Shown here one piece after another: positions 1 to 64,000 of a stretch of DNA of 64,000 nucleotides. Every line of letters starts with the position of its first letter. Within the stretch, counting starts at the first letter, position 1. Made by a program: the position numbers and the translations under genes. The notes beneath the pieces are model-generated. The model was not told the DNA's origin. It saw only the letters and a list, made by a program, of their open reading frames with translations, and did no database searches. The DNA comes from a virus: positions 124,001 to 188,000 of IMG/VR virus record IMGVR_UViG_3300028364_000014. One strand, 5' to 3'.

Positions 1-1
1 C

Positions 2-844
2 CCAGCACATATTACTAGATGGGAAAAATTTAGAATGTCTGTTCTTGATGTCCCGGCTGTAACAGAACATATGAGAAAAGTTAAAGATGCTATTGTTCAA
101 AAAAGTGGTGGAACCAAGTATGGGCTAGCTAATTATAAATTTTGTGGATTTGACAGTAGTGGACAAGTTAATAGACTACATGTTGAATTACGAGTAATGG
201 ATGGGTTATTGTCTCCAAGTGCTGTAGCCGCTTTTTCATGTCTATATTATGCACTATTCATAAAAGCTGTGGAATTATCTAGGTATGGTGTAATGGATGC
301 AGGTAACGAGGCTTGGCTAAAACAATCTACTATTATCAAGAATGCAATAATGAATGGTGCGTCTTCTTGGGATGAAGCGCGGGATACAGGAAGGTTTAGT
401 GATACTTCCGAATTACATAAATACACAGATATTTTAGTAGCTGAATCGTACGAGATGATTTCAATGCTTAAGCACATACTAAGTTCGATTGGTCCAGCTT
501 ATGAGGTTCTTGAAAAATTGGCAGAGGCTCCTTGTGGTATTAGAAGATGTGAAGGCAAATCTTGGGAGGATATTGAAAAAGATCTTGCTGTGGAGCTTAC
601 TGAAGAAGGAGCTACTGAGTATGAGATACAAAAAATTATTGCTACACGCGCAGTTATAAAATCCGCATCTCTTGAAGAGTGGACAAAATGTGTAGCTAAG
701 CTTCTTAAAGAAAAAAATGAGTTAGAAATTTCAAAGGAATCTGAAGAAGAAATAGCTGATAGAGTCGCTATACATATTGAAGATAGTTATGCTAATGGAA
801 ATATGTTGTGGGCTGATAAAATTGGTTCAGTTATAGCAGTTTAA
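2..844 (+). CDS. Amidoligase-like protein, 5' end outside window
   Basis: The frame is open to the first bases of the window, so the true start lies upstream; the Met codon at base 35 has no Shine-Dalgarno and is probably internal. The visible part is about 280 residues. The stretch HVELRVMDGLLS followed by two hydrophobic helices resembles the C-terminal part of glutamine-synthetase-fold amidoligases (Amidoligase_2), which have an E-x-R strand and a G-x-L turn before a helical tail. The catalytic N-terminal half is missing here, so the call is tentative. It stands directly upstream of a glutamine amidotransferase and belongs by position to the amide-bond-forming island at 1-8.5 kb. Confidence 0.5.
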   Translation, partial: PAHITRWEKFRMSVLDVPAVTEHMRKVKDAIVQKSGGTKYGLANYKFCGFDSSGQVNRLHVELRVMDGLLSPSAVAAFSCLYYALFIKAVELSRYGVMDAGNEAWLKQSTIIKNAIMNGASSWDEARDTGRFSDTSELHKYTDILVAESYEMISMLKHILSSIGPAYEVLEKLAEAPCGIRRCEGKSWEDIEKDLAVELTEEGATEYEIQKIIATRAVIKSASLEEWTKCVAKLLKEKNELEISKESEEEIADRVAIHIEDSYANGNMLWADKIGSVIAV

Positions 845-864
845 ATAATAAATAAAGGAATTAT

Positions 865-1719
865 ATGTGTTCAATATTTGGAATGGGGTTTTTCAAGAAA
901 GATAGGATAAACTCCTTTTTACTAAGAAATGCACTAAAGTCATTAACTTTGAATGCTCAAGCTCGTGGTAGAGATGCGACTGGCTTAGCATTCACTACTA
1001 AAACATCAACTGATGTTTTTAAACATAATGTGTCAGCTAAAAAATTCATTGAATTGGAAAATTATCGCGAAGTAGTACGAAAACATACCAAAGATAACAT
1101 ACCCCTTTATTCAATTCTTGGGCACTGCAGAGCTAAGACTTTAGGTACACAATTAAACCCTCTTAATAATCACCCGATCACTACCAATAATATAGTTGGT
1201 GTACATAACGGTGTAATAAGTAACCATGATGGTGTATTTACTACATTAGAAGCAACAGCAGCTAATTATGATGTCAAAAGAGCTGGGCAAGTAGATAGTG
1301 AGGCTATTTTTAGAGCCATTGACCTTTATGCTCATCAGTATAAAAACCCTACTGACTCAGCAGGAAAAGTATTACTTGGGCATATTGCTAATCCGGTAAC
1401 TAAAGCCATACAGTCCGCAACTAGACTACTGAATGGATCGTTTACTTGTGCTATAGTAGATATCGAAAATCCAGAGTGTTTATGGGTATTTAAGCACTCT
1501 AACCCAGTTACTATTTATTTGTATAAAAAAGAAGGATTTTTAGTATTTGCTTCTCTTGAAAATTTTTTAGAAGCTTCTTTAGGGTCTATAGGCTTATCAG
1601 TACCAGAAAAAATAGAACTTACTAATGATACTGGGATTTGTTTTAATTTAATGAAAGGGGTATTTAGTAAATTTAATTTAGCAGAAAGTAGTAATGACTC
1701 AAAAGTCTTAAGTAAATAA
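865..1719 (+). CDS. Class-II glutamine amidotransferase (Ntn hydrolase)
   Basis: 284 residues. Cys2 directly follows the initiator Met (MCSIFG), the N-terminal nucleophile of class-II GATases, which release ammonia from glutamine after Met removal. Further family motifs are RGRDATG (residues 34-40), GHCR (86-89), NNHP (101-104), HNG (114-116) and a DSEAIF block. Only the glutaminase domain is present, with no synthetase partner domain, so ammonia or glutamine transfer probably serves another protein, plausibly the neighbouring ligases. The SD AAAGGA lies 5 nt before the ATG. A second, longer paralogue is encoded at 2930. Family call is secure; substrate unknown. Confidence 0.85.
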   Translation: MCSIFGMGFFKKDRINSFLLRNALKSLTLNAQARGRDATGLAFTTKTSTDVFKHNVSAKKFIELENYREVVRKHTKDNIPLYSILGHCRAKTLGTQLNPLNNHPITTNNIVGVHNGVISNHDGVFTTLEATAANYDVKRAGQVDSEAIFRAIDLYAHQYKNPTDSAGKVLLGHIANPVTKAIQSATRLLNGSFTCAIVDIENPECLWVFKHSNPVTIYLYKKEGFLVFASLENFLEASLGSIGLSVPEKIELTNDTGICFNLMKGVFSKFNLAESSNDSKVLSK

Positions 1720-1751
1720 ATAAACACTTTGGGTTATTAGGGAGTATTAAA

Positions 1752-2897
1752 ATGGAAATTAATAGATTATTAGGTATTAACGAGTCTTTAGTTGAGGTAT
1801 TCACAGCAGTAGAGTCTGGCATTGTAATTGATGATTTAGGTACTGGAATTCGAACCGGAACTCCTTGTTTAATTCTAACAACTGGCTCAGATAAAGATGG
1901 TGGGGAGATAAAGTCTTTAGGTAATAAAGCTGCGTTGTTTATAGGACCGCATTGTCCAGGGGCTCCTCCAAGGCATATATTTGATATCAATCCAGGCTGC
2001 GGTGGTCCAATTATTAAATCACAAGGACCATCTAATATATTAGATGAATTTTCGTCTATTGAGATTAAAAAAATAGACTTGAAAAAAATCAACAAGTTAA
2101 TAGAAAATGTTCAAACTAAAGGACCTGTGTCTTTAATGGTTACAGAAAACAAAGAAAAGTGTTTAGCTAAAGATATCGCTACTTTGTGTAAGGAATTTAA
2201 TAAAAAATTTAAATTTATTTCTGTAATGTCTCACCATAAACGTGGTAAAAGAAATTTAGTTCCCAACGATAAAGTGGTGTGTGCCCTTACTTTTTCAGAC
2301 ATTAAAAATAGTTTACCAGTGTTTAGTCCTGAAAAATCTAATGGTATCTCTATGCACTTAGCGATTCTTTACACCGAACAAAGTAATAAAAATAAACAAT
2401 TAGTTACTGCGCTTGAGACTACTGTAATATTTTCCTCTTTTAAAGAGAATTTTACAATTATTAAAGGACAAAAAACCGGTATAAGCCTTGTACCTATAAC
2501 TGCATTATTAGACAGTATTCTAGGAGACAGTACTTATTTAGAAGTCGGTAAAACGCAATCAAAAAGTAAACAAGATATAAAACAAGAAGTAAGGGAAAAA
2601 AAGAAACGAAAAAAATTAAAAGTAAAACAATCGAGTCCCTTTGATAATGAACGTCCATTTGTCCCGGTCGAAAACCCTTTTGACAACAAAGACCCATTTG
2701 AGATGGTTGAACGTCCATTTGACCCGGTCGAAAACCCTTTTGACAACAAAGACCCATTTGAGATGGTTGAACTGGATTATTCTGATTCAATTGCTGTACG
2801 TGAGGTGCCAACCACTGTACGTGCAACTATGCGTACAGTACCAACGGGTACAGTTTATGGAAAATATACTAGTTTAAATGATAGTGATGATTTTTAA
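1752..2897 (+). CDS. Uncharacterised protein of the amidoligase island, repeat-bearing C-terminus
   Basis: 381 residues, no family recognised. The N-terminal 110 residues are rich in Gly, Pro and Cys turns (for example GPHCPGAPPRHIFDINPGCG), suggesting a compact beta-rich domain. The middle is mixed alpha/beta. A Lys-rich linker near residues 275-300 leads to a tail built from near-identical 20-residue units (RPFxPVENPFDNKDPFEMVE), whose NPFD/DPF motifs look like short linear interaction motifs. It sits between two glutamine amidotransferase genes in the same orientation with an SD GGGAG, so it probably works with them as a scaffold or substrate. This is inferred from position only. Confidence 0.45.
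   Translation: MEINRLLGINESLVEVFTAVESGIVIDDLGTGIRTGTPCLILTTGSDKDGGEIKSLGNKAALFIGPHCPGAPPRHIFDINPGCGGPIIKSQGPSNILDEFSSIEIKKIDLKKINKLIENVQTKGPVSLMVTENKEKCLAKDIATLCKEFNKKFKFISVMSHHKRGKRNLVPNDKVVCALTFSDIKNSLPVFSPEKSNGISMHLAILYTEQSNKNKQLVTALETTVIFSSFKENFTIIKGQKTGISLVPITALLDSILGDSTYLEVGKTQSKSKQDIKQEVREKKKRKKLKVKQSSPFDNERPFVPVENPFDNKDPFEMVERPFDPVENPFDNKDPFEMVELDYSDSIAVREVPTTVRATMRTVPTGTVYGKYTSLNDSDDF
2651..2770 (+). repeat. Two tandem 60-bp direct repeats inside a coding region
   Basis: Units 2651-2710 and 2711-2770 differ at one base near the start of the unit (gtcccgg versus gacccgg). They encode the 20-residue unit in the tail of the protein at 1752-2897. The near identity points to recent duplication, and unit number may vary between relatives. 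Confidence 0.95.
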
Positions 2898-2929
2898 AAT
2901 ATAAAATAATATTTAAGGAGAGGTTAGTT

Positions 2930-4816
2930 ATGTGTGGAATTCTTGGAGCACTTCGTTTCGGAGAACTTAATGATTCAACCAACGAAGAACATAATTGGAT
3001 GAGAAAAGCTAGTTTGCTAATTGCAGCTGATATTCTAGAAAAAACTGAAAAAAGAGGAAAAGATGCTACTGGAATATCGGCTCTTTTTAATGATGGAAGA
3101 TTTATTTTACAAAAAATGGGTACAGACGCTAAAACCTTTATGAGTCGCTTTGGTGGTAAAAAGGAAGATTTTCAAGGGTTTATGAAAATTCTTCGTGAAT
3201 ATGAGTCAACTCTAAAGATTATTACTGGACATTGCCGTAAAAAATCAGTAGGAGGTTCTTTTGACAATGTTAATAATCATCCAGTTAAAGCTAATAAAAT
3301 AGTTGGACTACATAATGGTACTCTAAAAAATCAAAACATCATTTTTGAAAATCTTAAATGTAAAAGAGACGGGGATGTAGACAGTGAAGCTATTTTTAGG
3401 CTTCTGGATTATTATACTAAAGGAGGAAAGGAACCTTTTACTATGGAAATGGTAGAAGATACTTTTAATAGGCTAGAAGGTACTTTTAGTATTATTGCTT
3501 ACAATATTGATAATCCTAATCAAGTAGTAGTTGGTCGTGACGGTAGACCAGCCGAATTTTGTCTTGTTAAACCACTAAAGACAGTATTTATTGCTTCAGA
3601 AAAAGCTTATATTGAACACGCTCTTTGGAGATATAATCAAACAGCAGCTTTATTTTATGATGGGCAGTATCCTAGAATTAAATCAGCAGACGCAGTGTTT
3701 AAAACACTAATAGATGATACTGCTGGTATTTTTGATCTTACAAAAGAAATTGATGAAAATTCTGAAATGGCGGATTTACTAGACACTAAAAAATTACCTC
3801 TAACAAGTCAAAGAATATGGAAAGTGCCTGTTAAATCGACTGTTTATCCTAATGATGCTTACAGAAATAGACAACAAACTGATGACAAAAAAAAAGTAAC
3901 AGTGGGTGGTCAGGGGGAACCCCTAAACACTGCAGCATCAGACAAAAGTATGACAGGAACTACCAAAACCAAGGATGCTGCGGAATCTAAAAGAAGATTT
4001 GTAGCAAGAGTATGGAATGAGGATTTAAATAAATTTATTCCAAAAACAGATATCAAAGCCATGGAAAGCACACAAGTAATTAATTTGGAAAAAAAAACCA
4101 TCAATGATTTAACATCAGTATTTAGAGAGGTTACAAAAGAACAAAATGATCCTTTTAATAAATCAGAACAAAACGCATTGGTGGAAAAGAAATTCACACA
4201 CGAGGTTGAAGAGTATAAAAGTGGAAAAACAGCTGTACTAAATAACATTATACCTATAGAGGCTAAAGCTTTAGAGGTCGAAGTAAACCAATTAAAAGTG
4301 ATTAAAGAAAAGACAGCTTCAGCACGTTTAGAAAGTAAAGATCATCTAGACGGGCTAAAGGCTACTATTCAAGCATCCAAAGAATTACTAAGATTGGACA
4401 CTATTGATGAAGTAGCTGAATTACTAAATGCGGATGTAGAAAATATTGAAAAACTATCATTACCTGCAATTACAAACAGACTCTTGAAAGCCCAATTTTC
4501 TAAAATGTTTCTTACTGGCTGGATGGCTAAATGTGATGCATTAAAAACACAAACAATCGATAAGCATATAGAAGCAATCGATAAACACGTGGAAGAAGAA
4601 AAAGAGGTGAAATCTAGAAAACATATCAGAGTATTAAAACATATTGTAAACGCGCTCGGCCAGTACGATGAAAAACAATTAGTTTCTGAATGGGCCAAAA
4701 AATGGGCTACTTCCTATTCTGAAATCAATACAGAGACTCTATCCGCGGTGTTTAATGAGGGAGACCTTCGTGATAATGACAAAGTTACTGAAATAATGAA
4801 ATACGTAAAAAAGTAA
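2930..4816 (+). CDS. Class-II glutamine amidotransferase with long helical C-terminal extension
   Basis: 628 residues. Residues 1 to about 250 form an N-terminal-nucleophile glutaminase domain: Cys2 (MCGILGALRFG), RGKDATG (42-48), then GHCRKK, NNHP and LHNGTL near 100-140 and a DSEAIF block. The remaining 370 residues are Lys/Glu-rich and mostly helical, with no synthetase or isomerase domain. This differs from GlmS, PurF or AsnB, where the second domain is the acceptor enzyme, so the tail may dock to separate ligases. It is a paralogue of the protein at 865-1719. Strong SD AAGGAGAGG; 18 nt separate it from the COOH-NH2 ligase gene. Confidence 0.85.
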   Translation: MCGILGALRFGELNDSTNEEHNWMRKASLLIAADILEKTEKRGKDATGISALFNDGRFILQKMGTDAKTFMSRFGGKKEDFQGFMKILREYESTLKIITGHCRKKSVGGSFDNVNNHPVKANKIVGLHNGTLKNQNIIFENLKCKRDGDVDSEAIFRLLDYYTKGGKEPFTMEMVEDTFNRLEGTFSIIAYNIDNPNQVVVGRDGRPAEFCLVKPLKTVFIASEKAYIEHALWRYNQTAALFYDGQYPRIKSADAVFKTLIDDTAGIFDLTKEIDENSEMADLLDTKKLPLTSQRIWKVPVKSTVYPNDAYRNRQQTDDKKKVTVGGQGEPLNTAASDKSMTGTTKTKDAAESKRRFVARVWNEDLNKFIPKTDIKAMESTQVINLEKKTINDLTSVFREVTKEQNDPFNKSEQNALVEKKFTHEVEEYKSGKTAVLNNIIPIEAKALEVEVNQLKVIKEKTASARLESKDHLDGLKATIQASKELLRLDTIDEVAELLNADVENIEKLSLPAITNRLLKAQFSKMFLTGWMAKCDALKTQTIDKHIEAIDKHVEEEKEVKSRKHIRVLKHIVNALGQYDEKQLVSEWAKKWATSYSEINTETLSAVFNEGDLRDNDKVTEIMKYVKK

Positions 4817-4834
4817 CAAAGGAGAAATATTAAC

Positions 4835-6130
4835 ATGACTAGTAAAAAAGAACTAATTTTGGTAACTTCGGCTAGAATGGAAAAAAATAAAAAACCTAAC
4901 CGTAATGAAAATAACCTTATAAGATTATCTGCAGTTACTAGAAATAGTTTGGGCTTTGGAGACAGTGTTGAAGTCTCAGGAAAACATTTAAAGTCTTTAG
5001 ACACTTTTCAAGCTTTTTCTAAGGACATAAAAGATTTACGTGAACAGGGCTCATTTACAGATAGTGAAATGAAAAGAATTGGCTTCGTAACCCCTGAAAC
5101 TTTTCGAAGTCTTACTGGTAAAAACAGTCTATTGGAAAAAAATAATATTTGGATTTCCAAAACAATACAAACAACACTAATTGGTGCAGACCCAGAATTT
5201 CTTTTATTTGATAATAAAGGGGACGTAGTGCATGCAAATAACCACCTTTCTAAACCTGGACTAGTAGGATCAGATGGCGCTATGATTGAAGTACGCCCTG
5301 AACCTTCAACTACTCCTGAAGGGTTGGTTCAAAATATAAAATATATTTTTTCTAATCAAGAATTAATGCGTGATGTCCAAGATTTCCAGTGGTTAGCTGC
5401 AGTTTACTATAAAAATGATCAAAGAGACTACCCAGTTGGTGGACATATCCATCTTGGAAATCCTGTAAGCATCAAAAAGCTTTCTGGTCCTCAAAAACAT
5501 TTTATGTTTGGTGTTTTTAATAAAATACTTGACGAATTACTTTCCTTACCTATGATTAAATTGGATGGGCAAGACTTGGGTGAGTGTCGTAGATCAAAAT
5601 GTAAAATGGCTATGGGAAACCGGGGTTTTGGCTATTACGGAGAATGGCGTCCATGTGATGGAAGATTAGAACATCGCACATTAAGCGGTTTATGGCTTAT
5701 GCACCCTTCAGTAGCGGAGGCTGTATTAGGTACTGCCAAAGCCATAGCAGATGAAATGTTTAGTCTTGTGGATGATAAAGGGTATGATTTAAACTATATT
5801 AAAAGTCCTGGTATTGAATTTAATGATCATAAGTATTTATATAGGGCTGAGTTTGATGATTGGGACAAAATAGGCATTGCTAAAGATTTAAGATGTGTTC
5901 AATCCTCTGCTTATATGCGTTCTATGCTTAATACCTCTAAAGCAAGTAGTATTACCAAACCATTTCTTACTAAATGGTATAATAATATAAAAAAACTTAG
6001 TACTTATAACAAATACGCAAAGCACATTGACATGCTTTATGCTATTCTATCAATGCCCAAAAAGAAAATCTCTAGCATAGGGCTAGATTTAAAGAAAAAT
6101 TGGGTAGAAGAAAATGAACTTTTGTTGTAG
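4835..6130 (+). CDS. COOH-NH2 ligase-type amidoligase
   Basis: 431 residues. Motifs of the glutamine-synthetase-fold COOH-NH2 ligase type 2 family are visible: GADPEF (117-122), GSDGAMIEVRPEPS (145-158), GGHIHLG (about 202-208) and an EHRTLSG block before a helical region. The acidic and His residues in these motifs would bind Mg-ATP and form an acyl phosphate that is attacked by an amine. The family was predicted from comparative genomics to make peptide or isopeptide bonds and often co-occurs with GATase-II and ATP-grasp genes, exactly as here. SD AAAGGAG. The substrate cannot be read from sequence. Confidence 0.8.
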   Translation: MTSKKELILVTSARMEKNKKPNRNENNLIRLSAVTRNSLGFGDSVEVSGKHLKSLDTFQAFSKDIKDLREQGSFTDSEMKRIGFVTPETFRSLTGKNSLLEKNNIWISKTIQTTLIGADPEFLLFDNKGDVVHANNHLSKPGLVGSDGAMIEVRPEPSTTPEGLVQNIKYIFSNQELMRDVQDFQWLAAVYYKNDQRDYPVGGHIHLGNPVSIKKLSGPQKHFMFGVFNKILDELLSLPMIKLDGQDLGECRRSKCKMAMGNRGFGYYGEWRPCDGRLEHRTLSGLWLMHPSVAEAVLGTAKAIADEMFSLVDDKGYDLNYIKSPGIEFNDHKYLYRAEFDDWDKIGIAKDLRCVQSSAYMRSMLNTSKASSITKPFLTKWYNNIKKLSTYNKYAKHIDMLYAILSMPKKKISSIGLDLKKNWVEENELLL

Positions 6131-6180
6131 AATCAGCAATGTTTAAAAAAATTTTAAATTATATTAAAAAAGGACTTGAC

Positions 6181-7296
6181 ATGAATAAAAAAGATGTTTA
6201 TATTACGTACAGTAGTGCCACAAATGTAACTGGAGAAAAATTACAAGCAGCTTTAAAAATTGCAGGTGGTTTAAAAATTCCTTCAAAAAAACAAAAACTA
6301 ATTATTGGGTGGGGAGCTAAAACAGACGAAGACGTAACTTTTCCAAAAGATACTATTGTATTAAACCATCCAAACGCCATCAGGACTAACCGCAATAAAC
6401 TTGGGGCTCTCGCACTTATGCTTGCTGGGGATGTATCAATAGCCCCATTTTCACCAACTGAAACAGTAGAAACTGATATTGCTAGTGGAAAAATTACACT
6501 ACCGCTTATTGGAAGAACAAAATATCATCAAGGTGGTAAAGGGTTTTGGGTATGCCCTACACTTACACATGTTAAGGACGCTATCAAAAACAATGCTGCT
6601 TATTTTCAGGCAATGATTGAGATTAAAGACGAATTCAGGTTTCATGTTTTTGGAGATACTGTAATTTATGCTGTAAAAAAAGTTCAACGAACTCCAGAAG
6701 ATTTTGAAGTAGCATTTATAGAAGATGAGCTTGCACGTCAGAAAAAATTGTGGGAAAAGAATAATGAGGGACCATTTCAAGAGAATTTTGCAAAAGAAAT
6801 ACTACGTAGACAAGCAAAAAATGCTACGGCTGGGGGTGCTAATATGATGGTACGCTCCAATAAAATGGGGTGGAGATTCTCTAGAATTAGTAAGCTAGAT
6901 AAAGCAGTTGAAGTTGAAGCTATAAAAGCTGTAAGAGCACTAGGTCTAGATTTTGGTGCCGTTGATTGTTGTACTGATGCTAATGGAGTTCCTTTTATTA
7001 TTGAAGTAAATACTGGACCTGGGCTTGAGGGCACACCATTTGATAATTATGTAAAAGCTTTTGAAGCTTTACTAGCAGATAAACCAAAAGCTATTCCTAC
7101 CAAACCTATATCTCCAGCTGCAAACATGGCTGCTGCAAAAACTAAAATTGGAAACTCTTCTATGGGTGCTGCTAAAAAAGCACTACTTCAGCAACAGCTC
7201 GGGAGACTTTCTAGTATTCTAGAAGAGACCCCTGATGATGAAATCGACACTTTGGAACGACTGGCAAAACACGTTATATTCGGTTCCGACTCATAA
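6181..7296 (+). CDS. ATP-grasp ligase
   Basis: About 371 residues from the ATG at 6181, chosen because it has the SD AAAAGGA; an in-frame ATG at 6139 has none. The C-terminal half shows ATP-grasp features: a Mg-binding end motif FIIEVNTGPGLEGTPF preceded by LGLDFGAVDCC, and an Arg-rich strand RSNKMGWRFSR. ATP-grasp enzymes couple a carboxylate to an amine through an acylphosphate. It lies directly behind the COOH-NH2 ligase, and its last 62 nt overlap the GNAT gene, implying translational coupling. A more RimK-like relative is at 13308. Confidence 0.8.
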   Translation: MNKKDVYITYSSATNVTGEKLQAALKIAGGLKIPSKKQKLIIGWGAKTDEDVTFPKDTIVLNHPNAIRTNRNKLGALALMLAGDVSIAPFSPTETVETDIASGKITLPLIGRTKYHQGGKGFWVCPTLTHVKDAIKNNAAYFQAMIEIKDEFRFHVFGDTVIYAVKKVQRTPEDFEVAFIEDELARQKKLWEKNNEGPFQENFAKEILRRQAKNATAGGANMMVRSNKMGWRFSRISKLDKAVEVEAIKAVRALGLDFGAVDCCTDANGVPFIIEVNTGPGLEGTPFDNYVKAFEALLADKPKAIPTKPISPAANMAAAKTKIGNSSMGAAKKALLQQQLGRLSSILEETPDDEIDTLERLAKHVIFGSDS

Positions 7297-7705
7297 ATTT
7301 GATAACGGACTGACTGAATACCAAATAGCTGGGCAAATAGCTGATTTATTAAATAGTTATAACCACTTAAAAACTAAACATACACCTAGCACTATCCTGT
7401 CCGATAAAGTCAAGTACTTCATTGAGCTTTACGGACAGGATGTAATAGGTTGTGTAGGATTATTATATGAATTAGCCTTAGACAAGATATGTCATTTAAC
7501 TATTAAACCAGAATTTAGGCGAAAAGGTTTTGGTAGAAAATTAATTTATAGAGCTAAAGAATTTTCACAGAGATCGGCTGTGTATATGTCAATTAGAGAA
7601 GATAATATAGGCAGTTTAAATTTGGCAACCTCACTTGGTTTTCGTGCAATAGCCTATAAAAGAACTAATGACTATAATTTGCTTATTTTATTTATGGAGA
7701 AATAA
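7235..7705 (+). CDS. GNAT-fold acyltransferase
   Basis: 156 residues. The segment LTIKPEFRRKGFGRKLIYRA is a typical GNAT acetyl-CoA-binding motif (R-R-x-G-x-G), followed by a terminal core (SIREDNIGSLNLATSLGF) with the usual N-x-x-x-x-x-L-x-x-x-G-F pattern. The start is inside the 3' end of the ATP-grasp gene in another frame; two ATGs occur at 7235 and 7238. GNAT-fold proteins transfer acetyl groups, and Fem/MurM-type relatives transfer amino acids from aminoacyl-tRNA. Which applies here is unknown. Confidence 0.75.
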   Translation: MMKSTLWNDWQNTLYSVPTHKFDNGLTEYQIAGQIADLLNSYNHLKTKHTPSTILSDKVKYFIELYGQDVIGCVGLLYELALDKICHLTIKPEFRRKGFGRKLIYRAKEFSQRSAVYMSIREDNIGSLNLATSLGFRAIAYKRTNDYNLLILFMEK

Positions 7706-7711
7706 AAACAC

Positions 7712-8497
7712 ATGGACAAGCTTACACAGATTAAATACATCGGCATTGAAGTAATTAAAAAGGATGGTACTGGTAAGGACGATATTACTTCTGGATTTTT
7801 TCTAGGGGTTTGGGATAATTGGAATAGGAAAGAAAAACAAAATTTTATTGTTATAATGGACTCTAAGACAACTGTACGTTTATTTAATACTCAATTTTAT
7901 AATGTACTAGCTCTTAAGATTCTAGATAATGAAACAGAATATTTAACAGTGTTTAAAAAAGAATTAGAAGATCAAGAGTCTGCTATTAAAATGCTAAATG
8001 GATTTGTAGAACTGTTTAGAACAGACAATAAGTTAATGACAACAGATGCAACTGGACAATTAATAGATCCTAATGAATACTTTAATTACCCAAAGGCTAT
8101 ACTAGAAGGAAAAGATCTTACAGATACAGCATGTGAAACTGATCCTATTGACAAAGTTACTAATCTTAAAAATGCCAATGGTAGTACTAAAACTAATAAC
8201 AATTATAACCATAACGCTAATGCAGTAAACAAAGGCTATGGAGCAGCTTATTCTGATCCTTATGGGTATGGATATGAATACGGTGAATATGGTACTACAA
8301 AAACAGCTACAGTAACTTATTTAACTAGAAAAGGAGCTCCGCTTTCTATAGCTACTTTAAATACTATGAAGGATAAAGTTAAACGACTAGCTACAGGGGA
8401 TTACACAGTTACAAACATTCCAGTACCTAAATGTGATGAATTAGATACTATTGCTGATGACTATGATAAAAAAAACCTACCCACAGTAGTAATGTAA
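7712..8497 (+). CDS. Uncharacterised protein with Tyr/Gly-rich segment
   Basis: 261 residues, family not recognised. The N-terminal 110 residues are a beta-rich domain (IKYIGIEVIKKDG, FLGVWDN, FIVIMDS). A linker rich in Asn and Thr precedes a Tyr/Gly tract (GYGAAYSDPYGYGYEYGEYG) near residue 175, and a short helical tail ends the protein. It follows the GNAT gene after 6 nt, so it is probably the last member of the amidoligase operon. Confidence 0.4.
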   Translation: MDKLTQIKYIGIEVIKKDGTGKDDITSGFFLGVWDNWNRKEKQNFIVIMDSKTTVRLFNTQFYNVLALKILDNETEYLTVFKKELEDQESAIKMLNGFVELFRTDNKLMTTDATGQLIDPNEYFNYPKAILEGKDLTDTACETDPIDKVTNLKNANGSTKTNNNYNHNANAVNKGYGAAYSDPYGYGYEYGEYGTTKTATVTYLTRKGAPLSIATLNTMKDKVKRLATGDYTVTNIPVPKCDELDTIADDYDKKNLPTVVM

Positions 8498-8547
8498 ATT
8501 ATTTAAAAATAAACTCTAATACTGCAATAATACATGCTAAACAAAAA

Positions 8548-8631
8548 ATGTTACATAATTTACCTATTCAGTGTCCGTGCGATAACTACGCACATCCTGG
8601 ATGTGGGTTGAATTGTCCATATAGAGATTAA
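8548..8631 (+). CDS. Possible 27-residue Cys/His-rich peptide
   Basis: ATG-initiated frame ending just before the SD of ruvB. The peptide contains CPCDNYAHPGCGLNCPYRD, a spacing of Cys and His compatible with zinc binding. There is no clear SD. It fills an otherwise empty 145-bp gap. Weakly supported. Confidence 0.3.
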   Translation: MLHNLPIQCPCDNYAHPGCGLNCPYRD

Positions 8632-8642
8632 AAGGAGTAAAT

Positions 8643-9632
8643 TTGGAATTAATAGGGCATGAAAATACAAAAAGGAGAATTGGTGTAGCTGTTAAATCAG
8701 CTATAATTAGAAATAAAGCCCTACCTCATATTTTATTATCAGGAGCAGCTGGTTGTGGTAAAACTACCACAGCTAGATGGCTTGCAACACTTGGAGGGTA
8801 TGATTTTACCCCAGTTACTCCGTTAAGTTTAAAAACAGTTAAAGATGTATATACATTATTAGAAAAAATGAACCATTCTGGGTATAATAACACAGGAGAT
8901 CGTATTGGAAAAATAACACCTACTATCTTATTTTTTGATGAAATTCATCAAATGCCTGTAATAGCGCAAGAAATACTTGGAGTAGCTATGGAACGTTTTC
9001 TTTTGGATTCTGATAAGTCTAAAAGTTACATTTGGTTACCTTATTTTACTATAGTTGGTGCAACTACAGACGATGGAATTTTAACTAAACCATTCAGAGA
9101 CAGGCTTAAAATGAAATTTATTTTTGAACCCTACTCTGATGAAGAGATGGAAGAGATTGTGAAATTTCATGCAATTCAACAAAAATTAATTATTACTGAA
9201 GGGGCTGTTACTGGGATTACCCAACGAAGTAGAGGTGTACCAAGAATAATGGTAAATAATTTAGAAGTTGTTAGGGATGTAATGCTTAGTAATGGAGCTA
9301 AAGTAATATCATCTAAGTTAGTTGATTTTGCGTTTAATTCCATAGACGTAGACCCTACTGGACTTACTAAAGTAGAAGTAAAAATTCTTAAGTCCTTATA
9401 TGAAACAAGCGGTCCAATAGGATTAGATAATTTAGCAATTATTACTAATGAATCGCCAAAAACAATCTCTCAATCACTCGAACCTTTTCTTATTAGGAGA
9501 GGCTTACTTTTAAGACAAGCAAAAGGAAGAGCTATAACCGAAAAAGGGAAAGAATATCTTGAAACTATGGGTCATATAACTAGTAAAAACACTGATAAAT
9601 CTTACATAGATGTATCCCATGTAAGGATGTAG
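8643..9632 (+). CDS. ruvB: RuvB-like Holliday-junction branch-migration ATPase
   Basis: 329 residues. AAA+ ATPase with Walker A GAAGCGKT (34-41), Walker B LFFDEIH (97-102), sensor-1 VGATT and an arginine-finger region KPFRDRLKMKF, then a sensor-2 RSRGVPR and a C-terminal winged helix (KILKSLYETSG...) as in RuvB. It would pump DNA through Holliday junctions, normally with RuvA; no RuvA is seen in the window. A TTG start is used, preceded by a perfect AAAGGAG SD. Length matches bacterial RuvB (about 335). Confidence 0.9.
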   Translation: MELIGHENTKRRIGVAVKSAIIRNKALPHILLSGAAGCGKTTTARWLATLGGYDFTPVTPLSLKTVKDVYTLLEKMNHSGYNNTGDRIGKITPTILFFDEIHQMPVIAQEILGVAMERFLLDSDKSKSYIWLPYFTIVGATTDDGILTKPFRDRLKMKFIFEPYSDEEMEEIVKFHAIQQKLIITEGAVTGITQRSRGVPRIMVNNLEVVRDVMLSNGAKVISSKLVDFAFNSIDVDPTGLTKVEVKILKSLYETSGPIGLDNLAIITNESPKTISQSLEPFLIRRGLLLRQAKGRAITEKGKEYLETMGHITSKNTDKSYIDVSHVRM

Positions 9633-9638
9633 GTATTT

Positions 9639-10436
9639 ATGATAAAATACAAAGTAATAACAGAAAAAGACTTAACTAGCACTGATACAGAAGCATTCCC
9701 TAAGTATTTACTTGGAGATACACTAATTGATGCAGAAGAGACCTTTACTTGTTTTGAAAAATACATCAATAATCTTGCTACTTCTTACCATTTTATAACA
9801 GGAATAGATAAAAGTGAGTTTTTTGGTGATGCTGTAATAGCCTTAGGCAAAGCCAGAAGAGACTTTGATATTAAAAGAAGTAATAATTTTATAGCTTATG
9901 CAAAATTTCTTATCGTGGATTCTATGAATGAGTGTATAAGAAATAACATAGCCATTGTTAAAATACCTTCGTATATCTATAAAGCTCATAGAATTATAGC
10001 AAGGATCAAATTACTTGCTGTAAATAATTGTGCAAATATTACTGATGTATTATATAGTGATGATTATCTTGTTTCTGAATCGGTAAAATTAAAAATTAAT
10101 GAGGATAAAAATAAATTGAAAAGAGCCGCAGAGAGGGCAAATTTACCTTATAGAGAGCTTATTAAACGAGCCGAGTACCTTCCATTGACGTTGAGTAAAG
10201 AGGATGGTATGAAGAACTTAATACACTCTAACAAGACACACGACGCAATGTTAGCAAAAATTGTTGTTGATACAATAACCCCATTACTAGATAAAGATGA
10301 AAAATCTATTGCAGAAATGTTGATGAAGGATTTACCCAGATCAGAGATTAGTAAAAAGCTTGGAAGATCTGATGATTGGATTCTTAGTAGAATGGATAAA
10401 ATTAAAAATAAAATTACTGGTAAATTTTTAAAATAA
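9639..10436 (+). CDS. Sigma-factor-like protein
   Basis: 265 residues. Residues 30-105 resemble sigma-70 region 2: an acidic helix (KSEFFGDAVIALGKARRDFD) followed by the NFIAYAKFLIVDSMNECIRNN core-binding pattern. The C-terminal 45 residues (IAEMLMKDLPRSEISKKLGRSDDWILSRMDKIKNKI) look like a region-4 helix-turn-helix. It may direct RNA polymerase to phage promoters. It starts 6 nt after ruvB. Group assignment is uncertain because region 3 is not clear. Confidence 0.65.
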   Translation: MIKYKVITEKDLTSTDTEAFPKYLLGDTLIDAEETFTCFEKYINNLATSYHFITGIDKSEFFGDAVIALGKARRDFDIKRSNNFIAYAKFLIVDSMNECIRNNIAIVKIPSYIYKAHRIIARIKLLAVNNCANITDVLYSDDYLVSESVKLKINEDKNKLKRAAERANLPYRELIKRAEYLPLTLSKEDGMKNLIHSNKTHDAMLAKIVVDTITPLLDKDEKSIAEMLMKDLPRSEISKKLGRSDDWILSRMDKIKNKITGKFLK

Positions 10437-10467
10437 AAAAAAATAAACAATTAAAAGGAGACTAAAA

Positions 10468-11859
10468 ATGAGAACATTAGAAGCTTTATGTAAACTTAAT
10501 GATACAAAGGCTGAGGTGTATCTTGTTGGGGGCTTCGTTAGAGATTTCATAAGAAGAAAGAAAAATAAAGACCTAGATATAGTAGTACGCTATATGGCAT
10601 TGTCTCAAATTTCTGACTTTTTAAGTACACACGGTAAAGTAAAAGAATTAATAATACATCGTAATCATGGACCAAAAGCTGACCCAATTAAATTTTTGTC
10701 TTTTTTCGGAAGTGATGGTGTAGAAGCTCAAATTACAACTGTGAAGGGTTCCGGTGAAGATCGAAACCCAAATGCGACGCTAAAACAAGACGGAAAACAT
10801 AGAGATTTTACAATAAATTCAATGTATCTTCCTGTTAATAATATAACATCAAAAGCAGTTATTGATCATTTTGGTGGAAAAAACGATATTGCTGCAAAAC
10901 AAGTCTTAACCGTAGGATCAGCAAAAGCAAAATTTGTAAAATCTCCAATTCGTATATTACGAGCATTTTCCATAGCCGCTCGAACAGGCTACAACATACA
11001 TGATCATGTTAAAGTAGCCATAAGTGCAAATGTACATCTATTAGCCGGAGTGCCTATGGAGGCTATTAGGGCTGAATTTGAGGACATACTTTTAAGTGCT
11101 AAACCATCAAAATATTTTAAAATGATGCAAAAACTTGGGGTATTAAAAATGATACTTCCAGAGCTAGAAGCTACTGTAGACTGCAAACAAGACAAAAGAT
11201 ACCATAAATACAACGTATTTGAACACTTGTTATACTCATGTGATAATATCGAGCCAGATTTAATTTTACGTTTAGCAGCAATTCTACATGATATTGGAAA
11301 GCCTGCTTCACGAAATAAAATTAATAATCACGTTACCTTCTATAAACATGAGGTTTATGGGGCTAGACTAGCTCGCGTTATACTTAAACGATTAAGGTAC
11401 GACAAGGTAACTATCAACAAAGTAACTCATTTAGTAAGAATGCATATGTACCACTATACCAGAGAATTTACTGATGCAGCTGTACGTAGATTCATTGTAA
11501 ATGCAGGTATTACTAAAGATAATATAGAAAATTTGGCGGATCTTCCATTATTTAAAGTAAGAGCAGCAGAACGGCTTGGAAATGGGTTTAAGAAAACCAA
11601 AAAAACCCAAAAGCAGTATGATTATGAGGATAGAATTAAATCAGTGTTTGAATCTAGTGCTGGATTCTCTATAAATGATTTAGCTATTGACGGTAATGAC
11701 CTAATGGACACTTTTAGTATGCCTCCTGGTAGAAATATCGGAGAACTTTTAAAGTATTTACTTAGTCTTGTAATGAGTACACCGGATATTAATAATAAAA
11801 AAGATCTTCTTAGGGCATCACTTGAATTTATTATAAATGAAAAAGAAAAACATGAATAA
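10468..11859 (+). CDS. cca: tRNA CCA-adding enzyme / poly(A) polymerase family nucleotidyltransferase with HD domain
   Basis: 463 residues. Class-II nucleotidyltransferase head: VGGFVRD (20-26), KDLDIVV with the two catalytic Asp (34-40), RDFTINSMYL, and RILRAFSIAARTGY (neck). A C-terminal HD domain is present (LAAILHDIGKPASR and HVTFYKHEVYGA). The enzyme would add or repair CCA ends on tRNA. This fits the window, because most of its tRNA genes do not encode CCA. SD AAAAGGAG. Poly(A) polymerase activity cannot be excluded. Confidence 0.85.
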   Translation: MRTLEALCKLNDTKAEVYLVGGFVRDFIRRKKNKDLDIVVRYMALSQISDFLSTHGKVKELIIHRNHGPKADPIKFLSFFGSDGVEAQITTVKGSGEDRNPNATLKQDGKHRDFTINSMYLPVNNITSKAVIDHFGGKNDIAAKQVLTVGSAKAKFVKSPIRILRAFSIAARTGYNIHDHVKVAISANVHLLAGVPMEAIRAEFEDILLSAKPSKYFKMMQKLGVLKMILPELEATVDCKQDKRYHKYNVFEHLLYSCDNIEPDLILRLAAILHDIGKPASRNKINNHVTFYKHEVYGARLARVILKRLRYDKVTINKVTHLVRMHMYHYTREFTDAAVRRFIVNAGITKDNIENLADLPLFKVRAAERLGNGFKKTKKTQKQYDYEDRIKSVFESSAGFSINDLAIDGNDLMDTFSMPPGRNIGELLKYLLSLVMSTPDINNKKDLLRASLEFIINEKEKHE

Positions 11860-11969
11860 TGAGCATTCAAAAAATATTAAAAACGATAAAAATATCAGAA
11901 AAAACTTCAATAGCTATTGATGTGATTCTTAGTAAGATTAGAGATGGTATTTTTGAAGATGGGAGGTAG
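11859..11969 (+). CDS. Small coupled ORF, 36 residues
   Basis: The ATG overlaps the cca stop codon (TAATG), a typical translational-coupling arrangement. The product (MSIQKILKTIKISEKTSIAI...) is a short amphipathic helix-like peptide without a recognised family. Confidence 0.45.
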   Translation: MSIQKILKTIKISEKTSIAIDVILSKIRDGIFEDGR

Positions 11970-12362
11970 GAGTTTGACGATCATTGTAACGCTTGTTACA
12001 GTGTTTATATAGAGTAAATATGAAAACTCTGTGGTTCCAGGCTATCAACAAGTAGGGTTCCGAAAAGGAATTGCAAACGTGTTCGCCTATAGTAACTAAA
12101 CATTAAAGCATATACCAGGAATTGATGCGGTATCAGCTAATGTAACTGATTAGGGAAATAACTTTTAGGGGTTTTAGTTGACACATCCTCTTGACAGCAA
12201 AAATTCAACTCCGATCTTTTTATTAGAAGCTCATCTGCAATAATAAAATAATACATTAGCACATATACGAAGTAAAGTTCAAATCTTACTAATGTTTGAG
12301 AATTTCATGTTTTCTTGATAAAGATAAACAGAGGTTAAATTAGAAATCTTTATCTAAAAGCA
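11970..12362 (+). other. Non-coding 0.4-kb stretch at the start of the RNA-rich region
   Basis: No convincing ORF. Several hairpins are visible: GTAAC-GCTT-GTTAC at about 11987-12000, a GTTCC-GAAAA-GGAAT hairpin near 12056, and AGTTGA/TCAACT around 12177-12210. Near 12252-12291 an ACATTAG/CTAATGT stem closes a T-arm-like GTTCAAAT loop but no D- or anticodon arm, suggesting a decayed tRNA 3' half. The first bases (GAGTTTGA...) superficially resemble a 16S rRNA 5' end, which I do not consider significant. Probably structured or decayed RNA. Confidence 0.4.
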
Positions 12363-12443
12363 CGGAGGGAAGTCCAAAGGGACGTTATTATATAGATGGG
12401 ATACCTCATTGATATAATAAGTGGTTCGAATCCACACCTCCGA
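12363..12443 (+). tRNA. tRNA-like gene with non-canonical anticodon region
   Basis: A CGGAGG/CCTCCG acceptor stem, a GTCC/GGAC D-type arm with only four loop bases and a standard T-arm (GTGG-TTCGAAT-CCAC) are present. The anticodon arm is replaced by a 9-bp stem (TTATTATAT/ATATAATAA) with an 18-nt loop that itself can form a small hairpin. No anticodon can be assigned. It is either a decayed tRNA or a tRNA-like RNA. No CCA is encoded. Confidence 0.5.
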
Positions 12444-12698
12444 TAAGGTACTTATAAATTATAAAATACGTTATATAAAAACTGAACAATCGCCGTTACA
12501 CTGCACAGACTATTATAGTCAATAAGTCAGTAAAAACCGCTACTTCTGTCACTGTATATAAAATTTTATAACTTGAATCTTAAGTTCGAGTGGGTTAGGG
12601 GTGGGAAATTATAAGTTATCTTAAAAGTGAGTACAATTGGTTTTGTATTTATTTCTCCTTGATTAAAGCAAAGAGTTGTCATGGGCTCTTTGCAAACA
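12444..12698 (+). other. Non-coding structured stretch upstream of RNA motif copy 1
   Basis: No gene is supported. Inverted repeats include GACTA-TTA-TAGTC nested in ACTGA/TCAGT (about 12481-12531), ATAACTT/AAGTTAT (about 12567-12620) and a perfect 8-bp hairpin GCAAAGAG/CTCTTTGC at 12668-12693 just before the motif. The last hairpin lacks a U-tract, so it is not a standard terminator. Confidence 0.4.
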
Positions 12699-12766
12699 GT
12701 AAAGACTGACTTGTTTTGGGTTATCATACTGGATTAGTACTCCCTAAAACTATTACTTGTCTTTAC
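12699..12766 (+). ncRNA. Three-helix RNA motif, copy 1
   Basis: Perfect 8-bp P1 (GTAAAGAC/GTCTTTAC). Inside it lie TGAC (CGAA in the other copies), P2 (GTTTTGGG with CTCCCTAAAAC), the conserved TTATCA, a small P3 (TACT/AGTA), then ATTACTT before P1'. It is the most divergent of five copies in this window. It lies 108 nt upstream of the next gene and has no U-tract. Confidence 0.65.
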
Positions 12767-12874
12767 ATAAGCTAAATACAAGCTTATTTTCTCCTTAAAT
12801 TGTATAGTAAGGTAATTGGGTTGGCTAATTACCTTACATAAGTAACTTAAACCTTTAATAGTTGAGGAATTCGT

Positions 12875-13291
12875 ATGATAGAGAATTTACCATTTCTTTT
12901 TGATTCAGATAAAGATAGTCCTTTCGATGATTGCTCTATGGCAGAAGATAATCTAAATAACCATGATCCTGACTTGTTTCAAGATTATGACACCTTGGAG
13001 TATGAAAACATCTATGATGATTGGGGAATAATTGACCCAATTAAAGATGGAATAAGACGAGGGGTTGACCGGGTAGGTGGTGAAGATTTCATGAAATATG
13101 TTATGCCATTTGCAGAAACAATGGCTGATTATAGCTCAGAAATCCTTAAAACTCAGTCAGAAGATAAACAACTTAAGTCAATGCATGAGGAATTGACAGA
13201 AAATCGGAAAGAGTCTTTACCAAAAAGATCTTTTGAGCGGTTAGTATCAAAAGTAATTTCTGGTGAAATAAAACGTAATAATGTCAATTAG
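12875..13291 (+). CDS. Uncharacterised acidic protein
   Basis: 138 residues. The first half is strongly acidic (many Asp, with DSDKDSPFDDCSMAEDN) and probably disordered; the second half is a basic helical tail (KRSFERLVSKVISGEIKRN). SD GAGG. No family recognised. It precedes the second ATP-grasp gene by 16 nt and may share its operon. Confidence 0.5.
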   Translation: MIENLPFLFDSDKDSPFDDCSMAEDNLNNHDPDLFQDYDTLEYENIYDDWGIIDPIKDGIRRGVDRVGGEDFMKYVMPFAETMADYSSEILKTQSEDKQLKSMHEELTENRKESLPKRSFERLVSKVISGEIKRNNVN

Positions 13292-13307
13292 TTAATAAAG
13301 GTAAGAA

Positions 13308-14075
13308 ATGAAGAACTTATCAATGATTGGTAGACCTGGTTCTAAATCCGTAAAAAATATAGTTAAAATTACTGGAATTCCAAAATACAGGAAGACTGCT
13401 AAAGTTCTTATTAATTATGGGTTGGCTGGTAAAAAAATGGAACAGTTTATTAGAAACTTCCCATCAGCTAGAGGAAAATATTTTATCAACCAGTATGTTG
13501 GATGTTCAAAATATAAAGCGGTGAAGGAAGCTGAAAAGCAAAAAATCAAAGTTCCAAAAACCTATATGGTACTTCCAAATTTTGTAGAAAGTTCTAACTT
13601 TCTTACCAAAAGATTACATTCCCAAGGTGGAATAGGTATTGCCAAAGTAATAGGTAAGACCAAAAAAAACAATGAGTATTTTCAAGAATTTATTAGTGAT
13701 CGTAGATATGAATTACGTGTTCATGCCTTCGCATGGATTCCCCAAGAAGAATGGGTTTTACAAAAACGTTTTGGGCTACCAAATGAAATTGCTTGGAATT
13801 TTCATAATGGTGGTAGATTTCAATCTATTAAAAGCACTAATGGTTATAATTTATTTAAAAAAGCTAAAGAAATTTCACAAAAGATTCTTAAAATACGAAA
13901 AATGGCATTTGGTGCTGTAGATTTAATAGTAAATTCTTCTGGGGAGATATATTTTATTGAAATTAATTCCGCTCCTGGGTTTACTGGATTAAGTCAACCA
14001 ATTTATGTAAACGCTTTTAATAAATTAAAATCTATGGCAGAAAATGATGTTTTGAAGTTGTGCAATAAAAGGTAA
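13308..14075 (+). CDS. RimK-like ATP-grasp ligase
   Basis: 255 residues. The C-terminal half carries the ATP-grasp signature: RRYELRVHAFA, KKAKEISQKILKIRKMAFGAVDLIV (split by one residue run) and the Mg-binding FIEINSAPGFTG. A Gly-containing loop LHSQGGIGIAKVIG (about residues 105-118) corresponds to the phosphate-grasping loop. RimK and related enzymes add amino acids to protein C-termini or make dipeptides. With the ATP-grasp at 6181 it gives two such ligases within 8 kb. The substrate is unknown; the SD is AAAGGTAAG. Confidence 0.75.
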   Translation: MKNLSMIGRPGSKSVKNIVKITGIPKYRKTAKVLINYGLAGKKMEQFIRNFPSARGKYFINQYVGCSKYKAVKEAEKQKIKVPKTYMVLPNFVESSNFLTKRLHSQGGIGIAKVIGKTKKNNEYFQEFISDRRYELRVHAFAWIPQEEWVLQKRFGLPNEIAWNFHNGGRFQSIKSTNGYNLFKKAKEISQKILKIRKMAFGAVDLIVNSSGEIYFIEINSAPGFTGLSQPIYVNAFNKLKSMAENDVLKLCNKR

Positions 14076-14080
14076 AAGAT

Positions 14081-14851
14081 ATGATATATGATTATGGTAG
14101 AATAATTAAACCTCCAAGATCAAAACATTGTTATAAAATTAATTTTGGTATGTCTCTATTGTCTATAAAAGACGAACAAATTTGTCGTTTTGTTTCTTGT
14201 AAAGACCGTCTTCAAGATTATTTTAAAACAACATATTACAAGGAACGTGAAAAAGATGATTATCACTCATTTTTTCCAGAAAATGAAGACCCTTTTCCTT
14301 GTACTGAAAAACTAAAACTATTGTTACTACTTGACACCACTAAACACACTGTCAGAGAGTTTTCTGGGGCATTAGATAATTGGCATGTGATTGAAGATTT
14401 TGCAGGTATTGAAAGAACTAAGTCCGAATTAGTGAAATACGATAATACCTCTAAAATAGGAAAAGAAAAACTAGTATTGCTAACTGGCGATAAAATGTAT
14501 ACAAAAAAACTACAGCTACTATCAGCAATGACTTTATTTTTAAGATTTGGGTTTTTTAATCCTACATTTAGTATAAAAAGTATAAAAGATTTAAATACTT
14601 CATTTAAAGAAGTAATACATAACAACAAAGCTTATGAAGTTAAAGATAAATATCATATGGGAGCAGTTATCAACTTAATACCTTCTATTTTTAAAAATAA
14701 AGATGAGTTATTTGAAGGGCTTGTTGAATCTGATCTATTTCCTTTAGGAAATCCTTTAATGTTTCATTCACGTTCTGGTATCGTCGCTTTGTGTGAAGAA
14801 ACAAGTGTCGTTAAGGAATTAAATACCAGGATGTGTAATTTAAAAAAGTAA
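14081..14851 (+). CDS. Uncharacterised protein next to RimK-like gene
   Basis: 256 residues, mixed alpha/beta, no recognised motif. It starts 5 nt after the ATP-grasp stop behind an AAAAGGT SD and is the last gene before the non-coding stretch at 14.9 kb, so the two are probably co-transcribed. Visible features are a Leu-rich strand (KLKLLLLLDTT) and a hydrophobic segment (LLSAMTLFLRFGFFNPTF). A role with the ligase is only inferred from position. Confidence 0.5.
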   Translation: MIYDYGRIIKPPRSKHCYKINFGMSLLSIKDEQICRFVSCKDRLQDYFKTTYYKEREKDDYHSFFPENEDPFPCTEKLKLLLLLDTTKHTVREFSGALDNWHVIEDFAGIERTKSELVKYDNTSKIGKEKLVLLTGDKMYTKKLQLLSAMTLFLRFGFFNPTFSIKSIKDLNTSFKEVIHNNKAYEVKDKYHMGAVINLIPSIFKNKDELFEGLVESDLFPLGNPLMFHSRSGIVALCEETSVVKELNTRMCNLKK

Positions 14852-15140
14852 TTTGTAGTATTTCGATTAGTTACTAGATATAATACCACTAAAAATATAG
14901 GTATTAATTCTTTGATAACTAGTTTTAAACGCAAGAGGCCATACATGGTATGAGCCGATTGTTAAGATTTAATTCTTTGTTATTAATTAATAACACTGAT
15001 AACCTTGAATTAGATGAGAGCGCGTGGGTTGGTGGGTGGGCGAGCCGGTGCCGGAGGCGGTAAATCCTTCGGCTTATTAAAAGCTTCATGAGAAGCAAAC
15101 GCATAAAGCGTGGTAGACATAACTAACCTCCTTTTGATGA
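14852..15140 (+). other. Intergenic stretch with GC-rich P-loop-like mini-ORF
   Basis: Mostly AT-rich and without genes, except for a strikingly GC-rich block at about 15015-15070. Two coupled mini-ORFs are readable there: 15014-15091, 25 residues containing RAGAGGGKSFGLLKAS, which fits the P-loop pattern [AG]x4GK[ST], and 15088-15126, a 12-residue basic peptide (MRSKRIKRGRHN), overlapping as ATGA. The strong terminator at 15141 follows. No SD is clear. This may be a fragment of an ATPase gene such as a terminase. Confidence 0.35.
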
Positions 15141-15181
15141 GGGAGCTAAGATTATATTACAATTTTAGCTCCCATTTTTTT
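15141..15181 (+). terminator. Rho-independent terminator
   Basis: Perfect GGGAGCTAA/TTAGCTCCC stem, A-T-rich loop, followed by A and a run of seven T. It ends transcription from the upstream unit before the RNA motif copy 2 and a tRNA-like gene. Confidence 0.9.
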
Positions 15182-15207
15182 ATCTTATTTTATTAATTTG
15201 TATACAC

Positions 15208-15293
15208 TAGTGAAAAACCGAATACAATGGGTTATCAAAATCCGGTCTTAAGAACCAGATCTCTATCCACTGTAATACACTTGTTTTTCACTA
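15208..15293 (+). ncRNA. Three-helix RNA motif, copy 2
   Basis: P1 is an 11-bp perfect stem (TAGTGAAAAAC/GTTTTTCACTA). Between the strands come CGAA, P2 (TACAATGG with CCACTGTA, one mismatch), TTATCA, a variable P3 region (GGT...ACC) and ATACACTT. It lies 33 nt before a tRNA-like gene. P1 differs in sequence from the other copies yet stays fully paired, so base pairing rather than sequence is conserved. Confidence 0.7.
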
Positions 15294-15325
15294 TATATAT
15301 TTAATTTTTGTAAAATTTATTGCCG

Positions 15326-15402
15326 GGCTAATTAACTCAATAGGTAGAGTATAAGGTTTAAAAAAAATCTTAATGTTTCTGGTTCAAATCCAGAATTAGC
15401 CA
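15326..15402 (+). tRNA. tRNA-like gene, anticodon loop expanded by poly-A (possible tRNA-Leu UAA)
   Basis: Perfect acceptor (GGCTAAT/ATTAGCC), D-arm (ACTC/GAGT with GG in the loop) and T-arm (TCTGG-TTCAAAT-CCAGA). The anticodon stem TAAGG/TCTTA encloses an 11-nt loop of three T and eight A instead of seven bases. The simplest reading places UAA as anticodon with four extra A, but the short variable region is not Leu-like. The identity is open. No CCA encoded. Confidence 0.6.
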
Positions 15403-15443
15403 CAATATAATAATAAACTTATCTTTAATTATGGAATTAAATT

Positions 15444-16067
15444 ATGAGAATAGACGAAAAAGGGTTTTTAGTTTTTGACGTCGAAACTTCTGGACTTTAT
15501 AATAACGATTATCCAGCATATGACAAACAACAAGCTTGGATTGTTCAATTTGCTGGGCAAATTCTTGATAACAACTTAAAACTAGTAAGAGAAATTTCTT
15601 TATTACTTAAACCACCTTTTCCTGATGCAGTAATAGAAGAGAAAGCCGAAGAAACACACGGTATATCTCTGGCTGAGTGTTGGAAAGATGGAGTAAGTCC
15701 AGGAAAAGTACGATTATTTCTTAAACCGGTATTTGAAGGTAAATTAAGACTAGTAGGACATAACGTCAATTTTGATAGTAAGTTCTTACATAGATTTACT
15801 GCCAACAAAGCTGAAAGAGCGCAATTAATTGAAGCCTTCAAACAAGGTATTTGTACTATGCGTTCTGGTACTAGTATATGTAAATTACCACCAACTAAGG
15901 CAATGCTTAAGTATAAAAATCTTAAGTATAAAAATCCAAAACTAGAAGAGTTACATGAGTTCTTATTCAATGAGAAATTTGTTGGTGCCCATGATGCTCT
16001 CAATGATGTTAAAGCCACAGTACGTTGCCTACGTGAGATGATAAAAAGGGGTGCGATAAGGCTTTAG
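15444..16067 (+). CDS. DnaQ-like 3'-5' exonuclease (DEDDh)
   Basis: 207 residues. Exo I FLVFDVETSGL (residues 8-18), Exo II HNVNFDSKFLHRF and Exo III HDALNDVKATV with the catalytic His give a complete DEDDh set. Such enzymes proofread, or degrade single-stranded DNA or RNA. The SD is weak (TGGAATTAA). It is a stand-alone exonuclease domain; no polymerase is adjacent. Confidence 0.85.
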   Translation: MRIDEKGFLVFDVETSGLYNNDYPAYDKQQAWIVQFAGQILDNNLKLVREISLLLKPPFPDAVIEEKAEETHGISLAECWKDGVSPGKVRLFLKPVFEGKLRLVGHNVNFDSKFLHRFTANKAERAQLIEAFKQGICTMRSGTSICKLPPTKAMLKYKNLKYKNPKLEELHEFLFNEKFVGAHDALNDVKATVRCLREMIKRGAIRL

Positions 16068-16075
16068 GAGTTATT

Positions 16076-16222
16076 ATGAAATGTATTAAAAACACAAAAG
16101 GAAAGGTAATTAGAGTTACCAACTTACTTGCCGAAGAACGCGTAGATTCTGGAGATTATAAGTACTGCGGTAAAGCAGAATGGAAGAAACAATCTAAAAA
16201 GAAAGCTTCTGTATCAATCTAA
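16076..16222 (+). CDS. Small basic protein, 48 residues
   Basis: Good SD (TAGGAG) 5 nt before the ATG. The product begins MKCIKNTKGKVIRVTNLLA and ends in a Lys-rich tail after YCGKAEWKKQSKKK. No family recognised; compact phage proteins of this type are often nucleic-acid binding. Confidence 0.55.
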   Translation: MKCIKNTKGKVIRVTNLLAEERVDSGDYKYCGKAEWKKQSKKKASVSI

Positions 16223-16284
16223 AGTAGAAGCTCTCCTATCGTGGTCGGACTCTTCTTTAGAGTTCAGAAATAAAATTGAATAAT

Positions 16285-16362
16285 GTCCGTATAGCTCAAT
16301 CTGAATAGAGCAATGACCTTCTAAGTCGTAGATTTTCGGAGGTTCGAATCCTCCTGCGGATA
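16285..16362 (+). tRNA. tRNA-Arg (UCU)
   Basis: Complete cloverleaf: GTCCGTA/TGCGGAT acceptor with wobble ends, GCTC/GAGC D-arm, ATGAC/GTCGT anticodon stem with loop CTTCTAA (anticodon TCT), GGAGG/CCTCC T-arm. No encoded CCA. Confidence 0.9.
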
Positions 16363-16374
16363 CAAGGAAAAATC

Positions 16375-16599
16375 ATGAAAGAATACAAATTAGATTTACA
16401 TGGTGTTAGACATGTAAATGCTAGGCAATTAGTAATCTCTCTCATAGAAAAGTATTGGAATGTACAAGCAGAGTTAAAAATTATCACCGGTAACAGTTTG
16501 AAAATGAAAGGTATAGTTATAAAAGTAATTAAAGAATATGATCTACCTTATCAAGTAAGTGAAATGTGCAGGGGATTTTTAATTACTTGGACGGGATAA
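16375..16599 (+). CDS. Smr-domain protein
   Basis: 74 residues, almost exactly one Smr domain. It has the LDLHGVRHVNARQLV motif at the N-terminus and a central KIITGNSLKMKGIVIKVI strand-helix in place of the usual H-G-K-G-x-G. Stand-alone Smr proteins nick or bind DNA or RNA. The altered G-x-G-like motif may reduce activity. SD AAGGAAAAATC. It follows tRNA-Arg by 12 nt. Confidence 0.75.
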   Translation: MKEYKLDLHGVRHVNARQLVISLIEKYWNVQAELKIITGNSLKMKGIVIKVIKEYDLPYQVSEMCRGFLITWTG

Positions 16600-16612
16600 A
16601 GGAACTTATACA

Positions 16613-17278
16613 ATGAACAGACCAATAATTGATTATAATACAACGGATGTTAGAATAATAAAACATAACGCATTACGTGCAGCCCTTAGAGGTGATGATG
16701 CTATGATGAATTGCACTACTTACATTGATACACATGCTGGACCCGGATGCCATAACAACTGTCCAGGTTCTCCGATGATTGCAAGTGACCATTTTAATGA
16801 ATTATTTTTATATGAAAATAATCCCGAAGATTTTAATAAATTAAAAAGAAACATGAAAGCTGGTTGTATTCTTAGAGAAGCCGATGGGTTTAAGTCGTAT
16901 TGCTATTCTGATAAGAAAACGTTCGTTTTCATGGACCCTCCATTCAAATCTATTAGAGATTATTTTAAAGTAGCAAACTATTTGCAGACTGTCCCTGGGA
17001 TAGGTGCTCTTATGCTTATGTATCCTGTTAGTGCCTTTTTTCCTATTGAAGATTTTCATTGTATGTTACAAAGACAAATAGGGGGTGTAAATTTCTTAAT
17101 AAAAAAAGCAAGAGTATCTGAAACGAAATATTATTGTATGTTTTCTTCAGATGTTTCGGTAATACCGGCATGGAAAGACATCCTTGATCATTCTAGTTTA
17201 ATTGACACTTATAGTATGCAAAATCATATTGGGGATTATTTATTTAAAAAAAGGAAACAAAATCAAAGTGGATACTAA
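16613..17278 (+). CDS. rlmJ: RlmJ-like 23S rRNA adenine-N6 methyltransferase
   Basis: 221 residues. It contains TYIDTHAGPG (SAM-binding motif I region), NNCPGSPMIASDHF, an ELFLYENNPEDFNKLKRNM block (motif II acidic residue), EADGF and the catalytic FVFMDPPF (DPPY/F class) followed by YPVSAFF. This order (DTHAGxG, PGSP, ADGF, DPP[YF]) is that of RlmJ, which methylates A2030 of E. coli 23S rRNA. It is shorter than RlmJ (about 280), lacking mainly N-terminal residues. SD AAAGGAAC. Finding it in a phage is unusual; target unproven. Confidence 0.7.
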   Translation: MNRPIIDYNTTDVRIIKHNALRAALRGDDAMMNCTTYIDTHAGPGCHNNCPGSPMIASDHFNELFLYENNPEDFNKLKRNMKAGCILREADGFKSYCYSDKKTFVFMDPPFKSIRDYFKVANYLQTVPGIGALMLMYPVSAFFPIEDFHCMLQRQIGGVNFLIKKARVSETKYYCMFSSDVSVIPAWKDILDHSSLIDTYSMQNHIGDYLFKKRKQNQSGY

Positions 17279-17453
17279 TAAATTAATAAATTTGATTTTA
17301 TATGGAGATGTTCATGAAACCCCTTTAAATATACTTGGTAATTTATATAAAGTCAACACTAGTGTGGTTTTTGATGATGAACAAAATACGAGATTAGCTA
17401 TTGCAGCTACACTAAAAGATCTAATCACTAAAGGAGAACTTAAAATTAGTTAA
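17268..17453 (+). CDS. Small protein, 61 residues
   Basis: I prefer the GTG at 17268, which overlaps the 3' end of the RlmJ-like gene and follows AAAAGGAAAC. Product VDTNKLINLILYGDVHETPL...; helical, possibly a small winged-helix-like domain (a second helix LAIAATLKDLITKGELKI). No family recognised. Confidence 0.5.
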   Translation: MDTNKLINLILYGDVHETPLNILGNLYKVNTSVVFDDEQNTRLAIAATLKDLITKGELKIS

Positions 17454-17457
17454 AATA

Positions 17458-17718
17458 ATGAAAAAATATTCTAAAAGAGTGTGGTTAAATCCAAAAACGT
17501 CACCGTCTACAGGAAGCATTGTTGCGTATAGGGGTCCTGCCCATTGGGTAGACCCTAAAAAAGTACAAATTCCATATACATTTCTTGAAATAGCGGATTG
17601 TCAAGTTAAAGTAAGACTTCATATGACTAAAACCGATTCCCATAGAGATTTTATTAATAAATTAGAAAAACTTGGAAATACGGCTCTTGAATTTGCAGAA
17701 TTTTTAAAAAAAATTTAA
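17458..17718 (+). CDS. Uncharacterised protein, 86 residues
   Basis: Starts 4 nt after the previous stop. Basic N-terminus (MKKYSKRVWLNPKTSPSTGS) then a beta segment and a C-terminal amphipathic helix (FINKLEKLGNTALEFAEFLKKI). No recognised family. Confidence 0.5.
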   Translation: MKKYSKRVWLNPKTSPSTGSIVAYRGPAHWVDPKKVQIPYTFLEIADCQVKVRLHMTKTDSHRDFINKLEKLGNTALEFAEFLKKI

Positions 17719-17790
17719 GAAATAATTAACTAACTTCCTTATAATAATGAGACGAGTTTATTAATTTTCTTGTATTATAAAAAATTAAAT

Positions 17791-17856
17791 GTAAAGACCG
17801 AATTTCTATGGCTTATCAATTGGTGAAAATACCATGGATGATAAACTTGTCTTTAC
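17791..17856 (+). ncRNA. Three-helix RNA motif, copy 3
   Basis: Perfect 8-bp P1 (GTAAAGAC/GTCTTTAC), CGAA, P2 (CTATGG/CCATGG), TTATCA, P3 (GGT/ACC) and ATAAACTT. TTATC could alternatively pair with GATAA downstream, a possible pseudoknot. It stands in tandem with copy 4, 5 nt apart, upstream of tRNA-Thr. Confidence 0.7.
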
Positions 17857-17861
17857 AAACG

Positions 17862-17924
17862 CAAGGACCGAAGCATCTGGTTCATCCTTTTAAGATAATA
17901 CACCAGAAGCACCACTTGTCCTTG
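17862..17924 (+). ncRNA. Three-helix RNA motif, copy 4
   Basis: Perfect 7-bp P1 (CAAGGAC/GTCCTTG), CGAAGCA, P2 (TCTGGT/ACCAGA), TTCATC, a small P3 (CTT/AAG), AGCACCACTT. P1 and P2 sequences differ from copy 3 while pairing is kept, which is covariation within one genome. tRNA-Thr begins 5 nt downstream. Confidence 0.7.
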
Positions 17925-17928
17925 TTAT

Positions 17929-18000
17929 GCCTATATAGCTGAGATGGTTTAGCACAGCCCTTGTAAGGCTGAGACGTGGGATCGTGACCTACTATAGGCT
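17929..18000 (+). tRNA. tRNA-Thr (UGU), altered T-loop
   Basis: Acceptor GCCTATA/TATAGGC, anticodon arm CAGCC-CTTGTAA-GGCTG (anticodon TGT), T-stem GTGGG/CCTAC. The T-loop is ATCGTGA instead of TTCRANN, so the usual T54-A58 pair is swapped to A54-T58. No encoded CCA. Confidence 0.85.
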
Positions 18001-18032
18001 CAAATATTAAATTTAAAAAAAGGAATTAACTT

Positions 18033-18224
18033 ATGCTTTTTAAAGCACACTTTAAGAAAAGAGATTACTGGACAGTAATGTGTCCTGAGTGCCAATGTTC
18101 TATAGATACTTATAAAGACCCTGAGAACTGTAAGTTTGTTAAATGTAGTTCTTGTGGTCAAATTTACAACTTAGAAAATCCTGCAAAAACAATATTAAAA
18201 ATAGACAATAATAATAATAACTAA
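18033..18224 (+). CDS. Small zinc-ribbon protein
   Basis: 63 residues with CPECQC near residue 18 and CSSCGQIY near residue 38, two CxxC knuckles typical of a zinc ribbon. The tail is Asn-rich (DNNNNN). SD AAAAGGAATTAA. Function not evident; a nucleic-acid or protein-binding role is usual for such folds. Confidence 0.65.
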   Translation: MLFKAHFKKRDYWTVMCPECQCSIDTYKDPENCKFVKCSSCGQIYNLENPAKTILKIDNNNNN

Positions 18225-18291
18225 CATACTATAAGGTCTTTACTTTCTTGCACTTATAGTTTCTATTAATAACAGCTAAGGAGAATGAAAA

Positions 18292-18486
18292 ATGAAAAAG
18301 TTCACATGGTGGTCACCAGGAGGAGCTACAGCCAAACTTACTGAAAAAGAAAAAATATGGTTAAAAGAGCACCCAGATTGGGAAATAAAATGGACAGCCT
18401 TTTATAGATGTAATTTTTTAAATAACTTGGAAGTGAGACGTTACGATAAGTATATGACTAGTAAAGGGTATATCAAGACAAATTAA
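18292..18486 (+). CDS. Uncharacterised protein, 64 residues
   Basis: Strong SD (TAAGGAGAATG). Trp/Tyr-rich sequence MKKFTWWSPGGATAKLTEKE... without a recognised family. Confidence 0.55.
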   Translation: MKKFTWWSPGGATAKLTEKEKIWLKEHPDWEIKWTAFYRCNFLNNLEVRRYDKYMTSKGYIKTN

Positions 18487-18661
18487 TATTCTAATAAACT
18501 AACCTATTAATAAGTAAGCACAAATAATTTAATTGGTACATATTAGCAAATATTAAAGGGATAACAGATTATACATAACTTTTTAAATAGTTAAGAATAA
18601 ATAAGATTATTTTAAGGGGAGCAGATGAAAACTTGCTTCCCTTCTTATTTTAATAAATTAT

Positions 18662-18731
18662 TCTCTATAGTGAAATTGGCATCACGTGTGGCTGTTAACC
18701 ACAAATTTCTGGTTCAAATCCAGATAGAGGA
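18662..18731 (+). tRNA. tRNA-Asn (GUU), copy 1
   Basis: Acceptor TCTCTAT/ATAGAGG (U1-G72 wobble), short D-arm TGA/TCA, anticodon arm TGTGG-CTGTTAA-CCACA (GTT), T-arm CTGG-TTCAAAT-CCAG. Small overall (70 nt). No CCA encoded. Confidence 0.88.
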
Positions 18732-18768
18732 GCAAGTAAAGTGTCTTTTAAATAAAAGGATAAATAAG

Positions 18769-18951
18769 ATGAATTTTGAAGCATTAAAACAAGTTATTAC
18801 CTATATAGCTAAAATAACCTGTGTTATTATTGCTATTCCCTTTGTAATTATAATTATTGTTTTAGGATTACTTATGAGTGCGGTAAGTATTACCATTGAA
18901 GCTGGTCAGGAAATAATTAGAGAAATTAAAATTATTATAGAAGACATGTAA
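18769..18951 (+). CDS. Single-pass membrane protein, 60 residues
   Basis: ATG at 18769 is preceded by AAAAGGATAAATAAG; longer readings run back through the tRNA and are excluded. Residues 13-37 form one very hydrophobic helix (IAKITCVIIAIPFVIIIIVL), followed by an amphipathic helix. Possible membrane effector or holin-like peptide, but nothing specific supports that. Confidence 0.55.
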   Translation: MNFEALKQVITYIAKITCVIIAIPFVIIIIVLGLLMSAVSITIEAGQEIIREIKIIIEDM

Positions 18952-18961
18952 AAAATTTAAC

Positions 18962-19033
18962 GCGAGTATAACTCAATTGGTAGAGTGTTGGTTTTCCAAA
19001 TCAATGATCTTGGTTCGAATCCAGGGACTCGCT
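18962..19033 (+). tRNA. tRNA-Gly (UCC)
   Basis: Acceptor GCGAGTA/GACTCGC with one mismatch at 7-66, D-arm ACTC/GAGT, anticodon arm TTGGT-TTTCCAA-ATCAA (TCC), T-loop TTCGAAT, discriminator T. G1-C72, C2-G71 and U73 are standard Gly identity elements. Confidence 0.88.
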
Positions 19034-19101
19034 CAAAGAGTATAAAGGTTTAATAAAAACCCTCTTGAATTCAATAAAAATGATAATAAGGAGTATTAAA
19101 A

Positions 19102-19449
19102 ATGGTGAACGACGTAAAACAATTTGAAGGAAAAACAGTAAGGGAGCTTAATGATGAGCAGCTTACATCAATAGAGCTTTTGGAAAATGAAGATCGTATT
19201 AAAAACAGTGTTCTTGACCCTAAGTGGCTACATTATGAAACCAGAAAGGATCTTGGGGTACTCTCAGACTTTAAAAACAATCAAGTACTTTGTTTCGAAA
19301 ACGATGAACTTGTTACCGCATTTATTTGTGATGGGCTTCGCTATGCCAGCTTCGATGATAAACTTAATGTAGCGAAGGCTAAAGGGAGTAAAACTACCCA
19401 TGAATATCATTTTGAAAGTGGTGAATACAAGGAGAGTACTATTAAGTAA
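19102..19449 (+). CDS. Uncharacterised protein, 115 residues
   Basis: SD AAGGAG 8 nt before ATG. Acidic alpha/beta protein (VRELNDEQLTSIELLENEDR). Not recognised. tRNA-Pro starts 8 nt after its stop. Confidence 0.55.
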   Translation: MVNDVKQFEGKTVRELNDEQLTSIELLENEDRIKNSVLDPKWLHYETRKDLGVLSDFKNNQVLCFENDELVTAFICDGLRYASFDDKLNVAKAKGSKTTHEYHFESGEYKESTIK

Positions 19450-19457
19450 ATGAAGTA

Positions 19458-19531
19458 CGGGCGGTGACCAAGTCTGGTATGGTACTGGCTTTGGATGCCA
19501 GGAATCGGAGGTTCAAATCCTCTTCGCCCGA
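19458..19531 (+). tRNA. tRNA-Pro (UGG), copy 1
   Basis: Acceptor CGGGCGG/TCGCCCG, anticodon arm CTGGC-TTTGGAT-GCCAG (TGG), T-arm GGAGG-TTCAAAT-CCTCT. No CCA encoded. Confidence 0.9.
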
Positions 19532-19540
19532 ATTTTTATT

Positions 19541-19657
19541 AGTATGGTCTTTAGTCCGTAAAACCCAATGTCTTTAGCTCGGGCTACCTCGATGAATCAG
19601 AAATCTTTAAGCGCGATCTTTTAGAATCCCAATCCTTTAGGTTTGGGAGTATGTCAA
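19541..19657 (+). mobile_element. Solo IS200/IS605-type right end (orphan omega-RNA-like sequence)
   Basis: A run of small palindromes with TCTTTAG/CTTTAG blocks, the phrase GATGAATCAGAAATC and the terminal hairpin AATCCCAATCCTTTAGGTTTGGGAG followed by TATGTCAA match the layout of TnpB-associated right ends, where the omega RNA ends and the guide begins. There is no tnpA or tnpB beside it. The sequence after the end is the tRNA-Gly-like gene at 19662. Likely the relic of an excised or decayed element. Recognition is from memory of such ends. Confidence 0.55.
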
Positions 19658-19661
19658 ATTA

Positions 19662-19736
19662 GCAGAAGTAATTCAATTGGTAGAAAATTATCCACCAAGA
19701 TAATAAATGCAAGTTCAATCCTTGTCTTCTGCTCCA
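19662..19736 (+). tRNA. tRNA-Gly-like with 6-nt anticodon loop (ACC), CCA encoded
   Basis: Perfect acceptor GCAGAAG/CTTCTGC, discriminator T and encoded CCA; D-arm TTC/GAA; T-arm GCAAG-TTCAATC-CTTGT. The anticodon stem ATTATC/GATAAT closes a six-base loop CACCAA, so U33 is missing (or the loop is eight bases if one pair opens). G1-C72, C2-G71, U73 fit Gly identity. Its near-twin is at 31159. Decoding ability is doubtful. Confidence 0.6.
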
Positions 19737-19867
19737 TTTATGCGGTAATCGTAAAAGGCGATCACTTATCTTCAACGGTTTGTATTGACGATATCTATAC
19801 ATATATTTCTGTTATGAATGATAGAGAAAGAAAAAAAGTGAAATTCTTTACTACTGCCCATAAAATG

Positions 19868-19938
19868 CGAGTATAGTTCACTTTGGTAGAGCAATAGCCT
19901 TCCAAGCTATGTGCCAAGGTTCGACTCCTACTTCCCAC
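19868..19938 (+). pseudogene. Decayed tRNA-Gly (UCC)
   Basis: D-arm and anticodon arm are intact (ATAGC-CTTCCAA-GCTAT, anticodon TCC), but the T-stem (CAAGG/CCTAC) and the acceptor stem (GCGAGTA against TTCCCAC) no longer pair. The 5' half matches the tRNA-Gly at 18962, suggesting a duplicated copy that has lost its 3' half. Confidence 0.55.
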
Positions 19939-19981
19939 ACACGCCCCCCTAATCCAGGCAAACGACTATAAAGGAATTATT

Positions 19982-20209
19982 ATGGCAAGTTTAGAAGAAA
20001 TTGAAAATACTTTAAATCTCATACGCATGATTTGGAGAGAACAGCCTCAACTTAGATTATGCCAGTTATTAAATAATACAGCACGCCTGTATAAATGGAA
20101 AGATACGGGTCTTTTTTACATATCAGACAAAGAATTAAGAGAAGGTCTACAACAGTATCTTAAAGATATGTTAAAAATGGATCTAAAACAACGCGGCAAA
20201 AGTAATTAA
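19982..20209 (+). CDS. Small phage protein, 75 residues
   Basis: SD AAAGGAATTATT. Starts MASLEEIENTLNLIRMIWRE and contains PQLRLCQLLNNTA, a pattern (I-W-x-x-x-P-x-L-R-L) common in small phage proteins of unknown function. No catalytic motif. Confidence 0.6.
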   Translation: MASLEEIENTLNLIRMIWREQPQLRLCQLLNNTARLYKWKDTGLFYISDKELREGLQQYLKDMLKMDLKQRGKSN

Positions 20210-20210
20210 C

Positions 20211-20402
20211 ATGAGTATTATGTGTACTATGGGCTTTCATGATTGGAAAATTATTGAAATACCAAAATGGTTGATAAAAATTGAGAGAGTAAGTGTTGTC
20301 CCTTATATGCGTGCTTGTAAAAGACCCGGGTGTACGGCTAAACAAAAACAAAAAAGTACAGGACCGAACAAAGGTCAATGGTATAATATAGCAGAGGTTT
20401 AG
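20211..20402 (+). CDS. Small Cys-containing phage protein, 63 residues
   Basis: Starts one base after the previous stop. GFHDWKIIE and ACKRPGCTAKQ recall small phage proteins with one CxxxxC site; basic. Function unknown. Confidence 0.55.
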   Translation: MSIMCTMGFHDWKIIEIPKWLIKIERVSVVPYMRACKRPGCTAKQKQKSTGPNKGQWYNIAEV

Positions 20403-20403
20403 A

Positions 20404-20739
20404 ATGATTGAAATAGTTTATACAGATAATGGTAAAGTAGTACCAGATGAGCAACTTGAAAAATGGAGTGAACAAGTAATAAAAGAACATAAAAATTTTG
20501 GTTACTTAAACATTGAAGTTGGTTCCTCAATTATGGTAGATATGATAAGAGTGCTTATTGTAAGAGAAAAATTGAAACCAGAAGAAGTTACTTTTTTTAA
20601 TAGAAACAAAGAGGAACCTATAAAAATAAATAGTGCTGGAAGATTATCAGATTGGCCAAGTAATTTTTGTAGTAAAGGAAATGAACTTCTTTATGAACTA
20701 ATAACAGCCTGTTCCAAAAGTAAAAAAAGAAGTATCTAA
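20404..20739 (+). CDS. Uncharacterised protein, 111 residues
   Basis: SD AGAGG, next to the previous stop. The stretch INSAGRLSDWPSNFCSKGNE resembles the C-terminal tail of some large AAA/ABC-type ATPases (pattern G-R-L-x-D-W-P), but no P-loop is present, so it may be a detached domain. The similarity is weak. Confidence 0.45.
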   Translation: MIEIVYTDNGKVVPDEQLEKWSEQVIKEHKNFGYLNIEVGSSIMVDMIRVLIVREKLKPEEVTFFNRNKEEPIKINSAGRLSDWPSNFCSKGNELLYELITACSKSKKRSI

Positions 20740-20793
20740 AAATAATTTATATTAATACAAGGATAGTGGTGCTTGAACTAAAATTAAATAACA

Positions 20794-20867
20794 CGCTGCA
20801 TGGCGAAATCTGATATCGCACTCCGTTTGGGGCGGATGGATTGCTGGTTTGAATCCAGCTACGGCGA
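20794..20867 (+). tRNA. tRNA-Pro-like (UGG), copy 2
   Basis: Acceptor CGCTGCA/TACGGCG with one C-A mismatch, D-arm GCGA/TCGC, anticodon loop TTTGGGG (TGG) on a four-pair stem, good T-arm GCTGG-TTTGAAT-CCAGC. Mild decay or relaxed structure. No CCA encoded. Confidence 0.65.
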
Positions 20868-20891
20868 CAAGAGCTAAGAGGTATTAAAAAC

Positions 20892-21122
20892 ATGTTTACT
20901 GGAAGTGATGCAAGGTACATGGCAGAACAAAATCATAGTAGATTACAAGAAATTATTATAATGGTTGAAAAAACTGCTTTAAAGGGAGAACTTACATTAG
21001 TTATACATAATGAACCGATAGATCCTACACTAGTTAATATGTTACGAGGATTAAATTATAGAGTAACTTGTGAGGTTAATACGCATGAAAACACTATACA
21101 TAAATTAATTATCGAATGGTAA
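20892..21122 (+). CDS. Uncharacterised protein, 76 residues
   Basis: SD AGAGG. Alpha/beta fold likely (MVEKTALKGELTLVIHNEPI, LRGLNYRVTCEV). Its stop codon lies within the P1 helix of the long structured RNA that follows. Family unknown. Confidence 0.5.
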   Translation: MFTGSDARYMAEQNHSRLQEIIIMVEKTALKGELTLVIHNEPIDPTLVNMLRGLNYRVTCEVNTHENTIHKLIIEW

Positions 21123-21345
21123 AATAACAGGAAGTTGGCTTAAAGGCAGCCACTTATAATGAGTGAGGCGAAGACCTACTGCTAGTTCATTTGCTTGACA
21201 GGCTTGGTATCGGTTATTAATGTTAAGGTCTGGGCAAACCATGGTGTCCAATAGCGTAGGAGATATCTCGGTAAAGTAACGAAGCACCCCAGAAATGGTA
21301 AGGCGGGTTTCCTCTTTGGCGTAGCAGCACACTATTATTTTATCA
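21117..21345 (+). ncRNA. Long structured RNA, family member A
   Basis: 5' and 3' ends pair as a long P1 (TGGTAAAATAACAG with CTATTATTTTATCA, one C-A mismatch and one G-U). The 5' block GGAAGTTGGCTTAAAGGCAG and the 3' block CTCTTTGGCGTAGCAGCAC are shared with member B at 28108. CTGCTA near 21180 can pair with TAGCAG in the 3' block. No ORF of note. It ends 4 nt before tRNA-Glu. Part of the 5' block resembles helix 43 of 23S rRNA. Rfam class not identified. Confidence 0.6.
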
Positions 21346-21349
21346 TTTT

Positions 21350-21422
21350 GGAGCCATCGTCTAATGGCTAGGACGTATCCCTTTCAAGGATAAAATGTTG
21401 AGTTCAATTCTCACTGGCTTCA
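21350..21422 (+). tRNA. tRNA-Glu (UUC)
   Basis: Acceptor GGAGCCA/TGGCTTC, D-arm typical of Glu (GTCTAATGGCTAGGAC), anticodon arm TATCC-CTTTCAA-GGATA (TTC). T-stem weaker at its ends. No CCA encoded. Confidence 0.85.
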
Positions 21423-21435
21423 TAAATAACTATAT

Positions 21436-21506
21436 TGCGGAATAGAGTAGTGGTTACTCGTAGGACTCATATTCCTAACACGGAGGTTCGAATCCTCCTT
21501 CCGCTA
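21436..21506 (+). tRNA. Initiator-like tRNA-Met (CAU)
   Basis: Anticodon arm TAGGA-CTCATAT-TCCTA gives CAT. Position 1-72 is a T-T mismatch above GCGGAA/TTCCGC, and the D-stem GAG/CTC has an A11-T24 pair; both are hallmarks of bacterial initiator tRNA. T-arm GGAGG-TTCGAAT-CCTCC. The three G-C pairs of a classic initiator anticodon stem are only partly present (GGA/TCC). Confidence 0.75.
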
Positions 21507-21628
21507 ATAGCTACTTACCAAGTAGCTCTATTAATCCTTGAGCACTGACGTTATGGTAGTCAGTTAGTAAAAAAAATCATACTCGAAAAGGTATGCACGT
21601 GTTTATATGGTTTGGAACACAAACATAT

Positions 21629-21762
21629 GAAGATTGTAGCTCAACTGGTTAGAGCGGCTGACCCAAAAATCTTTTTGCATCCACTTGTCACCCATCTATG
21701 ACCGAAGTAAAAAGTTTATCATACTTCAGCGAGTTGAGGGTTCAAATCCCTCCAATCTTCCA
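21629..21762 (+). tRNA. tRNA interrupted in the anticodon loop by a permuted RNA motif
   Basis: An eight-pair acceptor (GAAGATTG/CAATCTTC), D-arm GCTC/GAGC, anticodon stem GCTGA (21657-21661) with TCAGC (21726-21730) and T-arm GAGGG-TTCAAAT-CCCTC are intact. The anticodon loop is 64 nt instead of 7. The insert has the conserved parts of the three-helix motif in circularly permuted order (see 21671-21721). It does not have a group I core. The amino acid cannot be assigned. The insert may be removed or the RNA may be a tRNA-scaffolded structure. Confidence 0.75.
21671..21721 (+). ncRNA. Three-helix RNA motif, circularly permuted copy inside tRNA
   Basis: Order on the strand: P2' CTTTTT, GCATCC, ACTT, P1 closed as a hairpin (GTCA/TGAC with 8-nt loop), CGAAG, P2 AAAAAG, TTTATCA. 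In the other copies P1 is open and the P3 end is closed; here P3 is replaced by the anticodon stem of the host tRNA. All conserved single-stranded blocks (CGAAG, TTATCA, ACTT) are present. Confidence 0.7.
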
Positions 21763-21844
21763 AGTAAACCCTCTAATTTTCTAAGTAAAAAAAAATTAAA
21801 AACATTAAAGGTTCAAAACTTTTAGGCACTAAAGGAGATATTTT

Positions 21845-22066
21845 ATGCTTTCATTTAAAGAACTAAAACAGTTGAAAATAAAAACTGATTTTTTAAATAG
21901 ACAAGTGAAGAAATTTTTTCTTTCTTTAAGTGGCAGTTGTGAATATAGAAAATTAAAACATCACGATAGTGGGGATTGGTACAAATGTACACATAAAAAT
22001 TATCACTTAGCAAAATATAGAGACATAACTCCTTGTGATGAAAAAGAATGTCCTAAATTAAATTAA
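21845..22066 (+). CDS. Small Cys/His protein, 73 residues
   Basis: Excellent SD (AAAGGAGATATTTT). C-terminal half has CEYRKLKHHDSGDWYKCTHKN and CDEKECPKLN, a likely metal-binding arrangement. Unknown family. Confidence 0.6.
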   Translation: MLSFKELKQLKIKTDFLNRQVKKFFLSLSGSCEYRKLKHHDSGDWYKCTHKNYHLAKYRDITPCDEKECPKLN

Positions 22067-22341
22067 AGATAATAATGCAGTCAGAACTCTACTTTTCAAC
22101 ATAGATCCCAAACTGTATATTAATAGGTATGGATTAGCAGATGATTCATATCAAAATCAAGTATCATGGTCGACTTATTTTTAATGAGTTGAAATTAAAA
22201 TTTGATGAACAACTTTATGGAGCACACCCGTATAGCTCAGCCAGGTGGGGGCCATCCAATCACAACGGGTAGTCAAAGGATAACTGGAATGGTTATCTAT
22301 AAGTAAACCCTAGCCAGTACTAAACTACTCAGTGTTGGCAC
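22067..22341 (+). other. Intergenic stretch with possible 43-residue ORF and tRNA relic
   Basis: An ATG frame at 22141-22272 encodes a 43-residue peptide without a good SD. Overlapping it, ACCCGTATAGCTCAGCCAGGT resembles the 5' half of a tRNA, with ACGGGT downstream able to pair to ACCCGT, but no T-arm follows. The stretch to 22341 contains GATAAC/GTTATC as a hairpin. I cannot decide between a small gene and RNA relic. Confidence 0.3.
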
Positions 22342-22632
22342 ATGAAAAATATAAAATTACCAGTAAATTATAATGAACTCCACTATAAAGATAGACGTAT
22401 TGTACGTGAAGAGTATATTAAATTACAAGACGGTAAATGCTTTCACTGTAGTGTCTCATTAGATAAGAAGCCCAATTTAAGTGTAAGAAAATTATCAGTA
22501 AATAAAAACCTTTTCCCAAAAGGATTCTTTGATTATCCAATACATTTACATCATAATCACGATACTGGAATGACTATAGGGGCTGTTCATTGTTATTGTA
22601 ATGCAGTATTGTGGCAGTACTACCATAAATAA
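22342..22632 (+). CDS. HNH endonuclease (endonuclease VII-like)
   Basis: 96 residues. CFHCSVSL and LHHNHDTGMTIGAVHCYCNA match the recombination endonuclease VII / HNH pattern (zinc Cys pairs around H-H-N-H-D-x-T-G). Such small nucleases resolve branched DNA or act as homing enzymes. No SD is apparent before the ATG. Confidence 0.75.
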   Translation: MKNIKLPVNYNELHYKDRRIVREEYIKLQDGKCFHCSVSLDKKPNLSVRKLSVNKNLFPKGFFDYPIHLHHNHDTGMTIGAVHCYCNAVLWQYYHK

Positions 22633-22644
22633 AGAGGACTACTT

Positions 22645-22908
22645 ATGGAAAAACTTAGAACTAAATCGACTTTCATAAAAGATAAATTTTATGTTAGATT
22701 ACTAGAAGACGATTATGTAATAAACGAAATGGCATGCAAAGATAAAGTTGATATTACTTGGTGTTGTAACTATATGCTGCGATGGTTTGATAAGTTGGAT
22801 GGTAGTTCTAAAATGGCTTCAGCATCTAGGTCTCGTTGGTATAAGAATAAATATAAACCTACTGGAAAAATTTGGCACGAGAAAGATTTAAGAAGGGAAA
22901 ATATATGA
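22645..22908 (+). CDS. Uncharacterised protein, 87 residues
   Basis: SD AGAGGAC. Basic, Trp-rich C-terminus (SRWYKNKYKPTGKIWHEKDL). Its stop overlaps the next start (ATGA), implying coupling. No family. Confidence 0.5.
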   Translation: MEKLRTKSTFIKDKFYVRLLEDDYVINEMACKDKVDITWCCNYMLRWFDKLDGSSKMASASRSRWYKNKYKPTGKIWHEKDLRRENI

Positions 22909-23225
22909 AAAAAGATGGTGGAAATATAAAAAATTGGCAGTTACATAATCTTACATACAAAGACGACTCTTTAAAACAATTAAAAGAGATGTATCCTGAA
23001 GCAGTTACTAAACCAAACCCAATGATAGTAACTGGCACTGTAGTTAATGAACCTACTGGTAGATGGAAACCTGGAAATCACTTTAGATCTTCTATGATTG
23101 TAAAGATAAATCGAAAAAATAACACTATTGAAACTTTAAATACAATTTACCATTTTGATCCTGAAACTGAAGGGCAAGACACTATACCTGACTTAGGTAA
23201 TGGGGTACTTGGTATATTTTATTAA
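22905..23225 (+). CDS. Uncharacterised protein, 106 residues
   Basis: The ATG at 22905 overlaps the previous stop and has AGAAGGGAAAA upstream; a longer reading from 22872 lies inside the previous gene and is not preferred. Beta-rich (MIVTGTVVNEPTGRWKPGN, SSMIVKINRKNNTIETLN). Unknown family. Confidence 0.5.
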   Translation: MKKDGGNIKNWQLHNLTYKDDSLKQLKEMYPEAVTKPNPMIVTGTVVNEPTGRWKPGNHFRSSMIVKINRKNNTIETLNTIYHFDPETEGQDTIPDLGNGVLGIFY

Positions 23226-23236
23226 GGAAATATTAA

Positions 23237-23587
23237 ATGAATAAAATAAAAATATGCGATAAAAAAGGATGTAACAACATCACAAGAACGCCTGATGTAA
23301 AATATCGTAGCATAGTTTGTGCTGCCACCGACTATGATTTTTTAATCAATGATAAAAAAAAACAAAATAAAATACCTTTTATTTCCGTAGGTAATAATGA
23401 ACTTAAAGATAATAAAAAATTAAAAAAAGGTAATTTAATAGATTGTCCTCACTGTCTGAAGAAACATAAAGTAGAACTAGGAAAAACATCTGATGGTGTA
23501 GAAACTGATTCCTTAATGTTCTATAAGTGCGGAAAAAATTTATATCTTTGTGGAGTAGACGGGGTGTCTCTAAGTGCATCCAGCTGA
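23237..23587 (+). CDS. Cys-rich protein, 116 residues
   Basis: CDKKGCNN at the N-terminus, CPHCLKKHKVE in the middle and CGKNLYLCG near the end form several Cys pairs consistent with two small zinc sites. SD AAGGAAATATTAA. No family assigned. Confidence 0.55.
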   Translation: MNKIKICDKKGCNNITRTPDVKYRSIVCAATDYDFLINDKKKQNKIPFISVGNNELKDNKKLKKGNLIDCPHCLKKHKVELGKTSDGVETDSLMFYKCGKNLYLCGVDGVSLSASS

Positions 23588-23765
23588 AACATTAATTCAT
23601 TGGAGTTGCAGTGATAAAGAACATAAGCAATTATTAAAAGAATACAAACAATTTTACGATGTTATTGTAAATAATGGATTTAAAAAAGAATTAGATGTAT
23701 TAATAAGTGCTTCTTACCGTGTAGGCAGTATGGATGAGTGGGATGCTAATGAGGAAATAATATGA
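23574..23765 (+). CDS. Uncharacterised protein, 63 residues, GTG start
   Basis: GTG start inside the last codons of the previous gene; stop overlaps the next ATG (ATGA). Helical (HKQLLKEYKQFYDVIVNNGFK). A coupled chain of small genes. Unknown. Confidence 0.45.
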   Translation: MHPAETLIHWSCSDKEHKQLLKEYKQFYDVIVNNGFKKELDVLISASYRVGSMDEWDANEEII

Positions 23766-23905
23766 ATTTATATGAAATTTTAAATACGCTTCATAAAGTT
23801 GAAGACCAGGGACCTGCCTCTTTAGATAAAAAAGAAAAGGATCAGTTAATATACAATATGACTGAATTCATTAAAGCAATAGTTAAAGAGGACTATAATG
23901 ACTGA
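23762..23905 (+). CDS. Small acidic protein, 47 residues
   Basis: ATG overlaps the previous stop, and the 3' end overlaps the start of the metallophosphoesterase gene. Product MNLYEILNTLHKVEDQGPAS... is an acidic helical peptide. Confidence 0.5.
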   Translation: MNLYEILNTLHKVEDQGPASLDKKEKDQLIYNMTEFIKAIVKEDYND

Positions 23906-24455
23906 TTTTTTTACGTCCGATTGGCATATGTTTCATTATAATATTATTAAATATGCCAATAGACCATTTAAAGATGAAAATACAATGAAAAATGAAATCA
24001 TTAAGAGACATAATGAAGTAGTAAGACCAGAAGACACTACATATGTTCTTGGTGATGTAGCAATGATTGGTAGACACGGACTGAGTAAATTAGAACCTAT
24101 ACTTAAAAAAATGAATGGTACTTTTCATCTTATTCTTGGTAATCACGATGAGGGTAAGCCATTTACTTATGAAAGGATGGGGTTTACTACAGTACATACA
24201 GCACTTCAATATGATACTAATACAATCCTAAGACATGACCCAGCGTCTGCTATTATTATGCCTGATAAGTTGTGGCTTGTAGGGCATGTGCATAATCTAT
24301 TTAAAATTTCTCTTAAACATACTATATGCTATAACGTAGGGGTCGATGTTAATAATTTCTATCCTGTAACTCTTGCACATATACATAAAGAAATTATTGA
24401 AGCTAAAAAAGATAGGGAATTATTTAATCGATTTAGAGAAAAAGGAGGCAGTTAA
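23898..24455 (+). CDS. Calcineurin-like metallophosphoesterase
   Basis: 185 residues. Motifs: TSDWHMFHYN (D-x-H), VLGDVAM (G-D-x), ILGNHDEG (G-N-H-D/E) and VGHVH near the C-terminus; together they form the di-metal site of phosphoesterases. Its length fits the compact phage-borne type. SD AGAGGAC. The substrate (nucleotide, cyclic nucleotide or RNA end) is unknown. Confidence 0.88.
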   Translation: MTDFFTSDWHMFHYNIIKYANRPFKDENTMKNEIIKRHNEVVRPEDTTYVLGDVAMIGRHGLSKLEPILKKMNGTFHLILGNHDEGKPFTYERMGFTTVHTALQYDTNTILRHDPASAIIMPDKLWLVGHVHNLFKISLKHTICYNVGVDVNNFYPVTLAHIHKEIIEAKKDRELFNRFREKGGS

Positions 24456-24456
24456 C

Positions 24457-24702
24457 ATTAAAACAAAATACTACGGTGATACCCCACTAGTATCAGCTGA
24501 ACTACCAAAAAATAACACCACTGAAGCTGAAGTAGAATCAGGGCTTAATATCTGTTTATACAAGCTAAAAGAAAGTAAACTACCCTACAATAAAAAATTA
24601 TTTGGTAATGTTACAGTTAATGATCTAAGAAAAGTATTAAAGACCAGTGTTGACGCAATTAGTTTTACAAAAAGTGAACTAGGTGAAGCTTGGTTTAAAT
24701 AA
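24457..24702 (+). CDS. Uncharacterised protein, 81 residues, probable ATT start
   Basis: A perfect AAAGGAGG lies 8 nt before an ATT codon that opens the frame one base after the previous stop; the nearest in-frame ATG is far inside the upstream gene. The coding frame begins I/M-KTKYYGDTPLVSAELP. ATT initiation is rare but known. Product is alpha/beta, unknown family. Confidence 0.5.
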   Translation: MKTKYYGDTPLVSAELPKNNTTEAEVESGLNICLYKLKESKLPYNKKLFGNVTVNDLRKVLKTSVDAISFTKSELGEAWFK

Positions 24703-24741
24703 TTATTCATAAAACAAGAAAATTATGAGGAGAGTAACTTT

Positions 24742-24855
24742 ATGTCAAATAAAGATAGATTAGGTAAATTAACGATATGTAGGAGTTGTGGGTGGTTTGG
24801 TTATAAAATAGAATTTGAAAACAATATATGTCCAAACTGTTTTAAATACATTTGA
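24742..24855 (+). CDS. Mini zinc-ribbon protein, 37 residues
   Basis: SD GAGGAGAG. Sequence has CRSCGWFG and CPNCFKYI, the two halves of a rubredoxin-like zinc knuckle. Too short for other domains. Confidence 0.6.
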   Translation: MSNKDRLGKLTICRSCGWFGYKIEFENNICPNCFKYI

Positions 24856-24856
24856 A

Positions 24857-25090
24857 ATGTTAAAAAAATTTACTAGTTGGGTATTTGATAGTGACGGTAG
24901 AAGAAAACGTAAGAGAGAGTATAAGTCTTATGACTTAGGGTTTGGTTGGGCAATGGCTGAACATTTAATTCACAAAAAATCTATTATGGAACTTCAAAGT
25001 TACATTGTAGAGCACACTGATAGCTCATTTGATTGGGGAGCACAAGACGCTATAGAACTTATTATTGAATCAGGACTAGAATTAGAATAA
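24857..25090 (+). CDS. Uncharacterised protein, 77 residues
   Basis: The ATG at 24857 follows the previous stop by one base (TGAAATG). A basic patch (GRRKRKREYKSY) precedes a helical acidic C-terminus. A longer reading back to 24815 overlaps the zinc-ribbon gene and is rejected. Confidence 0.5.
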   Translation: MLKKFTSWVFDSDGRRKRKREYKSYDLGFGWAMAEHLIHKKSIMELQSYIVEHTDSSFDWGAQDAIELIIESGLELE

Positions 25091-25095
25091 ATTAT

Positions 25096-25264
25096 AAAAG
25101 TGGGAAGCTGATTGCTTGGCGCAGCCCTGAAAATCGCACTATAAATATAATTCTAAATGCGTCATAGCCTTATGAATATAAAATATCTTATATTTATAAG
25201 GCATAAGCTAATGAACGTGTACTAATTAATTTTATAAATTATAATATAGACACTTTCACAAATA
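25096..25264 (+). ncRNA. Structured RNA, possible shorter member C
   Basis: Ends pair (AAAGTG with CACTTT). Directly after the 5' strand comes GGGAAGCTGATTGCTTGGCG-CAGCC, similar to the GGAAG...GGCAGCC opening of members A and B. Internally a strong hairpin is formed around GCCTTATGAATATAA/TTATATTTATAAGGC. It lacks the 3' block of A and B, so membership is tentative. Confidence 0.4.
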
Positions 25265-25285
25265 CTAATAATATTGGGAGAATTA

Positions 25286-25603
25286 ATGCAAAGAAAAGTT
25301 TGGACATTGGATAAAAGAATAGCGTTATTTAAATTTCTTAAAGATCGATTTGGACCACTTAGTGCTTGGCCTGGATCGTCTCCAGTAGAAGGGGCAACTA
25401 ATTTACTAAATTTTTGTAATCATTTTGCTGGATTAGTAAAAGCAAAATCTGGAAGAGCGGTACTTAATCAAGTTAGGTGGGCGGTTACAAGTCAACCATC
25501 CGTTAAAAATATTTCTACATTTTTTGAATGTAAAGCTGCAGCGTTGGATGCGGGATTTATTACTAGCAAAGAAATGCCTACTAAAGTTGAATGTAAGTAT
25601 TAA
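25286..25603 (+). CDS. Uncharacterised protein, 105 residues
   Basis: ATG at 25286 with SD GGGAG 5 nt away; the upstream TTG at 25274 overlaps the SD and is rejected. Basic helical protein (LVKAKSGRAVLNQVRWAVTS). No family. Confidence 0.5.
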   Translation: MQRKVWTLDKRIALFKFLKDRFGPLSAWPGSSPVEGATNLLNFCNHFAGLVKAKSGRAVLNQVRWAVTSQPSVKNISTFFECKAAALDAGFITSKEMPTKVECKY

Positions 25604-25668
25604 TTAAAGATATTTAACTAACTCTTATATTATTAGGATGTTTTAAAATTAAAGGAGGTGATACCTAT

Positions 25669-25836
25669 ATGCCTGGAAAAGACGGAACTGGTCCTAACGG
25701 TAATGGACCAAAAAAAGTAAAGCAGGGTGTTCCTACACCAAAAAACAATAAGAATAAACGAGGGTCTAAAAATGATCCCGGAGCCGGAAGAGGTGGGGGA
25801 GGTGGCATCGGCGGTAGAGGTAGAGGAAATAGATAA
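25669..25836 (+). CDS. Gly-rich protein, DUF5320-like N-terminus
   Basis: 55 residues behind a perfect AAAGGAGGTGAT. The start MPGKDGTGPNGNGPKK resembles the DUF5320 opening (M-P-x-x-D-G-T-G-P-x-G-x-G-P). The tail is a Gly/Arg-rich run. Function unknown; the RGG-like tail could bind RNA. Confidence 0.55.
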   Translation: MPGKDGTGPNGNGPKKVKQGVPTPKNNKNKRGSKNDPGAGRGGGGGIGGRGRGNR

Positions 25837-25848
25837 AAAGGAGATCTT

Positions 25849-25890
25849 ATGCAAGTAAAGCATAAGAAATTTATAGAAGACACCCTTTAA
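25849..25890 (+). CDS. Possible leader peptide, 13 residues
   Basis: ATG with SD AAAGGAG. Ends in AGTTAC/GTAACT inverted repeat just before the SD of the gene at 25921. It could be a short leader or translational-coupling peptide. Weak. Confidence 0.25.
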   Translation: MQVKHKKFIEDTL

Positions 25891-25920
25891 GTTACTTAGT
25901 GTAACTAAAGGAGGTGTTTA

Positions 25921-26238
25921 ATGCAATACAAAGATATTTTTTATTTATACACTTATCATTTTACTAAGAATTGGAAAATAGTAACAACAATAAGATCCCA
26001 CCCATTTAGGTTTCGATTTGATCAAGTACCTCACACTGGTGGAAGAAAGCCGTGTATTTATGGTGGTGTTAGACACATGAAGACTACACAAGAACGTAAG
26101 TGGTCTTTAGCTCATGGTAAATACGTGAGAGGTAGAAGGAGTTTTCGTATACTTCCTAATAGTTGGGATGATTATTGGCATGCACGCCGTGAAAAAGGCT
26201 GGAAGCGATCAAAAAATAAGAAAAGACAGTGGCAGTAG
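25921..26238 (+). CDS. Uncharacterised basic protein, 105 residues
   Basis: SD AAAGGAGGTG. Extremely rich in Arg/Lys, Trp and Tyr (GWKRSKNKKRQWQ at the end, RGRRSFRILPNSWDDYW). Probably nucleic-acid binding by composition; no family recognised. Confidence 0.55.
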   Translation: MQYKDIFYLYTYHFTKNWKIVTTIRSHPFRFRFDQVPHTGGRKPCIYGGVRHMKTTQERKWSLAHGKYVRGRRSFRILPNSWDDYWHARREKGWKRSKNKKRQWQ

Positions 26239-26248
26239 TTTAGTTAAA

Positions 26249-26278
26249 AGTTCCTATATTCGTCGTGAATATAGGGAC
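26249..26278 (+). terminator. Strong hairpin after the 25921 gene, terminator-like
   Basis: GTTCCTATATTC-gtcgt-GAATATAGGGAC pairs almost completely. No strict T-run follows (ATAACAATTATATTTT), so it may be an RNA-stabilising hairpin rather than a terminator. Confidence 0.45.
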
Positions 26279-26308
26279 ATAACAATTATATTTTAGGGAG
26301 AATTAATA

Positions 26309-26590
26309 ATGTTTTTTAGAACTGAAAATGGTGAAGAAAAAAAAGTAATGTTTCGGCATAATCGCGAAGAACGTCCAGATAAGAATGGTATTTATAGAGG
26401 TCATCCAGTTAATACTGAGTGTAGTATTTTTGTTGATGATACAGTGGTAGGGCATGGCATTGCGATGTGCAACCCTGTGGACCATTTTGATAAACGAATT
26501 GGTAGAAAGAAGTCTTTTGAACGAGCACTAAGAAATGCTGATTTTAATGTTAAAGACAGAACTTTAGGTTGGGCAGAATTCTGGAAGTAA
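26309..26590 (+). CDS. Uncharacterised protein, 93 residues
   Basis: SD GGGAGAATTA. Mixed charge, with YRGHPVNTECSIFVDDTVVG and a basic helix (RIGRKKSFERALRNADFNVK). Unknown family. Confidence 0.5.
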   Translation: MFFRTENGEEKKVMFRHNREERPDKNGIYRGHPVNTECSIFVDDTVVGHGIAMCNPVDHFDKRIGRKKSFERALRNADFNVKDRTLGWAEFWK

Positions 26591-26613
26591 CGATATATAA
26601 AATAAAATAAAAT

Positions 26614-26702
26614 TGAGAGTTGCCCGAGTGGTTGAAGGGGTTCGCCTGCTAAGCGAATGAGGTTAGAAATAGTCTCCGAGGGTTCAAATCCCTCACTCTC
26701 AG
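26614..26702 (+). tRNA. tRNA-Ser (GCU)
   Basis: Acceptor TGAGAGT/ACTCTCA, anticodon arm TTCGC-CTGCTAA-GCGAA (GCT), long class-II variable arm and T-arm GAGGG-TTCAAAT-CCCTC, discriminator G. Canonical. Confidence 0.92.
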
Positions 26703-26716
26703 ACGGGAAAATTATT

Positions 26717-27115
26717 ATGCAATGGCTGTATAAGCTATACATTAAATTTATAAATTCAAGTACTTGGCATCATTTATATTATAAACACACTAAAGAATTT
26801 AAAAAAATGATTTCTAACGTAGAAAAAAATGCATTAGAATTTAGAAAAAAATGTGAGGAACTAGAAACTTATCCATGCCAATACTGCCTTGAATTAGGTA
26901 ATAAAGTATGTATTAAAACTTGTGACTTGATTGAGCATGATAATGAGGTATTAACAGCATTAATAAATAAAAATAAATGTTGTCCTGATTGTGGAAATAA
27001 GAACTCATTATGTAAAGGACCTGAAGCAGGAGCATCACAAAATATTTATTGTACCAACTGTAATCATTGGTTTAATTTCTGTCTTGGTACTTTTACGCAT
27101 AGAATTATTAAATAA
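26717..27115 (+). CDS. Zinc-ribbon-containing protein, 132 residues
   Basis: ATG at 26717 is preferred because longer readings overlap tRNA-Ser. CQYCLELGNKVC in the middle and CCPDCGNKNSLCKG plus CTNCNHWFNFC near the end are zinc-binding Cys pairs; the last part resembles a common phage zinc-ribbon (G-P-x-x-G-x-S-x-N-I-x-C-T-x-C). Helical N-terminal half. Confidence 0.6.
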   Translation: MQWLYKLYIKFINSSTWHHLYYKHTKEFKKMISNVEKNALEFRKKCEELETYPCQYCLELGNKVCIKTCDLIEHDNEVLTALINKNKCCPDCGNKNSLCKGPEAGASQNIYCTNCNHWFNFCLGTFTHRIIK

Positions 27116-27127
27116 GGAATTATATAT

Positions 27128-27865
27128 ATGGATACAACAGTTGATTTTACTTTTCCTGTAGTGCCTTTTTGCGAAGCACAATTAAAAGACATAAACCCTT
27201 CAGATATACTTATGAATAATATGTTTAGGGTTTGTAATGTCTATAAGGGTGGTGGAGGATATGATAAGTTTCCTGATATTGCTTTTAGACGTACTGGATG
27301 TATAACAGATAAACAATTTATAGTACAACTTAAAGGATGCCCACTTAAATGTTCTTACTGTTATGTTACTCCTGCCGGTATTAATGGGGAAGCTACATAT
27401 CATTCTTCTGACCTTTTAGTTTCTATATTTAAAACCTCTATGGAATTAAATAAAACTAAGGTATTTCACCTAATGGGCGGAGCTCCAGCAATATATATAG
27501 ATAAGTGGCACCACATCATATCAAAACTACCTAAAGGCGCTATATTTCATTCTGATATCATGCTAATTGAAAAAGCATACAATAAAGTAGACTTTAGTGC
27601 TTTAAATAAACCTAATTGTCTATACGCTGTATCAATAAAGGGAAATAATGCTGAAGAATTTTTTAAGAAAACCAGTACCGAATTAAATGAGAGTTTATTC
27701 TGGAAAAATTTTGATATTGTTGTAAATAGCGGTATAAGTTTTTATATTACATTTACTGATATTAATCCAACTGAAATATATCAAAAAATTGCCGATAGAT
27801 ACGGACTTGGTGTGTTGAAAGACTCATTTACTATTAAAAAAATAGAATATGAAGCTATAAAATAA
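27128..27865 (+). CDS. Radical SAM protein
   Basis: 245 residues. GCPLKCSYCYV (about residue 77) is the CxxxCxxC cluster motif for the 4Fe-4S/SAM site, followed by a GGAP motif (LMGGAPAIY) and beta strands of a partial TIM barrel. No auxiliary cluster or SPASM domain is seen. Fold is comparable to activase- or QueE-like minimal radical SAM enzymes, but no precise reaction can be assigned. SD AAGGAATTA. It may modify a nucleoside, peptide or the tRNAs nearby. Confidence 0.8.
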   Translation: MDTTVDFTFPVVPFCEAQLKDINPSDILMNNMFRVCNVYKGGGGYDKFPDIAFRRTGCITDKQFIVQLKGCPLKCSYCYVTPAGINGEATYHSSDLLVSIFKTSMELNKTKVFHLMGGAPAIYIDKWHHIISKLPKGAIFHSDIMLIEKAYNKVDFSALNKPNCLYAVSIKGNNAEEFFKKTSTELNESLFWKNFDIVVNSGISFYITFTDINPTEIYQKIADRYGLGVLKDSFTIKKIEYEAIK

Positions 27866-27878
27866 TAAAATTTATTGT

Positions 27879-27968
27879 GTTGGGAGTGGCGAAATTGGCT
27901 AGACGCGCTAGGTTGTGGTCCTAGTATCCGTAAAGGATGTGAGGGTTCGAATCCCTTCTCTCACCCCA
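27879..27968 (+). tRNA. Class-II tRNA with His anticodon (GUG), CCA encoded
   Basis: Body is Leu-like: GTGGCGAAATTGGCTAGACGC D-arm region and a class-II variable arm (TATCC...GGAT). The anticodon arm CTAGG-TTGTGGT-CCTAG reads GTG (His). The acceptor pairs imperfectly (extra T near the 5' end), with C73 opposite a G as in tRNA-His, followed by CCA. It looks like a Leu-type tRNA recruited to His or a chimeric tRNA. Confidence 0.7.
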
Positions 27969-28000
27969 AAAATAATAATAATTAAATAAGGATTTAATTT

Positions 28001-28111
28001 ATGAAAGTAATTAAAACTATATGGAAAAAACTAAGCAGTGTTCTGTGTAAAAATGAAATTAATACAGATATTTCTGAGTGTATTCCACGAACAACAATAG
28101 TAAGAAGATAG
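28001..28111 (+). CDS. Small basic protein, 36 residues
   Basis: SD AAGGATTTAATTT. Product MKVIKTIWKKLSSVLCKNEI... ; amphipathic basic N-terminus, unknown. Its stop codon lies at the 5' edge of RNA member B. Confidence 0.45.
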   Translation: MKVIKTIWKKLSSVLCKNEINTDISECIPRTTIVRR

Positions 28112-28421
28112 GGTATGTGGGAAGTGGGCTTAGAGGCAGCCAGCTTTTAAAGAGTGAGACAAATACGTATCGCGAATCGATGAACCTATAAGTTGCCATG
28201 AATACTTATAGCGGAGACTGAAACATGGCCAGAGTAAAGAATAGTAGCTACCTTCTTACGAGGTGATGCACGGTTGTGATTTATAAGCTATTATAAAATA
28301 TCATATACTGTAAGATGCAATCCTGCTCCTGATGATGCGAACGAAATAGATATGGCAAGTTGAAAGGAACCCCGTAAATGGTAAGACCTGACATCTCTTT
28401 GGCGTAGAAGCACACCACTAT
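28108..28421 (+). ncRNA. Long structured RNA, family member B, with 23S rRNA-like segments
   Basis: Ends pair (ATAG/CTAT and TGTG/CACA). The 5' block GGAAGTGGGCTTAGAGGCAG-CCA and the 3' block CTCTTTGGCGTAGAAGCAC are shared with member A; CTTCTTACG (about 28251) can pair with CGTAGAAG in the 3' block, while A uses CTGCTA/TAGCAG at the equivalent site. Two stretches resemble bacterial 23S rRNA from memory: the helix 43 region near 28128-28155, and GGCAAG..GAAAG..ACCCCGT near 28354-28375. No credible ORF. It lies just downstream of the tRNA-His. Confidence 0.6.
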
Positions 28422-28560
28422 TTATTAAATATTTATATAAACCTGTAGTTACGAAGGGTATTAGGGAACCTAAGAAATGCCTCACTTCATAAATTGGAGA
28501 TTAATGGCTGGTATAGATCTAATATATTATAGATATTTTTAACAGCAAAGGGCTTAAATA
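28422..28560 (+). other. Short intergenic stretch
   Basis: Contains CGAAGGGTATT...AATGCCTCACTT, which loosely recalls the three-helix motif (CGAA, a P2, CACTT) but has no paired P1 and no TTATC. Probably a decayed copy or chance. Confidence 0.25.
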
Positions 28561-29130
28561 ATGAATATAAATAAACTTTTGGCTTGGTTAGCGATAATTA
28601 TCCTAGGAATTTGTACTTACCTAGTTCCTGTATCAGCAAATCAAAATTGGCATTCAGAATATGTAATAAATCTTCAAGGCAATAAACCAGTTGTTATTAT
28701 TACTAATGGTAAAAATAAAATTGTGTATACACCAACTGAAGAACAAACATTTATGGTTGCTGTTACGAGAGCTATAAAACAGGGCGCTGATGCTTGTGAG
28801 TGTATGAAGATAGCCATAGATATGAATTATACCCCATATCTCGTTTTAAAGACCATATACTCAATCGGTAGCTACATAAAACTCGATCAGTTGTGCATGT
28901 GCGCCACCGAAACAGGGATAATGAAAGCTATTATTGTAAAAGCCGCTATTGATGCCACCTTACCGACAGGAGAACATAGATTTAGTAGGGATGAAATTAT
29001 TCAATCACAATGTTTAAAATTAGAAAAGGAAATTGATTATATATTTGTTGTACCAGCATTGCCCACTCTTCCACCCATAAAAATAGATATAGATAGCGAT
29101 AAATCCTTTGCTACAAAAACAACTTTTTAA
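28561..29130 (+). CDS. Exported protein of unknown function
   Basis: 189 residues. N-terminal signal peptide: short basic start, hydrophobic core LLAWLAIIILGICTYLVP, cleavage likely after VSA. The mature part has several Cys (ACEC, LCMC) and a helical body. Possible periplasmic protein. RNA motif copy 5 follows directly. Confidence 0.6.
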   Translation: MNINKLLAWLAIIILGICTYLVPVSANQNWHSEYVINLQGNKPVVIITNGKNKIVYTPTEEQTFMVAVTRAIKQGADACECMKIAIDMNYTPYLVLKTIYSIGSYIKLDQLCMCATETGIMKAIIVKAAIDATLPTGEHRFSRDEIIQSQCLKLEKEIDYIFVVPALPTLPPIKIDIDSDKSFATKTTF

Positions 29131-29143
29131 AGTATATAAAAAC

Positions 29144-29247
29144 GTAAGAACCGAAGCAAATAGTTCATCAAACTAAAAAGATAATGATGTAGTAAATCAT
29201 TACGTAACAAAAAACAACTTAAACTATTGGCACTCACTTGTTCTTAC
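29144..29247 (+). ncRNA. Three-helix RNA motif, copy 5
   Basis: Perfect 8-bp P1 (GTAAGAAC/GTTCTTAC), CGAAGCA, P2 (AATAGTT/AACTATT), TTCATC from the end of P2, an enlarged region with P3 (AATGAT/ATCATT) and GGCACTCACTT. It stands 45 nt before the hydrolase start, so it could act in the 5' UTR of that gene. Confidence 0.7.
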
Positions 29248-29292
29248 AAAAGTATTCTAAAAATTCTTAATGAATTAATACAGGAGCCTCGT

Positions 29293-30231
29293 ATGACAGT
29301 GCAAAAATTTAATAATAGTGAAGTGGTATTAAACACTGATGTGTATTCATTACATTTTTTTAATCATGGAGAAGGTACTCCCGTATTTATAATCCCACCA
29401 CACGCAGGAAGACATGGAAACATCGCTCAAAAAATGATTGATATGTGTGTTAATCAAGACAAAACTGTCTTTGCTTTTGAACTTAAATCAGCAACTCAGG
29501 CTACAAAAAATACATCAATAAGTAATCTCATTGAAGCACTGACTGAGTGTCAAAACTTTATAGGTAAAAAAGTAGATATAATTGGGCTATGCCAAGGTGG
29601 ATGGGTTTCTGCTATCTATACTGCTTTATATCAGGAGCGAATTGAAAGATTTGCAGCTTTTGCAACCCCAATTAATACTAAGACCGGAAAGAAAAATGCA
29701 ATAGAAGATTATGTATCAAGTAATTCTTTTATTATAGCGTATCATAAAAAAATTGTAGAAATGCACAACGGTATCCAGCCAGGATATATGCAATGGTTGG
29801 CTTTCTCAATGGTTAGACCTGAGTACGTTTATATGGAACGATGGATGCGTTTACAGCAACTAATGTTGTCTTGTGATTATAATGGGCTTAAAAAATGGAA
29901 GAAAAATAATGACTGGTATGATGAACCACAAGACTTAGCAGGGGTTTGGTTTCTACAAGCTTTTAAGAATTTATTTTATAATAATGATCTTTATGAAGGA
30001 AGATGGAAAGTATGTAATAAAATAGTAAATCTTAATAATATAACTTGTCCTTGTTTTTTATATGCAGGAGAAGATGATGATATTACTCACCCACAACAAA
30101 TGTTTGATATGAAAAATAAAATAGGGACAACAAATGTTAAATGTACTTGTTTTCCGGGAGCTGGACATACTAAAGTATTTGTAGGTGCCAGTGAGCTTAA
30201 ACAATTTAAGAAGGATTTCTTTGGTGAGTAA
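29293..30231 (+). CDS. PHB-depolymerase/PhaC-like alpha/beta hydrolase
   Basis: 312 residues from the ATG at 29293 (SD CAGGAG); a TTG at 29227 lies inside the RNA motif and is rejected. Nucleophile motif GLCQGGW (Cys in place of Ser), an Asp in AGEDDDITHPQQM and a His in GAGHTKVFVG complete a Cys-Asp-His triad. The Cys nucleophile, PINTKTG and GE-DDIT...Q...GH-x-x-F pattern match intracellular polyhydroxybutyrate depolymerase (PhaZ) and PHA synthase. It is shorter than both. The likely role is mobilising host storage polymer; not proven. Confidence 0.7.
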   Translation: MTVQKFNNSEVVLNTDVYSLHFFNHGEGTPVFIIPPHAGRHGNIAQKMIDMCVNQDKTVFAFELKSATQATKNTSISNLIEALTECQNFIGKKVDIIGLCQGGWVSAIYTALYQERIERFAAFATPINTKTGKKNAIEDYVSSNSFIIAYHKKIVEMHNGIQPGYMQWLAFSMVRPEYVYMERWMRLQQLMLSCDYNGLKKWKKNNDWYDEPQDLAGVWFLQAFKNLFYNNDLYEGRWKVCNKIVNLNNITCPCFLYAGEDDDITHPQQMFDMKNKIGTTNVKCTCFPGAGHTKVFVGASELKQFKKDFFGE

Positions 30232-30232
30232 T

Positions 30233-30802
30233 ATGTTTAGTAAAATAGAAAATTGGTTTCTTAATCACTCAGCTGTGGAGAACACGGAACTAGAACATTA
30301 CTATTTTTTTATTTGTAGAACTAAGAATAAACTTGAAGACTTGTATTGGTATGGTCCCAAGAATTTTATTAAAAATGTATGGTTGTATAGAGAATTTCTA
30401 TGGACTAATCATTGGTGGGATTACGTTTATCTATTAGAAATGATAAGGACTAAACTTACTATTGATAGGCAGTATTATGATAAGTATGGTACTTCAGTAA
30501 GTTCAAAAATATATGCACTTGAAATGAAGCTTTGTGCTCTTATACTGGAAAGACTAATTAGAGATGATTATGATTCAGAACTCATTAATAAACATGATAA
30601 AAAATGGCGAATTGATCAATGTAATGGTGATGATTTTATTGATTGTATTAATAATAGAAAAAACCATTTAACGGGGAGTGAAAAAACTCAAGAAAAATTA
30701 GAGTACCTTCAAACCATTAAACAGATTAATGAAAATAAAGATAAAGATTTTGAGAAGGTTTTTACTTATATTTACAAAAATGTACAGAATTGGTGGGATT
30801 AA
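30233..30802 (+). CDS. Uncharacterised Trp/Tyr-rich phage protein
   Basis: 189 residues. ATG two bases after the hydrolase stop. Aromatic-rich helical segments (WYGPKNFIKNVWLYREFLW, NHWWDYVYLLEMIRTKL), as in a family of phage proteins of unknown function. No catalytic motif. Confidence 0.55.
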   Translation: MFSKIENWFLNHSAVENTELEHYYFFICRTKNKLEDLYWYGPKNFIKNVWLYREFLWTNHWWDYVYLLEMIRTKLTIDRQYYDKYGTSVSSKIYALEMKLCALILERLIRDDYDSELINKHDKKWRIDQCNGDDFIDCINNRKNHLTGSEKTQEKLEYLQTIKQINENKDKDFEKVFTYIYKNVQNWWD

Positions 30803-30821
30803 TAGTAAGATCTAGTATAAA

Positions 30822-31037
30822 GAGCGTGTGACGGCAAAAGGAAGCCGGCCTCAAAACGGAGGGGGTAAGGTTAATCACCTAAGAGTTAAATTTATACCCG
30901 TATGGTTGTGAAAGGTCACTGCTCTGTGGGCCTATAAAGGTTTGGTAAACACATCAGGAAGCCCGTTATCCAAGGGAAAAATGCTGGCGGTAATGTTCCA
31001 GTAACTCTAAATGCAGGTTCGAGTCCTGTCACGCTCA
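30822..31037 (+). tRNA. Interrupted tRNA, possibly tRNA-Leu (CAA), with ~130-nt insert
   Basis: Perfect acceptor (GAGCGTG/CACGCTC) and T-arm (GCAGG-TTCGAGT-CCTGT); D-arm CGGC/GCCG. CCGGC near 30845 can pair with GCTGG near 30986 as an anticodon stem with CTCAAAA as loop start, implying anticodon CAA, although CCG is also used by the D-arm. The intervening RNA has local hairpins (CCTC/GAGG, GGGTA...TACCC) but no group I P/Q/R/S core. Insert boundaries and identity are tentative. Confidence 0.5.
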
Positions 31038-31058
31038 CTAATTTTAAATAAGGAATAT

Positions 31059-31148
31059 TCCAGAGTACTCTAATGGAAAGAGGCTTGCCTGTTAAGCAAG
31101 TGTAGTCCTTAATTTGGTATGGTGGTTCGAATCCACCCTCTGGAGCCA
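31059..31148 (+). tRNA. tRNA-Asn (GUU), copy 2, enlarged variable region, CCA encoded
   Basis: Acceptor TCCAGAG/CTCTGGA, D-arm CTC/GAG, anticodon arm CTTGC-CTGTTAA-GCAAG (GTT), T-arm GGTGG-TTCGAAT-CCACC, G73 and CCA. The variable region is 20 nt (TGTAGTCCTTAATTTGGTAT) instead of about 5, which is not normal for Asn and does not form a clear stem. Confidence 0.75.
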
Positions 31149-31158
31149 AAAAACATAA

Positions 31159-31233
31159 GCGGAAGTAATTCAATTGGTAGAAGCCTATCCTCCAAGATAG
31201 TTAATGCAAGTTCAATCCTTGCCTTCCGCTCCA
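31159..31233 (+). tRNA. tRNA-Gly-like with 6-nt anticodon loop (UCC), CCA encoded
   Basis: Acceptor GCGGAAG/CTTCCGC, discriminator T, CCA encoded; D-arm and T-arm match the gene at 19662. Stem CTATC/GATAG encloses CTCCAA, one base short, so U33 appears deleted while UCC remains. Gly acceptor identity is intact. Confidence 0.65.
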
Positions 31234-31244
31234 TTAATTAATAA

Positions 31245-31330
31245 GCGTCGTTAACCCGTACATGGAAGCGGTCCAGTCTGTAAAACTGGTGGCCTAACGG
31301 TCTCGGGATGTTCGAGTCATCCACGGCGCA
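31245..31330 (+). tRNA. tRNA-Tyr (GUA)
   Basis: Acceptor GCGTCGT/ACGGCGC, anticodon arm CCAGT-CTGTAAA-ACTGG (GTA), class-II variable arm, T-arm GGATG-TTCGAGT-CATCC. Canonical bacterial-type tRNA-Tyr, no CCA encoded. Confidence 0.9.
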
Positions 31331-31403
31331 CAATTAAGTTTCAAATTATTTTAGATAAAGTTCCACGAGATAGAAGTAAAATAAAACTTTAAAAGGAAAA
31401 ACG

Positions 31404-32624
31404 ATGAAACTATTGAAACTATATAGTCAATTCTATATAAAAAAATTTATTAATCTTTTAAATACTGAAGCCATCCCTCTTGAAATTGTGGATTTATCTG
31501 GTAAGGTATATAAAACCGCGTCAAATAGCATTAGCCATAGGTTAATTATAAAAGATCCTAGATTTTTTAAATCTTTACATTCCCCTAATGCTTTATCTTT
31601 AGGTGAAGCCTACATTAAAGAATACTTTGACATTGAAGGGGATGTTAGAACGCTATATACCATGCTTCATGATAGAATATTGAATACTGAGCAAAAGAAA
31701 AATAAACTAACCTCTTTCATAAAATCTTTTGTGGATGTAAGACAAAAGGAAAAAGAAAATATTGAGTATCACTATGACGCTCCTAGTACTTTTTATAGAA
31801 TTTTTTTAGGGCGAACAATGGGCTATACGTGTGGTTATTATCCTGATCAAACCACCACAATGAGTGAAGCACAAGAAAGAAAAATGGATATCATCTGTAA
31901 AAAATTAAAATTGAAAAAAGGTGAGCATCTTCTAGATGTTGGGTGTGGTTGGGGTAATTTTGCAATTTATGCTGCTGAACACTATGGAGTTACTGTCACA
32001 GGTATTACTTTAAGTGAAGAACAAAAAATATATGCAGACAAATTAGTAGAGGCAAGTCAACTCAGTGTTTCAATTAAAATTATGAACTACCGTGACCTTC
32101 CGTTAAATTATTATGATAAAATATCATGTATTGGGATGTCAGAGCATGTAGGTCAAAAACATATGCAGGAATTTTTTAATACTATATATAAAACACTTAA
32201 ACAAGGCGGATTATTTCTACATCATAGTATCACAACTAATACTAAAAGACAAAAAGGATTAGAAAATTCTTTTTTAAATAAATACATGTACCCTGGAGGG
32301 GAGTTAATGTTTGAGCACGATCTTGTTAAGTGTGCTGAAATAGCTAACTTTGAGTTACTAAATGCTGAGAACTTTAGACCTCATTATGTTACAACGTTGA
32401 ATGATTGGATAGATCGAATAGAGGATAGAAAGTCTGATATATTGAATGTTATTTCCGAACAAGTGTATAGAATATACCATACTTTTTTTATAGGGTCAGC
32501 AGCCTCATTCAAATTAAAAGAAATATCCTTATTTCAAAATCTTTTTTATAAGACTAGTGTATATGACACTGACAATTATTTTAATAGTATCTGTGACTAC
32601 TCCCCCTCTAAGCCGAAGCTATAG
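31404..32624 (+). CDS. cfa: Cyclopropane-fatty-acyl-phospholipid synthase
   Basis: 406 residues. YHYDAPSTFYRIFLGRTMGY, GYTCGYY and the SAM motif LLDVGCGWGNFAIYAAEHYG, followed by TGITLSEEQ and GMSEHVG, are diagnostic of CFA synthase, which adds a methylene bridge to membrane acyl chains using SAM. Length is close to E. coli Cfa (382). The last ~9 codons are derived from the end of the IS605-type element inserted at its 3' end, but the core is intact. A membrane-remodelling auxiliary gene is inferred. Confidence 0.9.
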   Translation: MKLLKLYSQFYIKKFINLLNTEAIPLEIVDLSGKVYKTASNSISHRLIIKDPRFFKSLHSPNALSLGEAYIKEYFDIEGDVRTLYTMLHDRILNTEQKKNKLTSFIKSFVDVRQKEKENIEYHYDAPSTFYRIFLGRTMGYTCGYYPDQTTTMSEAQERKMDIICKKLKLKKGEHLLDVGCGWGNFAIYAAEHYGVTVTGITLSEEQKIYADKLVEASQLSVSIKIMNYRDLPLNYYDKISCIGMSEHVGQKHMQEFFNTIYKTLKQGGLFLHHSITTNTKRQKGLENSFLNKYMYPGGELMFEHDLVKCAEIANFELLNAENFRPHYVTTLNDWIDRIEDRKSDILNVISEQVYRIYHTFFIGSAASFKLKEISLFQNLFYKTSVYDTDNYFNSICDYSPSKPKL

Positions 32625-33874
32625 AGGAGGCTTCTTGGGGGATTAACCCCTGAGACTGTAGCCCCAGTCTCAAAATATTTATGGCAGCATTATGGTCTCT
32701 ATTTAGTACTAAATTGCAGTGAGGACACCTGTGAATTCTGGTTGAAAGGGTCTTTTTTACGACCCGCCCGCAAGCTGGATTTGAGCACATTTGGGATGTA
32801 TATGCTGGATTTACTGGTATTAATTGTTTGCCTAAAATTGATGCTTTATATTGTAGAAAAAGTATGAACTTATTCCAGCTTGCGTCAGCGATAGATTTAT
32901 TTAAACCAGATTTTACCGACGCACCATTAGGTAAATATCCATCAGAATTAGGATCTTTTATTGGAGTAGCTCGCTTAACCATATTCTTTACGTCAAGTTT
33001 TTCATAAACTATAACATTGGAGATAGACAAGAGCTTGTTGGCTGTTTTATGGAGAAAATCATTACGTTGGCACTTTATTCTGTAATGACATTTCCTAATT
33101 GCTTTTAACAGCCTGTAGTATTTCTTTGTTCTTTTAGTAGTTTTTGATAACTTTCTTTGTAGATTAGCGAGACTTTTTTCATTAGCTCTAAAACTTTTTG
33201 GTGATTTTACAGAATTTCCATCTGAATCATAATAGAAATCATTTAAACCTAAATCTATTCCTAAAAAGGTAGTTGGATTCTGCTTAATCTCTACTTTAAG
33301 ATGATTCTCAAAGGAGAAGCAGACAAACCATTTACCAGCTTCTTTGGATATAGTTAAGGTTTTAATTGTTCCATTTTCTGGAATTTCTCTGTGGTATTTA
33401 ATCTTAATATTACCTATTTTGGAGATTTTTAGTATACCATCGACAGGACGTTCTTTAAACTGTGGGTAAGTAATGCTGCTCCAGTCTTTAAACTTTTTAA
33501 ACTTTGGAAAACCCGCCTTAGCTTCCCCAGATTTAATTCTTCTGAAGAAAGATTTATAGGCTGTGTCTAAACGTTTTAGTGTATTTTGAAGCACCTGTGA
33601 ATGTACTGAACCAAACCACGGACGTTCTTTCTTTAGAAAAGTAAGTTCATTGCTTTGTTCAAAAAGACTGATTGAAATACTGTGGTTTTCATAAAGCCAG
33701 ATTCTGTCCTCAAGAGCCCAGTTATACAAATACCTACACATGGAGAACTGATTCTCCAGGCGTGTGGTTTGAGCTTTAGTAGGATAAATTCTGTATTTAT
33801 GTGTAAGTAGCATTTCTCTCCATAAGTAAAATAATTAGTTTCTAATACATAATATATCACAGCATGTGATGTAT
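32597..33874 (-). mobile_element. TnpB-only IS200/IS605 (IS1341-type) element
   Basis: Contains one gene, tnpB, and no tnpA. On the minus strand, the left end has an ATCACA/TGTGAT hairpin (33856-33870) preceded by TTGAC; the right end has a CCTCTA/TAGAGG hairpin at about 32602-32630 ending in TAGTCAC. The omega RNA would span the 3' end of tnpB to the right end. It inserted into the last codons of cfa. It must rely on a transposase in trans. Confidence 0.7.
32608..33813 (-). CDS. tnpB: TnpB RNA-guided nuclease
   Basis: 401 residues. RuvC-like residues are all visible: GIDLGLNDF (Asp), VYEKLDVKN (Glu) and LNRDHNAAINIL (Asp). The zinc finger is CSNPACG...CPHCN. The N-terminus MLLTHKYRIYPTKAQ is typical. 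TnpB uses an omega RNA from the element's right end to cut DNA. The intact motifs suggest activity. The G+C and codon use look similar to neighbours, suggesting some time in this genome. Confidence 0.92.
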   Translation of the reverse strand: MLLTHKYRIYPTKAQTTRLENQFSMCRYLYNWALEDRIWLYENHSISISLFEQSNELTFLKKERPWFGSVHSQVLQNTLKRLDTAYKSFFRRIKSGEAKAGFPKFKKFKDWSSITYPQFKERPVDGILKISKIGNIKIKYHREIPENGTIKTLTISKEAGKWFVCFSFENHLKVEIKQNPTTFLGIDLGLNDFYYDSDGNSVKSPKSFRANEKSLANLQRKLSKTTKRTKKYYRLLKAIRKCHYRIKCQRNDFLHKTANKLLSISNVIVYEKLDVKNMVKRATPIKDPNSDGYLPNGASVKSGLNKSIADASWNKFILFLQYKASILGKQLIPVNPAYTSQMCSNPACGRVVKKTLSTRIHRCPHCNLVLNRDHNAAINILRLGLQSQGLIPQEASSIASA

Positions 33875-33986
33875 GTCAACTAAAAACTTTAACTTATTTA
33901 TAAATAGGTTAAATAAACCAGTTCGGCCTATCCATCCACCACCAAACTTTGTTATGGTGGGGGTATTTCGGCCGGGGAAGATAAAT

Positions 33987-34068
33987 GCCGGAATGATGGA
34001 ATGAAGACATACAGGACTTAAAATCCTGTGACCGTAAGGTCGTGGGGGTTCGTATCCCCCTTCCGGCA
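33987..34068 (+). tRNA. tRNA-Leu (UAA)
   Basis: Acceptor GCCGGAA/TTCCGGC, anticodon arm CAGGA-CTTAAAA-TCCTG (TAA), class-II variable arm (TGACCGTAAGGTCG), T-arm GGGG-TTCGTAT-CCCC. Canonical Leu. Upstream, an inverted repeat CCACCA/TGGTGG lies at about 33936-33960. Confidence 0.92.
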
Positions 34069-34148
34069 CATATAAATTTAGTTTAAAGAGCTTTTAACTT
34101 TTCTATAAATTGATGTTAAAGTGTGACAATAGTGTAAAGTAACAACAT

Positions 34149-34221
34149 AGGGCTATCGTCCAGCCTGGTAGGACAACACCCTTTGACGGTGTTGACATAG
34201 GTTCAAATCCTATTAGCCCTT
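34149..34221 (+). tRNA. tRNA-Gln (UUG)
   Basis: Acceptor AGGGCTA/TAGCCCT, D-arm GTCC/GGAC, anticodon arm ACACC-CTTTGAC-GGTGT (TTG), T-arm TAGG-TTCAAAT-CCTA. Discriminator T rather than the usual G. No CCA encoded. Confidence 0.88.
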
Positions 34222-34239
34222 CACTAAAAAGGAAGAAAA

Positions 34240-34563
34240 ATGAATGACACAGTAGGTATATTTTACGAACTATCTGATGGAAGAATTGCTAAAACATATG
34301 GATTTTCAGATAAGGGGAATACTGTTTCTTATTATTTTGATAAGGAACAAGGTAGCCATAGCATTTCTAATAATAAGTTCCAATCTTGGAAGCCAAGACT
34401 AGATCTAAAAGATTTTCCAAATGCCTCTGACCCTAGGTTACCTTATATTTTTGATTTATATTATGATATTAAATATACGTCTGAACTTAAGAAAGAACTT
34501 AAAAACCACTTGTATGAAGATGAAATTAAAGAGTTAATGATTGAGCATAATATTGTATTATAG
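34240..34563 (+). CDS. Uncharacterised protein, 107 residues
   Basis: SD AAAAAGGAAG. N-terminal beta domain (VGIFYELSDGRIAKTYGFS) and acidic helical C-terminus. No recognised family. Confidence 0.5.
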   Translation: MNDTVGIFYELSDGRIAKTYGFSDKGNTVSYYFDKEQGSHSISNNKFQSWKPRLDLKDFPNASDPRLPYIFDLYYDIKYTSELKKELKNHLYEDEIKELMIEHNIVL

Positions 34564-34576
34564 AAGGGAGAAAGAG

Positions 34577-34966
34577 ATGAATAATAACAACGGTGAAGTA
34601 AACACAAGTAAAAAATTAATGGAGCTTTCTTATAATAAAGAATATTATATTATGAATCTAAGTACTCCTGGGGGGCAAAGTGAGGTACTATCCATGTATA
34701 AACGAGCACATGTTATTTATAAAGATAAGACCATTACAGAATTTTCATTTCCTCCCCCTAACAGATCTCCCGTCCTTATAGAATGTGATGATGCAGGTGA
34801 AATTAAACACACTATCAGCTCTATGAGAGTTTATTACGATAAAGAAGCTGCTACTAAAGGAGTAATTCAAAAACGTATTGAACTTTATCAAAATAAAGCC
34901 GAAGATTACAGGTATAAAATTGATACTATAAATAGCGAAATTAATAAATTGATGAAATATATTTAA
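34577..34966 (+). CDS. Uncharacterised protein with C-terminal coiled coil, 129 residues
   Basis: ATG at 34577 with SD AAGGGAG; a start at 34541 would overlap the previous gene without SD. The C-terminal 40 residues (VIQKRIELYQNKAEDYRYKI...) form a likely coiled coil. Unknown. Confidence 0.5.
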   Translation: MNNNNGEVNTSKKLMELSYNKEYYIMNLSTPGGQSEVLSMYKRAHVIYKDKTITEFSFPPPNRSPVLIECDDAGEIKHTISSMRVYYDKEAATKGVIQKRIELYQNKAEDYRYKIDTINSEINKLMKYI

Positions 34967-34976
34967 GGATAAAATA

Positions 34977-35390
34977 ATGCTAGAAAGAAATGTAATGCAT
35001 GTATTTACAGATGGGGCATGTTCTGGTAACCCTGGACCTGCTGGTGCTGGAGCAGTGCTACATTATAATGGAGAAGAATGTAATTTATTTAAGTATCTTG
35101 GTAATGCTACAAGTAATATTGCTGAATTGTCTGCTATTAAAATGGCATTAGAAATAATTAAATCAGAATCTCAAGTAAGAATTTACACTGATAGTAATTA
35201 TTGTATTGGTGTATTAAGTAAAAACTGGAAAGCAAAAGTAAATGTTGAACTAATAAGAAATATTAAAACTATGCTTAAAAATTTTAAGAGCATTCAATTC
35301 ATAAAAATAAAAGGACACTCAGGACACACATATAATGAAAGAGCGGACACATTAGCAGTTAAAGCATATCAACCATACCTAATCCATTAG
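34977..35390 (+). CDS. rnhA: Ribonuclease HI
   Basis: 137 residues. FTDGACSGNPGPAGAGAVL (first Asp), AELSAIKMAL (Glu), IYTDSNYCI (second Asp) and KGHSGHTYNERADTLA with the final Asp are the complete RNase HI set. It degrades RNA in RNA-DNA hybrids, for example replication primers. An RNase HII gene is also in the window (61947). Confidence 0.92.
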   Translation: MLERNVMHVFTDGACSGNPGPAGAGAVLHYNGEECNLFKYLGNATSNIAELSAIKMALEIIKSESQVRIYTDSNYCIGVLSKNWKAKVNVELIRNIKTMLKNFKSIQFIKIKGHSGHTYNERADTLAVKAYQPYLIH

Positions 35391-35449
35391 AGATATTCTA
35401 GCCAAAGAAAAATAATAAAGTAACTATATAACTAGTAAAGGGGTGTCAC

Positions 35450-35920
35450 ATGGCAGCTACAATGGCACAACTACAAAACGCTATACTACTTTCAACAAAG
35501 GCTCACTACGGTCAGTACGACAAAGCAGGAGCTCCTTATATCTTACACCCTATTAGGGTAATGATGAGAATGCCGACCATTGAGGGGAAAATAGTGGCTA
35601 TAGGGCATGATATTATAGAAGACACGCCTATCACTATAGCAGATCTAGTTAGAGAAGACTGGCCTGATGAATGTGTTTATGCTATTGACAGTATGACTAA
35701 ATGTAAAAATGAGAAGTACTCAGATTATTTAGATAGGGTTATTAGTGATCCATTAGCTTCTGAATGTAAACTAGAAGATATGAGAGACAACTCAAATATT
35801 TATAGACTTCAAAAAGTAGCTAAACACCATCTTCGAATGATAGCAAAATACCATAAAGGAGCAACAAGAATATTAAAAGCATACCCTGAATTCGCTCCTA
35901 GATTTACATTAATAAATTAA
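35450..35920 (+). CDS. MESH1/SpoT-type HD phosphohydrolase
   Basis: 156 residues, a single HD domain: YDKAGAPYILHPIRVMMR, then AIGHDIIEDTPIT (H-D...E-D) and KLEDMRDNSNI. This order matches the hydrolase half of RelA/SpoT and MESH1-like small alarmone hydrolases, which remove the 3' pyrophosphate of (p)ppGpp. No synthetase domain. SD AAAGGGG. It could blunt the host stringent response; substrate inferred from family. Confidence 0.75.
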   Translation: MAATMAQLQNAILLSTKAHYGQYDKAGAPYILHPIRVMMRMPTIEGKIVAIGHDIIEDTPITIADLVREDWPDECVYAIDSMTKCKNEKYSDYLDRVISDPLASECKLEDMRDNSNIYRLQKVAKHHLRMIAKYHKGATRILKAYPEFAPRFTLIN

Positions 35921-35934
35921 AAGGAAATGAACAA

Positions 35935-36339
35935 ATGTTTAAAAAACAATTATTAACGTTAGCACTAATGATTTTTACAGTCATGAGTTTTACAGCTTGT
36001 GCCCCTAAATCTTTTACTACTTCTGAAAAGGTTATTTACACATCGGTAAAATCTCTACAAGCCGCAAAAGAACTTAGAGTAACAGCTCTTAAAACTATTG
36101 GAGATATGTACAAAGCGGGTATCCTAATAGACACAGATTTTCAAAAAGATGTTATTAGAGTTGGGGACAATTTACAGGAGGCAATAAATACTACTTCAGA
36201 AACTATTTTAATATATTATAATGCGTCTACCATCAAAAATAAAGAAACCTTAGCAGAAAAAATATCTTTGTATCAAAAAATTTATGGCGAATTCTCGGAC
36301 TTAGTTATGCCTTATGTTCTTGAACATTTGGTAGAATAA
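35935..36339 (+). CDS. Putative lipoprotein
   Basis: 134 residues. Signal peptide MFKKQLLTLALMIFTVMSFT with lipobox FTAC, so lipidation is expected at Cys22. The mature part is helical. Small phage lipoproteins include spanin subunits and superinfection-exclusion proteins; neither can be assigned. SD AAAAGGAAATG. Confidence 0.65.
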   Translation: MFKKQLLTLALMIFTVMSFTACAPKSFTTSEKVIYTSVKSLQAAKELRVTALKTIGDMYKAGILIDTDFQKDVIRVGDNLQEAINTTSETILIYYNASTIKNKETLAEKISLYQKIYGEFSDLVMPYVLEHLVE

Positions 36340-36351
36340 AGGAGGAAACTT

Positions 36352-36558
36352 ATGGATGATTCAACAAAAATTCAAGTTGGTGTAGCTGGACTTGAGGCGT
36401 TATTTAAGTACGGTCTTCCTGCAATGATTAGCATGTTGACTATTCTTAATAACAAAGAAAAAATTACTATAGAAGATATTTTAGCCTTAAGAGGTGAACT
36501 TGATTCTGCTAGTTATTTTGAACCAGAACTTGAAATTCCACCAGTTTTAAAAAACTAG
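36352..36558 (+). CDS. Small protein, 68 residues
   Basis: SD AAAGGAGG. Weakly hydrophobic segment (LEALFKYGLPAMISMLTI) and an acidic tail. It follows the lipoprotein by 12 nt and ends before a strong terminator, so the two form the end of an operon. Confidence 0.5.
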   Translation: MDDSTKIQVGVAGLEALFKYGLPAMISMLTILNNKEKITIEDILALRGELDSASYFEPELEIPPVLKN

Positions 36559-36579
36559 GTTTAATTGTTTAAAATAAAA

Positions 36580-36618
36580 GGCACGACCTAGTAAATTACT
36601 AGGTTGTGTCTTTTTTTT
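36580..36618 (+). terminator. Rho-independent terminator
   Basis: A long hairpin (GGCACGACCTAGTAA with TTACTAGGTTGTGTC, two G-U pairs) followed by eight T. It ends the lipoprotein operon. Confidence 0.93.
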
Positions 36619-36634
36619 ATTCCAGGAGGTTCTG

Positions 36635-36865
36635 ATGAAAAATAGAATTTTTCACTTCTATGAATGGAGAGAGTATTACTTAATTCTACCTAAAAAAATT
36701 AATAAGCATTGGAGATGGTTTGAAACTGTTGAAAGACGTAGAGCATTAACACCGGATTCTAATCAAACAGACACTCTATCATATAAATGGGTGTATCGAA
36801 TCAAGGAGTATAATAAAATACCTGGATGGGATAGACCTTTTGAATCAGGAATAGATGATAAATGA
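36635..36865 (+). CDS. Uncharacterised protein, 76 residues
   Basis: SD CCAGGAGG. Trp/Arg-rich (WREYYLILPKKINKHWRWFE). Stop overlaps the next start (ATGA). Unknown family. Confidence 0.5.
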   Translation: MKNRIFHFYEWREYYLILPKKINKHWRWFETVERRRALTPDSNQTDTLSYKWVYRIKEYNKIPGWDRPFESGIDDK

Positions 36866-37188
36866 ACTATTGTATATACGCTTTTGTAGATGAAGAAGAT
36901 AATCCATATTACATAGGAAAAACTAAAAACTATAACAAACGCTACAAAGATCATTTATTTGAAGTTAAAACAAAAAACATGCTTCCAAAATATATACAAG
37001 CTAGAAAGTTATTTGGAGAAGGTCACAGTTTTAAAATGAAAAAATTGGCGGAAGTTGCTACTGAACAAGACGCTTGGTTAATTGAGCGTGTATTCATTAA
37101 AGAATATTTTAAACGTGGATATAAACTCACCAATTTAACTAAAGGCGGACCAAACGAAGAGCTATTTAAACCTAAAAACAAGGTATAA
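36862..37188 (+). CDS. GIY-YIG nuclease
   Basis: 108 residues. CIYAFVDEEDNPYYIGKTKN is a variant GIY-(x10)-YIG motif, followed by the catalytic Arg (KRYKDHL) and Glu (LIERVFIKEY). A single-domain nuclease without a DNA-binding region, probably a homing or repair nuclease. Start overlaps the previous stop. Confidence 0.85.
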   Translation: MNYCIYAFVDEEDNPYYIGKTKNYNKRYKDHLFEVKTKNMLPKYIQARKLFGEGHSFKMKKLAEVATEQDAWLIERVFIKEYFKRGYKLTNLTKGGPNEELFKPKNKV

Positions 37189-37189
37189 T

Positions 37190-37354
37190 ATGTCAATAAC
37201 AGGAATAATTTTATTTTGTATAATAATAGTGTGGATTTATGTAATAAAAAATCAAAAATATGAGCACCCAAAACAAATAGAATGGGAAATATTGGATTGG
37301 AATGAGATGCCTACACCTAAACAAGAAAAAACAATAAATAATAAAGGAAAATAA
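37190..37354 (+). CDS. Small membrane-anchored protein, 54 residues
   Basis: N-terminal transmembrane helix (GIILFCIIIVWIYVI) and an acidic cytoplasmic or periplasmic tail with Trp residues. It starts one base after the GIY-YIG stop; the next ATG follows the stop directly. Confidence 0.55.
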   Translation: MSITGIILFCIIIVWIYVIKNQKYEHPKQIEWEILDWNEMPTPKQEKTINNKGK

Positions 37355-37825
37355 ATGCAATCAACCACTACTTGGACAACAACTTATGATACGTACTCAA
37401 TAAAAAAGGCGGCTCAAGACTGTCGTGATAATAATAAACTCATGTATGAAAATGAAGTATCCTATAGTCACCAACCTGAAACAACTCAGGGCATTAAAAA
37501 AGCTTCAAGAAAAAGCACCGATGAAATAATTGCAGGATTGAATAAAGCTGTAGAGGGCATTCACTTGGATATGCATGAAAATAATTACGATGAGCCTAAA
37601 ATAATACCTACTATTAGAAAATTCTTAAAAGAAAAAACACCAGGTCACTACGAAATTCCTATTGTATCTGCAGTAACAACAGAAAGTAAAAAAGAAGTAA
37701 AATCTTCTGAGAATATCTATAAAGAAAGGGCTGACACACGTCCTTTCCCGTCGACAAAAGCAAACAAAGAAAAAGAACTTCCATTTAAAGATCTTACACC
37801 GGAAGAATGTGCAGCGTTTATTTAA
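37355..37825 (+). CDS. Uncharacterised protein, 156 residues
   Basis: ATG immediately follows the previous stop, with TAAAGGAAAATAA upstream. Thr-rich start, charged low-complexity linker (SKKEVKSSENIYKERADTR). No family. Confidence 0.5.
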   Translation: MQSTTTWTTTYDTYSIKKAAQDCRDNNKLMYENEVSYSHQPETTQGIKKASRKSTDEIIAGLNKAVEGIHLDMHENNYDEPKIIPTIRKFLKEKTPGHYEIPIVSAVTTESKKEVKSSENIYKERADTRPFPSTKANKEKELPFKDLTPEECAAFI

Positions 37826-37834
37826 GGAGATTAA

Positions 37835-38287
37835 ATGTATTTAGAAATAAAGGGACATGATAATGATTTCGGATGGCCGTTAGTAGAAGCTCTTGAAGAA
37901 TTGTGGAAATTTATAAGAGAAAATAATTCTGAGTGTTTTTTTGACACAGAGATAAATAATATTGAAGAAAAATTTATAAGTCCTAATGACTTATTTCAAT
38001 GCTTAAATAATAAAGGACACCTAGTACCATTAATACATAGAACATGGGTATTACGTACTTATTTACGAGATGTAGAAACTATGACCAGAAATCTTGATAA
38101 AGAAGGGGTTAGTAAATATATGAGAAAAGATTGGTTAACTAAGATGAAACCAATTGAGGATGAATACACTAAATATCTTAATGATTTTAGTATTGAATTT
38201 CATCAAACTAATAATTTTACTAGCAAAGATGAAAACGGAGAACATGCATGGTTAAATCTAACTAATGGTGAAGCAGGGTGTTTTTAA
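37835..38287 (+). CDS. Uncharacterised acidic protein, 150 residues
   Basis: SD AAGGAGATTAA. Acidic helical protein (VEALEELWKFIRENNSE); ends GEAGCF. Its TAA overlaps the next ATG (TAATG). Unknown. Confidence 0.5.
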   Translation: MYLEIKGHDNDFGWPLVEALEELWKFIRENNSECFFDTEINNIEEKFISPNDLFQCLNNKGHLVPLIHRTWVLRTYLRDVETMTRNLDKEGVSKYMRKDWLTKMKPIEDEYTKYLNDFSIEFHQTNNFTSKDENGEHAWLNLTNGEAGCF

Positions 38288-38487
38288 TGGAAACAACTAT
38301 ACATAAGATAACAATGGTAAGACACTATATAAAAGAATGTAGTGTACAAATAACAGGCAATTATACATCTGATCAAGCTATGAAGAAAGGATTGGATTTA
38401 ATTGATAATCAACAATACAATGAAGGTCCCTTGGAGTACCTTGGAGATCTAGATGAATTTAGTATTAAAAAATTTAGTCCTAATTAG
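38287..38487 (+). CDS. Small protein, 66 residues
   Basis: ATG coupled to the upstream stop. Sequence METTIHKITMVRHYIKECSV... with a beta-alpha pattern and acidic tail. No family. Confidence 0.5.
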   Translation: METTIHKITMVRHYIKECSVQITGNYTSDQAMKKGLDLIDNQQYNEGPLEYLGDLDEFSIKKFSPN

Positions 38488-38498
38488 AACTAATTTTA

Positions 38499-38533
38499 AA
38501 AGTACTTTCAGATTTTCCCCATCTGAAAGTACT
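38499..38533 (+). terminator. Perfect 14-bp hairpin, terminator-like
   Basis: AAGTACTTTCAGAT and its exact complement surround a TTTCCCC loop. No T-run follows (ATCACC), so it may stabilise or attenuate rather than terminate. Confidence 0.5.
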
Positions 38534-38560
38534 TATCACCTAAGAACAGGAGTACTAATT

Positions 38561-38701
38561 GTGGAAAAGAAGAAAAAAAGAAAACTAAATACAGATAAAC
38601 TAAACTTAACTGCTATACTAATAAATTGTAATACTAAAGATATTAATACTAATAAGAAATATAGATACTATAGGATAGAGAATACTTATATGTCTAGATA
38701 G
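38561..38701 (+). CDS. Small basic protein, 46 residues, GTG start
   Basis: GTG at 38561 preceded by ACAGGAG; the longer reading from 38453 passes through the hairpin and is rejected. Very Lys-rich N-terminus (EKKKKRKLNTDKLN). Last gene of the plus-strand half. Confidence 0.5.
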   Translation: MEKKKKRKLNTDKLNLTAILINCNTKDINTNKKYRYYRIENTYMSR

Positions 38702-38910
38702 ATAGTTGTTTGTTTTGTTAAAAAATTTTTTTCACGCACACGCCGCCTAAGAACAGGGCTTCTATTTATACCTACGGTTTTTAAAACTAAAAACCCTTCC
38801 TAAGTAAATTAAAAAAACAATAATAAAAAAAGATTAAATACACATATAAGTATTAAATCAGGTTAAATTTACCTCATTTATCTATACACCCCCTCCCTAG
38901 GTATTTTATA
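38702..38910. other. Convergent strand-switch region
   Basis: Separates the plus-strand and minus-strand halves. AT-rich, no ORF. Contains an AGGTTAAATTTACCT near-palindrome at about 38860 and runs of A and T on both sides. No clear bidirectional terminator could be drawn. Confidence 0.5.
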
Positions 38911-39324
38911 CTATTGTTTTGGTGCTATTATTATTTTTCTAGCACGAGCTACGCTTGCACATTTAGAGGCAGCTAGTCTTACCACTTGATAAGAACATTC
39001 TGCCCTTAATTTCCACATTTTATCCTCTATACATACCTGTTTCATTAAAGAATCTACATAGCTTCTAAACGAATTAGGAATAAGTCCCAAACGCATTAAT
39101 TGATAAAGAGCATCGTGAATTAAACTAGCTCTCATCCAGTTAGGAGTATCTATTGAAGGACCTGATGGACCATCCCATGCGTACCCTTTTATACAAGTTA
39201 ATACCCCAATAGACGATAGTTTTAAAAATGAGTTATCTATAGTATACCCAATTATATCTGTTTTTATACTATAAGTCTCATATAATTGATATTTATAACC
39301 CTTTTTGTACTTAATTTGTTGCAT
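38911..39324 (-). CDS. DUF1353 family protein
   Basis: 137 residues from the Met preceded by ATGGAGGACAGTT; a Met 10 codons upstream has no SD. GYAWDGPSGPSIDTPNWMRA followed by SLIHDALYQLMRLGL is the DUF1353 signature, common in phages. Function unknown. Confidence 0.8.
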   Translation of the reverse strand: MQQIKYKKGYKYQLYETYSIKTDIIGYTIDNSFLKLSSIGVLTCIKGYAWDGPSGPSIDTPNWMRASLIHDALYQLMRLGLIPNSFRSYVDSLMKQVCIEDKMWKLRAECSYQVVRLAASKCASVARARKIIIAPKQ

Positions 39325-39380
39325 AACTGTCCTCCATATTTTTAATGAAAACACCTAGTACAATTACTAGTAAGTTACTT

Positions 39381-39424
39381 AAAACAAAAAGAACCAGAAC
39401 ATAAATTAATACGTCCTGGTCCTT
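39381..39424 (-). terminator. Rho-independent terminator (minus strand)
   Basis: Read on the minus strand: AAGGACCAG/CTGGTTCTT stem followed by TTTTTGTTTT. It ends the unit containing the gene at 39454-39825. Confidence 0.75.
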
Positions 39425-39453
39425 AGTATTAAATAAATTTAATACAAATAATT

Positions 39454-39825
39454 TTATTTATTGCTTTCAATATCTACAACTTCTATCACCTCATCCGGTT
39501 TACCAATAACGGCTAATTCAAATCCTGCTTTATCGAGGTCAAGCCCAAGAGTTACACAAATCTTTTCAGCTAGTCTAACCAATTCAGTAACAGATACTTT
39601 GTTATCATCTGCTATAAGAGCCAACTCATCAATAATTTCAGACACTAAATCAATAGAAGCTTGTACTTTAGCACTAACAGGTAGTTTAATTTCCTGTGAT
39701 AGTGTTTTATACATAGTCAACACCTCTTTAGCAGTCAACATATTATCATCCGCATAAGCCTTATTAATAGCTTCCCTTACTTTAAGTCCCCAGCTAATTA
39801 ATTGAAACATTCCTACTTTTTCCAT
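39454..39825 (-). CDS. Uncharacterised protein with two EF-hand-like repeats
   Basis: 123 residues. Two segments, ADDNMLTAKEVLTMYKTL and ADDNKVSVTELVRLAEKI, share an acidic loop and following helix, suggesting an internal duplication with calcium-binding-like loops. No EF-hand is certain. SD GGAGG. Confidence 0.5.
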   Translation of the reverse strand: MEKVGMFQLISWGLKVREAINKAYADDNMLTAKEVLTMYKTLSQEIKLPVSAKVQASIDLVSEIIDELALIADDNKVSVTELVRLAEKICVTLGLDLDKAGFELAVIGKPDEVIEVVDIESNK

Positions 39826-39880
39826 AACGTCACCTCCTATTTAATTCCCGCCCACTCTAAATAAAATGAATTTAAATTAA

Positions 39881-39907
39881 CTATCTTAGTCTTCAGTATA
39901 AAGATAG
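39881..39907 (-). terminator. Possible terminator downstream of dnaK
   Basis: On the minus strand CTATCTTT...AAGATAG forms a 7-bp hairpin followed by a T-rich tract (TTAATTTAAATTCATTTTATTT). Weak stem, so uncertain. Confidence 0.4.
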
Positions 39908-39910
39908 TGA

Positions 39911-41803
39911 TTATACATTACTAGTTTCTTCAAAGTCTGCATCAACTACGTCATCTTCCTGAGTTGTGTCCTCTTGGTCTGGCGTTGATCCTTCCTGCGA
40001 GGCTTGTTGATACATAGCTTCGGCAAGTTTGTGGGATGCTTGGGACAAAGCTTCACTCTTCTCCTTAATTGCAGCCACATCTGTACCGTCCTTGACCTTT
40101 TTCAAGTCTTCACAAGCTTCTTCAATTAAAATCTTAGTAGCATCTTCAAGTTTATCAGTATTTTCTTTCATATTCTTTTCTGTTTGATGAATAAGAGACT
40201 CCGCAGAATTCTTTGCTTCTACAAGTTCACATTTCTTTTTATCTTCGTCCGCGTGGAGTTCAGCGTCATTAATCATATTTTTAATTTCTTCGTCAGTAAG
40301 TCCGCTTGCAGCGGTGATACTAATAGATTGCTCTTTATCAGTAGCAATATCTTTAGCCGCAACATTTACTATTCCATTTACATCTATATTAAAAGTTACT
40401 TCTATTTGGGGAACCCCTCTTGGTGCCGCAGGGATATCAGATAGTTCAAATTGGCCAAGGGTTTTATTACCTGACGCCACATCACGCTCTCCTTGGAGTA
40501 CATGTATTGTTACTGCAGGTTGATCATCCGCCGCTGTAGAAAATACTTGGCTTTTCTTAATAGGGATAGTGGAGTTTTTTTCAATAAGTTTAGTCATAAT
40601 CCCGCCAAGAGTCTCAATCCCAAGACTTAAAGGTGTAACATCCAAAAGAAGCACATCATTTACATCTCCTTGAAGAACCCCTGCTTGAATTGCTGCCCCC
40701 ATAGCCACCACTTCATCGGGGTTAACACCCTTATGAGGTTTTTTTCCAAATATTTTTTCTACTCGTGCTTGAACTGCGGGCATACGAGTCATCCCACCCA
40801 CAAGTACCACCTCATTGATATTACCTATAGGAATTTTTGCATCTTTAAGTGCAGTATTACATGGTCCTTCTAAATTATCAAGAAGATCCGCCACAAGGGA
40901 TTCTAGTTTTGCTCTAGTAAGTTTTACATCAAGGTGCTTAGGTCCATTTGCATCGGCAGTGATGAATGGTAGATTGATATCTGTCTCAACAACTGAAGAT
41001 AGTTCCATTTTAGCCTTTTCTGCGGCTTCTTTTAGGCGCTGAAGAGCCATCTTATCAGTTCTGATATCTATGCCCTGACTTTTTTTAAACTCATCAGCAA
41101 CGTAGTCTATAATTCTGAGGTCAAAATCCTCACCACCGAGATGCGTATCACCATTAGTAGATTTTACTTCAAACACCCCGTCTCCAATTTCCAGTATGGA
41201 CACATCAAACGTGCCTCCACCAAGATCGAACACAGCAATCTTCTCTTCCCCTTTTTTGTCAAGACCATAGGCTAAAGAAGCGGCAGTGGGTTCATTAATA
41301 ATACGTTTTACATCCAGCCCTGCAATCCTTCCTGCATCTTTTGTAGCTTGTCGTTGGCTATCATTAAAATAAGCTGGTACAGTAATAACAGCTTCTTTAA
41401 CTTCTTCACCGAGATAATCTTCCGCCATTTTTTTAATATCCGCTAATATAAATGACGAGATTTCAGCTGGACTGTGTTGTTTTCCTCTGAGATTGATCCT
41501 AGTATCGCCGTTAGATGCCTCTTCAATTAAAAATGGGAGCACTTTTTTATCTTTTTGAATCTGAGGAGAGTTAAACTTCCTACCAACTAAACGTTTTACA
41601 CCGAATACAGTATTTTCAGGATTTGTAATGGCTTGACGCCTTGCTGTTTGTCCTACTAATCTATCACCACTCTCAGTTAGAGCTACTACGGATGAAGTTG
41701 TTCTATTCCCCTCTGAATTTGTAATTACTTTAGGTTCTCCTGCTTCCATAACAGCTACACACGAGTTCGTTGTTCCAAGATCAATTCCAATTATTTTAGT
41801 CAT
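39911..41803 (-). CDS. dnaK: Hsp70 chaperone DnaK
   Basis: 630 residues, full length. [19 protein letters not shown] at the N-terminus, [20 protein letters not shown], the [13 protein letters not shown] motif and the substrate-binding domain are intact, with the conserved end [10 protein letters not shown]. It folds proteins in an ATP-dependent cycle with DnaJ and GrpE, which are not in the window. Very bacterial sequence. It would aid virion protein folding or replication complexes. SD GGAGG. Phage-encoded full DnaK is uncommon. Confidence 0.95.
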
Positions 41804-41839
41804 TTTTCCTCCAATCTATAAAAATTATTTAGTTTTACA

Positions 41840-42607
41840 TTACCCACTTATTGTAATGGGCAACTTTACTTCGTCTTCTACTTCTTTTACAATAGTGTCA
41901 TAATCTACACGCTTTTGATAAGTACCTTCTAATTCTTTTGCAAGTGCTAATTTAATCTTTTTCAAATCTCCTAATTTCATAAAAACCTCATCCAACTGTG
42001 AATCAGCAATTAAACCATTAACAGTAGTTTCTATTACTTCATCAGGATCAAATTTTCCAGCTTGTACTTTAGACCTACTCATAGCCTCTACTACATCACA
42101 CATCATTAAAACTGCGGCCTCTATAGTAGCAGGCTTAGGTGTTTTGTAGCGATAAAAGTCATCCACATTTGACTCAGACTTATTAAAAAAATATTTAAGC
42201 ACAGTCTGTCCATGGTGCGTTGATATAATGTCAATAATATCTCTGGAAAAATTTGGATCATTTAATAGTATGATCACAGAATCACTTACATGTCTAGTAA
42301 TGATTTGATAACTAATACGGGGGTCTAAATCTTTATGTGGGTCTTCGTTATCTTTTTGATTCTCTGTAAACATAGCAGGATTATAAATCTTTCCAACATC
42401 GTGGTAAGTAGCGGCTATTTTCATTGTTTTAACATTTAATCCTAGTGATAAACTAACCCCTTCTACCATAGATGCAAGGGCTTGACAATGTTTATAAGTT
42501 CCTGCCGCGAGATCTCTAAACTTAGCCAATAATGGATAAGTTGGGTCTAATAAGTCCACAGTATCTATACTAGATTCAGTTGAACTATTACCATTTTCTG
42601 TACTCAT
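41840..42607 (-). CDS. PgpH-type HD phosphodiesterase, soluble (predicted c-di-AMP hydrolase)
   Basis: 255 residues. AATYHDVGKIYNPAMFTENQ, RHVSDSVIIL, ISTHHGQT, FRYKTPKP-type sequence (FYRYKTPKPATIEAAVLMM) and DVVEAMSRS follow the motif order of the HD domain of PgpH, which hydrolyses cyclic di-AMP. PgpH is normally a seven-helix membrane protein; here only the catalytic domain is present. SD AGGAGATTAT. This would remove a second messenger during infection. Substrate is inferred from family. Confidence 0.75.
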   Translation of the reverse strand: MSTENGNSSTESSIDTVDLLDPTYPLLAKFRDLAAGTYKHCQALASMVEGVSLSLGLNVKTMKIAATYHDVGKIYNPAMFTENQKDNEDPHKDLDPRISYQIITRHVSDSVIILLNDPNFSRDIIDIISTHHGQTVLKYFFNKSESNVDDFYRYKTPKPATIEAAVLMMCDVVEAMSRSKVQAGKFDPDEVIETTVNGLIADSQLDEVFMKLGDLKKIKLALAKELEGTYQKRVDYDTIVKEVEDEVKLPITISG

Positions 42608-42659
42608 ATAATCTCCTAATATTCTACATTTTTTAACTACTTTTAATGATAAAAATAAA

Positions 42660-42836
42660 TTACTCCTGATTATTTTCTATCATATATTTCCCACAGTCAC
42701 AAACAATTAGTTCTCCAAACTCAATATTAGCTAAAGATTTTTTTTTACCACAAACCGAACAAATAAATTCCTTGTAGTGCTTACTATCTTTTTTGTTACT
42801 TACTTCTTTTTTTACTCTCCCATTAACTTTAAACAT
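42660..42836 (-). CDS. Small zinc-ribbon protein, 58 residues
   Basis: Start chosen at 42836 because AAAGGAG lies 7 nt upstream. CSVCGKKKS and CDCGKYM form a zinc knuckle pair. Unknown role. Confidence 0.6.
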   Translation of the reverse strand: MFKVNGRVKKEVSNKKDSKHYKEFICSVCGKKKSLANIEFGELIVCDCGKYMIENNQE

Positions 42837-42849
42837 TACTAATCTCCTT

Positions 42850-43335
42850 TTATGGCATATAGTCAAAGAACGATGGGTCTTTAGATAACAGTTGCCTAAT
42901 AGGCATGTTCTTTGCTATTATATTATCCTGAATAAGAAACTTATATTTAGGTAAATCATTCCACCTATCTATACGTTCTTTTATAATTCTATTTCCAAGC
43001 CCATCAGTCTCCAAAATATTAGAAAACTGAGCAGAATACTGAAACCTTAACCACTTCATATACCCTGATTTCATTAAAGCCCAAATAATCTCATAACGCT
43101 TCACATTTAAATCCTCTGAGTTGGTAACAAATACCTTTCTCCAACCTTTAAATGTACTATCTAAACGTTCATCGACTGTGGTATAATTCTCTGGCGAAAA
43201 TACACTAACTATTACACCAAAATCTTGTATAATAAATTGAGTAGTTACATTTTTAATAATGTTGGTTATTTTATAGGGCACCCTTAGTGCCCCCAAAAGC
43301 ACCCCAGTATCATACGAAAGTCTATCTATGGACAT
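42850..43335 (-). CDS. Uncharacterised protein, 161 residues
   Basis: Starts 3 nt downstream of the Clp gene, so likely co-translated. Alpha/beta (VLLGALRVPYKITNIIKNVT, FIIQDFGVIVSVFSPENYT). No family recognised; might assist the ATPase. Confidence 0.5.
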   Translation of the reverse strand: MSIDRLSYDTGVLLGALRVPYKITNIIKNVTTQFIIQDFGVIVSVFSPENYTTVDERLDSTFKGWRKVFVTNSEDLNVKRYEIIWALMKSGYMKWLRFQYSAQFSNILETDGLGNRIIKERIDRWNDLPKYKFLIQDNIIAKNMPIRQLLSKDPSFFDYMP

Positions 43336-43338
43336 AAT

Positions 43339-46300
43339 TTATTTACCTTCATGTAATAATAAGCATTTTTCTTTATGTGTTTTAGGTTCTACAACAGTAA
43401 GTTTTATTTTACCTTTCACCGCACTCACATTAACAGTAGATTCAGGAGAATAGTCATTACTTAACAACTCAGTGGCTATATCAGTTGAAATGAATTTTTC
43501 AATAGCCCTTGTAATAGGTCTAGCTCCAAATTTCTCATCCACTCCTTCTTTGTAAATAAAATTACGTACTTTATTATCAAAAATTAATTCTATGTCTTTA
43601 TAGTCAGTAGCACTAGTGTGAAGATTGTCAGATAGTTTAGTTAATTCTAAATCTATGATTTGCATATAGTCTTTCTTATTTAAATCTTTAAAGTGGACTA
43701 TTGAATCAATTCTGTTTAGAAATTCTGGTTTAAATTTACCCTTTAAAGCTGTGTCTAATGCAGAGTTCTTCTTAACCTCAGTAAGTAATGCTACATCACC
43801 AAACCCGATAGTTTTAGTAACTTCTTCTACTTCTTTTACGCCAATATTAGAAGTCATCAAAATAATAGTATCTTTAAATGATACAGAAACTCCTTTACCA
43901 TCAGTTAATCTACCCTCATCTAGGACTTGTAACAATAGGTCGTATACTTTAGTGCTTGCCTTTTCAATTTCATCAAACACTACTACAGAGAAAGGATTTT
44001 CAGCTATGGCATTAGTAAGAACACCTCCACTATCATGCCCTATGTATCCTGCCGGAGAGTTATGTACTGAGAACTCAATTACATATGAAGTGTCTTTTTC
44101 TACCGCAAGGTCGTAAACTTTTCCTGTATATTTTATTTTTTTTATGTCTTTAAGTTGAAAATATACATAATTATCATCTATCCAAGTCTTTCTTTGTATA
44201 TTAGTATTTTTAGTATCTTCAAAGTCTATATTAAAATTAAACTCACTATTAAGTTTTTCTACTTGATTACCACTAATATATAATCTATATCTTTTTCTGT
44301 GCTTAGGATTTTTAGGAGTTTCAACATTTTTATATGTTATATATCCAAGTCTTCTAAATAGAAGTTCCATTTGAGAAAATAAAGTCGAAGAAACTGTACT
44401 ATAATCCATTCTTCTTTTTATAACTGTACACCCATCACCAAATACTGCAGTCTCAAGAAATCCTTTTACTAAATTATCAGGTAAATCCTTAAACCAACTT
44501 GGAACTTTTTTTAAATAGGTATTACGCCCAAATAAATCACTCATCATTTTACATACTATTTTAGATGACATCCAAACTCTATGAGAATTATTATTAGATC
44601 TATCTTCGAGGCTAACTTTAACATCGTTACCAAAAACACATCGTATAAGTTTGACCACTTCTGTTATATAAGAGTGTTCTTTACTATTAAAAGTAAAGTT
44701 AATAGTTTTACTAGGTCCTGAACTTCCTCCTTCGCTTACATAGTATCCAGCTAATCTAGTAAAATTCTCATTCACTTCAATATATCTTGGTACTTTGACT
44801 TGCTTCTGGGCCCAAATATACTCATCGTCGTATTTATAGTAACTATCACTTTCAATATAATTAACAAGGTCTATTCTATTAGGGTATATCCCAGTAGATT
44901 TATATCTAGGGTATGCCACAATATCATTTTTTTCTAAGCTTGAAGCCGCTACCCAGTTTAATTTATAACCAGCATAAGGAGGATTAACACAGTATTCCTG
45001 TTTACAAGTAGGTTTACATACTCTATAAGAACGTTTTTCTCCTTTATCGCAATTATCGTGTTTGATTGCTAAAACCTCGTGGGTCTTAGTGGTTACTACA
45101 GGTACATTAGTATTGCTCATCACGAGCTCTACCATTTCACCGTCTTGGTCATATTCGTGTACAAATTCAACAGCCCGTTCGTTACCTGTATGTGAAATTA
45201 CTTTTTCCCCTATCTTAATAGCTTCTATGTTTTTTAAGCTACCATCTCCCATAAGAACCTTACTACCTGGCACAAAACAACCAATTAATTTTGCATATTC
45301 ATGATCCGAAGAGTACTCTGAGCAATCAATAATGATTCTATTTTTTTTAGACTTAATCAAAGAATCAGCCAGTACTTTACTAGCTAGTGTTTTACCAATA
45401 CCTGTTCTACCCGCAAATAAGAATGAACCAATAGGCTTCTTAGGGTCTTTGAGCCCTACACTTGCTCTTTTCACTGATTCAGATATCTTGTCAACAGCTG
45501 TGTCTTGTCCAATTAAAGACATTTTCATTTCAGAATTTAATTTAAGAAGCTCTGCTTTTTTAACTGCTTTAAAACTTAGTCCTTGCTTCTTCTTTTTACT
45601 ACTGTCATGTCCTTTAGTGTATGATTTTAATCCATTTTTTCTAGCAGGCTTCTCGTCTTGCTCATCAATTTCTTCATCTTTTTGATAAGAAAGTACTACA
45701 TCAAAATCAATGCCCTCATTAACTCCCTTACAAAGACTAAATAACTCTTTAATTATAGGAGCAGGACTTAATTTAACTCCCATACCATCAATAAGCTCAT
45801 AAAGTTCTTCCACATCTATAACACATTCTTGGACAATGAAAGTTTTAAAACTCATATTATTGTGAAAATATCTTTGTCTAATTAAATGCTCTACATCGTC
45901 AATCTCAAAATCTTTAACAAAAATGTACTCACCTATCCTATCCCACCAAACCTTGGTTTTGGTCCATTTTAATTCAGATAGTGATTTCACATCCTCTGAA
46001 GACGCTTCTTTCTTTTTTGGGTTTTCCATATAATTCTTAGTGGCTTCTTTGTCTGAACCATCAATAGGGGAATAGTTTCCCTCTGAATCATAGTAAGTTT
46101 TACTCCAGTGGGAGTTCTCATTTAATAAAGTACCTTCATCATTATCACTTATTTTAATTTTTAATACATTATTTTTATTAATGATAATATTACTAGCATC
46201 TAAACTAGGGTTATGATTTATAATAGCCTTAGTTAATTCTTCTCTTACTTTTAATAAATTAACTTCTTTTACTACAGCAGGAGAATTAAGATAAGCCATA

Positions 46301-46491
46301 AATTGGTTAAGATTAGCCACAAAATGGGCAATTAATACATCTTCATAATAACTTCTTGATATTTTACCCTTCTCACTAACAAACTGTGTAAGAAAGTCTT
46401 CTAAATCACTTTCAGGAAACCCTATAAGTAACAACTCATAGTCAATAGAGTCTATCATCTGGGGGTGTATTTTATAATCGGTATTAGACAT
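43339..46491 (-). CDS. Clp/HSP100-type AAA+ ATPase with intein
   Basis: 1050 residues encoded, about 643 after splicing. Walker A GRTGIGKT (361-368), Walker B VVFDEIEKAS, a pore-loop YIGH and C-terminal ClpB-like small domain (NRIDSIVHF, FGARPITRAIEKFI). It has one AAA+ module and a divergent 300-residue N-terminus. Residues 405-811 are an intein inserted between LIG and SPAGYIGH. The protein probably unfolds substrates. No ClpP-binding loop was recognised. SD AGGAG. Confidence 0.85.
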   Translation of the reverse strand: MSNTDYKIHPQMIDSIDYELLLIGFPESDLEDFLTQFVSEKGKISRSYYEDVLIAHFVANLNQFMAYLNSPAVVKEVNLLKVREELTKAIINHNPSLDASNIIINKNNVLKIKISDNDEGTLLNENSHWSKTYYDSEGNYSPIDGSDKEATKNYMENPKKKEASSEDVKSLSELKWTKTKVWWDRIGEYIFVKDFEIDDVEHLIRQRYFHNNMSFKTFIVQECVIDVEELYELIDGMGVKLSPAPIIKELFSLCKGVNEGIDFDVVLSYQKDEEIDEQDEKPARKNGLKSYTKGHDSSKKKKQGLSFKAVKKAELLKLNSEMKMSLIGQDTAVDKISESVKRASVGLKDPKKPIGSFLFAGRTGIGKTLASKVLADSLIKSKKNRIIIDCSEYSSDHEYAKLIGCFVPGSKVLMGDGSLKNIEAIKIGEKVISHTGNERAVEFVHEYDQDGEMVELVMSNTNVPVVTTKTHEVLAIKHDNCDKGEKRSYRVCKPTCKQEYCVNPPYAGYKLNWVAASSLEKNDIVAYPRYKSTGIYPNRIDLVNYIESDSYYKYDDEYIWAQKQVKVPRYIEVNENFTRLAGYYVSEGGSSGPSKTINFTFNSKEHSYITEVVKLIRCVFGNDVKVSLEDRSNNNSHRVWMSSKIVCKMMSDLFGRNTYLKKVPSWFKDLPDNLVKGFLETAVFGDGCTVIKRRMDYSTVSSTLFSQMELLFRRLGYITYKNVETPKNPKHRKRYRLYISGNQVEKLNSEFNFNIDFEDTKNTNIQRKTWIDDNYVYFQLKDIKKIKYTGKVYDLAVEKDTSYVIEFSVHNSPAGYIGHDSGGVLTNAIAENPFSVVVFDEIEKASTKVYDLLLQVLDEGRLTDGKGVSVSFKDTIILMTSNIGVKEVEEVTKTIGFGDVALLTEVKKNSALDTALKGKFKPEFLNRIDSIVHFKDLNKKDYMQIIDLELTKLSDNLHTSATDYKDIELIFDNKVRNFIYKEGVDEKFGARPITRAIEKFISTDIATELLSNDYSPESTVNVSAVKGKIKLTVVEPKTHKEKCLLLHEGK
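44059..45279 (-). other. Intein with LAGLIDADG homing endonuclease domain
   Basis: Codes residues 405-811 of the Clp protein. N-terminal CFVPGSKVLMGDGS (Cys1 and block A), TKTHEVLAI (block B-like), C-terminal YVIEFSVHN with the terminal Asn, and Ser as first residue of the C-extein. Two LAGLIDADG-type motifs (RLAGYYVSEGG and VKGFLETAVFGDG) mark the homing nuclease. Inserted just before the conserved pore loop. Confidence 0.9.
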
Positions 46492-46502
46492 GTATTCTCC
46501 TA

Positions 46503-47522
46503 TTATTGTGCTTTAGGTTGATTCTTAGCAGTTTTAATTACCAGCACTGCTTCATCATAGCTTAAATCATTAACATTAGTTACTGCCCTACTAACCTCGT
46601 TGTCAGACTTTTCAACTAGAGACTTAATAAGTAACTCAGGTGTTTCGAAATTACCTAGTCTGGCTAAATTTTTGATAGCCATTTCTTGTACATTATTAAT
46701 AGACCCAGGCACATCTGCGTTTGGCTCATCTATCGGTGCAGTAGCCCCAAAAGGCTGATTATTAGAAGACATACTAGGTGGTGCCTGTGGAAAACCAGCG
46801 TCATTAATAGACTGGGTTACTGAATTATTTGTTGACGGCATCTCAGGAGGCATTCCAGGAGACGGCGGCAAATTTACTACAGGGGCTGGGCCTGCAGAAG
46901 GTGGTGATGGCGGTGATGGTGGTCCTTGCCGTGTATTAGGTGGAGCTGGAGCTGTCTCATAACCAGTAAACCCTGAAGGCATACTAGGAGGAATTCCCTG
47001 GCTTGGTTTAGCTGGGGAAGCTTGATTTGTTATCGGTCCTTTTGGTGTTGGTACATCTGGTGGCATTGACTGTGCCGGTGTCTGTGAAAGCGGTGCCGAT
47101 GGGGGCGCTGATTGAGAGGGAGGGGTCATTTGTTGTCGGTATCCTCCGTCTGAAGATTGGTTATCATCAACAAGATGCAATCCAATACCCCATTTTTTAC
47201 AAGCGTCCTTCAATGCCTTTGAGTATGCCCCTTTATGTGCTGAGCCAGCCTCATCAGAAGAGCGTAATACTGAACCACCAAACCCTTCTTGACAAAACAG
47301 CTCTTTAGATACAGGGTCTTTAGCACAAACACTGACTCTTATAATAATTTGATCATTAATGGTTTCTTGTTCCATAACACTACTTGACCAATTCATACCA
47401 AATACCTCGTTCATTCTATCTGCTACATCTTTCCAAGAAACATAATCATATGTTCCTCCACGACCTTTTCTAGATTTAATATCATCAAAAGACTCATATA
47501 ATGCTTCTTTAATATCTACCAT
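46503..47522 (-). CDS. Rad52/Rad22-family single-strand annealing protein
   Basis: 339 residues. N-terminal 130 residues are the Rad52 annealing core: YVSWKDVADRMNEVFGMNW, a GFGGS turn and AHKGAYSKALKDACKKWGIG. A Pro/Gln/Ser-rich disordered linker (about 135-270) and a short helical tail follow. It would anneal complementary strands in recombination-dependent replication. Two promoters lie upstream. SD AAAGGAG. Confidence 0.85.
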   Translation of the reverse strand: MVDIKEALYESFDDIKSRKGRGGTYDYVSWKDVADRMNEVFGMNWSSSVMEQETINDQIIIRVSVCAKDPVSKELFCQEGFGGSVLRSSDEAGSAHKGAYSKALKDACKKWGIGLHLVDDNQSSDGGYRQQMTPPSQSAPPSAPLSQTPAQSMPPDVPTPKGPITNQASPAKPSQGIPPSMPSGFTGYETAPAPPNTRQGPPSPPSPPSAGPAPVVNLPPSPGMPPEMPSTNNSVTQSINDAGFPQAPPSMSSNNQPFGATAPIDEPNADVPGSINNVQEMAIKNLARLGNFETPELLIKSLVEKSDNEVSRAVTNVNDLSYDEAVLVIKTAKNQPKAQ

Positions 47523-47548
47523 TTAAATCTCCTTTATATCATCATTAT

Positions 47549-47576
47549 ATTATAATTATTAATTTTTGTTTGTCAA
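47549..47576 (-). promoter_or_regulatory. Promoter upstream of the Rad52 gene (TTGACA-N16-TATAAT)
   Basis: Read on the minus strand, perfect -35 TTGACA and -10 TATAAT with 16-bp spacing; about 27 nt to the start codon with SD between. It shares the extended ACTTGACA with the other six. Confidence 0.8.
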
Positions 47577-47646
47577 GTAATTATTTTGAAAAATATATTA
47601 TATTACTTAAATTCTCTCCGGTCAGTAATTATCTGGAATAGTATGT

Positions 47647-47674
47647 AATATAAACATTTATTTTAAATTGTCAA
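47647..47674 (-). promoter_or_regulatory. Second promoter upstream of the Rad52 gene (TTGACA-N16-TATATT)
   Basis: Same minus-strand pattern about 100 bp upstream of the first. The stretch between the two contains no gene. Confidence 0.7.
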
Positions 47675-47719
47675 GTGTTTTTCTTTTGTGGGGTGTATTA
47701 ATTACACCCCTTTATTTAA

Positions 47720-48319
47720 TTAATTAATTTCTTTAATTTTTAGCGGCTTATTTTTAATAGCCTTATGGATATTTGATATAACAAATGTCTGTTTTATTGG
47801 CACTACTACATTCCCCAAAGTATCATCGACCCAATCTTTAAAAGATACTAAACTTCGTACATCTATATTTTTAGTTTTTATCGCTCTAGCGTTATCTACA
47901 ATCCATTTTCTGGCTTTTTCAGTGAACCCATTACCTTCCATTACAATGAATACATTCTTTTCTTCCATACAATTACAATCAAATAAAAGTTTTACTAATT
48001 TATCTTGGGCGGAACCTGGTACATGCTGTGCTCTACATTCAATTCTATAAACTCCTATATCATGGAGATACAATAAGAACTCCCCATAGGCATTAGCACC
48101 AAATTCATTAGTATAAGGTACATTTTTTAGAAGATAACCTCTTGGACTGCTTGCTATAACAGCCTGACTTTCTTCAGTATCAAGCTTACTATAATATACA
48201 GACTTAATGCCGTATTTAAGAAAATACTTTTCTACTTGATTCTCCAAGTCCTTGCCTGTTTTATTCGCATTATAACCTTGTTCGTCTACACCTTGAGTGA
48301 TTGCTTGTACATTTGTCAT
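47720..48319 (-). CDS. Putative PD-(D/E)XK-type nuclease next to Dam
   Basis: 199 residues. GEFLLYLHDIGVYRIECRAQ has an E-x-x...I-E-C-R arrangement compatible with the catalytic core of PD-(D/E)XK nucleases. Flanking alpha/beta pattern fits restriction-type nucleases. The gene begins right at the dam stop (AGGAG SD), so the pair looks like a restriction-modification cassette, but this could also be a repair nuclease. No exact family. Confidence 0.5.
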   Translation of the reverse strand: MTNVQAITQGVDEQGYNANKTGKDLENQVEKYFLKYGIKSVYYSKLDTEESQAVIASSPRGYLLKNVPYTNEFGANAYGEFLLYLHDIGVYRIECRAQHVPGSAQDKLVKLLFDCNCMEEKNVFIVMEGNGFTEKARKWIVDNARAIKTKNIDVRSLVSFKDWVDDTLGNVVVPIKQTFVISNIHKAIKNKPLKIKEIN

Positions 48320-49159
48320 TTATTTAATACTCCTATTATATATTGCCAATAATTCAGTGACTTTTTTTCTTGAGTCACCATCAGCAGAAATAAATCTACT
48401 GACTTCTTTAGTTTCAATTCTATCCGCGTTCTTATAAAGCTCTCTGGTTACTTCATTGTCATGATTAGATATTAAAAATCGACACTTTGATTCCTCAGCT
48501 AATTTAACTAATAGTTTTTGTTGCTCCATATTAAAACCAGTAGCACTATAATCCGTAAATGCTGCTGTGTCTGACATAGGTACGTACGGAGGATCAGCAT
48601 AAATCACGTCGTTCTGGTTAGCTAGTGCTATTGTTTTCTCAAAGCTTTGATTATAAATATTAACATTATTCAATTTTTTAATTACTGTTTTAAATGCGTT
48701 CTCTGGAAAATTAACATTAGTGTATCTACCAAAAGGAACATTAAATTTACCAGACTTATTATATCTACATAACCCATTAAATCCATGACGATTTAAATAC
48801 ACAAAAAATGAAGCTCTTTTTACTATATCCTTAGTTTCATTAAATTGTTTTCTTATACTATAATATACTTCTTCTATATTATTTTCCTTCTTAAAAAGTA
48901 ATTTACATTCCTGTATAAAAGTTTCTCCATTTTCTTTTAATAAATTGTATATATTAGTTAAATCTTTATTAACATCACTGATTATATATTCTTTAAAATC
49001 CATATTCATAAATACAACACCAGAACCAACAAAGGGCTCAATAAAGCGCCCCGTTATTGTAGGAGAAAAATCCTCCCGATTATGTATATACCAATCTAAA
49101 AAATTTATACTCTGTGATTTTCCACCTGCCCATTTTAAAAACGATTTCGTTATTTTCAT
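48320..49159 (-). CDS. dam: Dam-type DNA adenine methyltransferase
   Basis: 279 residues. LKWAGGKSQ (SAM motif I variant), FIEPFVGSGVVF, NRHGFNGLCRYN and the catalytic VIYADPPYVP are the D12/Dam class set. It likely methylates adenine in GATC-like sites, protecting phage DNA or regulating. The -10 of its promoter ends about 7 bp before the ATG, so the mRNA may be leaderless. A frame shift of a second methylase follows upstream. Confidence 0.88.
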   Translation of the reverse strand: MKITKSFLKWAGGKSQSINFLDWYIHNREDFSPTITGRFIEPFVGSGVVFMNMDFKEYIISDVNKDLTNIYNLLKENGETFIQECKLLFKKENNIEEVYYSIRKQFNETKDIVKRASFFVYLNRHGFNGLCRYNKSGKFNVPFGRYTNVNFPENAFKTVIKKLNNVNIYNQSFEKTIALANQNDVIYADPPYVPMSDTAAFTDYSATGFNMEQQKLLVKLAEESKCRFLISNHDNEVTRELYKNADRIETKEVSRFISADGDSRKKVTELLAIYNRSIK

Positions 49160-49165
49160 ATTATT

Positions 49166-49193
49166 AATATAAACACTATTTATAATTTGTCAA
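49166..49193 (-). promoter_or_regulatory. Promoter of dam (TTGACA-N16-TATATT)
   Basis: Perfect -35, consensus-like -10, 16-bp spacing on the minus strand. The -10 ends 7 bp upstream of the ATG, so transcription would begin at or near the A of ATG. Confidence 0.75.
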
Positions 49194-49199
49194 GTTATT

Positions 49200-49969
49200 T
49201 TATTTATGATTAGCATTAATTCTTTCTATCGCTTTATTAAACCATTCAAGCTCTTTTTCAATACCGATAAAGTTCCTATTATTATGTAAGCAACTAATTC
49301 CAGTAGTACCACGCCCCATAGCGAAATCAAGAACAGTGTCCCCTTCATTAGAATAACATTTAATTAAGTAATCCATAAGCTTAATTGGTTTTTCTGTTTT
49401 ATGCCCATTTTTTACTCTTGGATTTGATATCTCTATAACACTAGTGGCGTGTCTATATCCGTTATTAATAGTTGTATTATTTCTTTGTTTACCATAAGTC
49501 CCACTAAAAGATAGCGCTTTTCTTGTTATTTTATAAGGAGTACCTTTGGTTTTTTGTTCGTTATAAGTTCCTGGTTTATCATAAAATATTAAAATATTTT
49601 CGTGCATCCTTAAAGGTTGCCGCTTTATATTAAGCTGTCCTGACCCTATGGCTTTCTTCCAAATAATGTCATATTTATACCAATCAGGGTTACTTAATAT
49701 CAACTGGCTTGTAAACGGTTGGGCTGAGGTTAGCACCACTAAACCTCTAGGTTTTAAAACCCTTTTAATATTTTCCCATAAAGGTTTAAATGGAATAACG
49801 ACATCCCATTTATTATTTGTTGTACAACTCAACCGTAAGGCGGGTCTGACAGCACTAAATCTACAGAATTATCAGGAATATTACTCATAACATCCAAACA
49901 ATCCCCATAGATAAGTAACCCAGGACCAATACGCCTTACAGCTTCGTCTTTTTTTATCGAGTCAGACAA
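49200..49969 (-). pseudogene. Frameshifted beta-class DNA methyltransferase (N4/N6)
   Basis: A TTG start at 49969 with SD AGGAG opens a frame ending VDLVLSDPPYG then TGA (49829-49969). The continuation TTNNKWDVVIPFKPLW... with FAMGRGTTG and GIEKE lies in another frame (49200-49832). Removing about 8 nt (tgagttgt) would restore DPPYG-TTNNKWD, the usual arrangement. So the gene is broken, or uses a -1 frameshift. Confidence 0.75.
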
Positions 49970-50003
49970 AGTAATCTCCTATCCCTTTTTTAACTTCATT
50001 AAT

Positions 50004-50031
50004 AATATAATACTTTTTCCTAAGTTGTCAA
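50004..50031 (-). promoter_or_regulatory. Promoter upstream of the frameshifted methylase (TTGACA-N16-TATATT)
   Basis: Minus-strand -35 TTGACA and -10 TATATT with 16-bp spacing; leader about 30 nt to the TTG start. Confidence 0.75.
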
Positions 50032-50460
50032 GTAATTATTTTTACTACTAACGCAACGTTCCATAAGCACCAATCTAACTAAGTTCCCATCAGCACTTCC
50101 TTTTAGCTCTGACATAATAAAACCCATTGCTTTTATAGGAGTAGCATAAGAATCAAAGTCAACATTATTAAATATCCAACTCTCTATTTCTTTTTCTGTC
50201 ATCATAGCAGGTATAAAACTTTTCAATATATTTAGGTATTCAGATTTAGATTCATCAACCCCTGAATACTCTAAAACAATGAGCTCTGATTTAATTAACT
50301 TAGTAATAATACCATTAATGTCGTCTTTAGTTACTTCTTCCCCTTTCTTCTTATTTAACCTAGGAATTTCCCCTAAGATCATCCTCAATGTGTATTTCTT
50401 ATTAATATCTTTAGCCTTAGTAGCTTTTTTTAGCATCACCTTTAAATCTTTTTCTTTCAT
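50020..50460 (-). CDS. GatB/YqeY domain protein
   Basis: 146 residues. The pattern TLRMILGEIPRLNKKKGEE, a middle helix with ESEYLNILKSFIPAMMTEKE-like sequence and a C-terminal MGFIMSELKGSADGNLV fit the YqeY family, related to the tail domain of GatB that binds tRNA in Glu/Asp-tRNA amidotransferase. Its function in phage is unknown. SD AAAGGAATAATT. Confidence 0.75.
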   Translation of the reverse strand: MKEKDLKVMLKKATKAKDINKKYTLRMILGEIPRLNKKKGEEVTKDDINGIITKLIKSELIVLEYSGVDESKSEYLNILKSFIPAMMTEKEIESWIFNNVDFDSYATPIKAMGFIMSELKGSADGNLVRLVLMERCVSSKNNYLTT

Positions 50461-50496
50461 AATTATTCCTTTAGTATATATTTAAACTTTACACAT

Positions 50497-50524
50497 AATA
50501 TAATACATTTATTCAACTTGTCAA
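50497..50524 (-). promoter_or_regulatory. Promoter of the YqeY-like gene (TTGACA-N16-TATATT)
   Basis: Minus-strand pattern identical in spacing to the others; leader about 37 nt. Confidence 0.75.
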
Positions 50525-50532
50525 GTAATTAT

Positions 50533-51069
50533 TTAAGAATCTGGGGTTTCAGAAACTACTGAGTTATCATCCGTATTTACTGAGTTATCATCTACTGCAC
50601 TCGAATGATCGTCTATAATAGTTGAATTATCATCGGTGTATTCTGACTTATCAGTTGTACTATGGTCTGAATGATTAGAACTATCTGGATTATAACTATC
50701 TTTATAAGTTGTGTCCCCACTACTAGCATTAATCACACGTTCTAAAGCCTTACCTCCCTCTCTAATACCAAACACAGTACCTACGGATGTAATAGCTGTA
50801 TTAACTGATTTCCAAGCTGGGTGTGGTGGAGGATTATAAGGAGCCAATCTAATAACCTTACGTTCAGGATACATTTTTATCCCTTCTATTCTCCCATCTT
50901 CCCCTATTTGAAGGTCAATTAACGGTTTTGGTTCTTGATTTATTTGAGTAAGCATGGCTTGTTGATACGCGGCATAATTCGGGTCTATTAATGCGGTATT
51001 TCTCGAAGTACATGATGGAAGTATAAATACAGATAATAAACAACCAATTAAAAAATAGTACCTTATCAT
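50533..51069 (-). CDS. Putative lipoprotein with acidic tail
   Basis: 178 residues. Signal MIRYYFLIGCLLSVFILPSC with lipobox LPSC. The mature part has a Pro-rich stretch (APYNPPPHPAWK) and a Gly helix (GIREGGKALERVI), ending in an Asp/Ser/Thr-rich tail (DDNSVNTDDNSVVS). Likely anchored in the periplasm or outer membrane; role unknown. Confidence 0.6.
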   Translation of the reverse strand: MIRYYFLIGCLLSVFILPSCTSRNTALIDPNYAAYQQAMLTQINQEPKPLIDLQIGEDGRIEGIKMYPERKVIRLAPYNPPPHPAWKSVNTAITSVGTVFGIREGGKALERVINASSGDTTYKDSYNPDSSNHSDHSTTDKSEYTDDNSTIIDDHSSAVDDNSVNTDDNSVVSETPDS

Positions 51070-51105
51070 TTTATCACCCCCTTTCTTTTTGTAAGCTTTT
51101 AAATA

Positions 51106-51510
51106 CTAACTTATTTCTCCTTCATATTGTCCCTCCCCAAAATGGTTTTTGTTTTTAGATCTTCTATGTTTACCGTCCGGAACAGTAGTCCCATCAGTAT
51201 CTTCAGACGGTCTATTTCCTGAATCAGCCTCATGAAAATGTTCTTTATTTAAATCAGCGTGATTATTAGTCTCCGCTTGTCTAGAAAATTCCCTCTTACG
51301 TATAGAAGGGTCTGTCATTTCATCTATATCACGCGTAGTTTTATCTACTGGATTCACTTTAGTATTACAATTTCCTCCTACTACTTTTGTATAATCATGT
51401 TGTTTTCGTTGAATACCTGTAGTGTGTTTTCTATTGCCACCAAAATCTCCATCACTAGAATCACTAGATGAATTATTAACTGGATTATCATTAGGACTTA
51501 AAAAATTCAT
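51106..51510 (-). CDS. Disordered hydrophilic protein, 134 residues
   Basis: Asn/Asp/Lys/Ser-rich without hydrophobic core (NPVNNSSSDSSDGDFGG). It sits between the lipoprotein and UDG genes. Probably intrinsically disordered; function unknown. Confidence 0.5.
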   Translation of the reverse strand: MNFLSPNDNPVNNSSSDSSDGDFGGNRKHTTGIQRKQHDYTKVVGGNCNTKVNPVDKTTRDIDEMTDPSIRKREFSRQAETNNHADLNKEHFHEADSGNRPSEDTDGTTVPDGKHRRSKNKNHFGEGQYEGEIS

Positions 51511-51522
51511 AGTATTACTCCT

Positions 51523-52104
51523 TTATTTTCGTTCTATTATTTCTTTACACCACGATAAATCATCAATAAATTTTTTATAAACTTTGTGCTTAATTCCTCC
51601 CAATCTTACTAGATAAGATGGGTGATAAGTAACTACTATACTTATTTTCTCTGTGAATTTATATCGTTTGCCCCGCATAGAACTAAGAGAAGTAGAAGGT
51701 GTTTTATTTAATAGGGCTCTGCTTACGTCACCTCCAAGCGCTAGTATAATCATAGGCTCTATAGCATTTATTTGTTCTACTAAATAAGGAAAACAATTAT
51801 TTATCCATTCTTCTTCTAATTTAAAACCGGGTTGAATAAAGCATTTAATTAAGTTTGTTATATAAACATCCCGTAAGGATAATTCAGAATCAATTAATGC
51901 TTTATCCAACAACTTACCCGATCTTCCTATAAAAGGTAATCCAGCTTTATTTGTTATTGTATTTTCATCAGCTCCAGGACACATACCACATATCATTATC
52001 TTAGAATATGGATTTCCTTTAGCAAACACTAAGGATGCACGTGTTTTATATAAATCACATTTTTTACAAAATTTAATTTTTTCTTGTAGCTTGTTTAATT
52101 TCAT
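51523..52104 (-). CDS. Family-4 uracil-DNA glycosylase
   Basis: 193 residues. CKKCDLY (first iron-sulfur Cys pair), GMCPGADEN...GLPFIGRSGKLLD, YITNLIKC and the C-terminal HPSYLVR loop are the family-4 (FeS) UDG motifs. Two more Cys (NLIKC, NNCFPYL) complete a 4Fe-4S site. It removes uracil from DNA, consistent with a dCMP deaminase in the same half of the genome. Confidence 0.88.
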   Translation of the reverse strand: MKLNKLQEKIKFCKKCDLYKTRASLVFAKGNPYSKIMICGMCPGADENTITNKAGLPFIGRSGKLLDKALIDSELSLRDVYITNLIKCFIQPGFKLEEEWINNCFPYLVEQINAIEPMIILALGGDVSRALLNKTPSTSLSSMRGKRYKFTEKISIVVTYHPSYLVRLGGIKHKVYKKFIDDLSWCKEIIERK

Positions 52105-52127
52105 CTTACCCTACTTATAACAAATAA

Positions 52128-52676
52128 TTAAGAAAAGAATAACCCATAAAAAGGATTAACTAATTTTTCAGGTGTGCTCATATCCATCCAGCCTATTAAA
52201 ACGCCTTTGTTTGAAACACATCGTTTGGCCGCGGCTACTAAATCCGCAATCATAGGCAATGTTTCATTAGTAATACGAGAATAACAATCAAGAAAAATAA
52301 AATCAAATTTTTGTTTAGTAGTGTATAGATAAGTAATATAGTTTTCCCTTACAGCGGTTAGCCTTTCATCATAAATTATACCATAATCTACTTGACTGTT
52401 TATAATATCTAAAGACTCTTCAACTACCGTTAATTTTTTCACCTTATTTAAAGATAGAATATATTTAGTAGCAACCCCGAGACCTAAACCTAGTACTAAA
52501 CAATTACCAAAAGGCTTACTACTAATTTGCCATATATAGTCACTTAATTCTCGGTCGGAATAAATAAGTTGTTTATCTTGTTCCATGAATAACTCGTTAT
52601 TCATACTATAAACTTTAATATTACCGTGTTGTGACACTAAATCACCTTCTATGTAATGAAAACTACCTTGGTCCAT
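52128..52676 (-). CDS. Spermidine-synthase-like SAM methyltransferase
   Basis: 182 residues. CLVLGLGLGVATKYIL and LTVVEESLDIIN are Rossmann SAM-binding motifs arranged as in spermidine synthase relatives, then FDFIFLDCY. The aminopropyl-transfer residues are not recognisable, so a small-molecule methyltransferase is likely. Truncated relative to spermidine synthase. Confidence 0.65.
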   Translation of the reverse strand: MDQGSFHYIEGDLVSQHGNIKVYSMNNELFMEQDKQLIYSDRELSDYIWQISSKPFGNCLVLGLGLGVATKYILSLNKVKKLTVVEESLDIINSQVDYGIIYDERLTAVRENYITYLYTTKQKFDFIFLDCYSRITNETLPMIADLVAAAKRCVSNKGVLIGWMDMSTPEKLVNPFYGLFFS

Positions 52677-52707
52677 AACGGTCTCCTACAAGTATTAAAT
52701 TATATTA

Positions 52708-53067
52708 TTAAGTGAATTTCATTTCTTTTAGTTTTAAATTATCTGCAAATGTAAAAACTATACGTAACTCAGCACCGTTAGTTAAATCCTCATTATAAAC
52801 TGTGTATGACTCATATACTTCTTTAATTGGATTAAAATATCTGGTGCCCATATTACATTCTTTTGCTACACTCAATAAGTTATCAAGGTACTCATTAACT
52901 CGTTCCTTTACAGAGAGTTCCCATTGTTCCTCAGAAGTAAGTAAAGCCTCAGTTTCCACAATTTTTTCCTTTTTTTTAGGTGGTATTGTTTTAGCATAGG
53001 ACTCTTTAATTACTTTTTTCTTAGTAATATTCTCAGTATTTGATTCTTTAGATGTAAGTTTTGTCAT
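52708..53067 (-). CDS. Uncharacterised protein, 119 residues
   Basis: Lys/Glu-rich N-terminus (KKKVIKESYAKTIPPKKKEK) then an alpha/beta C-terminal part with VYNEDLTNGAELRIVFTFAD. Unknown; coupled to the metallopeptidase gene (3 nt gap). Confidence 0.5.
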   Translation of the reverse strand: MTKLTSKESNTENITKKKVIKESYAKTIPPKKKEKIVETEALLTSEEQWELSVKERVNEYLDNLLSVAKECNMGTRYFNPIKEVYESYTVYNEDLTNGAELRIVFTFADNLKLKEMKFT

Positions 53068-53069
53068 AA

Positions 53070-53564
53070 TTAATTTCCTTTATTGGTTTTATCCAGTAAC
53101 TTTTTAGCTTTTTCTGTTTCTTGTTCTTGATCATACACATCTGTAGTCAAACGAACAAGTTTTCTAGCCCATTCCGGATCATCCTCATTTCTTTTTATTT
53201 CTTGATAAAAATCCTCAATTTCGTGCCCTACAATTTTAGCTTTGTCTTTTTCATCAATATAAATATGCTGCAATTCGTGAGAAATAATTCTTTGTTTGTC
53301 TTTTAAACTGGCTAAATCCCATGCCCTTTTATCTACAAATAAAATATAATCATATCCCTCTTCAGCAGTATTATCAGTAGTAAAAAATTTAATTTTAGCA
53401 GAGGCTAGCTCAATACAAGCTAGTACCATAGCGCCACCGCTCACTTTTTTCTTTAAGTCATAAACTAGTTTAAATTTTAAATAATTATACTGAGGGAATC
53501 TTTCAGCTAGTATATAATAAAATACTTTCTCTAGATCTTCATCCGATGTTTGATATCTTAACAT
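53070..53564 (-). CDS. Putative phage metallopeptidase
   Basis: 164 residues. RIISHELQHIYIDEKDKA contains HExxH (HELQH), the zinc ligand pair, in a phage metallopeptidase context. FVDKRAWDL upstream is part of the substrate cleft. Possible role in processing host or phage proteins. Confidence 0.75.
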   Translation of the reverse strand: MLRYQTSDEDLEKVFYYILAERFPQYNYLKFKLVYDLKKKVSGGAMVLACIELASAKIKFFTTDNTAEEGYDYILFVDKRAWDLASLKDKQRIISHELQHIYIDEKDKAKIVGHEIEDFYQEIKRNEDDPEWARKLVRLTTDVYDQEQETEKAKKLLDKTNKGN

Positions 53565-53577
53565 AATTTAATACCTT

Positions 53578-53802
53578 TTAATTATTACTTCGTTGATTAA
53601 AATGCTCCGCCAAATTTATCAAACTGTCTGGGGAAGCAGGACCAAATTGTTTATTATTATTTCTATTATTTTTTTTATTACTATTTTTATAATGAGGATT
53701 TCCATTACTATCGTAACAAATTTTTACTGTTTTGCCATTTTTTAACTTTTTTATTACTATCTTTCCACCGTCTTTTGCACACTCACTAAAATTTTTAACC
53801 AT
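53578..53802 (-). CDS. Small basic Asn-rich protein, 74 residues
   Basis: SD AAGGAGA. Lys/Asn-rich low complexity (NSNKKNNRNNNKQF) after KIVIKKLKNGKTVKIC. Probably nucleic-acid binding; no family. Confidence 0.5.
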   Translation of the reverse strand: MVKNFSECAKDGGKIVIKKLKNGKTVKICYDSNGNPHYKNSNKKNNRNNNKQFGPASPDSLINLAEHFNQRSNN

Positions 53803-53865
53803 TTAGTTCTCCTTAATTAATAATAAAATCTTTTCTTACTGTATAAATATGTTTACTAACAAACC

Positions 53866-55659
53866 TCAAGGAAAATCTATATGGGTTAACTTATTTGCAA
53901 CCTCAGGTTCTAACACCCAATAAATTTTAGCTGTATCCGAACTTCCTTTTAGTAATTGAACATTGCCAGTAACTAGTCCACGTTTAATGAGATTAAGTAT
54001 AGAATCAGCACTTTCTGTACAATTATTTGCAAATCCTAATACATTAGTACACTCACCAAATTCATTAAATATAGGTGTTTTTCTTACTCTTAAAATAAAC
54101 CACTTTGAATTACCCTTTTTATGCTCAATGTATCCAGCTTCTATATAATCACAAGGACAGCCTTGATCAATGCAATGCTGATCAGTAATAATACTTATGT
54201 CTTTAAATCCGTGTTCCCTGCCGTTCTTTTTAAACGATTGTAATAACTCTGAGGTAGTTTTACCAACCACTTCTTTACAAGTAGGACCACTTGTTGTTTT
54301 AATACCATAAAAATCTGTACAAAAACTAGAATCTATAAAGGCATATTCAAATTCCTCATTAGCACCGCGCTCTTTATCCCATATATATCCATCCACCGCC
54401 TCTGTTAAAAAATTAATTCTATTATAGGCACTAACCATTTTATTATAATACACTTCTCTATTTAATTTTTCATTCTTTAAATCAGTAATATCTCTTAAAT
54501 GCTCAATTACTTTAACTACTTGACCTTCTTCGTTTAAAATAGGATAAGATCTACAGTCGTACCAACCTTCGAGCCTTTCAATATATCTTTCAAGTTTTTC
54601 TGGTTTCTTACTTATTTTACACTTAGCTGTTTGGCAGTCATCACAAGGAGCAGTACGACCTATTAACTCATAACACCTACGCTTAACTACAGTAGATTGG
54701 TCCTCACCAAACATAGCTAAACCGGCTTTATTATAGGCTAATATATTACTATGAGCATCTTGTACACCTATTACATCAGGTATAGCGTCTAATATTCCTT
54801 TTATTAGGGCACTTGTTTCATCGATTTCTTGTTGTATTAAAACACTCTTCGTAATATCTTGAACTGTACCTACGGATTTTATAGGGCAACCTTCTACAGT
54901 ATATTCTGTTTCACACCATCCTACAACATACTTCAAGCGTCCATCAGGCATTGCCAATCTGTATGTAGTAATATAAGGGGTTTTATTGTCTAAAGAATTA
55001 ATATAGGCATCAGATATTTTGTCCCGATCCTCATGATAAACTGATGTTACAAACATACTCCATAAATTTATAGAAGTGTCTTCTTCTACTTCAAATATTT
55101 TATACATTTCATCTGACCATATTAATTTACCGGGACATGCACCTTCTTTCCAAACATTATTTGGTGCAAGCAAAGACCAGCTACCTATCAAAGCCATTCT
55201 TTGTGATTCAGCTAGTAGATACGACATATCTTGAATTTTTGTATCCGCCTGTCTAATTTTAGTTATATCCTCAATAATAAACATATAACCAATTGTTACA
55301 TCTCTGTCATCCTTTATAGTAGACTTAGTCATATTAAACCATTTATTTATAGCTTGAATATAAAAGGAATCAAATGTATGTGGCTTGTTAATAGCAGGCT
55401 CAATTATTTCACACTCTTCAGTTATAATTTGATTATTATATAAACCACTTAATTTTTTATTTATGAGTTCTTTTTGGGGGATATCTAAAAAAGCTAAGAA
55501 GGGTTTATTAACAAATTTAATTTTACAAGAAGGATTAACAATGCAAATAAATTCCTTTACTGAATCGAATGCATATTTCCAGGAATCAGTCTGGTCTTTT
55601 AGATAACCATTAGTAGTTAGAGTTCTAGTTAGATCTCTAAGTTTATTTAATTCATCCAT
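53866..55659 (-). CDS. Multi-PAS-domain protein without output domain
   Basis: 597 residues with at least four PAS-like repeats: the first near residue 30, a second with SWSLLAPNNV...MYKIFEVEEDT, a third with IPDVIGVQDAHSNILAYNKAG, and a fourth with AVDGYIWDKERG. The third contains CDDCQTAKC-type Cys pairs that may bind metal or heme. No histidine kinase, GGDEF or DNA-binding domain follows. It may sense ligands or mediate protein interactions in the phage. Confidence 0.75.
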   Translation of the reverse strand: MDELNKLRDLTRTLTTNGYLKDQTDSWKYAFDSVKEFICIVNPSCKIKFVNKPFLAFLDIPQKELINKKLSGLYNNQIITEECEIIEPAINKPHTFDSFYIQAINKWFNMTKSTIKDDRDVTIGYMFIIEDITKIRQADTKIQDMSYLLAESQRMALIGSWSLLAPNNVWKEGACPGKLIWSDEMYKIFEVEEDTSINLWSMFVTSVYHEDRDKISDAYINSLDNKTPYITTYRLAMPDGRLKYVVGWCETEYTVEGCPIKSVGTVQDITKSVLIQQEIDETSALIKGILDAIPDVIGVQDAHSNILAYNKAGLAMFGEDQSTVVKRRCYELIGRTAPCDDCQTAKCKISKKPEKLERYIERLEGWYDCRSYPILNEEGQVVKVIEHLRDITDLKNEKLNREVYYNKMVSAYNRINFLTEAVDGYIWDKERGANEEFEYAFIDSSFCTDFYGIKTTSGPTCKEVVGKTTSELLQSFKKNGREHGFKDISIITDQHCIDQGCPCDYIEAGYIEHKKGNSKWFILRVRKTPIFNEFGECTNVLGFANNCTESADSILNLIKRGLVTGNVQLLKGSSDTAKIYWVLEPEVANKLTHIDFP

Positions 55660-55665
55660 TTTTAT

Positions 55666-56157
55666 CTAAGCTCCTATCCAAGCTTTAATTGCATCTTTAA
55701 AGACCATTAACACCCCCGTAGCCATTACTCCTAACAAAGAAGTTACACCTATAGTAATCATAGCTATATAAGCGGTCAATTTAGTGCCTATTGCCGTTTG
55801 ATTAATCGATAATACATCCACTTTATTATCCAAACATTTAAAATCCTCTTTACAAAAAACATTTAATTGCCTTTCTACAGCCCTTATTATACATTGTAAC
55901 CTAGTTTCTAATTTTTCTAACTCTTTAGAACTAATAGCCGCATTAGCTTTCAAATCCAGTAAAAGATCTTCTTTAAGTTTTATAAGTTCTTGATGGATTT
56001 TATCTCTGTCTTTTTGTGATTGTCTAGAAGTTTCAGCTATCTGCTCATGAAGCCTATTAAGGGTTTCAAATACATAAGAAAACCATTGTTTTTTCATAAT
56101 CTCGGCTTCTTCTAAATGCATGTGCACAATTGGATCAGAGAAATGATCTTCCCTCAT
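55666..56157 (-). CDS. Coiled-coil protein with C-terminal membrane helix
   Basis: 163 residues. A long central coiled coil (SQKDRDKIHQELIKLKEDLL) and a C-terminal transmembrane segment (AMITIGVTSLLGVMATGVLMVF). The topology resembles some phage membrane-anchored proteins (holin-like or spanin-related), unproven. It lies directly upstream in the same unit as the PAS gene. Confidence 0.55.
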   Translation of the reverse strand: MREDHFSDPIVHMHLEEAEIMKKQWFSYVFETLNRLHEQIAETSRQSQKDRDKIHQELIKLKEDLLLDLKANAAISSKELEKLETRLQCIIRAVERQLNVFCKEDFKCLDNKVDVLSINQTAIGTKLTAYIAMITIGVTSLLGVMATGVLMVFKDAIKAWIGA

Positions 56158-56173
56158 TACAGGTTATTTCCCC

Positions 56174-56374
56174 TTATGATTTGATTAACTTCTTACCACA
56201 ACAGGGACAAAACGACATGGGTATACAGTATCTACTCACGTGAGTTATCCCGTCCTGGTCTTCTAGGTGTGTCCATTGAATATACCATTTATTAACGTCT
56301 GGATACCAATAAAAAACCTCACTATAGTTTCTAACATAAGACTCAAAAATCTCACAACAAAAAGCATGTTTCAT
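56174..56374 (-). CDS. Small zinc-knuckle protein, 66 residues
   Basis: C-terminal CPCCGKKLIKS and an N-terminal CC pair suggest a zinc site. Aromatic-rich centre. Typical of small phage host-takeover or assembly factors; no further call. Confidence 0.55.
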   Translation of the reverse strand: MKHAFCCEIFESYVRNYSEVFYWYPDVNKWYIQWTHLEDQDGITHVSRYCIPMSFCPCCGKKLIKS

Positions 56375-56396
56375 TTTTTTTTAATCCTTAATTATA

Positions 56397-56936
56397 TTAA
56401 TGTACACTTCCTCCACCAACATAAGGAGTAAAATCGTATTTGCCACCTAGAGAACGCCAACCTTCAGTAGGCCAATTCTTACCGGCAACCATACCACTTA
56501 TAGTAACATTAGTATCCATAACATCAAAGCCAGGAAGTTCCATAGTAGCTCCAGTAGTACCAGACCCGCTAACAGTAGTAGCTGACAAACCTAGTCTAAA
56601 AAACTGGTCATCTCTAACTCTATTTATTGTAGAGCCAACTATATAAGGATTATGATCAACATTGATCGCCCTACCACCAATATTTTGACCCATCCCAGTA
56701 TCCTCCGTAATAACATTGTGATCTAACAAGTTATCTTTTGATTCAAAATCAAGAACTGTTCTGGTATAATCCGCACCCATCCTATCTCCAACATTTAATG
56801 CGCCAAAATTAGCAATCTTTGAATCGAAAGTACGCCTGATAGAAGTACTTGTATCGGTTCTAGCAACACCAGACGCCGTAAGTTCAACCTCACTAACTCC
56901 TGTAGCATCTATTTGATAAAAATCATACTCACTCAT
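56397..56936 (-). CDS. Beta-rich protein, possible virion component
   Basis: 179 residues, low Lys, rich in Gly/Thr/Ser/Asp (SATTVSGSGTTGATMELPG), resembling phage structural or decoration proteins. No conserved domain recognised; the composition differs from neighbouring enzymes. SD GGAGAAATATT. Confidence 0.5.
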   Translation of the reverse strand: MSEYDFYQIDATGVSEVELTASGVARTDTSTSIRRTFDSKIANFGALNVGDRMGADYTRTVLDFESKDNLLDHNVITEDTGMGQNIGGRAINVDHNPYIVGSTINRVRDDQFFRLGLSATTVSGSGTTGATMELPGFDVMDTNVTISGMVAGKNWPTEGWRSLGGKYDFTPYVGGGSVH

Positions 56937-57016
56937 AATATTTCTCCTTTATATTTTTTAATGAGGGCTACTCCCTCTATATATAGTATAGTACATAAAA
57001 CAATAAATCTCAGATT

Positions 57017-57988
57017 TTATTTAAAATTATACAGTCTTACTTTAACTTTACTATTATTTAATAAAAATTCTGAGTTATCATCATAAAAGGTTACACCGGT
57101 TACTACCACTTCTGAAATGCCGGCGTTAATTATCTTAATAATGCATCTAAAACACGGTATTCCGCAACTTAAATAAAGAGTAGCTCCTTTAGTAGCTATA
57201 CCATGCCAAGCAGCATTCAAGATTGCATTTTCTTCTGCATGACCTGCTATACATATGTCCAACATCTCACCGGATTTAGCGCCCATAGAGTGTCTAGGGC
57301 ATATTGGATTACATGGATCAATAGGTTTAATTACCTTATCTTTGTACTTATTTATAAAATTAGAATCTAACTCCCATCTACGCTCACAGCTTGGTATCCC
57401 TCTAGGAGGTCCATTATATCCAGTACTTACTATACTTTTATCTTTAACTAGGACAGCCCCTATTCGTCTAGATAAACACTTAGAATGTCTTGCTGCTTGT
57501 CTACACACATTAAAAAAATACTCATCCCAGTTTTTAACTGGAGGGTCGGTAATAGAATAAACATCTACTGGGTTATTTAATAATTTATCCTTATCTTCAT
57601 CAGTAACCAACTCAACCGGTAAATGTAGCTTCTGAGCAGTAACTTCTGCTACAAAATCCCTACGTTTTTGTATAAAAGCACTAATACCTGTTACTTTAGT
57701 CATTATTAAATATTTCAAAGTTAATGATAGTATAAATTTATCCAAAATTTCTTTGTCATCATGTAATCTTTCAATTAAAGTATCTTTAATTTCATTATAA
57801 GCTTCAGTAAAAGAATACCCTACTTCTTTTGATACTTTTAATATATTAGCTACGTCAATTATAACAGTAGAATCAAAAGTTAATATAAAACTATCGATTT
57901 TTTTTAAAGTTCTTTCTGTTACTGGACCTTTAAAATACTTATGAAATAAGGTCTTAAAAAAATCATCTAAAATTAATTGGTTTATCAT
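57017..57988 (-). CDS. dCMP deaminase family protein with N-terminal extension
   Basis: 323 residues. HAEENAILNA (H-A-E) and SCGIPCFRC (PCxxC) are the zinc catalytic motif of dCMP/dCTP deaminases, with SRRIGAVLVKDKSIVSTGYNGPPRG typical of dCMP deaminase. The first ~155 residues form an unrelated helical extension. It supplies dUMP for dTMP synthesis. The unusual length may mean fusion to another function. Confidence 0.88.
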   Translation of the reverse strand: MINQLILDDFFKTLFHKYFKGPVTERTLKKIDSFILTFDSTVIIDVANILKVSKEVGYSFTEAYNEIKDTLIERLHDDKEILDKFILSLTLKYLIMTKVTGISAFIQKRRDFVAEVTAQKLHLPVELVTDEDKDKLLNNPVDVYSITDPPVKNWDEYFFNVCRQAARHSKCLSRRIGAVLVKDKSIVSTGYNGPPRGIPSCERRWELDSNFINKYKDKVIKPIDPCNPICPRHSMGAKSGEMLDICIAGHAEENAILNAAWHGIATKGATLYLSCGIPCFRCIIKIINAGISEVVVTGVTFYDDNSEFLLNNSKVKVRLYNFK

Positions 57989-58001
57989 CTACTACTTATC
58001 C

Positions 58002-58256
58002 TTAAGTTATATTATTATCAATAATTATTGGCCAATAATAATCTACATCATTATTATCTTTACCTAGTCTTATTCTTTCTTCTTCCGTATCATACTGCAT
58101 AATCTTGAGTCTTTTTTTATCGTTACATATTGGGCAAGTAATATCTAACACCATAATCAAACTACCTGACCTTGGTCTGAAGATACACTCCCCCTGTACT
58201 CCACAATCACATGAGTATTTAATCGTGTCGCCGTCTGTTTTAATTATTTTTAGCAT
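58002..58256 (-). CDS. Small Cys-containing protein, 84 residues
   Basis: CDCGVQGEC and CPICNDKK form zinc-type pairs. One base upstream of the ligase stop, so coupled to it. Unknown; might support the ligase. Confidence 0.55.
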   Translation of the reverse strand: MLKIIKTDGDTIKYSCDCGVQGECIFRPRSGSLIMVLDITCPICNDKKRLKIMQYDTEEERIRLGKDNNDVDYYWPIIIDNNIT

Positions 58257-59528
58257 TTAAAATCCTTTTTCATCTATTACAATATCTTTAGGTAACTTAT
58301 CTTCATGTTTTTTACTATAAGATGGAAACTGGTAAGCCCCTGTAGGAAATCTTTGTGAATAGGAAATCTCTATAACACACGGTAGTTCCCAATAATCTAT
58401 TTCGCATTCACCTTGTTTAATTTTTAGCCCTGAACCTACTCTACCTAGAGGAATTATCTTACCTACCTGATTATATTTACCTATTAAAAGACTACCGACT
58501 TTACCTTGTTTAGCACCAGTACCTTCCTTCCAATCATAAGCTACAACATCATCTTCTTTAACAGCTTTTACCTTCCAACATGCCCTTCTTGTGGGTTTTC
58601 CTGTGTAGGTAATTTCTGCATTCTCATGAGCGTGCCAAAGAACTAATCCTTCATATTGCATTTTATTTTTATCTACCCACCCATATGCCTCATTATACGA
58701 ATCAAATAGTTTCTCTTTGGGTAGTATTACAGAACTATTAGCTATTAAACTTTTTGTAAGAAATCCTAACGAATCCTCATAATTTTCTTCTGTAAAGTCC
58801 TCTCTATCTGAAAACAACACATTAAAAACTACAGCTATAACTTTATGTTTTTCCTGCAAAGCTAGTGATGTTTTAATATCTTCCTTCAATTCACCATTTA
58901 AAGTGTCAGATTTAGAGATACTTTGCATCAACTTAAACCCTTCCATATGGGATATTTTTAACTCAGGATCGATTACAAATTCAGCAATCAATAAGGTATT
59001 ATACGGCAATTTCATATCTTCTATGGTTTTTACAATGTTTAAGTACTTTTTAGTATGGTCATTAATACGTCTAGTATATATTTTAACTTCTCCTATAGAA
59101 GTTACTAAAATATAATGACACAAACCATTATATTTTAAAAAAAACCTTGCTAACTTATCCTTAATCAATTTATTACATTTTGTTTTAGAAATACTTGTAT
59201 TAGGTTTAGAACAACAAAACTGGACAGGTAAATTATTAAAATCCATTTGATTATTATTTAAGTCTGGTAAATCATCTAAAGATTTAGCTATTTGTAACCC
59301 TTCCTTTAATCTAGTTTCAATTAATCTAGTATAGTCAGCTTTAGCAGCCTCATCTGGGTTAAGTTCATTAGCTTTACCTCTATTAATGTAGCCATAGGTA
59401 TGAAAGGTGGTTTGAATTTTTCCACCAACTAGTCCCCACTTACGGGTAATTGTATCACCAACCAATGTTAAAATGACAAATTTTACTCTCCCAGTAGAGT
59501 GATTTTGTACTAAAATTATTTCTTCCAT
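58257..59528 (-). CDS. ATP-dependent DNA ligase with N-terminal WGR domain
   Basis: 423 residues. Residues 25-75 have a WGR-like core (KWGLVGGKIQTTFHTYGYIN). The nucleotidyltransferase part has motif I KYNGLC (catalytic Lys), motif III EFVI, motif IV EGLVLWH and motif V CWKVKAV. A C-terminal OB-fold-like region follows (GSGLKIKQGE). WGR domains bind DNA ends in PARPs; a WGR-ligase fusion is not a standard phage ligase. A strong promoter lies upstream. Confidence 0.8.
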   Translation of the reverse strand: MEEIILVQNHSTGRVKFVILTLVGDTITRKWGLVGGKIQTTFHTYGYINRGKANELNPDEAAKADYTRLIETRLKEGLQIAKSLDDLPDLNNNQMDFNNLPVQFCCSKPNTSISKTKCNKLIKDKLARFFLKYNGLCHYILVTSIGEVKIYTRRINDHTKKYLNIVKTIEDMKLPYNTLLIAEFVIDPELKISHMEGFKLMQSISKSDTLNGELKEDIKTSLALQEKHKVIAVVFNVLFSDREDFTEENYEDSLGFLTKSLIANSSVILPKEKLFDSYNEAYGWVDKNKMQYEGLVLWHAHENAEITYTGKPTRRACWKVKAVKEDDVVAYDWKEGTGAKQGKVGSLLIGKYNQVGKIIPLGRVGSGLKIKQGECEIDYWELPCVIEISYSQRFPTGAYQFPSYSKKHEDKLPKDIVIDEKGF

Positions 59529-59564
59529 TTTATAGCTCCTTTAATTTTCCTCAATCTTACACAT

Positions 59565-59592
59565 AATATAGTACATTTTATGGATTTGTCAA
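59565..59592 (-). promoter_or_regulatory. Promoter of the WGR-ligase gene (TTGACA-N16-TATATT)
   Basis: Minus-strand pattern of the same class; the -35 lies just inside the 3' end of the HNH gene. Leader about 36 nt with SD AAAGGAG. Confidence 0.78.
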
Positions 59593-60452
59593 GTAAATAT
59601 TTGATCCTTAACACATCTAAGTTCATAATACCCACAACCAGGGAGCTTGTGTACGTCCTTATGACATGTTTTGCATAAAGTAATGGTGTTAGCCACATCA
59701 TTTCCTAAACGTGGATTCTGGGTGTATCCTTCGATGTGATGGCAATGAAGCGGAGCTTCCTTTTGGATGGCTCCGCAAATTTGGCACTTCCAGTTGTCAC
59801 GCTCAAAACACATTTGTCTAACTAGAGGATTAACTTCGCGGGATGATGCAGGTTTGAATTCTTTAGGCCATAATTTTTGATTATACACAGGACAAGCTTC
59901 TTTACAATTATCTGAACAGTATAATGAACATTCACCTTCCATCTGTCCTTTAATTGTTTTAATTCTTGAACTTACTTCTATATTTGTAGGTATAAAGTAT
60001 TTACCACAGTACCTACATTTAACTTCTAAAGAGATACCATCTTTAGAAAGTCTGGGTGACTCATCAACAGTGAGTTTATCTTTATAAGTTTTATAAATAG
60101 CAAAATTATTATTGTATTCAATACTTCGTGCTTTTATTACTTCTTTATTCATTTCTTTATATATTTTATTTTGTTTGTTTATTTTTATTTTATTATGTGT
60201 TCTATATTTATATTTTCTACTGCTTATTTCTTTTTTATTGTTATTATAATATTCTTTGTGTTGTTTATTTATTTTTTCTTTGTTATTTTGATAATATAAT
60301 TTCATAAATAAAGAGTGTTCTTTTTTATTATTATAATAATAACCTTTCTTACAGTCTTTACATATTGTATAAATACCATCTTTGGAATTCTTATCCTTAC
60401 TGAACTCACTAGAATCTTTAACTTCTTTACATTTTGTACACATTTTTTCCAT
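59589..60452 (-). CDS. HNH endonuclease
   Basis: 287 residues. Several zinc-ribbon parts (CTKCKEVKDSSEF, CKDCKK, CRYCGKYFIP) and a C-terminal HNH module: WKCQICGAIQ, HCHHIEGYTQNPRLGND and LCKTCHKDVH. A Lys/Asn/Tyr-rich central part is typical of DNA-binding homing nucleases. It is probably a selfish homing gene inserted between neighbours. Confidence 0.85.
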   Translation of the reverse strand: MEKMCTKCKEVKDSSEFSKDKNSKDGIYTICKDCKKGYYYNNKKEHSLFMKLYYQNNKEKINKQHKEYYNNNKKEISSRKYKYRTHNKIKINKQNKIYKEMNKEVIKARSIEYNNNFAIYKTYKDKLTVDESPRLSKDGISLEVKCRYCGKYFIPTNIEVSSRIKTIKGQMEGECSLYCSDNCKEACPVYNQKLWPKEFKPASSREVNPLVRQMCFERDNWKCQICGAIQKEAPLHCHHIEGYTQNPRLGNDVANTITLCKTCHKDVHKLPGCGYYELRCVKDQIFT

Positions 60453-60505
60453 GTAATTTCTCCTTATAAGATATCTAGTTACTCCACTATCTATAAGAAA
60501 GTTAG

Positions 60506-60667
60506 TTAACTATCACTAAAAATAGGGTAAAGTTCTTGCATAATAACTATTAAATCATCTTGCATTTTTAGTTCCTCTATATTAGACCAACCCATACCAT
60601 CACTTATAATTACCACAGTGTAATCGTCGTAAGGTTCAAGACTTTTTATTAATTCTTTTTTTGTCAT
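60506..60667 (-). CDS. Small acidic protein, 53 residues
   Basis: SD AAGGAATAAGT 5 nt from ATG. Product MTKKELIKSLEPYDDYTVVI... contains DGMGWSNIEEL. Fits the short coupled genes around it. Confidence 0.5.
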   Translation of the reverse strand: MTKKELIKSLEPYDDYTVVIISDGMGWSNIEELKMQDDLIVIMQELYPIFSDS

Positions 60668-60669
60668 AC

Positions 60670-61446
60670 TTATTCCTTATAATTAGATGTAATATAATCA
60701 TACATAATTTCTTCTACTAGTTTTTCAACTTTTTCTGTCTCTGGTTTTTCTGGTAAATCACACTTTTGATAAATTTCTTTGGTTTTTTCAAATAACATAT
60801 CTGATTCACTTTTAACTTCGTCTAGAGTCCATTTACCATTCTTAATATCAATAAGTTCCTGAGAATCTTTAGTTCTATAAACAGTTAACTCGCCTGTGTC
60901 TAAGAACTCATAACCCATACGAAGTAACCTAATACTATGACTTGCCATTTTTGAATCGTAACCTACTTTATCGACCAACCTCTTTCTTTTAGCCCCCATA
61001 TAACCTTCAAATTTTAACTTATTAACCCTTGCTAGTTGCCCATGAGCATAACCTACATAAGCATTGTACGCTCTCTTAGACGAGAATAAATCCCTATTAT
61101 TTAGCAAAGCCTTACCATAAATATTTGTTTTTAAATAGTGGTCTTTGTGCAACCACAAAATAGGCATTACATTAGGGTTAGATTTTAATAACATACTTAT
61201 CATTTTTTTAAATTCATAATGAACTACGTCATATTGTCCTATAAAACTTTCTTGTACCTCTTTAATTTTTCCTAAACCAAGATACTCTAATACGGGAGCA
61301 AAGTATACACCCATAAGGTCAACATCATCAGAGCTGTTTGGTTGGTCAGGAGGTATAAACGTATTGTGGGAAACACTTCCTCTATATGTTGCCAATAAAG
61401 TTCTATCATTGAACATCTCCAACATCTTTTCTTTCTCTCCCATCAT
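60670..61446 (-). CDS. RlaP/pol-beta-fold nucleotidyltransferase
   Basis: 258 residues. YRGSVSHNTFIPPDQPNSSDDVDLMGVYFAP carries the [GS]xS...DxD signature of the pol-beta nucleotidyltransferase superfamily RlaP-type (predicted RNA ligase-associated). Its 5' end overlaps the next gene by 41 nt; a start at 61425 (SD GGGAGAG) is possible. It may modify nucleic-acid ends. Confidence 0.75.
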   Translation of the reverse strand: MMGEKEKMLEMFNDRTLLATYRGSVSHNTFIPPDQPNSSDDVDLMGVYFAPVLEYLGLGKIKEVQESFIGQYDVVHYEFKKMISMLLKSNPNVMPILWLHKDHYLKTNIYGKALLNNRDLFSSKRAYNAYVGYAHGQLARVNKLKFEGYMGAKRKRLVDKVGYDSKMASHSIRLLRMGYEFLDTGELTVYRTKDSQELIDIKNGKWTLDEVKSESDMLFEKTKEIYQKCDLPEKPETEKVEKLVEEIMYDYITSNYKE

Positions 61447-61759
61447 TAATCACCTGTAATCCTTTACTATCTATTTTAAACCCATTATCCCTAGCCGCAA
61501 AAAACCGTGAGGTATGTTTAGATTTTTTTAAATTAGTAACATAATCAATTTTATCTTGAGACATTGCACTAGAACCAAAGAACAGTCCTTCGGGGTCATT
61601 TCTATAATCCCACACGCCTCCTAAACTTTCTGAACCATCTTCTTCAATAATTACTTCCAAAGCAAGACCCACGGGGTGAAAAAACTGTCTGTTAGCTTCT
61701 TGTAAAAACCCTAATTCTCTAAACTCCTTTATATTCATTCTTTTAATATCTTCGGGCAT
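61406..61759 (-). CDS. Uncharacterised protein, 117 residues
   Basis: Alpha/beta with VIIEEDGSESLGGVWDYRND. Overlaps the RlaP gene. No family; appears to be an operon partner. Confidence 0.5.
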   Translation of the reverse strand: MPEDIKRMNIKEFRELGFLQEANRQFFHPVGLALEVIIEEDGSESLGGVWDYRNDPEGLFFGSSAMSQDKIDYVTNLKKSKHTSRFFAARDNGFKIDSKGLQVINDGRERKDVGDVQ

Positions 61760-61761
61760 CC

Positions 61762-61908
61762 CTAATTCTCCTCATTTAAAATATCTATTGCGTAATCATA
61801 TCCTTCCCAGTTATCTACCCCCGCTTGTTCTAAAGCCCTCATAAAACTTGAATCCTCTAAAAGACTTTCATACTCTTTAACTGTAATTGTTATAGTTTTT
61901 TCCGTCAT
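61762..61908 (-). CDS. Small acidic protein, 48 residues
   Basis: SD GGAG 8 nt before ATG. MTEKTITITVKEYESLL... suggests a short beta-helix protein. Coupled to the next gene by 2 nt. Confidence 0.5.
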   Translation of the reverse strand: MTEKTITITVKEYESLLEDSSFMRALEQAGVDNWEGYDYAIDILNEEN

Positions 61909-61946
61909 TCACCCGTCTCCCTACATTTAAAATTTCCATTTTAACC

Positions 61947-62585
61947 CTATACATAATCTTTACAAATACCAAAAGTTTTTCTATGTAGTTTATTTAAACC
62001 ATAAGTCTTAATTGCGTCTCTATGTTTTTGGGTACCATATCCTTTATTGTTAGCTATGTCCCAAATATTGTAGTAATCGATATCAGGTAAATTTAAAATA
62101 GCATTATCTCTATAAGTTTTAGCTATTATAGAGGCCGCGGCTATTGATAACACTAAAGCATCTCCACCTACAATCGGCTGTTGATACTCATTTACCATCT
62201 TAAGATTAATAGGACCGTCTATAAGCACACAGTCATAATTAATATCGTTATCCATATATAATTTAGAAAGAGCCAAAGCCATAGCCTGTTCTGTTGCTCT
62301 AAGAATATTTATATCATCTATAACATCAGGACCAATTTCACCTATACCATAAAAACAATTATCTTTAATTAAATCAGCAAGTTCATTTCTTTTTTTAGCG
62401 GTAAGTTGTTTAGAATCATGCACTTTATTTAATAACTTGGGAATGTTTTGTTGAGGTATGTATACAGATGCGGCTACAACACTACCCCATAAAGTCCCTC
62501 TAGCACACTCATCTATTCCTACCACACAGGAGAAACCCTTACCATACATCTCATTTTCTAAATCATATGTAGGATAAGCCTTCAA
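61947..62585 (-). CDS. rnhB: Ribonuclease HII
   Basis: 212 residues. GIDECARGTLWGSVVAAS (first catalytic D-E), DSKQLTAKKRNELADLI, DGPIN (second Asp region) and AAASIIAKTYRD are the RNase HII motifs. It removes ribonucleotides from DNA and RNA in hybrids, complementing the RNase HI at 34977. Confidence 0.92.
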   Translation of the reverse strand: MKAYPTYDLENEMYGKGFSCVVGIDECARGTLWGSVVAASVYIPQQNIPKLLNKVHDSKQLTAKKRNELADLIKDNCFYGIGEIGPDVIDDINILRATEQAMALALSKLYMDNDINYDCVLIDGPINLKMVNEYQQPIVGGDALVLSIAAASIIAKTYRDNAILNLPDIDYYNIWDIANNKGYGTQKHRDAIKTYGLNKLHRKTFGICKDYV

Positions 62586-62590
62586 TATAA

Positions 62591-62827
62591 TTATCCAGCC
62601 ACATTGGATCTAAATCTGCTCAAAACATCTGGTTTGCTATAAGCATTAGAAACTGCTTCATCTCTGCGGTCAGCTGTATGTACAACTCTATCTGTTTTAT
62701 TTATTTCTCTCTGAACATCAAACACATAGTCATCGCACTTTCTACTCTTATTAAGTTTAATTGTTGTTTTTTTAATAAGGCATTTTCTATTAGATTCGTT
62801 CTTACAAAAAGCACATTTAATTTTCAT
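62591..62827 (-). CDS. Small Cys/Lys-rich protein, 78 residues
   Basis: CAFCKNESNRKC forms a zinc pair at the N-terminus; charged tail. 5 nt upstream of rnhB, so probably transcribed with it from the promoter at 62872. Confidence 0.55.
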   Translation of the reverse strand: MKIKCAFCKNESNRKCLIKKTTIKLNKSRKCDDYVFDVQREINKTDRVVHTADRRDEAVSNAYSKPDVLSRFRSNVAG

Positions 62828-62871
62828 TATCTATCTCCAATATTTAAAAATGTCATTTAATCTTATGTTAT

Positions 62872-62899
62872 AATATAATACTTAAGTTTAATTTGTCAA
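62872..62899 (-). promoter_or_regulatory. Promoter (TTGACA-N16-TATATT) for the 62827 to rnhB unit
   Basis: Minus-strand match of the same class; leader about 45 nt. Confidence 0.78.
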
Positions 62900-62912
62900 G
62901 TATTTATTTTTT

Positions 62913-63038
62913 TTAATACCTCATAATATACACAGGTGAGTCATTCATAATACTAAAGTATAAAACAGGTAATTCTATAAACGCTATAAGAAACGTTAAT
63001 ACTAGTATAGCAATCAACACACTACATGCTTTAGTCAT
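62913..63038 (-). CDS. Single-pass membrane protein, 41 residues
   Basis: SD AGGAGGG. One hydrophobic helix (VLIAILVLTFLIAFIELPVL) nearly spans the protein. Typical of phage membrane micro-proteins; no function assigned. Confidence 0.55.
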   Translation of the reverse strand: MTKACSVLIAILVLTFLIAFIELPVLYFSIMNDSPVYIMRY

Positions 63039-63055
63039 TAGAAATTTAACCCTCC

Positions 63056-63658
63056 TTACTTCAATCTATTACCAATCTCAATATTTCGTATAATATCTTG
63101 CCAAGTATTTACCCTAGTAATAATATCCGGGTTAAAATTAAGCCAACTATTCCAAGGACGAGTAAGCACCATTAACCCTTTACGCCATCTAAGCTGTGCT
63201 TGTGCCATTTCTTCTAAATTAGGAAGACAATCATCGACATAACAATCAAGTTTATATTTCTTAATATGTTGTCCTTTCTCATTACCGTCAGTCATAACCA
63301 ACTTAGTAAACGGTATATTATTATGACATAACCAAGTAGCAGTAGAGTCTTTAAAATCATGCTCACGTTTAGTTATAATATAAATTTTATGACCTGATTT
63401 ATTTAATATATTTAAACACTTAACTGCATTTTTATAGGGCTTTACTGTAGCCAACATATCCTCTGAGTGAACAGCCCATGTCATAGCACTACACATAGCT
63501 TTCTGTTTTTCCTCATTCGCTGTAAATATGTTTTTTTGAAACCAAAAATGATTCAAATCTTCTACCTTAGCATTTGTACCAAGCTCATAATTACAATAAT
63601 CTATAGCCATGTGAGCTGTCTTACTTATTACTTCATCCAAATCAAAACCTAGATTCAT
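63056..63658 (-). CDS. HAD-family 5'(3')-nucleotidase-like protein
   Basis: 200 residues. GFDLDEVIS (HAD motif I D-x-D), YIITKRE (motif II T), KYKLDCYVDDCLPN (motif IV D-D) match NT5C-type deoxyribonucleotidases, which dephosphorylate dNMPs. Plausibly part of nucleotide metabolism together with dCMP deaminase. SD AAGGAG. Confidence 0.7.
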   Translation of the reverse strand: MNLGFDLDEVISKTAHMAIDYCNYELGTNAKVEDLNHFWFQKNIFTANEEKQKAMCSAMTWAVHSEDMLATVKPYKNAVKCLNILNKSGHKIYIITKREHDFKDSTATWLCHNNIPFTKLVMTDGNEKGQHIKKYKLDCYVDDCLPNLEEMAQAQLRWRKGLMVLTRPWNSWLNFNPDIITRVNTWQDIIRNIEIGNRLK

Positions 63659-63667
63659 TTAATCTCC

Positions 63668-63988
63668 TTAAACATCAGCGTTATAAATATTAGAACCATC
63701 TTCGTCTGCTACAACCAATCTACCGTTATATTCAATATTTCTTTTATAAGGTCTTGGGTTAAATGAATCTGTTTTAACAGCATAATGTATCTGACATCCT
63801 GCCACTAGCATGTTACCAATCTCAAGATACCAATTAGTTGACCCTTTATTAGTTTTAATTCCTAAAGTTTCTTCATCGTTTCTAATACCTTTAACCGTAC
63901 CGAATACAGCTCTGTACATTTGACCATCTGGAGCAAAAAACCAACCATCAGTAGTCACTACTGCTTTTTGTCCTTCTTCTATTTTCAT
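63668..63988 (-). CDS. Uncharacterised beta-rich protein, 106 residues
   Basis: Beta strands with many Gly turns (KAVVTTDGWFFAPDGQMYRA, VFGTVKGIRNDEETL), perhaps an SH3-like barrel. SD GAGGG at the window edge; complete in the window. Function unknown. Confidence 0.5.
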   Translation of the reverse strand: MKIEEGQKAVVTTDGWFFAPDGQMYRAVFGTVKGIRNDEETLGIKTNKGSTNWYLEIGNMLVAGCQIHYAVKTDSFNPRPYKRNIEYNGRLVVADEDGSNIYNADV

Positions 63989-64000
63989 TTTAATCCCTCT

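Follow-up and report, generated by a model that had tools for sequence, protein, structure and literature searches.

A probable circularly permuted Y RNA built on a tRNA fold in a phage that encodes Ro60

The DNA considered here is a window of 64,000 nucleotides, a part of a virus record of 237,910 bases (IMG/VR record IMGVR_UViG_3300028364_000014). Between positions 21629 and 21760 of this window lies an RNA gene in which a tRNA fold surrounds a greatly enlarged anticodon loop, and the loop itself carries the parts of a second RNA motif. The features of this gene are given below, together with the evidence for each; R2 is a covariance model built from relatives in other genomes, which is described later.

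21629-21760, + strand: probable tRNA-like Y RNA gene, from G-1 to C73, with circularly permuted YrlA architecture (Rfam tRNA, ARAGORN -i, minimum free energy fold with all arms, R2 match inside)
21629-21636, + strand: acceptor 5' strand, G(-1)AAGATTG, with G-1 paired to C73 (sequence, fold)
21639-21655, + strand: D arm, GCTC/GAGC (ARAGORN, fold)
21657-21661, + strand: anticodon stem 5' strand, GCTGA (ARAGORN, fold)
21671-21676, + strand: P2' of the Ro60-binding stem, CTTTTT (pattern scan, R2, fold)
21683-21686, + strand: 3' core of the Ro60-binding stem, ACTT (R2 alignment)
21687-21702, + strand: P1 as a closed hairpin, GTCA-CCCATCTA-TGAC, with an 8-nt closing loop where ordinary Y RNAs have free ends (pattern scan, R2, fold)
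21703-21707, + strand: 5' core, CGAAG, with bulged C (R2 alignment)
21709-21714, + strand: P2, AAAAAG (pattern scan, R2, fold)
21715-21721, + strand: conserved TTTATC(A), which lies 3' of P2 in Y RNAs (YrlA comparison, R2)
21726-21730, + strand: anticodon stem 3' strand, TCAGC (ARAGORN, fold)
21736-21752, + strand: T arm, GAGGG-TTCAAAT-CCCTC (ARAGORN, fold)
21753-21760, + strand: acceptor 3' strand, CAATCTT, with discriminator C73 (ARAGORN, fold)

The initial annotation of this locus described a tRNA with intact acceptor, D- and T-arms and an anticodon loop of 64 nt, and this description was confirmed by RF00005, by ARAGORN and by the predicted fold. The Rfam tRNA model RF00005 matches 21630-21760 at 50.7 bits (cutoff 29), and ARAGORN, with introns allowed, finds every arm fully paired: the acceptor has 7 bp in addition to the G-1:C73 pair, and the anticodon stem has 5 bp, with the 64-nt loop between its two strands. 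Furthermore, both the minimum free energy and the centroid structures of the 132-nt RNA contain all of the tRNA arms together with P2 and P1 (-33.4 kcal/mol, z = -3.1). An anticodon loop of 7 nt with U33 is absent.

Inside the loop, the order of elements is CTTTTT, GCATCC, ACTT, the closed P1 hairpin, CGAAG, T, AAAAAG and TTTATCA. The insert is a circular permutation of the motif, as had been claimed from its rotated order; the parts lie at the positions originally assigned to them, and R2, which was trained on other genomes only, ranks this site first in the window. The full closed-hairpin pattern, defined by a P2 of at least 5 bp and a TTATC-like tail, occurs at just two sites in the 238-kb record, namely this locus and the junction of a pair of tandem copies at 17845. 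Chance similarity was assessed with shuffled sequences, and the full pattern was found in 0 of 40 Markov shuffles of the record and was likewise absent from all 200,000 shuffled versions of the 64-nt loop.

Unrotated copies of the motif were found by motif scan elsewhere in the window:

15208-15293, + strand: unrotated Y-RNA-like stem, P1 of 11 bp, 32 nt upstream of a tRNA
17790-17857, + strand: unrotated Y-RNA-like stem, P1 of 9 bp, in tandem with the copy at 17861-17925
17861-17925, + strand: unrotated Y-RNA-like stem, P1 of 8 bp, 3 nt upstream of tRNA-Thr
29144-29247, + strand: unrotated Y-RNA-like stem, P1 of 8 bp

The tRNA downstream of the first copy (15326-15403) is called as Phe(AAA) and has a mostly-A anticodon loop of 9 nt. 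At the junction of the tandem copies (17845) the elements stand in the permuted order with matching P2' and P2, and we offer purely as a suggestion that tandem duplication could produce the permutation in the same way. The further claim that the host anticodon stem replaces P3 held only in part: the permutation is real, but the unrotated copies lack a clear conserved P3. In YrlA, the P3 place is occupied by the tRNA-like module.

Other elements of the window are recorded here as separate observations. Two paralogous elements of 200-300 nt (21128-21335 and 28118-28420) both end in CTCTTTGGCGTAGnAGCACAC, and their 5' ends, for example CAGGAAGTTGGCTTAAAGGCAGCCA, closely resemble the L11-binding hairpins of the 23S rRNA GTPase-associated centre when set against the E. 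coli 58-mer. Similar 5' ends occur in other large Ro60 phages, in L174 (reverse strand, 1006) and L137 (13861). The two elements have no Rfam match and are possibly mimics of the ribosomal centre. At 30822-31038, the tRNA-like halves GAGCGTG ... GCAGGTTCGAGTCCTGTCACGCTCA lie ~170 nt apart and are not recognised as a tRNA, tmRNA or group I intron. The tRNA island also contains, on the minus strand, an IS605 OrfB / TnpB-like (Cas12f-like TNB) gene at 32608-33813, and a ClpB/AAA-type gene at 43339-46491 on the minus strand has an apparent intein with a LAGLIDADG domain.

The motif follows the order P1-CCGAAG-P2-UUAUC...P2'-ACUU-P1', as does the stem by which Y RNAs bind Ro60. The human Y RNA hY1 contains CCGAAG, UUAUC and ACUUG. 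In this stem, one strand of the helix has a bulged C and the other a 3-nt bulge (PMC4726728); the helix, the bulged C, the CGAA... and the opposing ACUU can all be read in the sequences of the five copies in the window and in the R2 match. The phage also encodes a full-length Ro60 protein. It is 540 aa long, lies at 97716-99338 of the virus record, outside the window, and is identified by Pfam (vWA_Ro60, 1.4e-50; TROVE, 7e-37) and by phmmer against the Rsr of Deinococcus radiodurans (5.9e-104), so that the tRNA-like RNA shares its genome with a Ro60 ortholog, as is expected of a Y RNA. In this record the two genes are ~46 kb apart, unlike those of the relatives, which counts against the scaffold reading given below. 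Coding for an RtcB RNA ligase is likewise found outside the window, in two pieces at 83094-84509 of the virus record (the first ORF has 180 aa), and is possibly split by an intron or a frameshift.

In the intergenic sequence of known Ro60 phages, YrlA RNAs lie near the Ro60 gene. Their elements are CCGA(A/G).., P2, GGTTATC and either ACTTG or ACATG around P1 (for example CGGACCGAATTGGATTGGGTTATC...ACCCCAATCCTAAATAACTTGTCCG in L171), and the T arm, closed acceptor and D arm lie between these Ro60-stem elements. A scan of the known Ro phages with a strict CGA...CTTG pattern gave nothing convincing, because the 3' core in such phages is often ACATG. In Microbacterium phage Zooman (L082, ~6945-7095), the YrlA of usual order can be read as a permuted tRNA-Trp(CCA) whose GCCA end is encoded and whose split anticodon stem is perfect. 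No significant YrlA of usual order was found in the record studied here, where the best match to RF02553 reached 14.4 bits (E 0.52), and therefore the 21629-21760 RNA may be the record's only tRNA-like Y RNA.

Relatives of this RNA were sought at Ro60 genes. No close phage relatives came from searches with one protein at a time, either the radical SAM gene or the phage Ro60, and exact-pattern motif scans of IMG/VR returned 17 and 51 matches; as neither a tRNA nor the full motif accompanied any of these, we judged them to be chance and set them aside. An alignment of six phage Ro60 proteins led to 80 viral loci and 80 bacterial or archaeal loci. With introns allowed, ARAGORN found many tRNA genes of ~115-155 nt with a closed Ro60 stem in the insert at both the viral and the bacterial Ro60 loci; the architecture was seen in 0 of 68 viral control loci, which contained only five tRNAs. 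A clean set of 39 members was drawn from 31 Ro60 loci of phages and bacteria. The P1 loops in this set are mostly 3-8 nt, ambiguous arrays were excluded, and the possibility that candidates were tandem YrlA units read across their borders was dismissed for this set by single-copy cases and closed P1 loops. All 39 members are on the Ro60 strand, at a median distance of 393 nt and a maximum of 1,712 nt from Ro60, distances that describe a set chosen close to Ro60 genes with a tRNA finder and, in part, by visual inspection; the genome-wide searches given below are less biased evidence. The cores of the 39 are 44-50 nt long, and that of the window copy is 50 nt.

Both helices of the Ro60-binding stem are supported by the 39-member alignment. 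For P1 and P2, 85.7% of cells are paired (71.1% when shuffled), the covariation is 0.463 against 0.203 when shuffled and at most 0.252 when slid, and 11 of 11 pairs have changed on both sides. From these members we built R2, which includes no window sequence and which replaced a first model of the full insert, R1, that captured P1 only. The top R2 match in the window is 21672-21720 (24.2 bits, E 1.7e-4), which places this RNA in the class, and the second (E 0.0037) overlaps the first unrotated copy; as the model is home-made, these E-values are rough. When 12 whole bacterial genomes of 5-16 Mb were searched, R2 matches were listed in 11 at E of 1e-5 or below, and those that could be matched by sequence or place were at the Ro60 locus. 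Similarly, among 59 sampled genomes of one class, R2 was found in five and TROVE in eight, with all five R2 genomes among the eight and the two features within ~3 kb of each other; two of the five overlap with the training data, one through a training locus and the other through a sequence identical to a training sequence, which leaves three independent genomes. The closed-hairpin, tRNA-embedded Y RNA is a class common by the Ro60 genes of phages and bacteria.

The closest known RNA is YrlA (RF02553; Salmonella structure 6CU1), the architecture of which is reviewed in PMC8394870. YrlA shares with the 21629-21760 RNA the Ro60 stem (CCGAA.., P2, UUAUC, ACUU/ACAUG) and a module of D, T and acceptor arms, all of which are present here, and it is also encoded together with Ro60. 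However, YrlA ends at the Ro60 stem, has a closed acceptor and follows the order T-acceptor-D, whereas the phage RNA has an open acceptor, the normal tRNA order and a Ro60 stem closed by 8 nt. Thus, with their open and closed ends exchanged, the two RNAs are circular permutations of each other, and the RF02553 model does not recognise the phage copy. The 6CU1 Y RNA has been described as a tRNA mimic that can be superposed on tRNA only after circular permutation (PMC11472068), and the 2023 list of known natural RNA permutations (PMC10085705) does not name Y RNA. Eukaryotic Y RNAs (hY1-hY5) follow the same logic of helix, bulged C and opposite 3-nt bulge (PMC4726728), but they have no tRNA module and their free ends are at the stem. 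When compared with tRNA (RF00005), the phage RNA has all four arms and, like tRNA-His in particular, a G-1:C73 pair, but differs in its 64-nt anticodon loop without a usable anticodon. Relatives with G-1:C73, which the window copy also has, include L088, L096, L136, L142, L149, L152, L200, L236 and L240. Finally, the intron-containing and permuted tRNA genes of archaea and algae (PMC3978253, PMC3218864) resemble this gene in their interrupted anticodon region or rotated order; here, in contrast, the insert is a Ro60-binding stem, and the hosts of the class are bacteria and phages.

Taken as a whole, we consider it likely that 21629-21760 encodes a tRNA-mimicking Y RNA, a circularly permuted YrlA, that is a scaffold for docking the phage Ro60. 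What the analysis shows is that the fold is predicted, that its order is permuted, that the same genome has a Ro60 gene, that the architecture is linked to Ro60 genes elsewhere and that both Ro60-stem helices covary in relatives; binding of Ro60, processing of the ends by tRNA enzymes and the effector role are inferred. The product would be a stable Y RNA with its ends at the tRNA acceptor rather than at the Ro60-binding stem, and the insert of this copy would probably not be removed. The Ro60 (Rsr) ring protein of the phage itself would dock at the closed hairpin that emerges from the anticodon loop; P1 here is just 4 bp, compared with 5 or more in many relatives, which counts against this reading. 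YrlA is a substrate of TruB and DusA and a tether to the exoribonuclease PNPase (PMC8394870). Similarly, the tRNA body of the phage RNA would have its ends processed by tRNA enzymes, would possibly or even probably be modified as in YrlA, and may tether or address Ro60 to an effector nuclease, which in known YrlA is PNPase. Alternatively, the tRNA body could act as a decoy for tRNA-acting enzymes, an idea that has been raised for YrlA (PMC7790460).

Other explanations have to be weighed against this scaffold. The initial annotation suggested a small ribozyme, and a permuted topology of a compact, conserved fold is what a self-cleaving or self-splicing RNA could show, but we regard this as extremely improbable: the stem with which Y RNAs bind Ro60 accounts for the conserved nucleotides, a Ro60 gene is present in the phage, elements of this kind are linked to such genes, and Rfam gave no ribozyme or intron match at gathering score, nor at a lax E-value in 14800-34300. 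The accompanying statement that no group I core is present agrees with the lack of any Rfam group I match. A resemblance to a riboswitch was considered and dropped, as it had no Rfam support. It also seems very unlikely that the locus is a decaying tRNA pseudogene with a functionless chance or degenerate insertion. Although the anticodon is not decodable and the phage has many other tRNAs, the perfect pairing of every tRNA arm, the pairing of both insert helices and the z of -3.1 argue against decay, as does the recurrence of the architecture, with covariation, at Ro60 genes across phages and bacteria.

More has to be said of the proposal that a real tRNA gene holds the Ro60-binding stem as an intron-like insert, which a nuclease and a ligase (for example, RtcB) remove to restore a decoding tRNA. 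If excision begins just a few nucleotides into the anticodon stem and ends at TTA(T)(C), 27 of the 39 relatives regain an anticodon stem of 5 bp and a loop of 7 nt with U33 and purine 37, whereas swapping 5' sides among members gave a mean of 9.4 and a maximum of 18 in 2000 trials; an earlier swap test with 57 noisier members pointed in the same direction (28 versus 5.5). The anticodons of the restored loops include Cys(GCA) in L088 and L096, Arg(TCT) in L136, Met(CAT) in L205, Gly(TCC) in L229 and Tyr(GTA) in L238. Most relatives therefore keep an anticodon arm that is split by the Y stem, and the retention of a potentially canonical arm, for which a pure scaffold has no obvious use, is a point against the scaffold reading. 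The phage does encode RtcB pieces, and in Salmonella rsr and Y RNA genes lie within the rtcBA operon (PMC7790460). In the 21629-21760 copy, however, wherever the boundaries are placed in a normal frame, excision fails to yield a 5-bp stem together with a 7-nt loop that has U33, and the nearest product has either a loop of 8 nt, ATCATACT, or a stem of 4 bp. Furthermore, C73 is present in 18 of the 39 relatives but in only 49 of 633 ordinary tRNAs from the same loci. Each of the 14 members that carry G-1 has C73 as well, a pair that marks tRNA-His and does not fit their anticodons. RtcB was found in just 3 of 55 Ro60-phage records, and its role as a general phage-encoded partner of the class was accordingly dropped. 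We know of no splicing nuclease for such an element. We thus think it unlikely that this locus is an excisable element. For the wider class, excision is the minority reading, and we hold it to be similarly doubtful that the class represents a novel type of tRNA intron, in which phage and bacterial tRNAs with an anticodon stem split by a Ro60-binding Y-RNA element have that element excised and their exons re-joined, so that Ro60, Y RNA and possibly RtcB would form a bacterial tRNA-splicing or gating system and copies such as 21629-21760 would have lost the decoding loop. Of the two options put forward originally, an element that must be removed and a tRNA that is a scaffold for the fold, the scaffold is better supported; removal finds no canonical 7-nt loop in this copy, and for the class it retains the 27 restorable members against the 9.4 expected.

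In summary, RNAs with the unpermuted tRNA order and a Ro60 stem in the anticodon arm, as in the tRNA-mimicking scaffold favoured here, would be the missing partner of YrlA, and they suggest that tRNA genes gave rise to Y RNAs or that the two interconvert. The class is widespread at Ro60 genes, where annotation software sees ordinary or intron-bearing tRNAs and the Rfam YrlA model misses them. Finally, anticodon arms that are split and yet conserved in most relatives make the roles of bacterial Ro60, and perhaps of RtcB, testable in cultured Sorangium and Minicystis.
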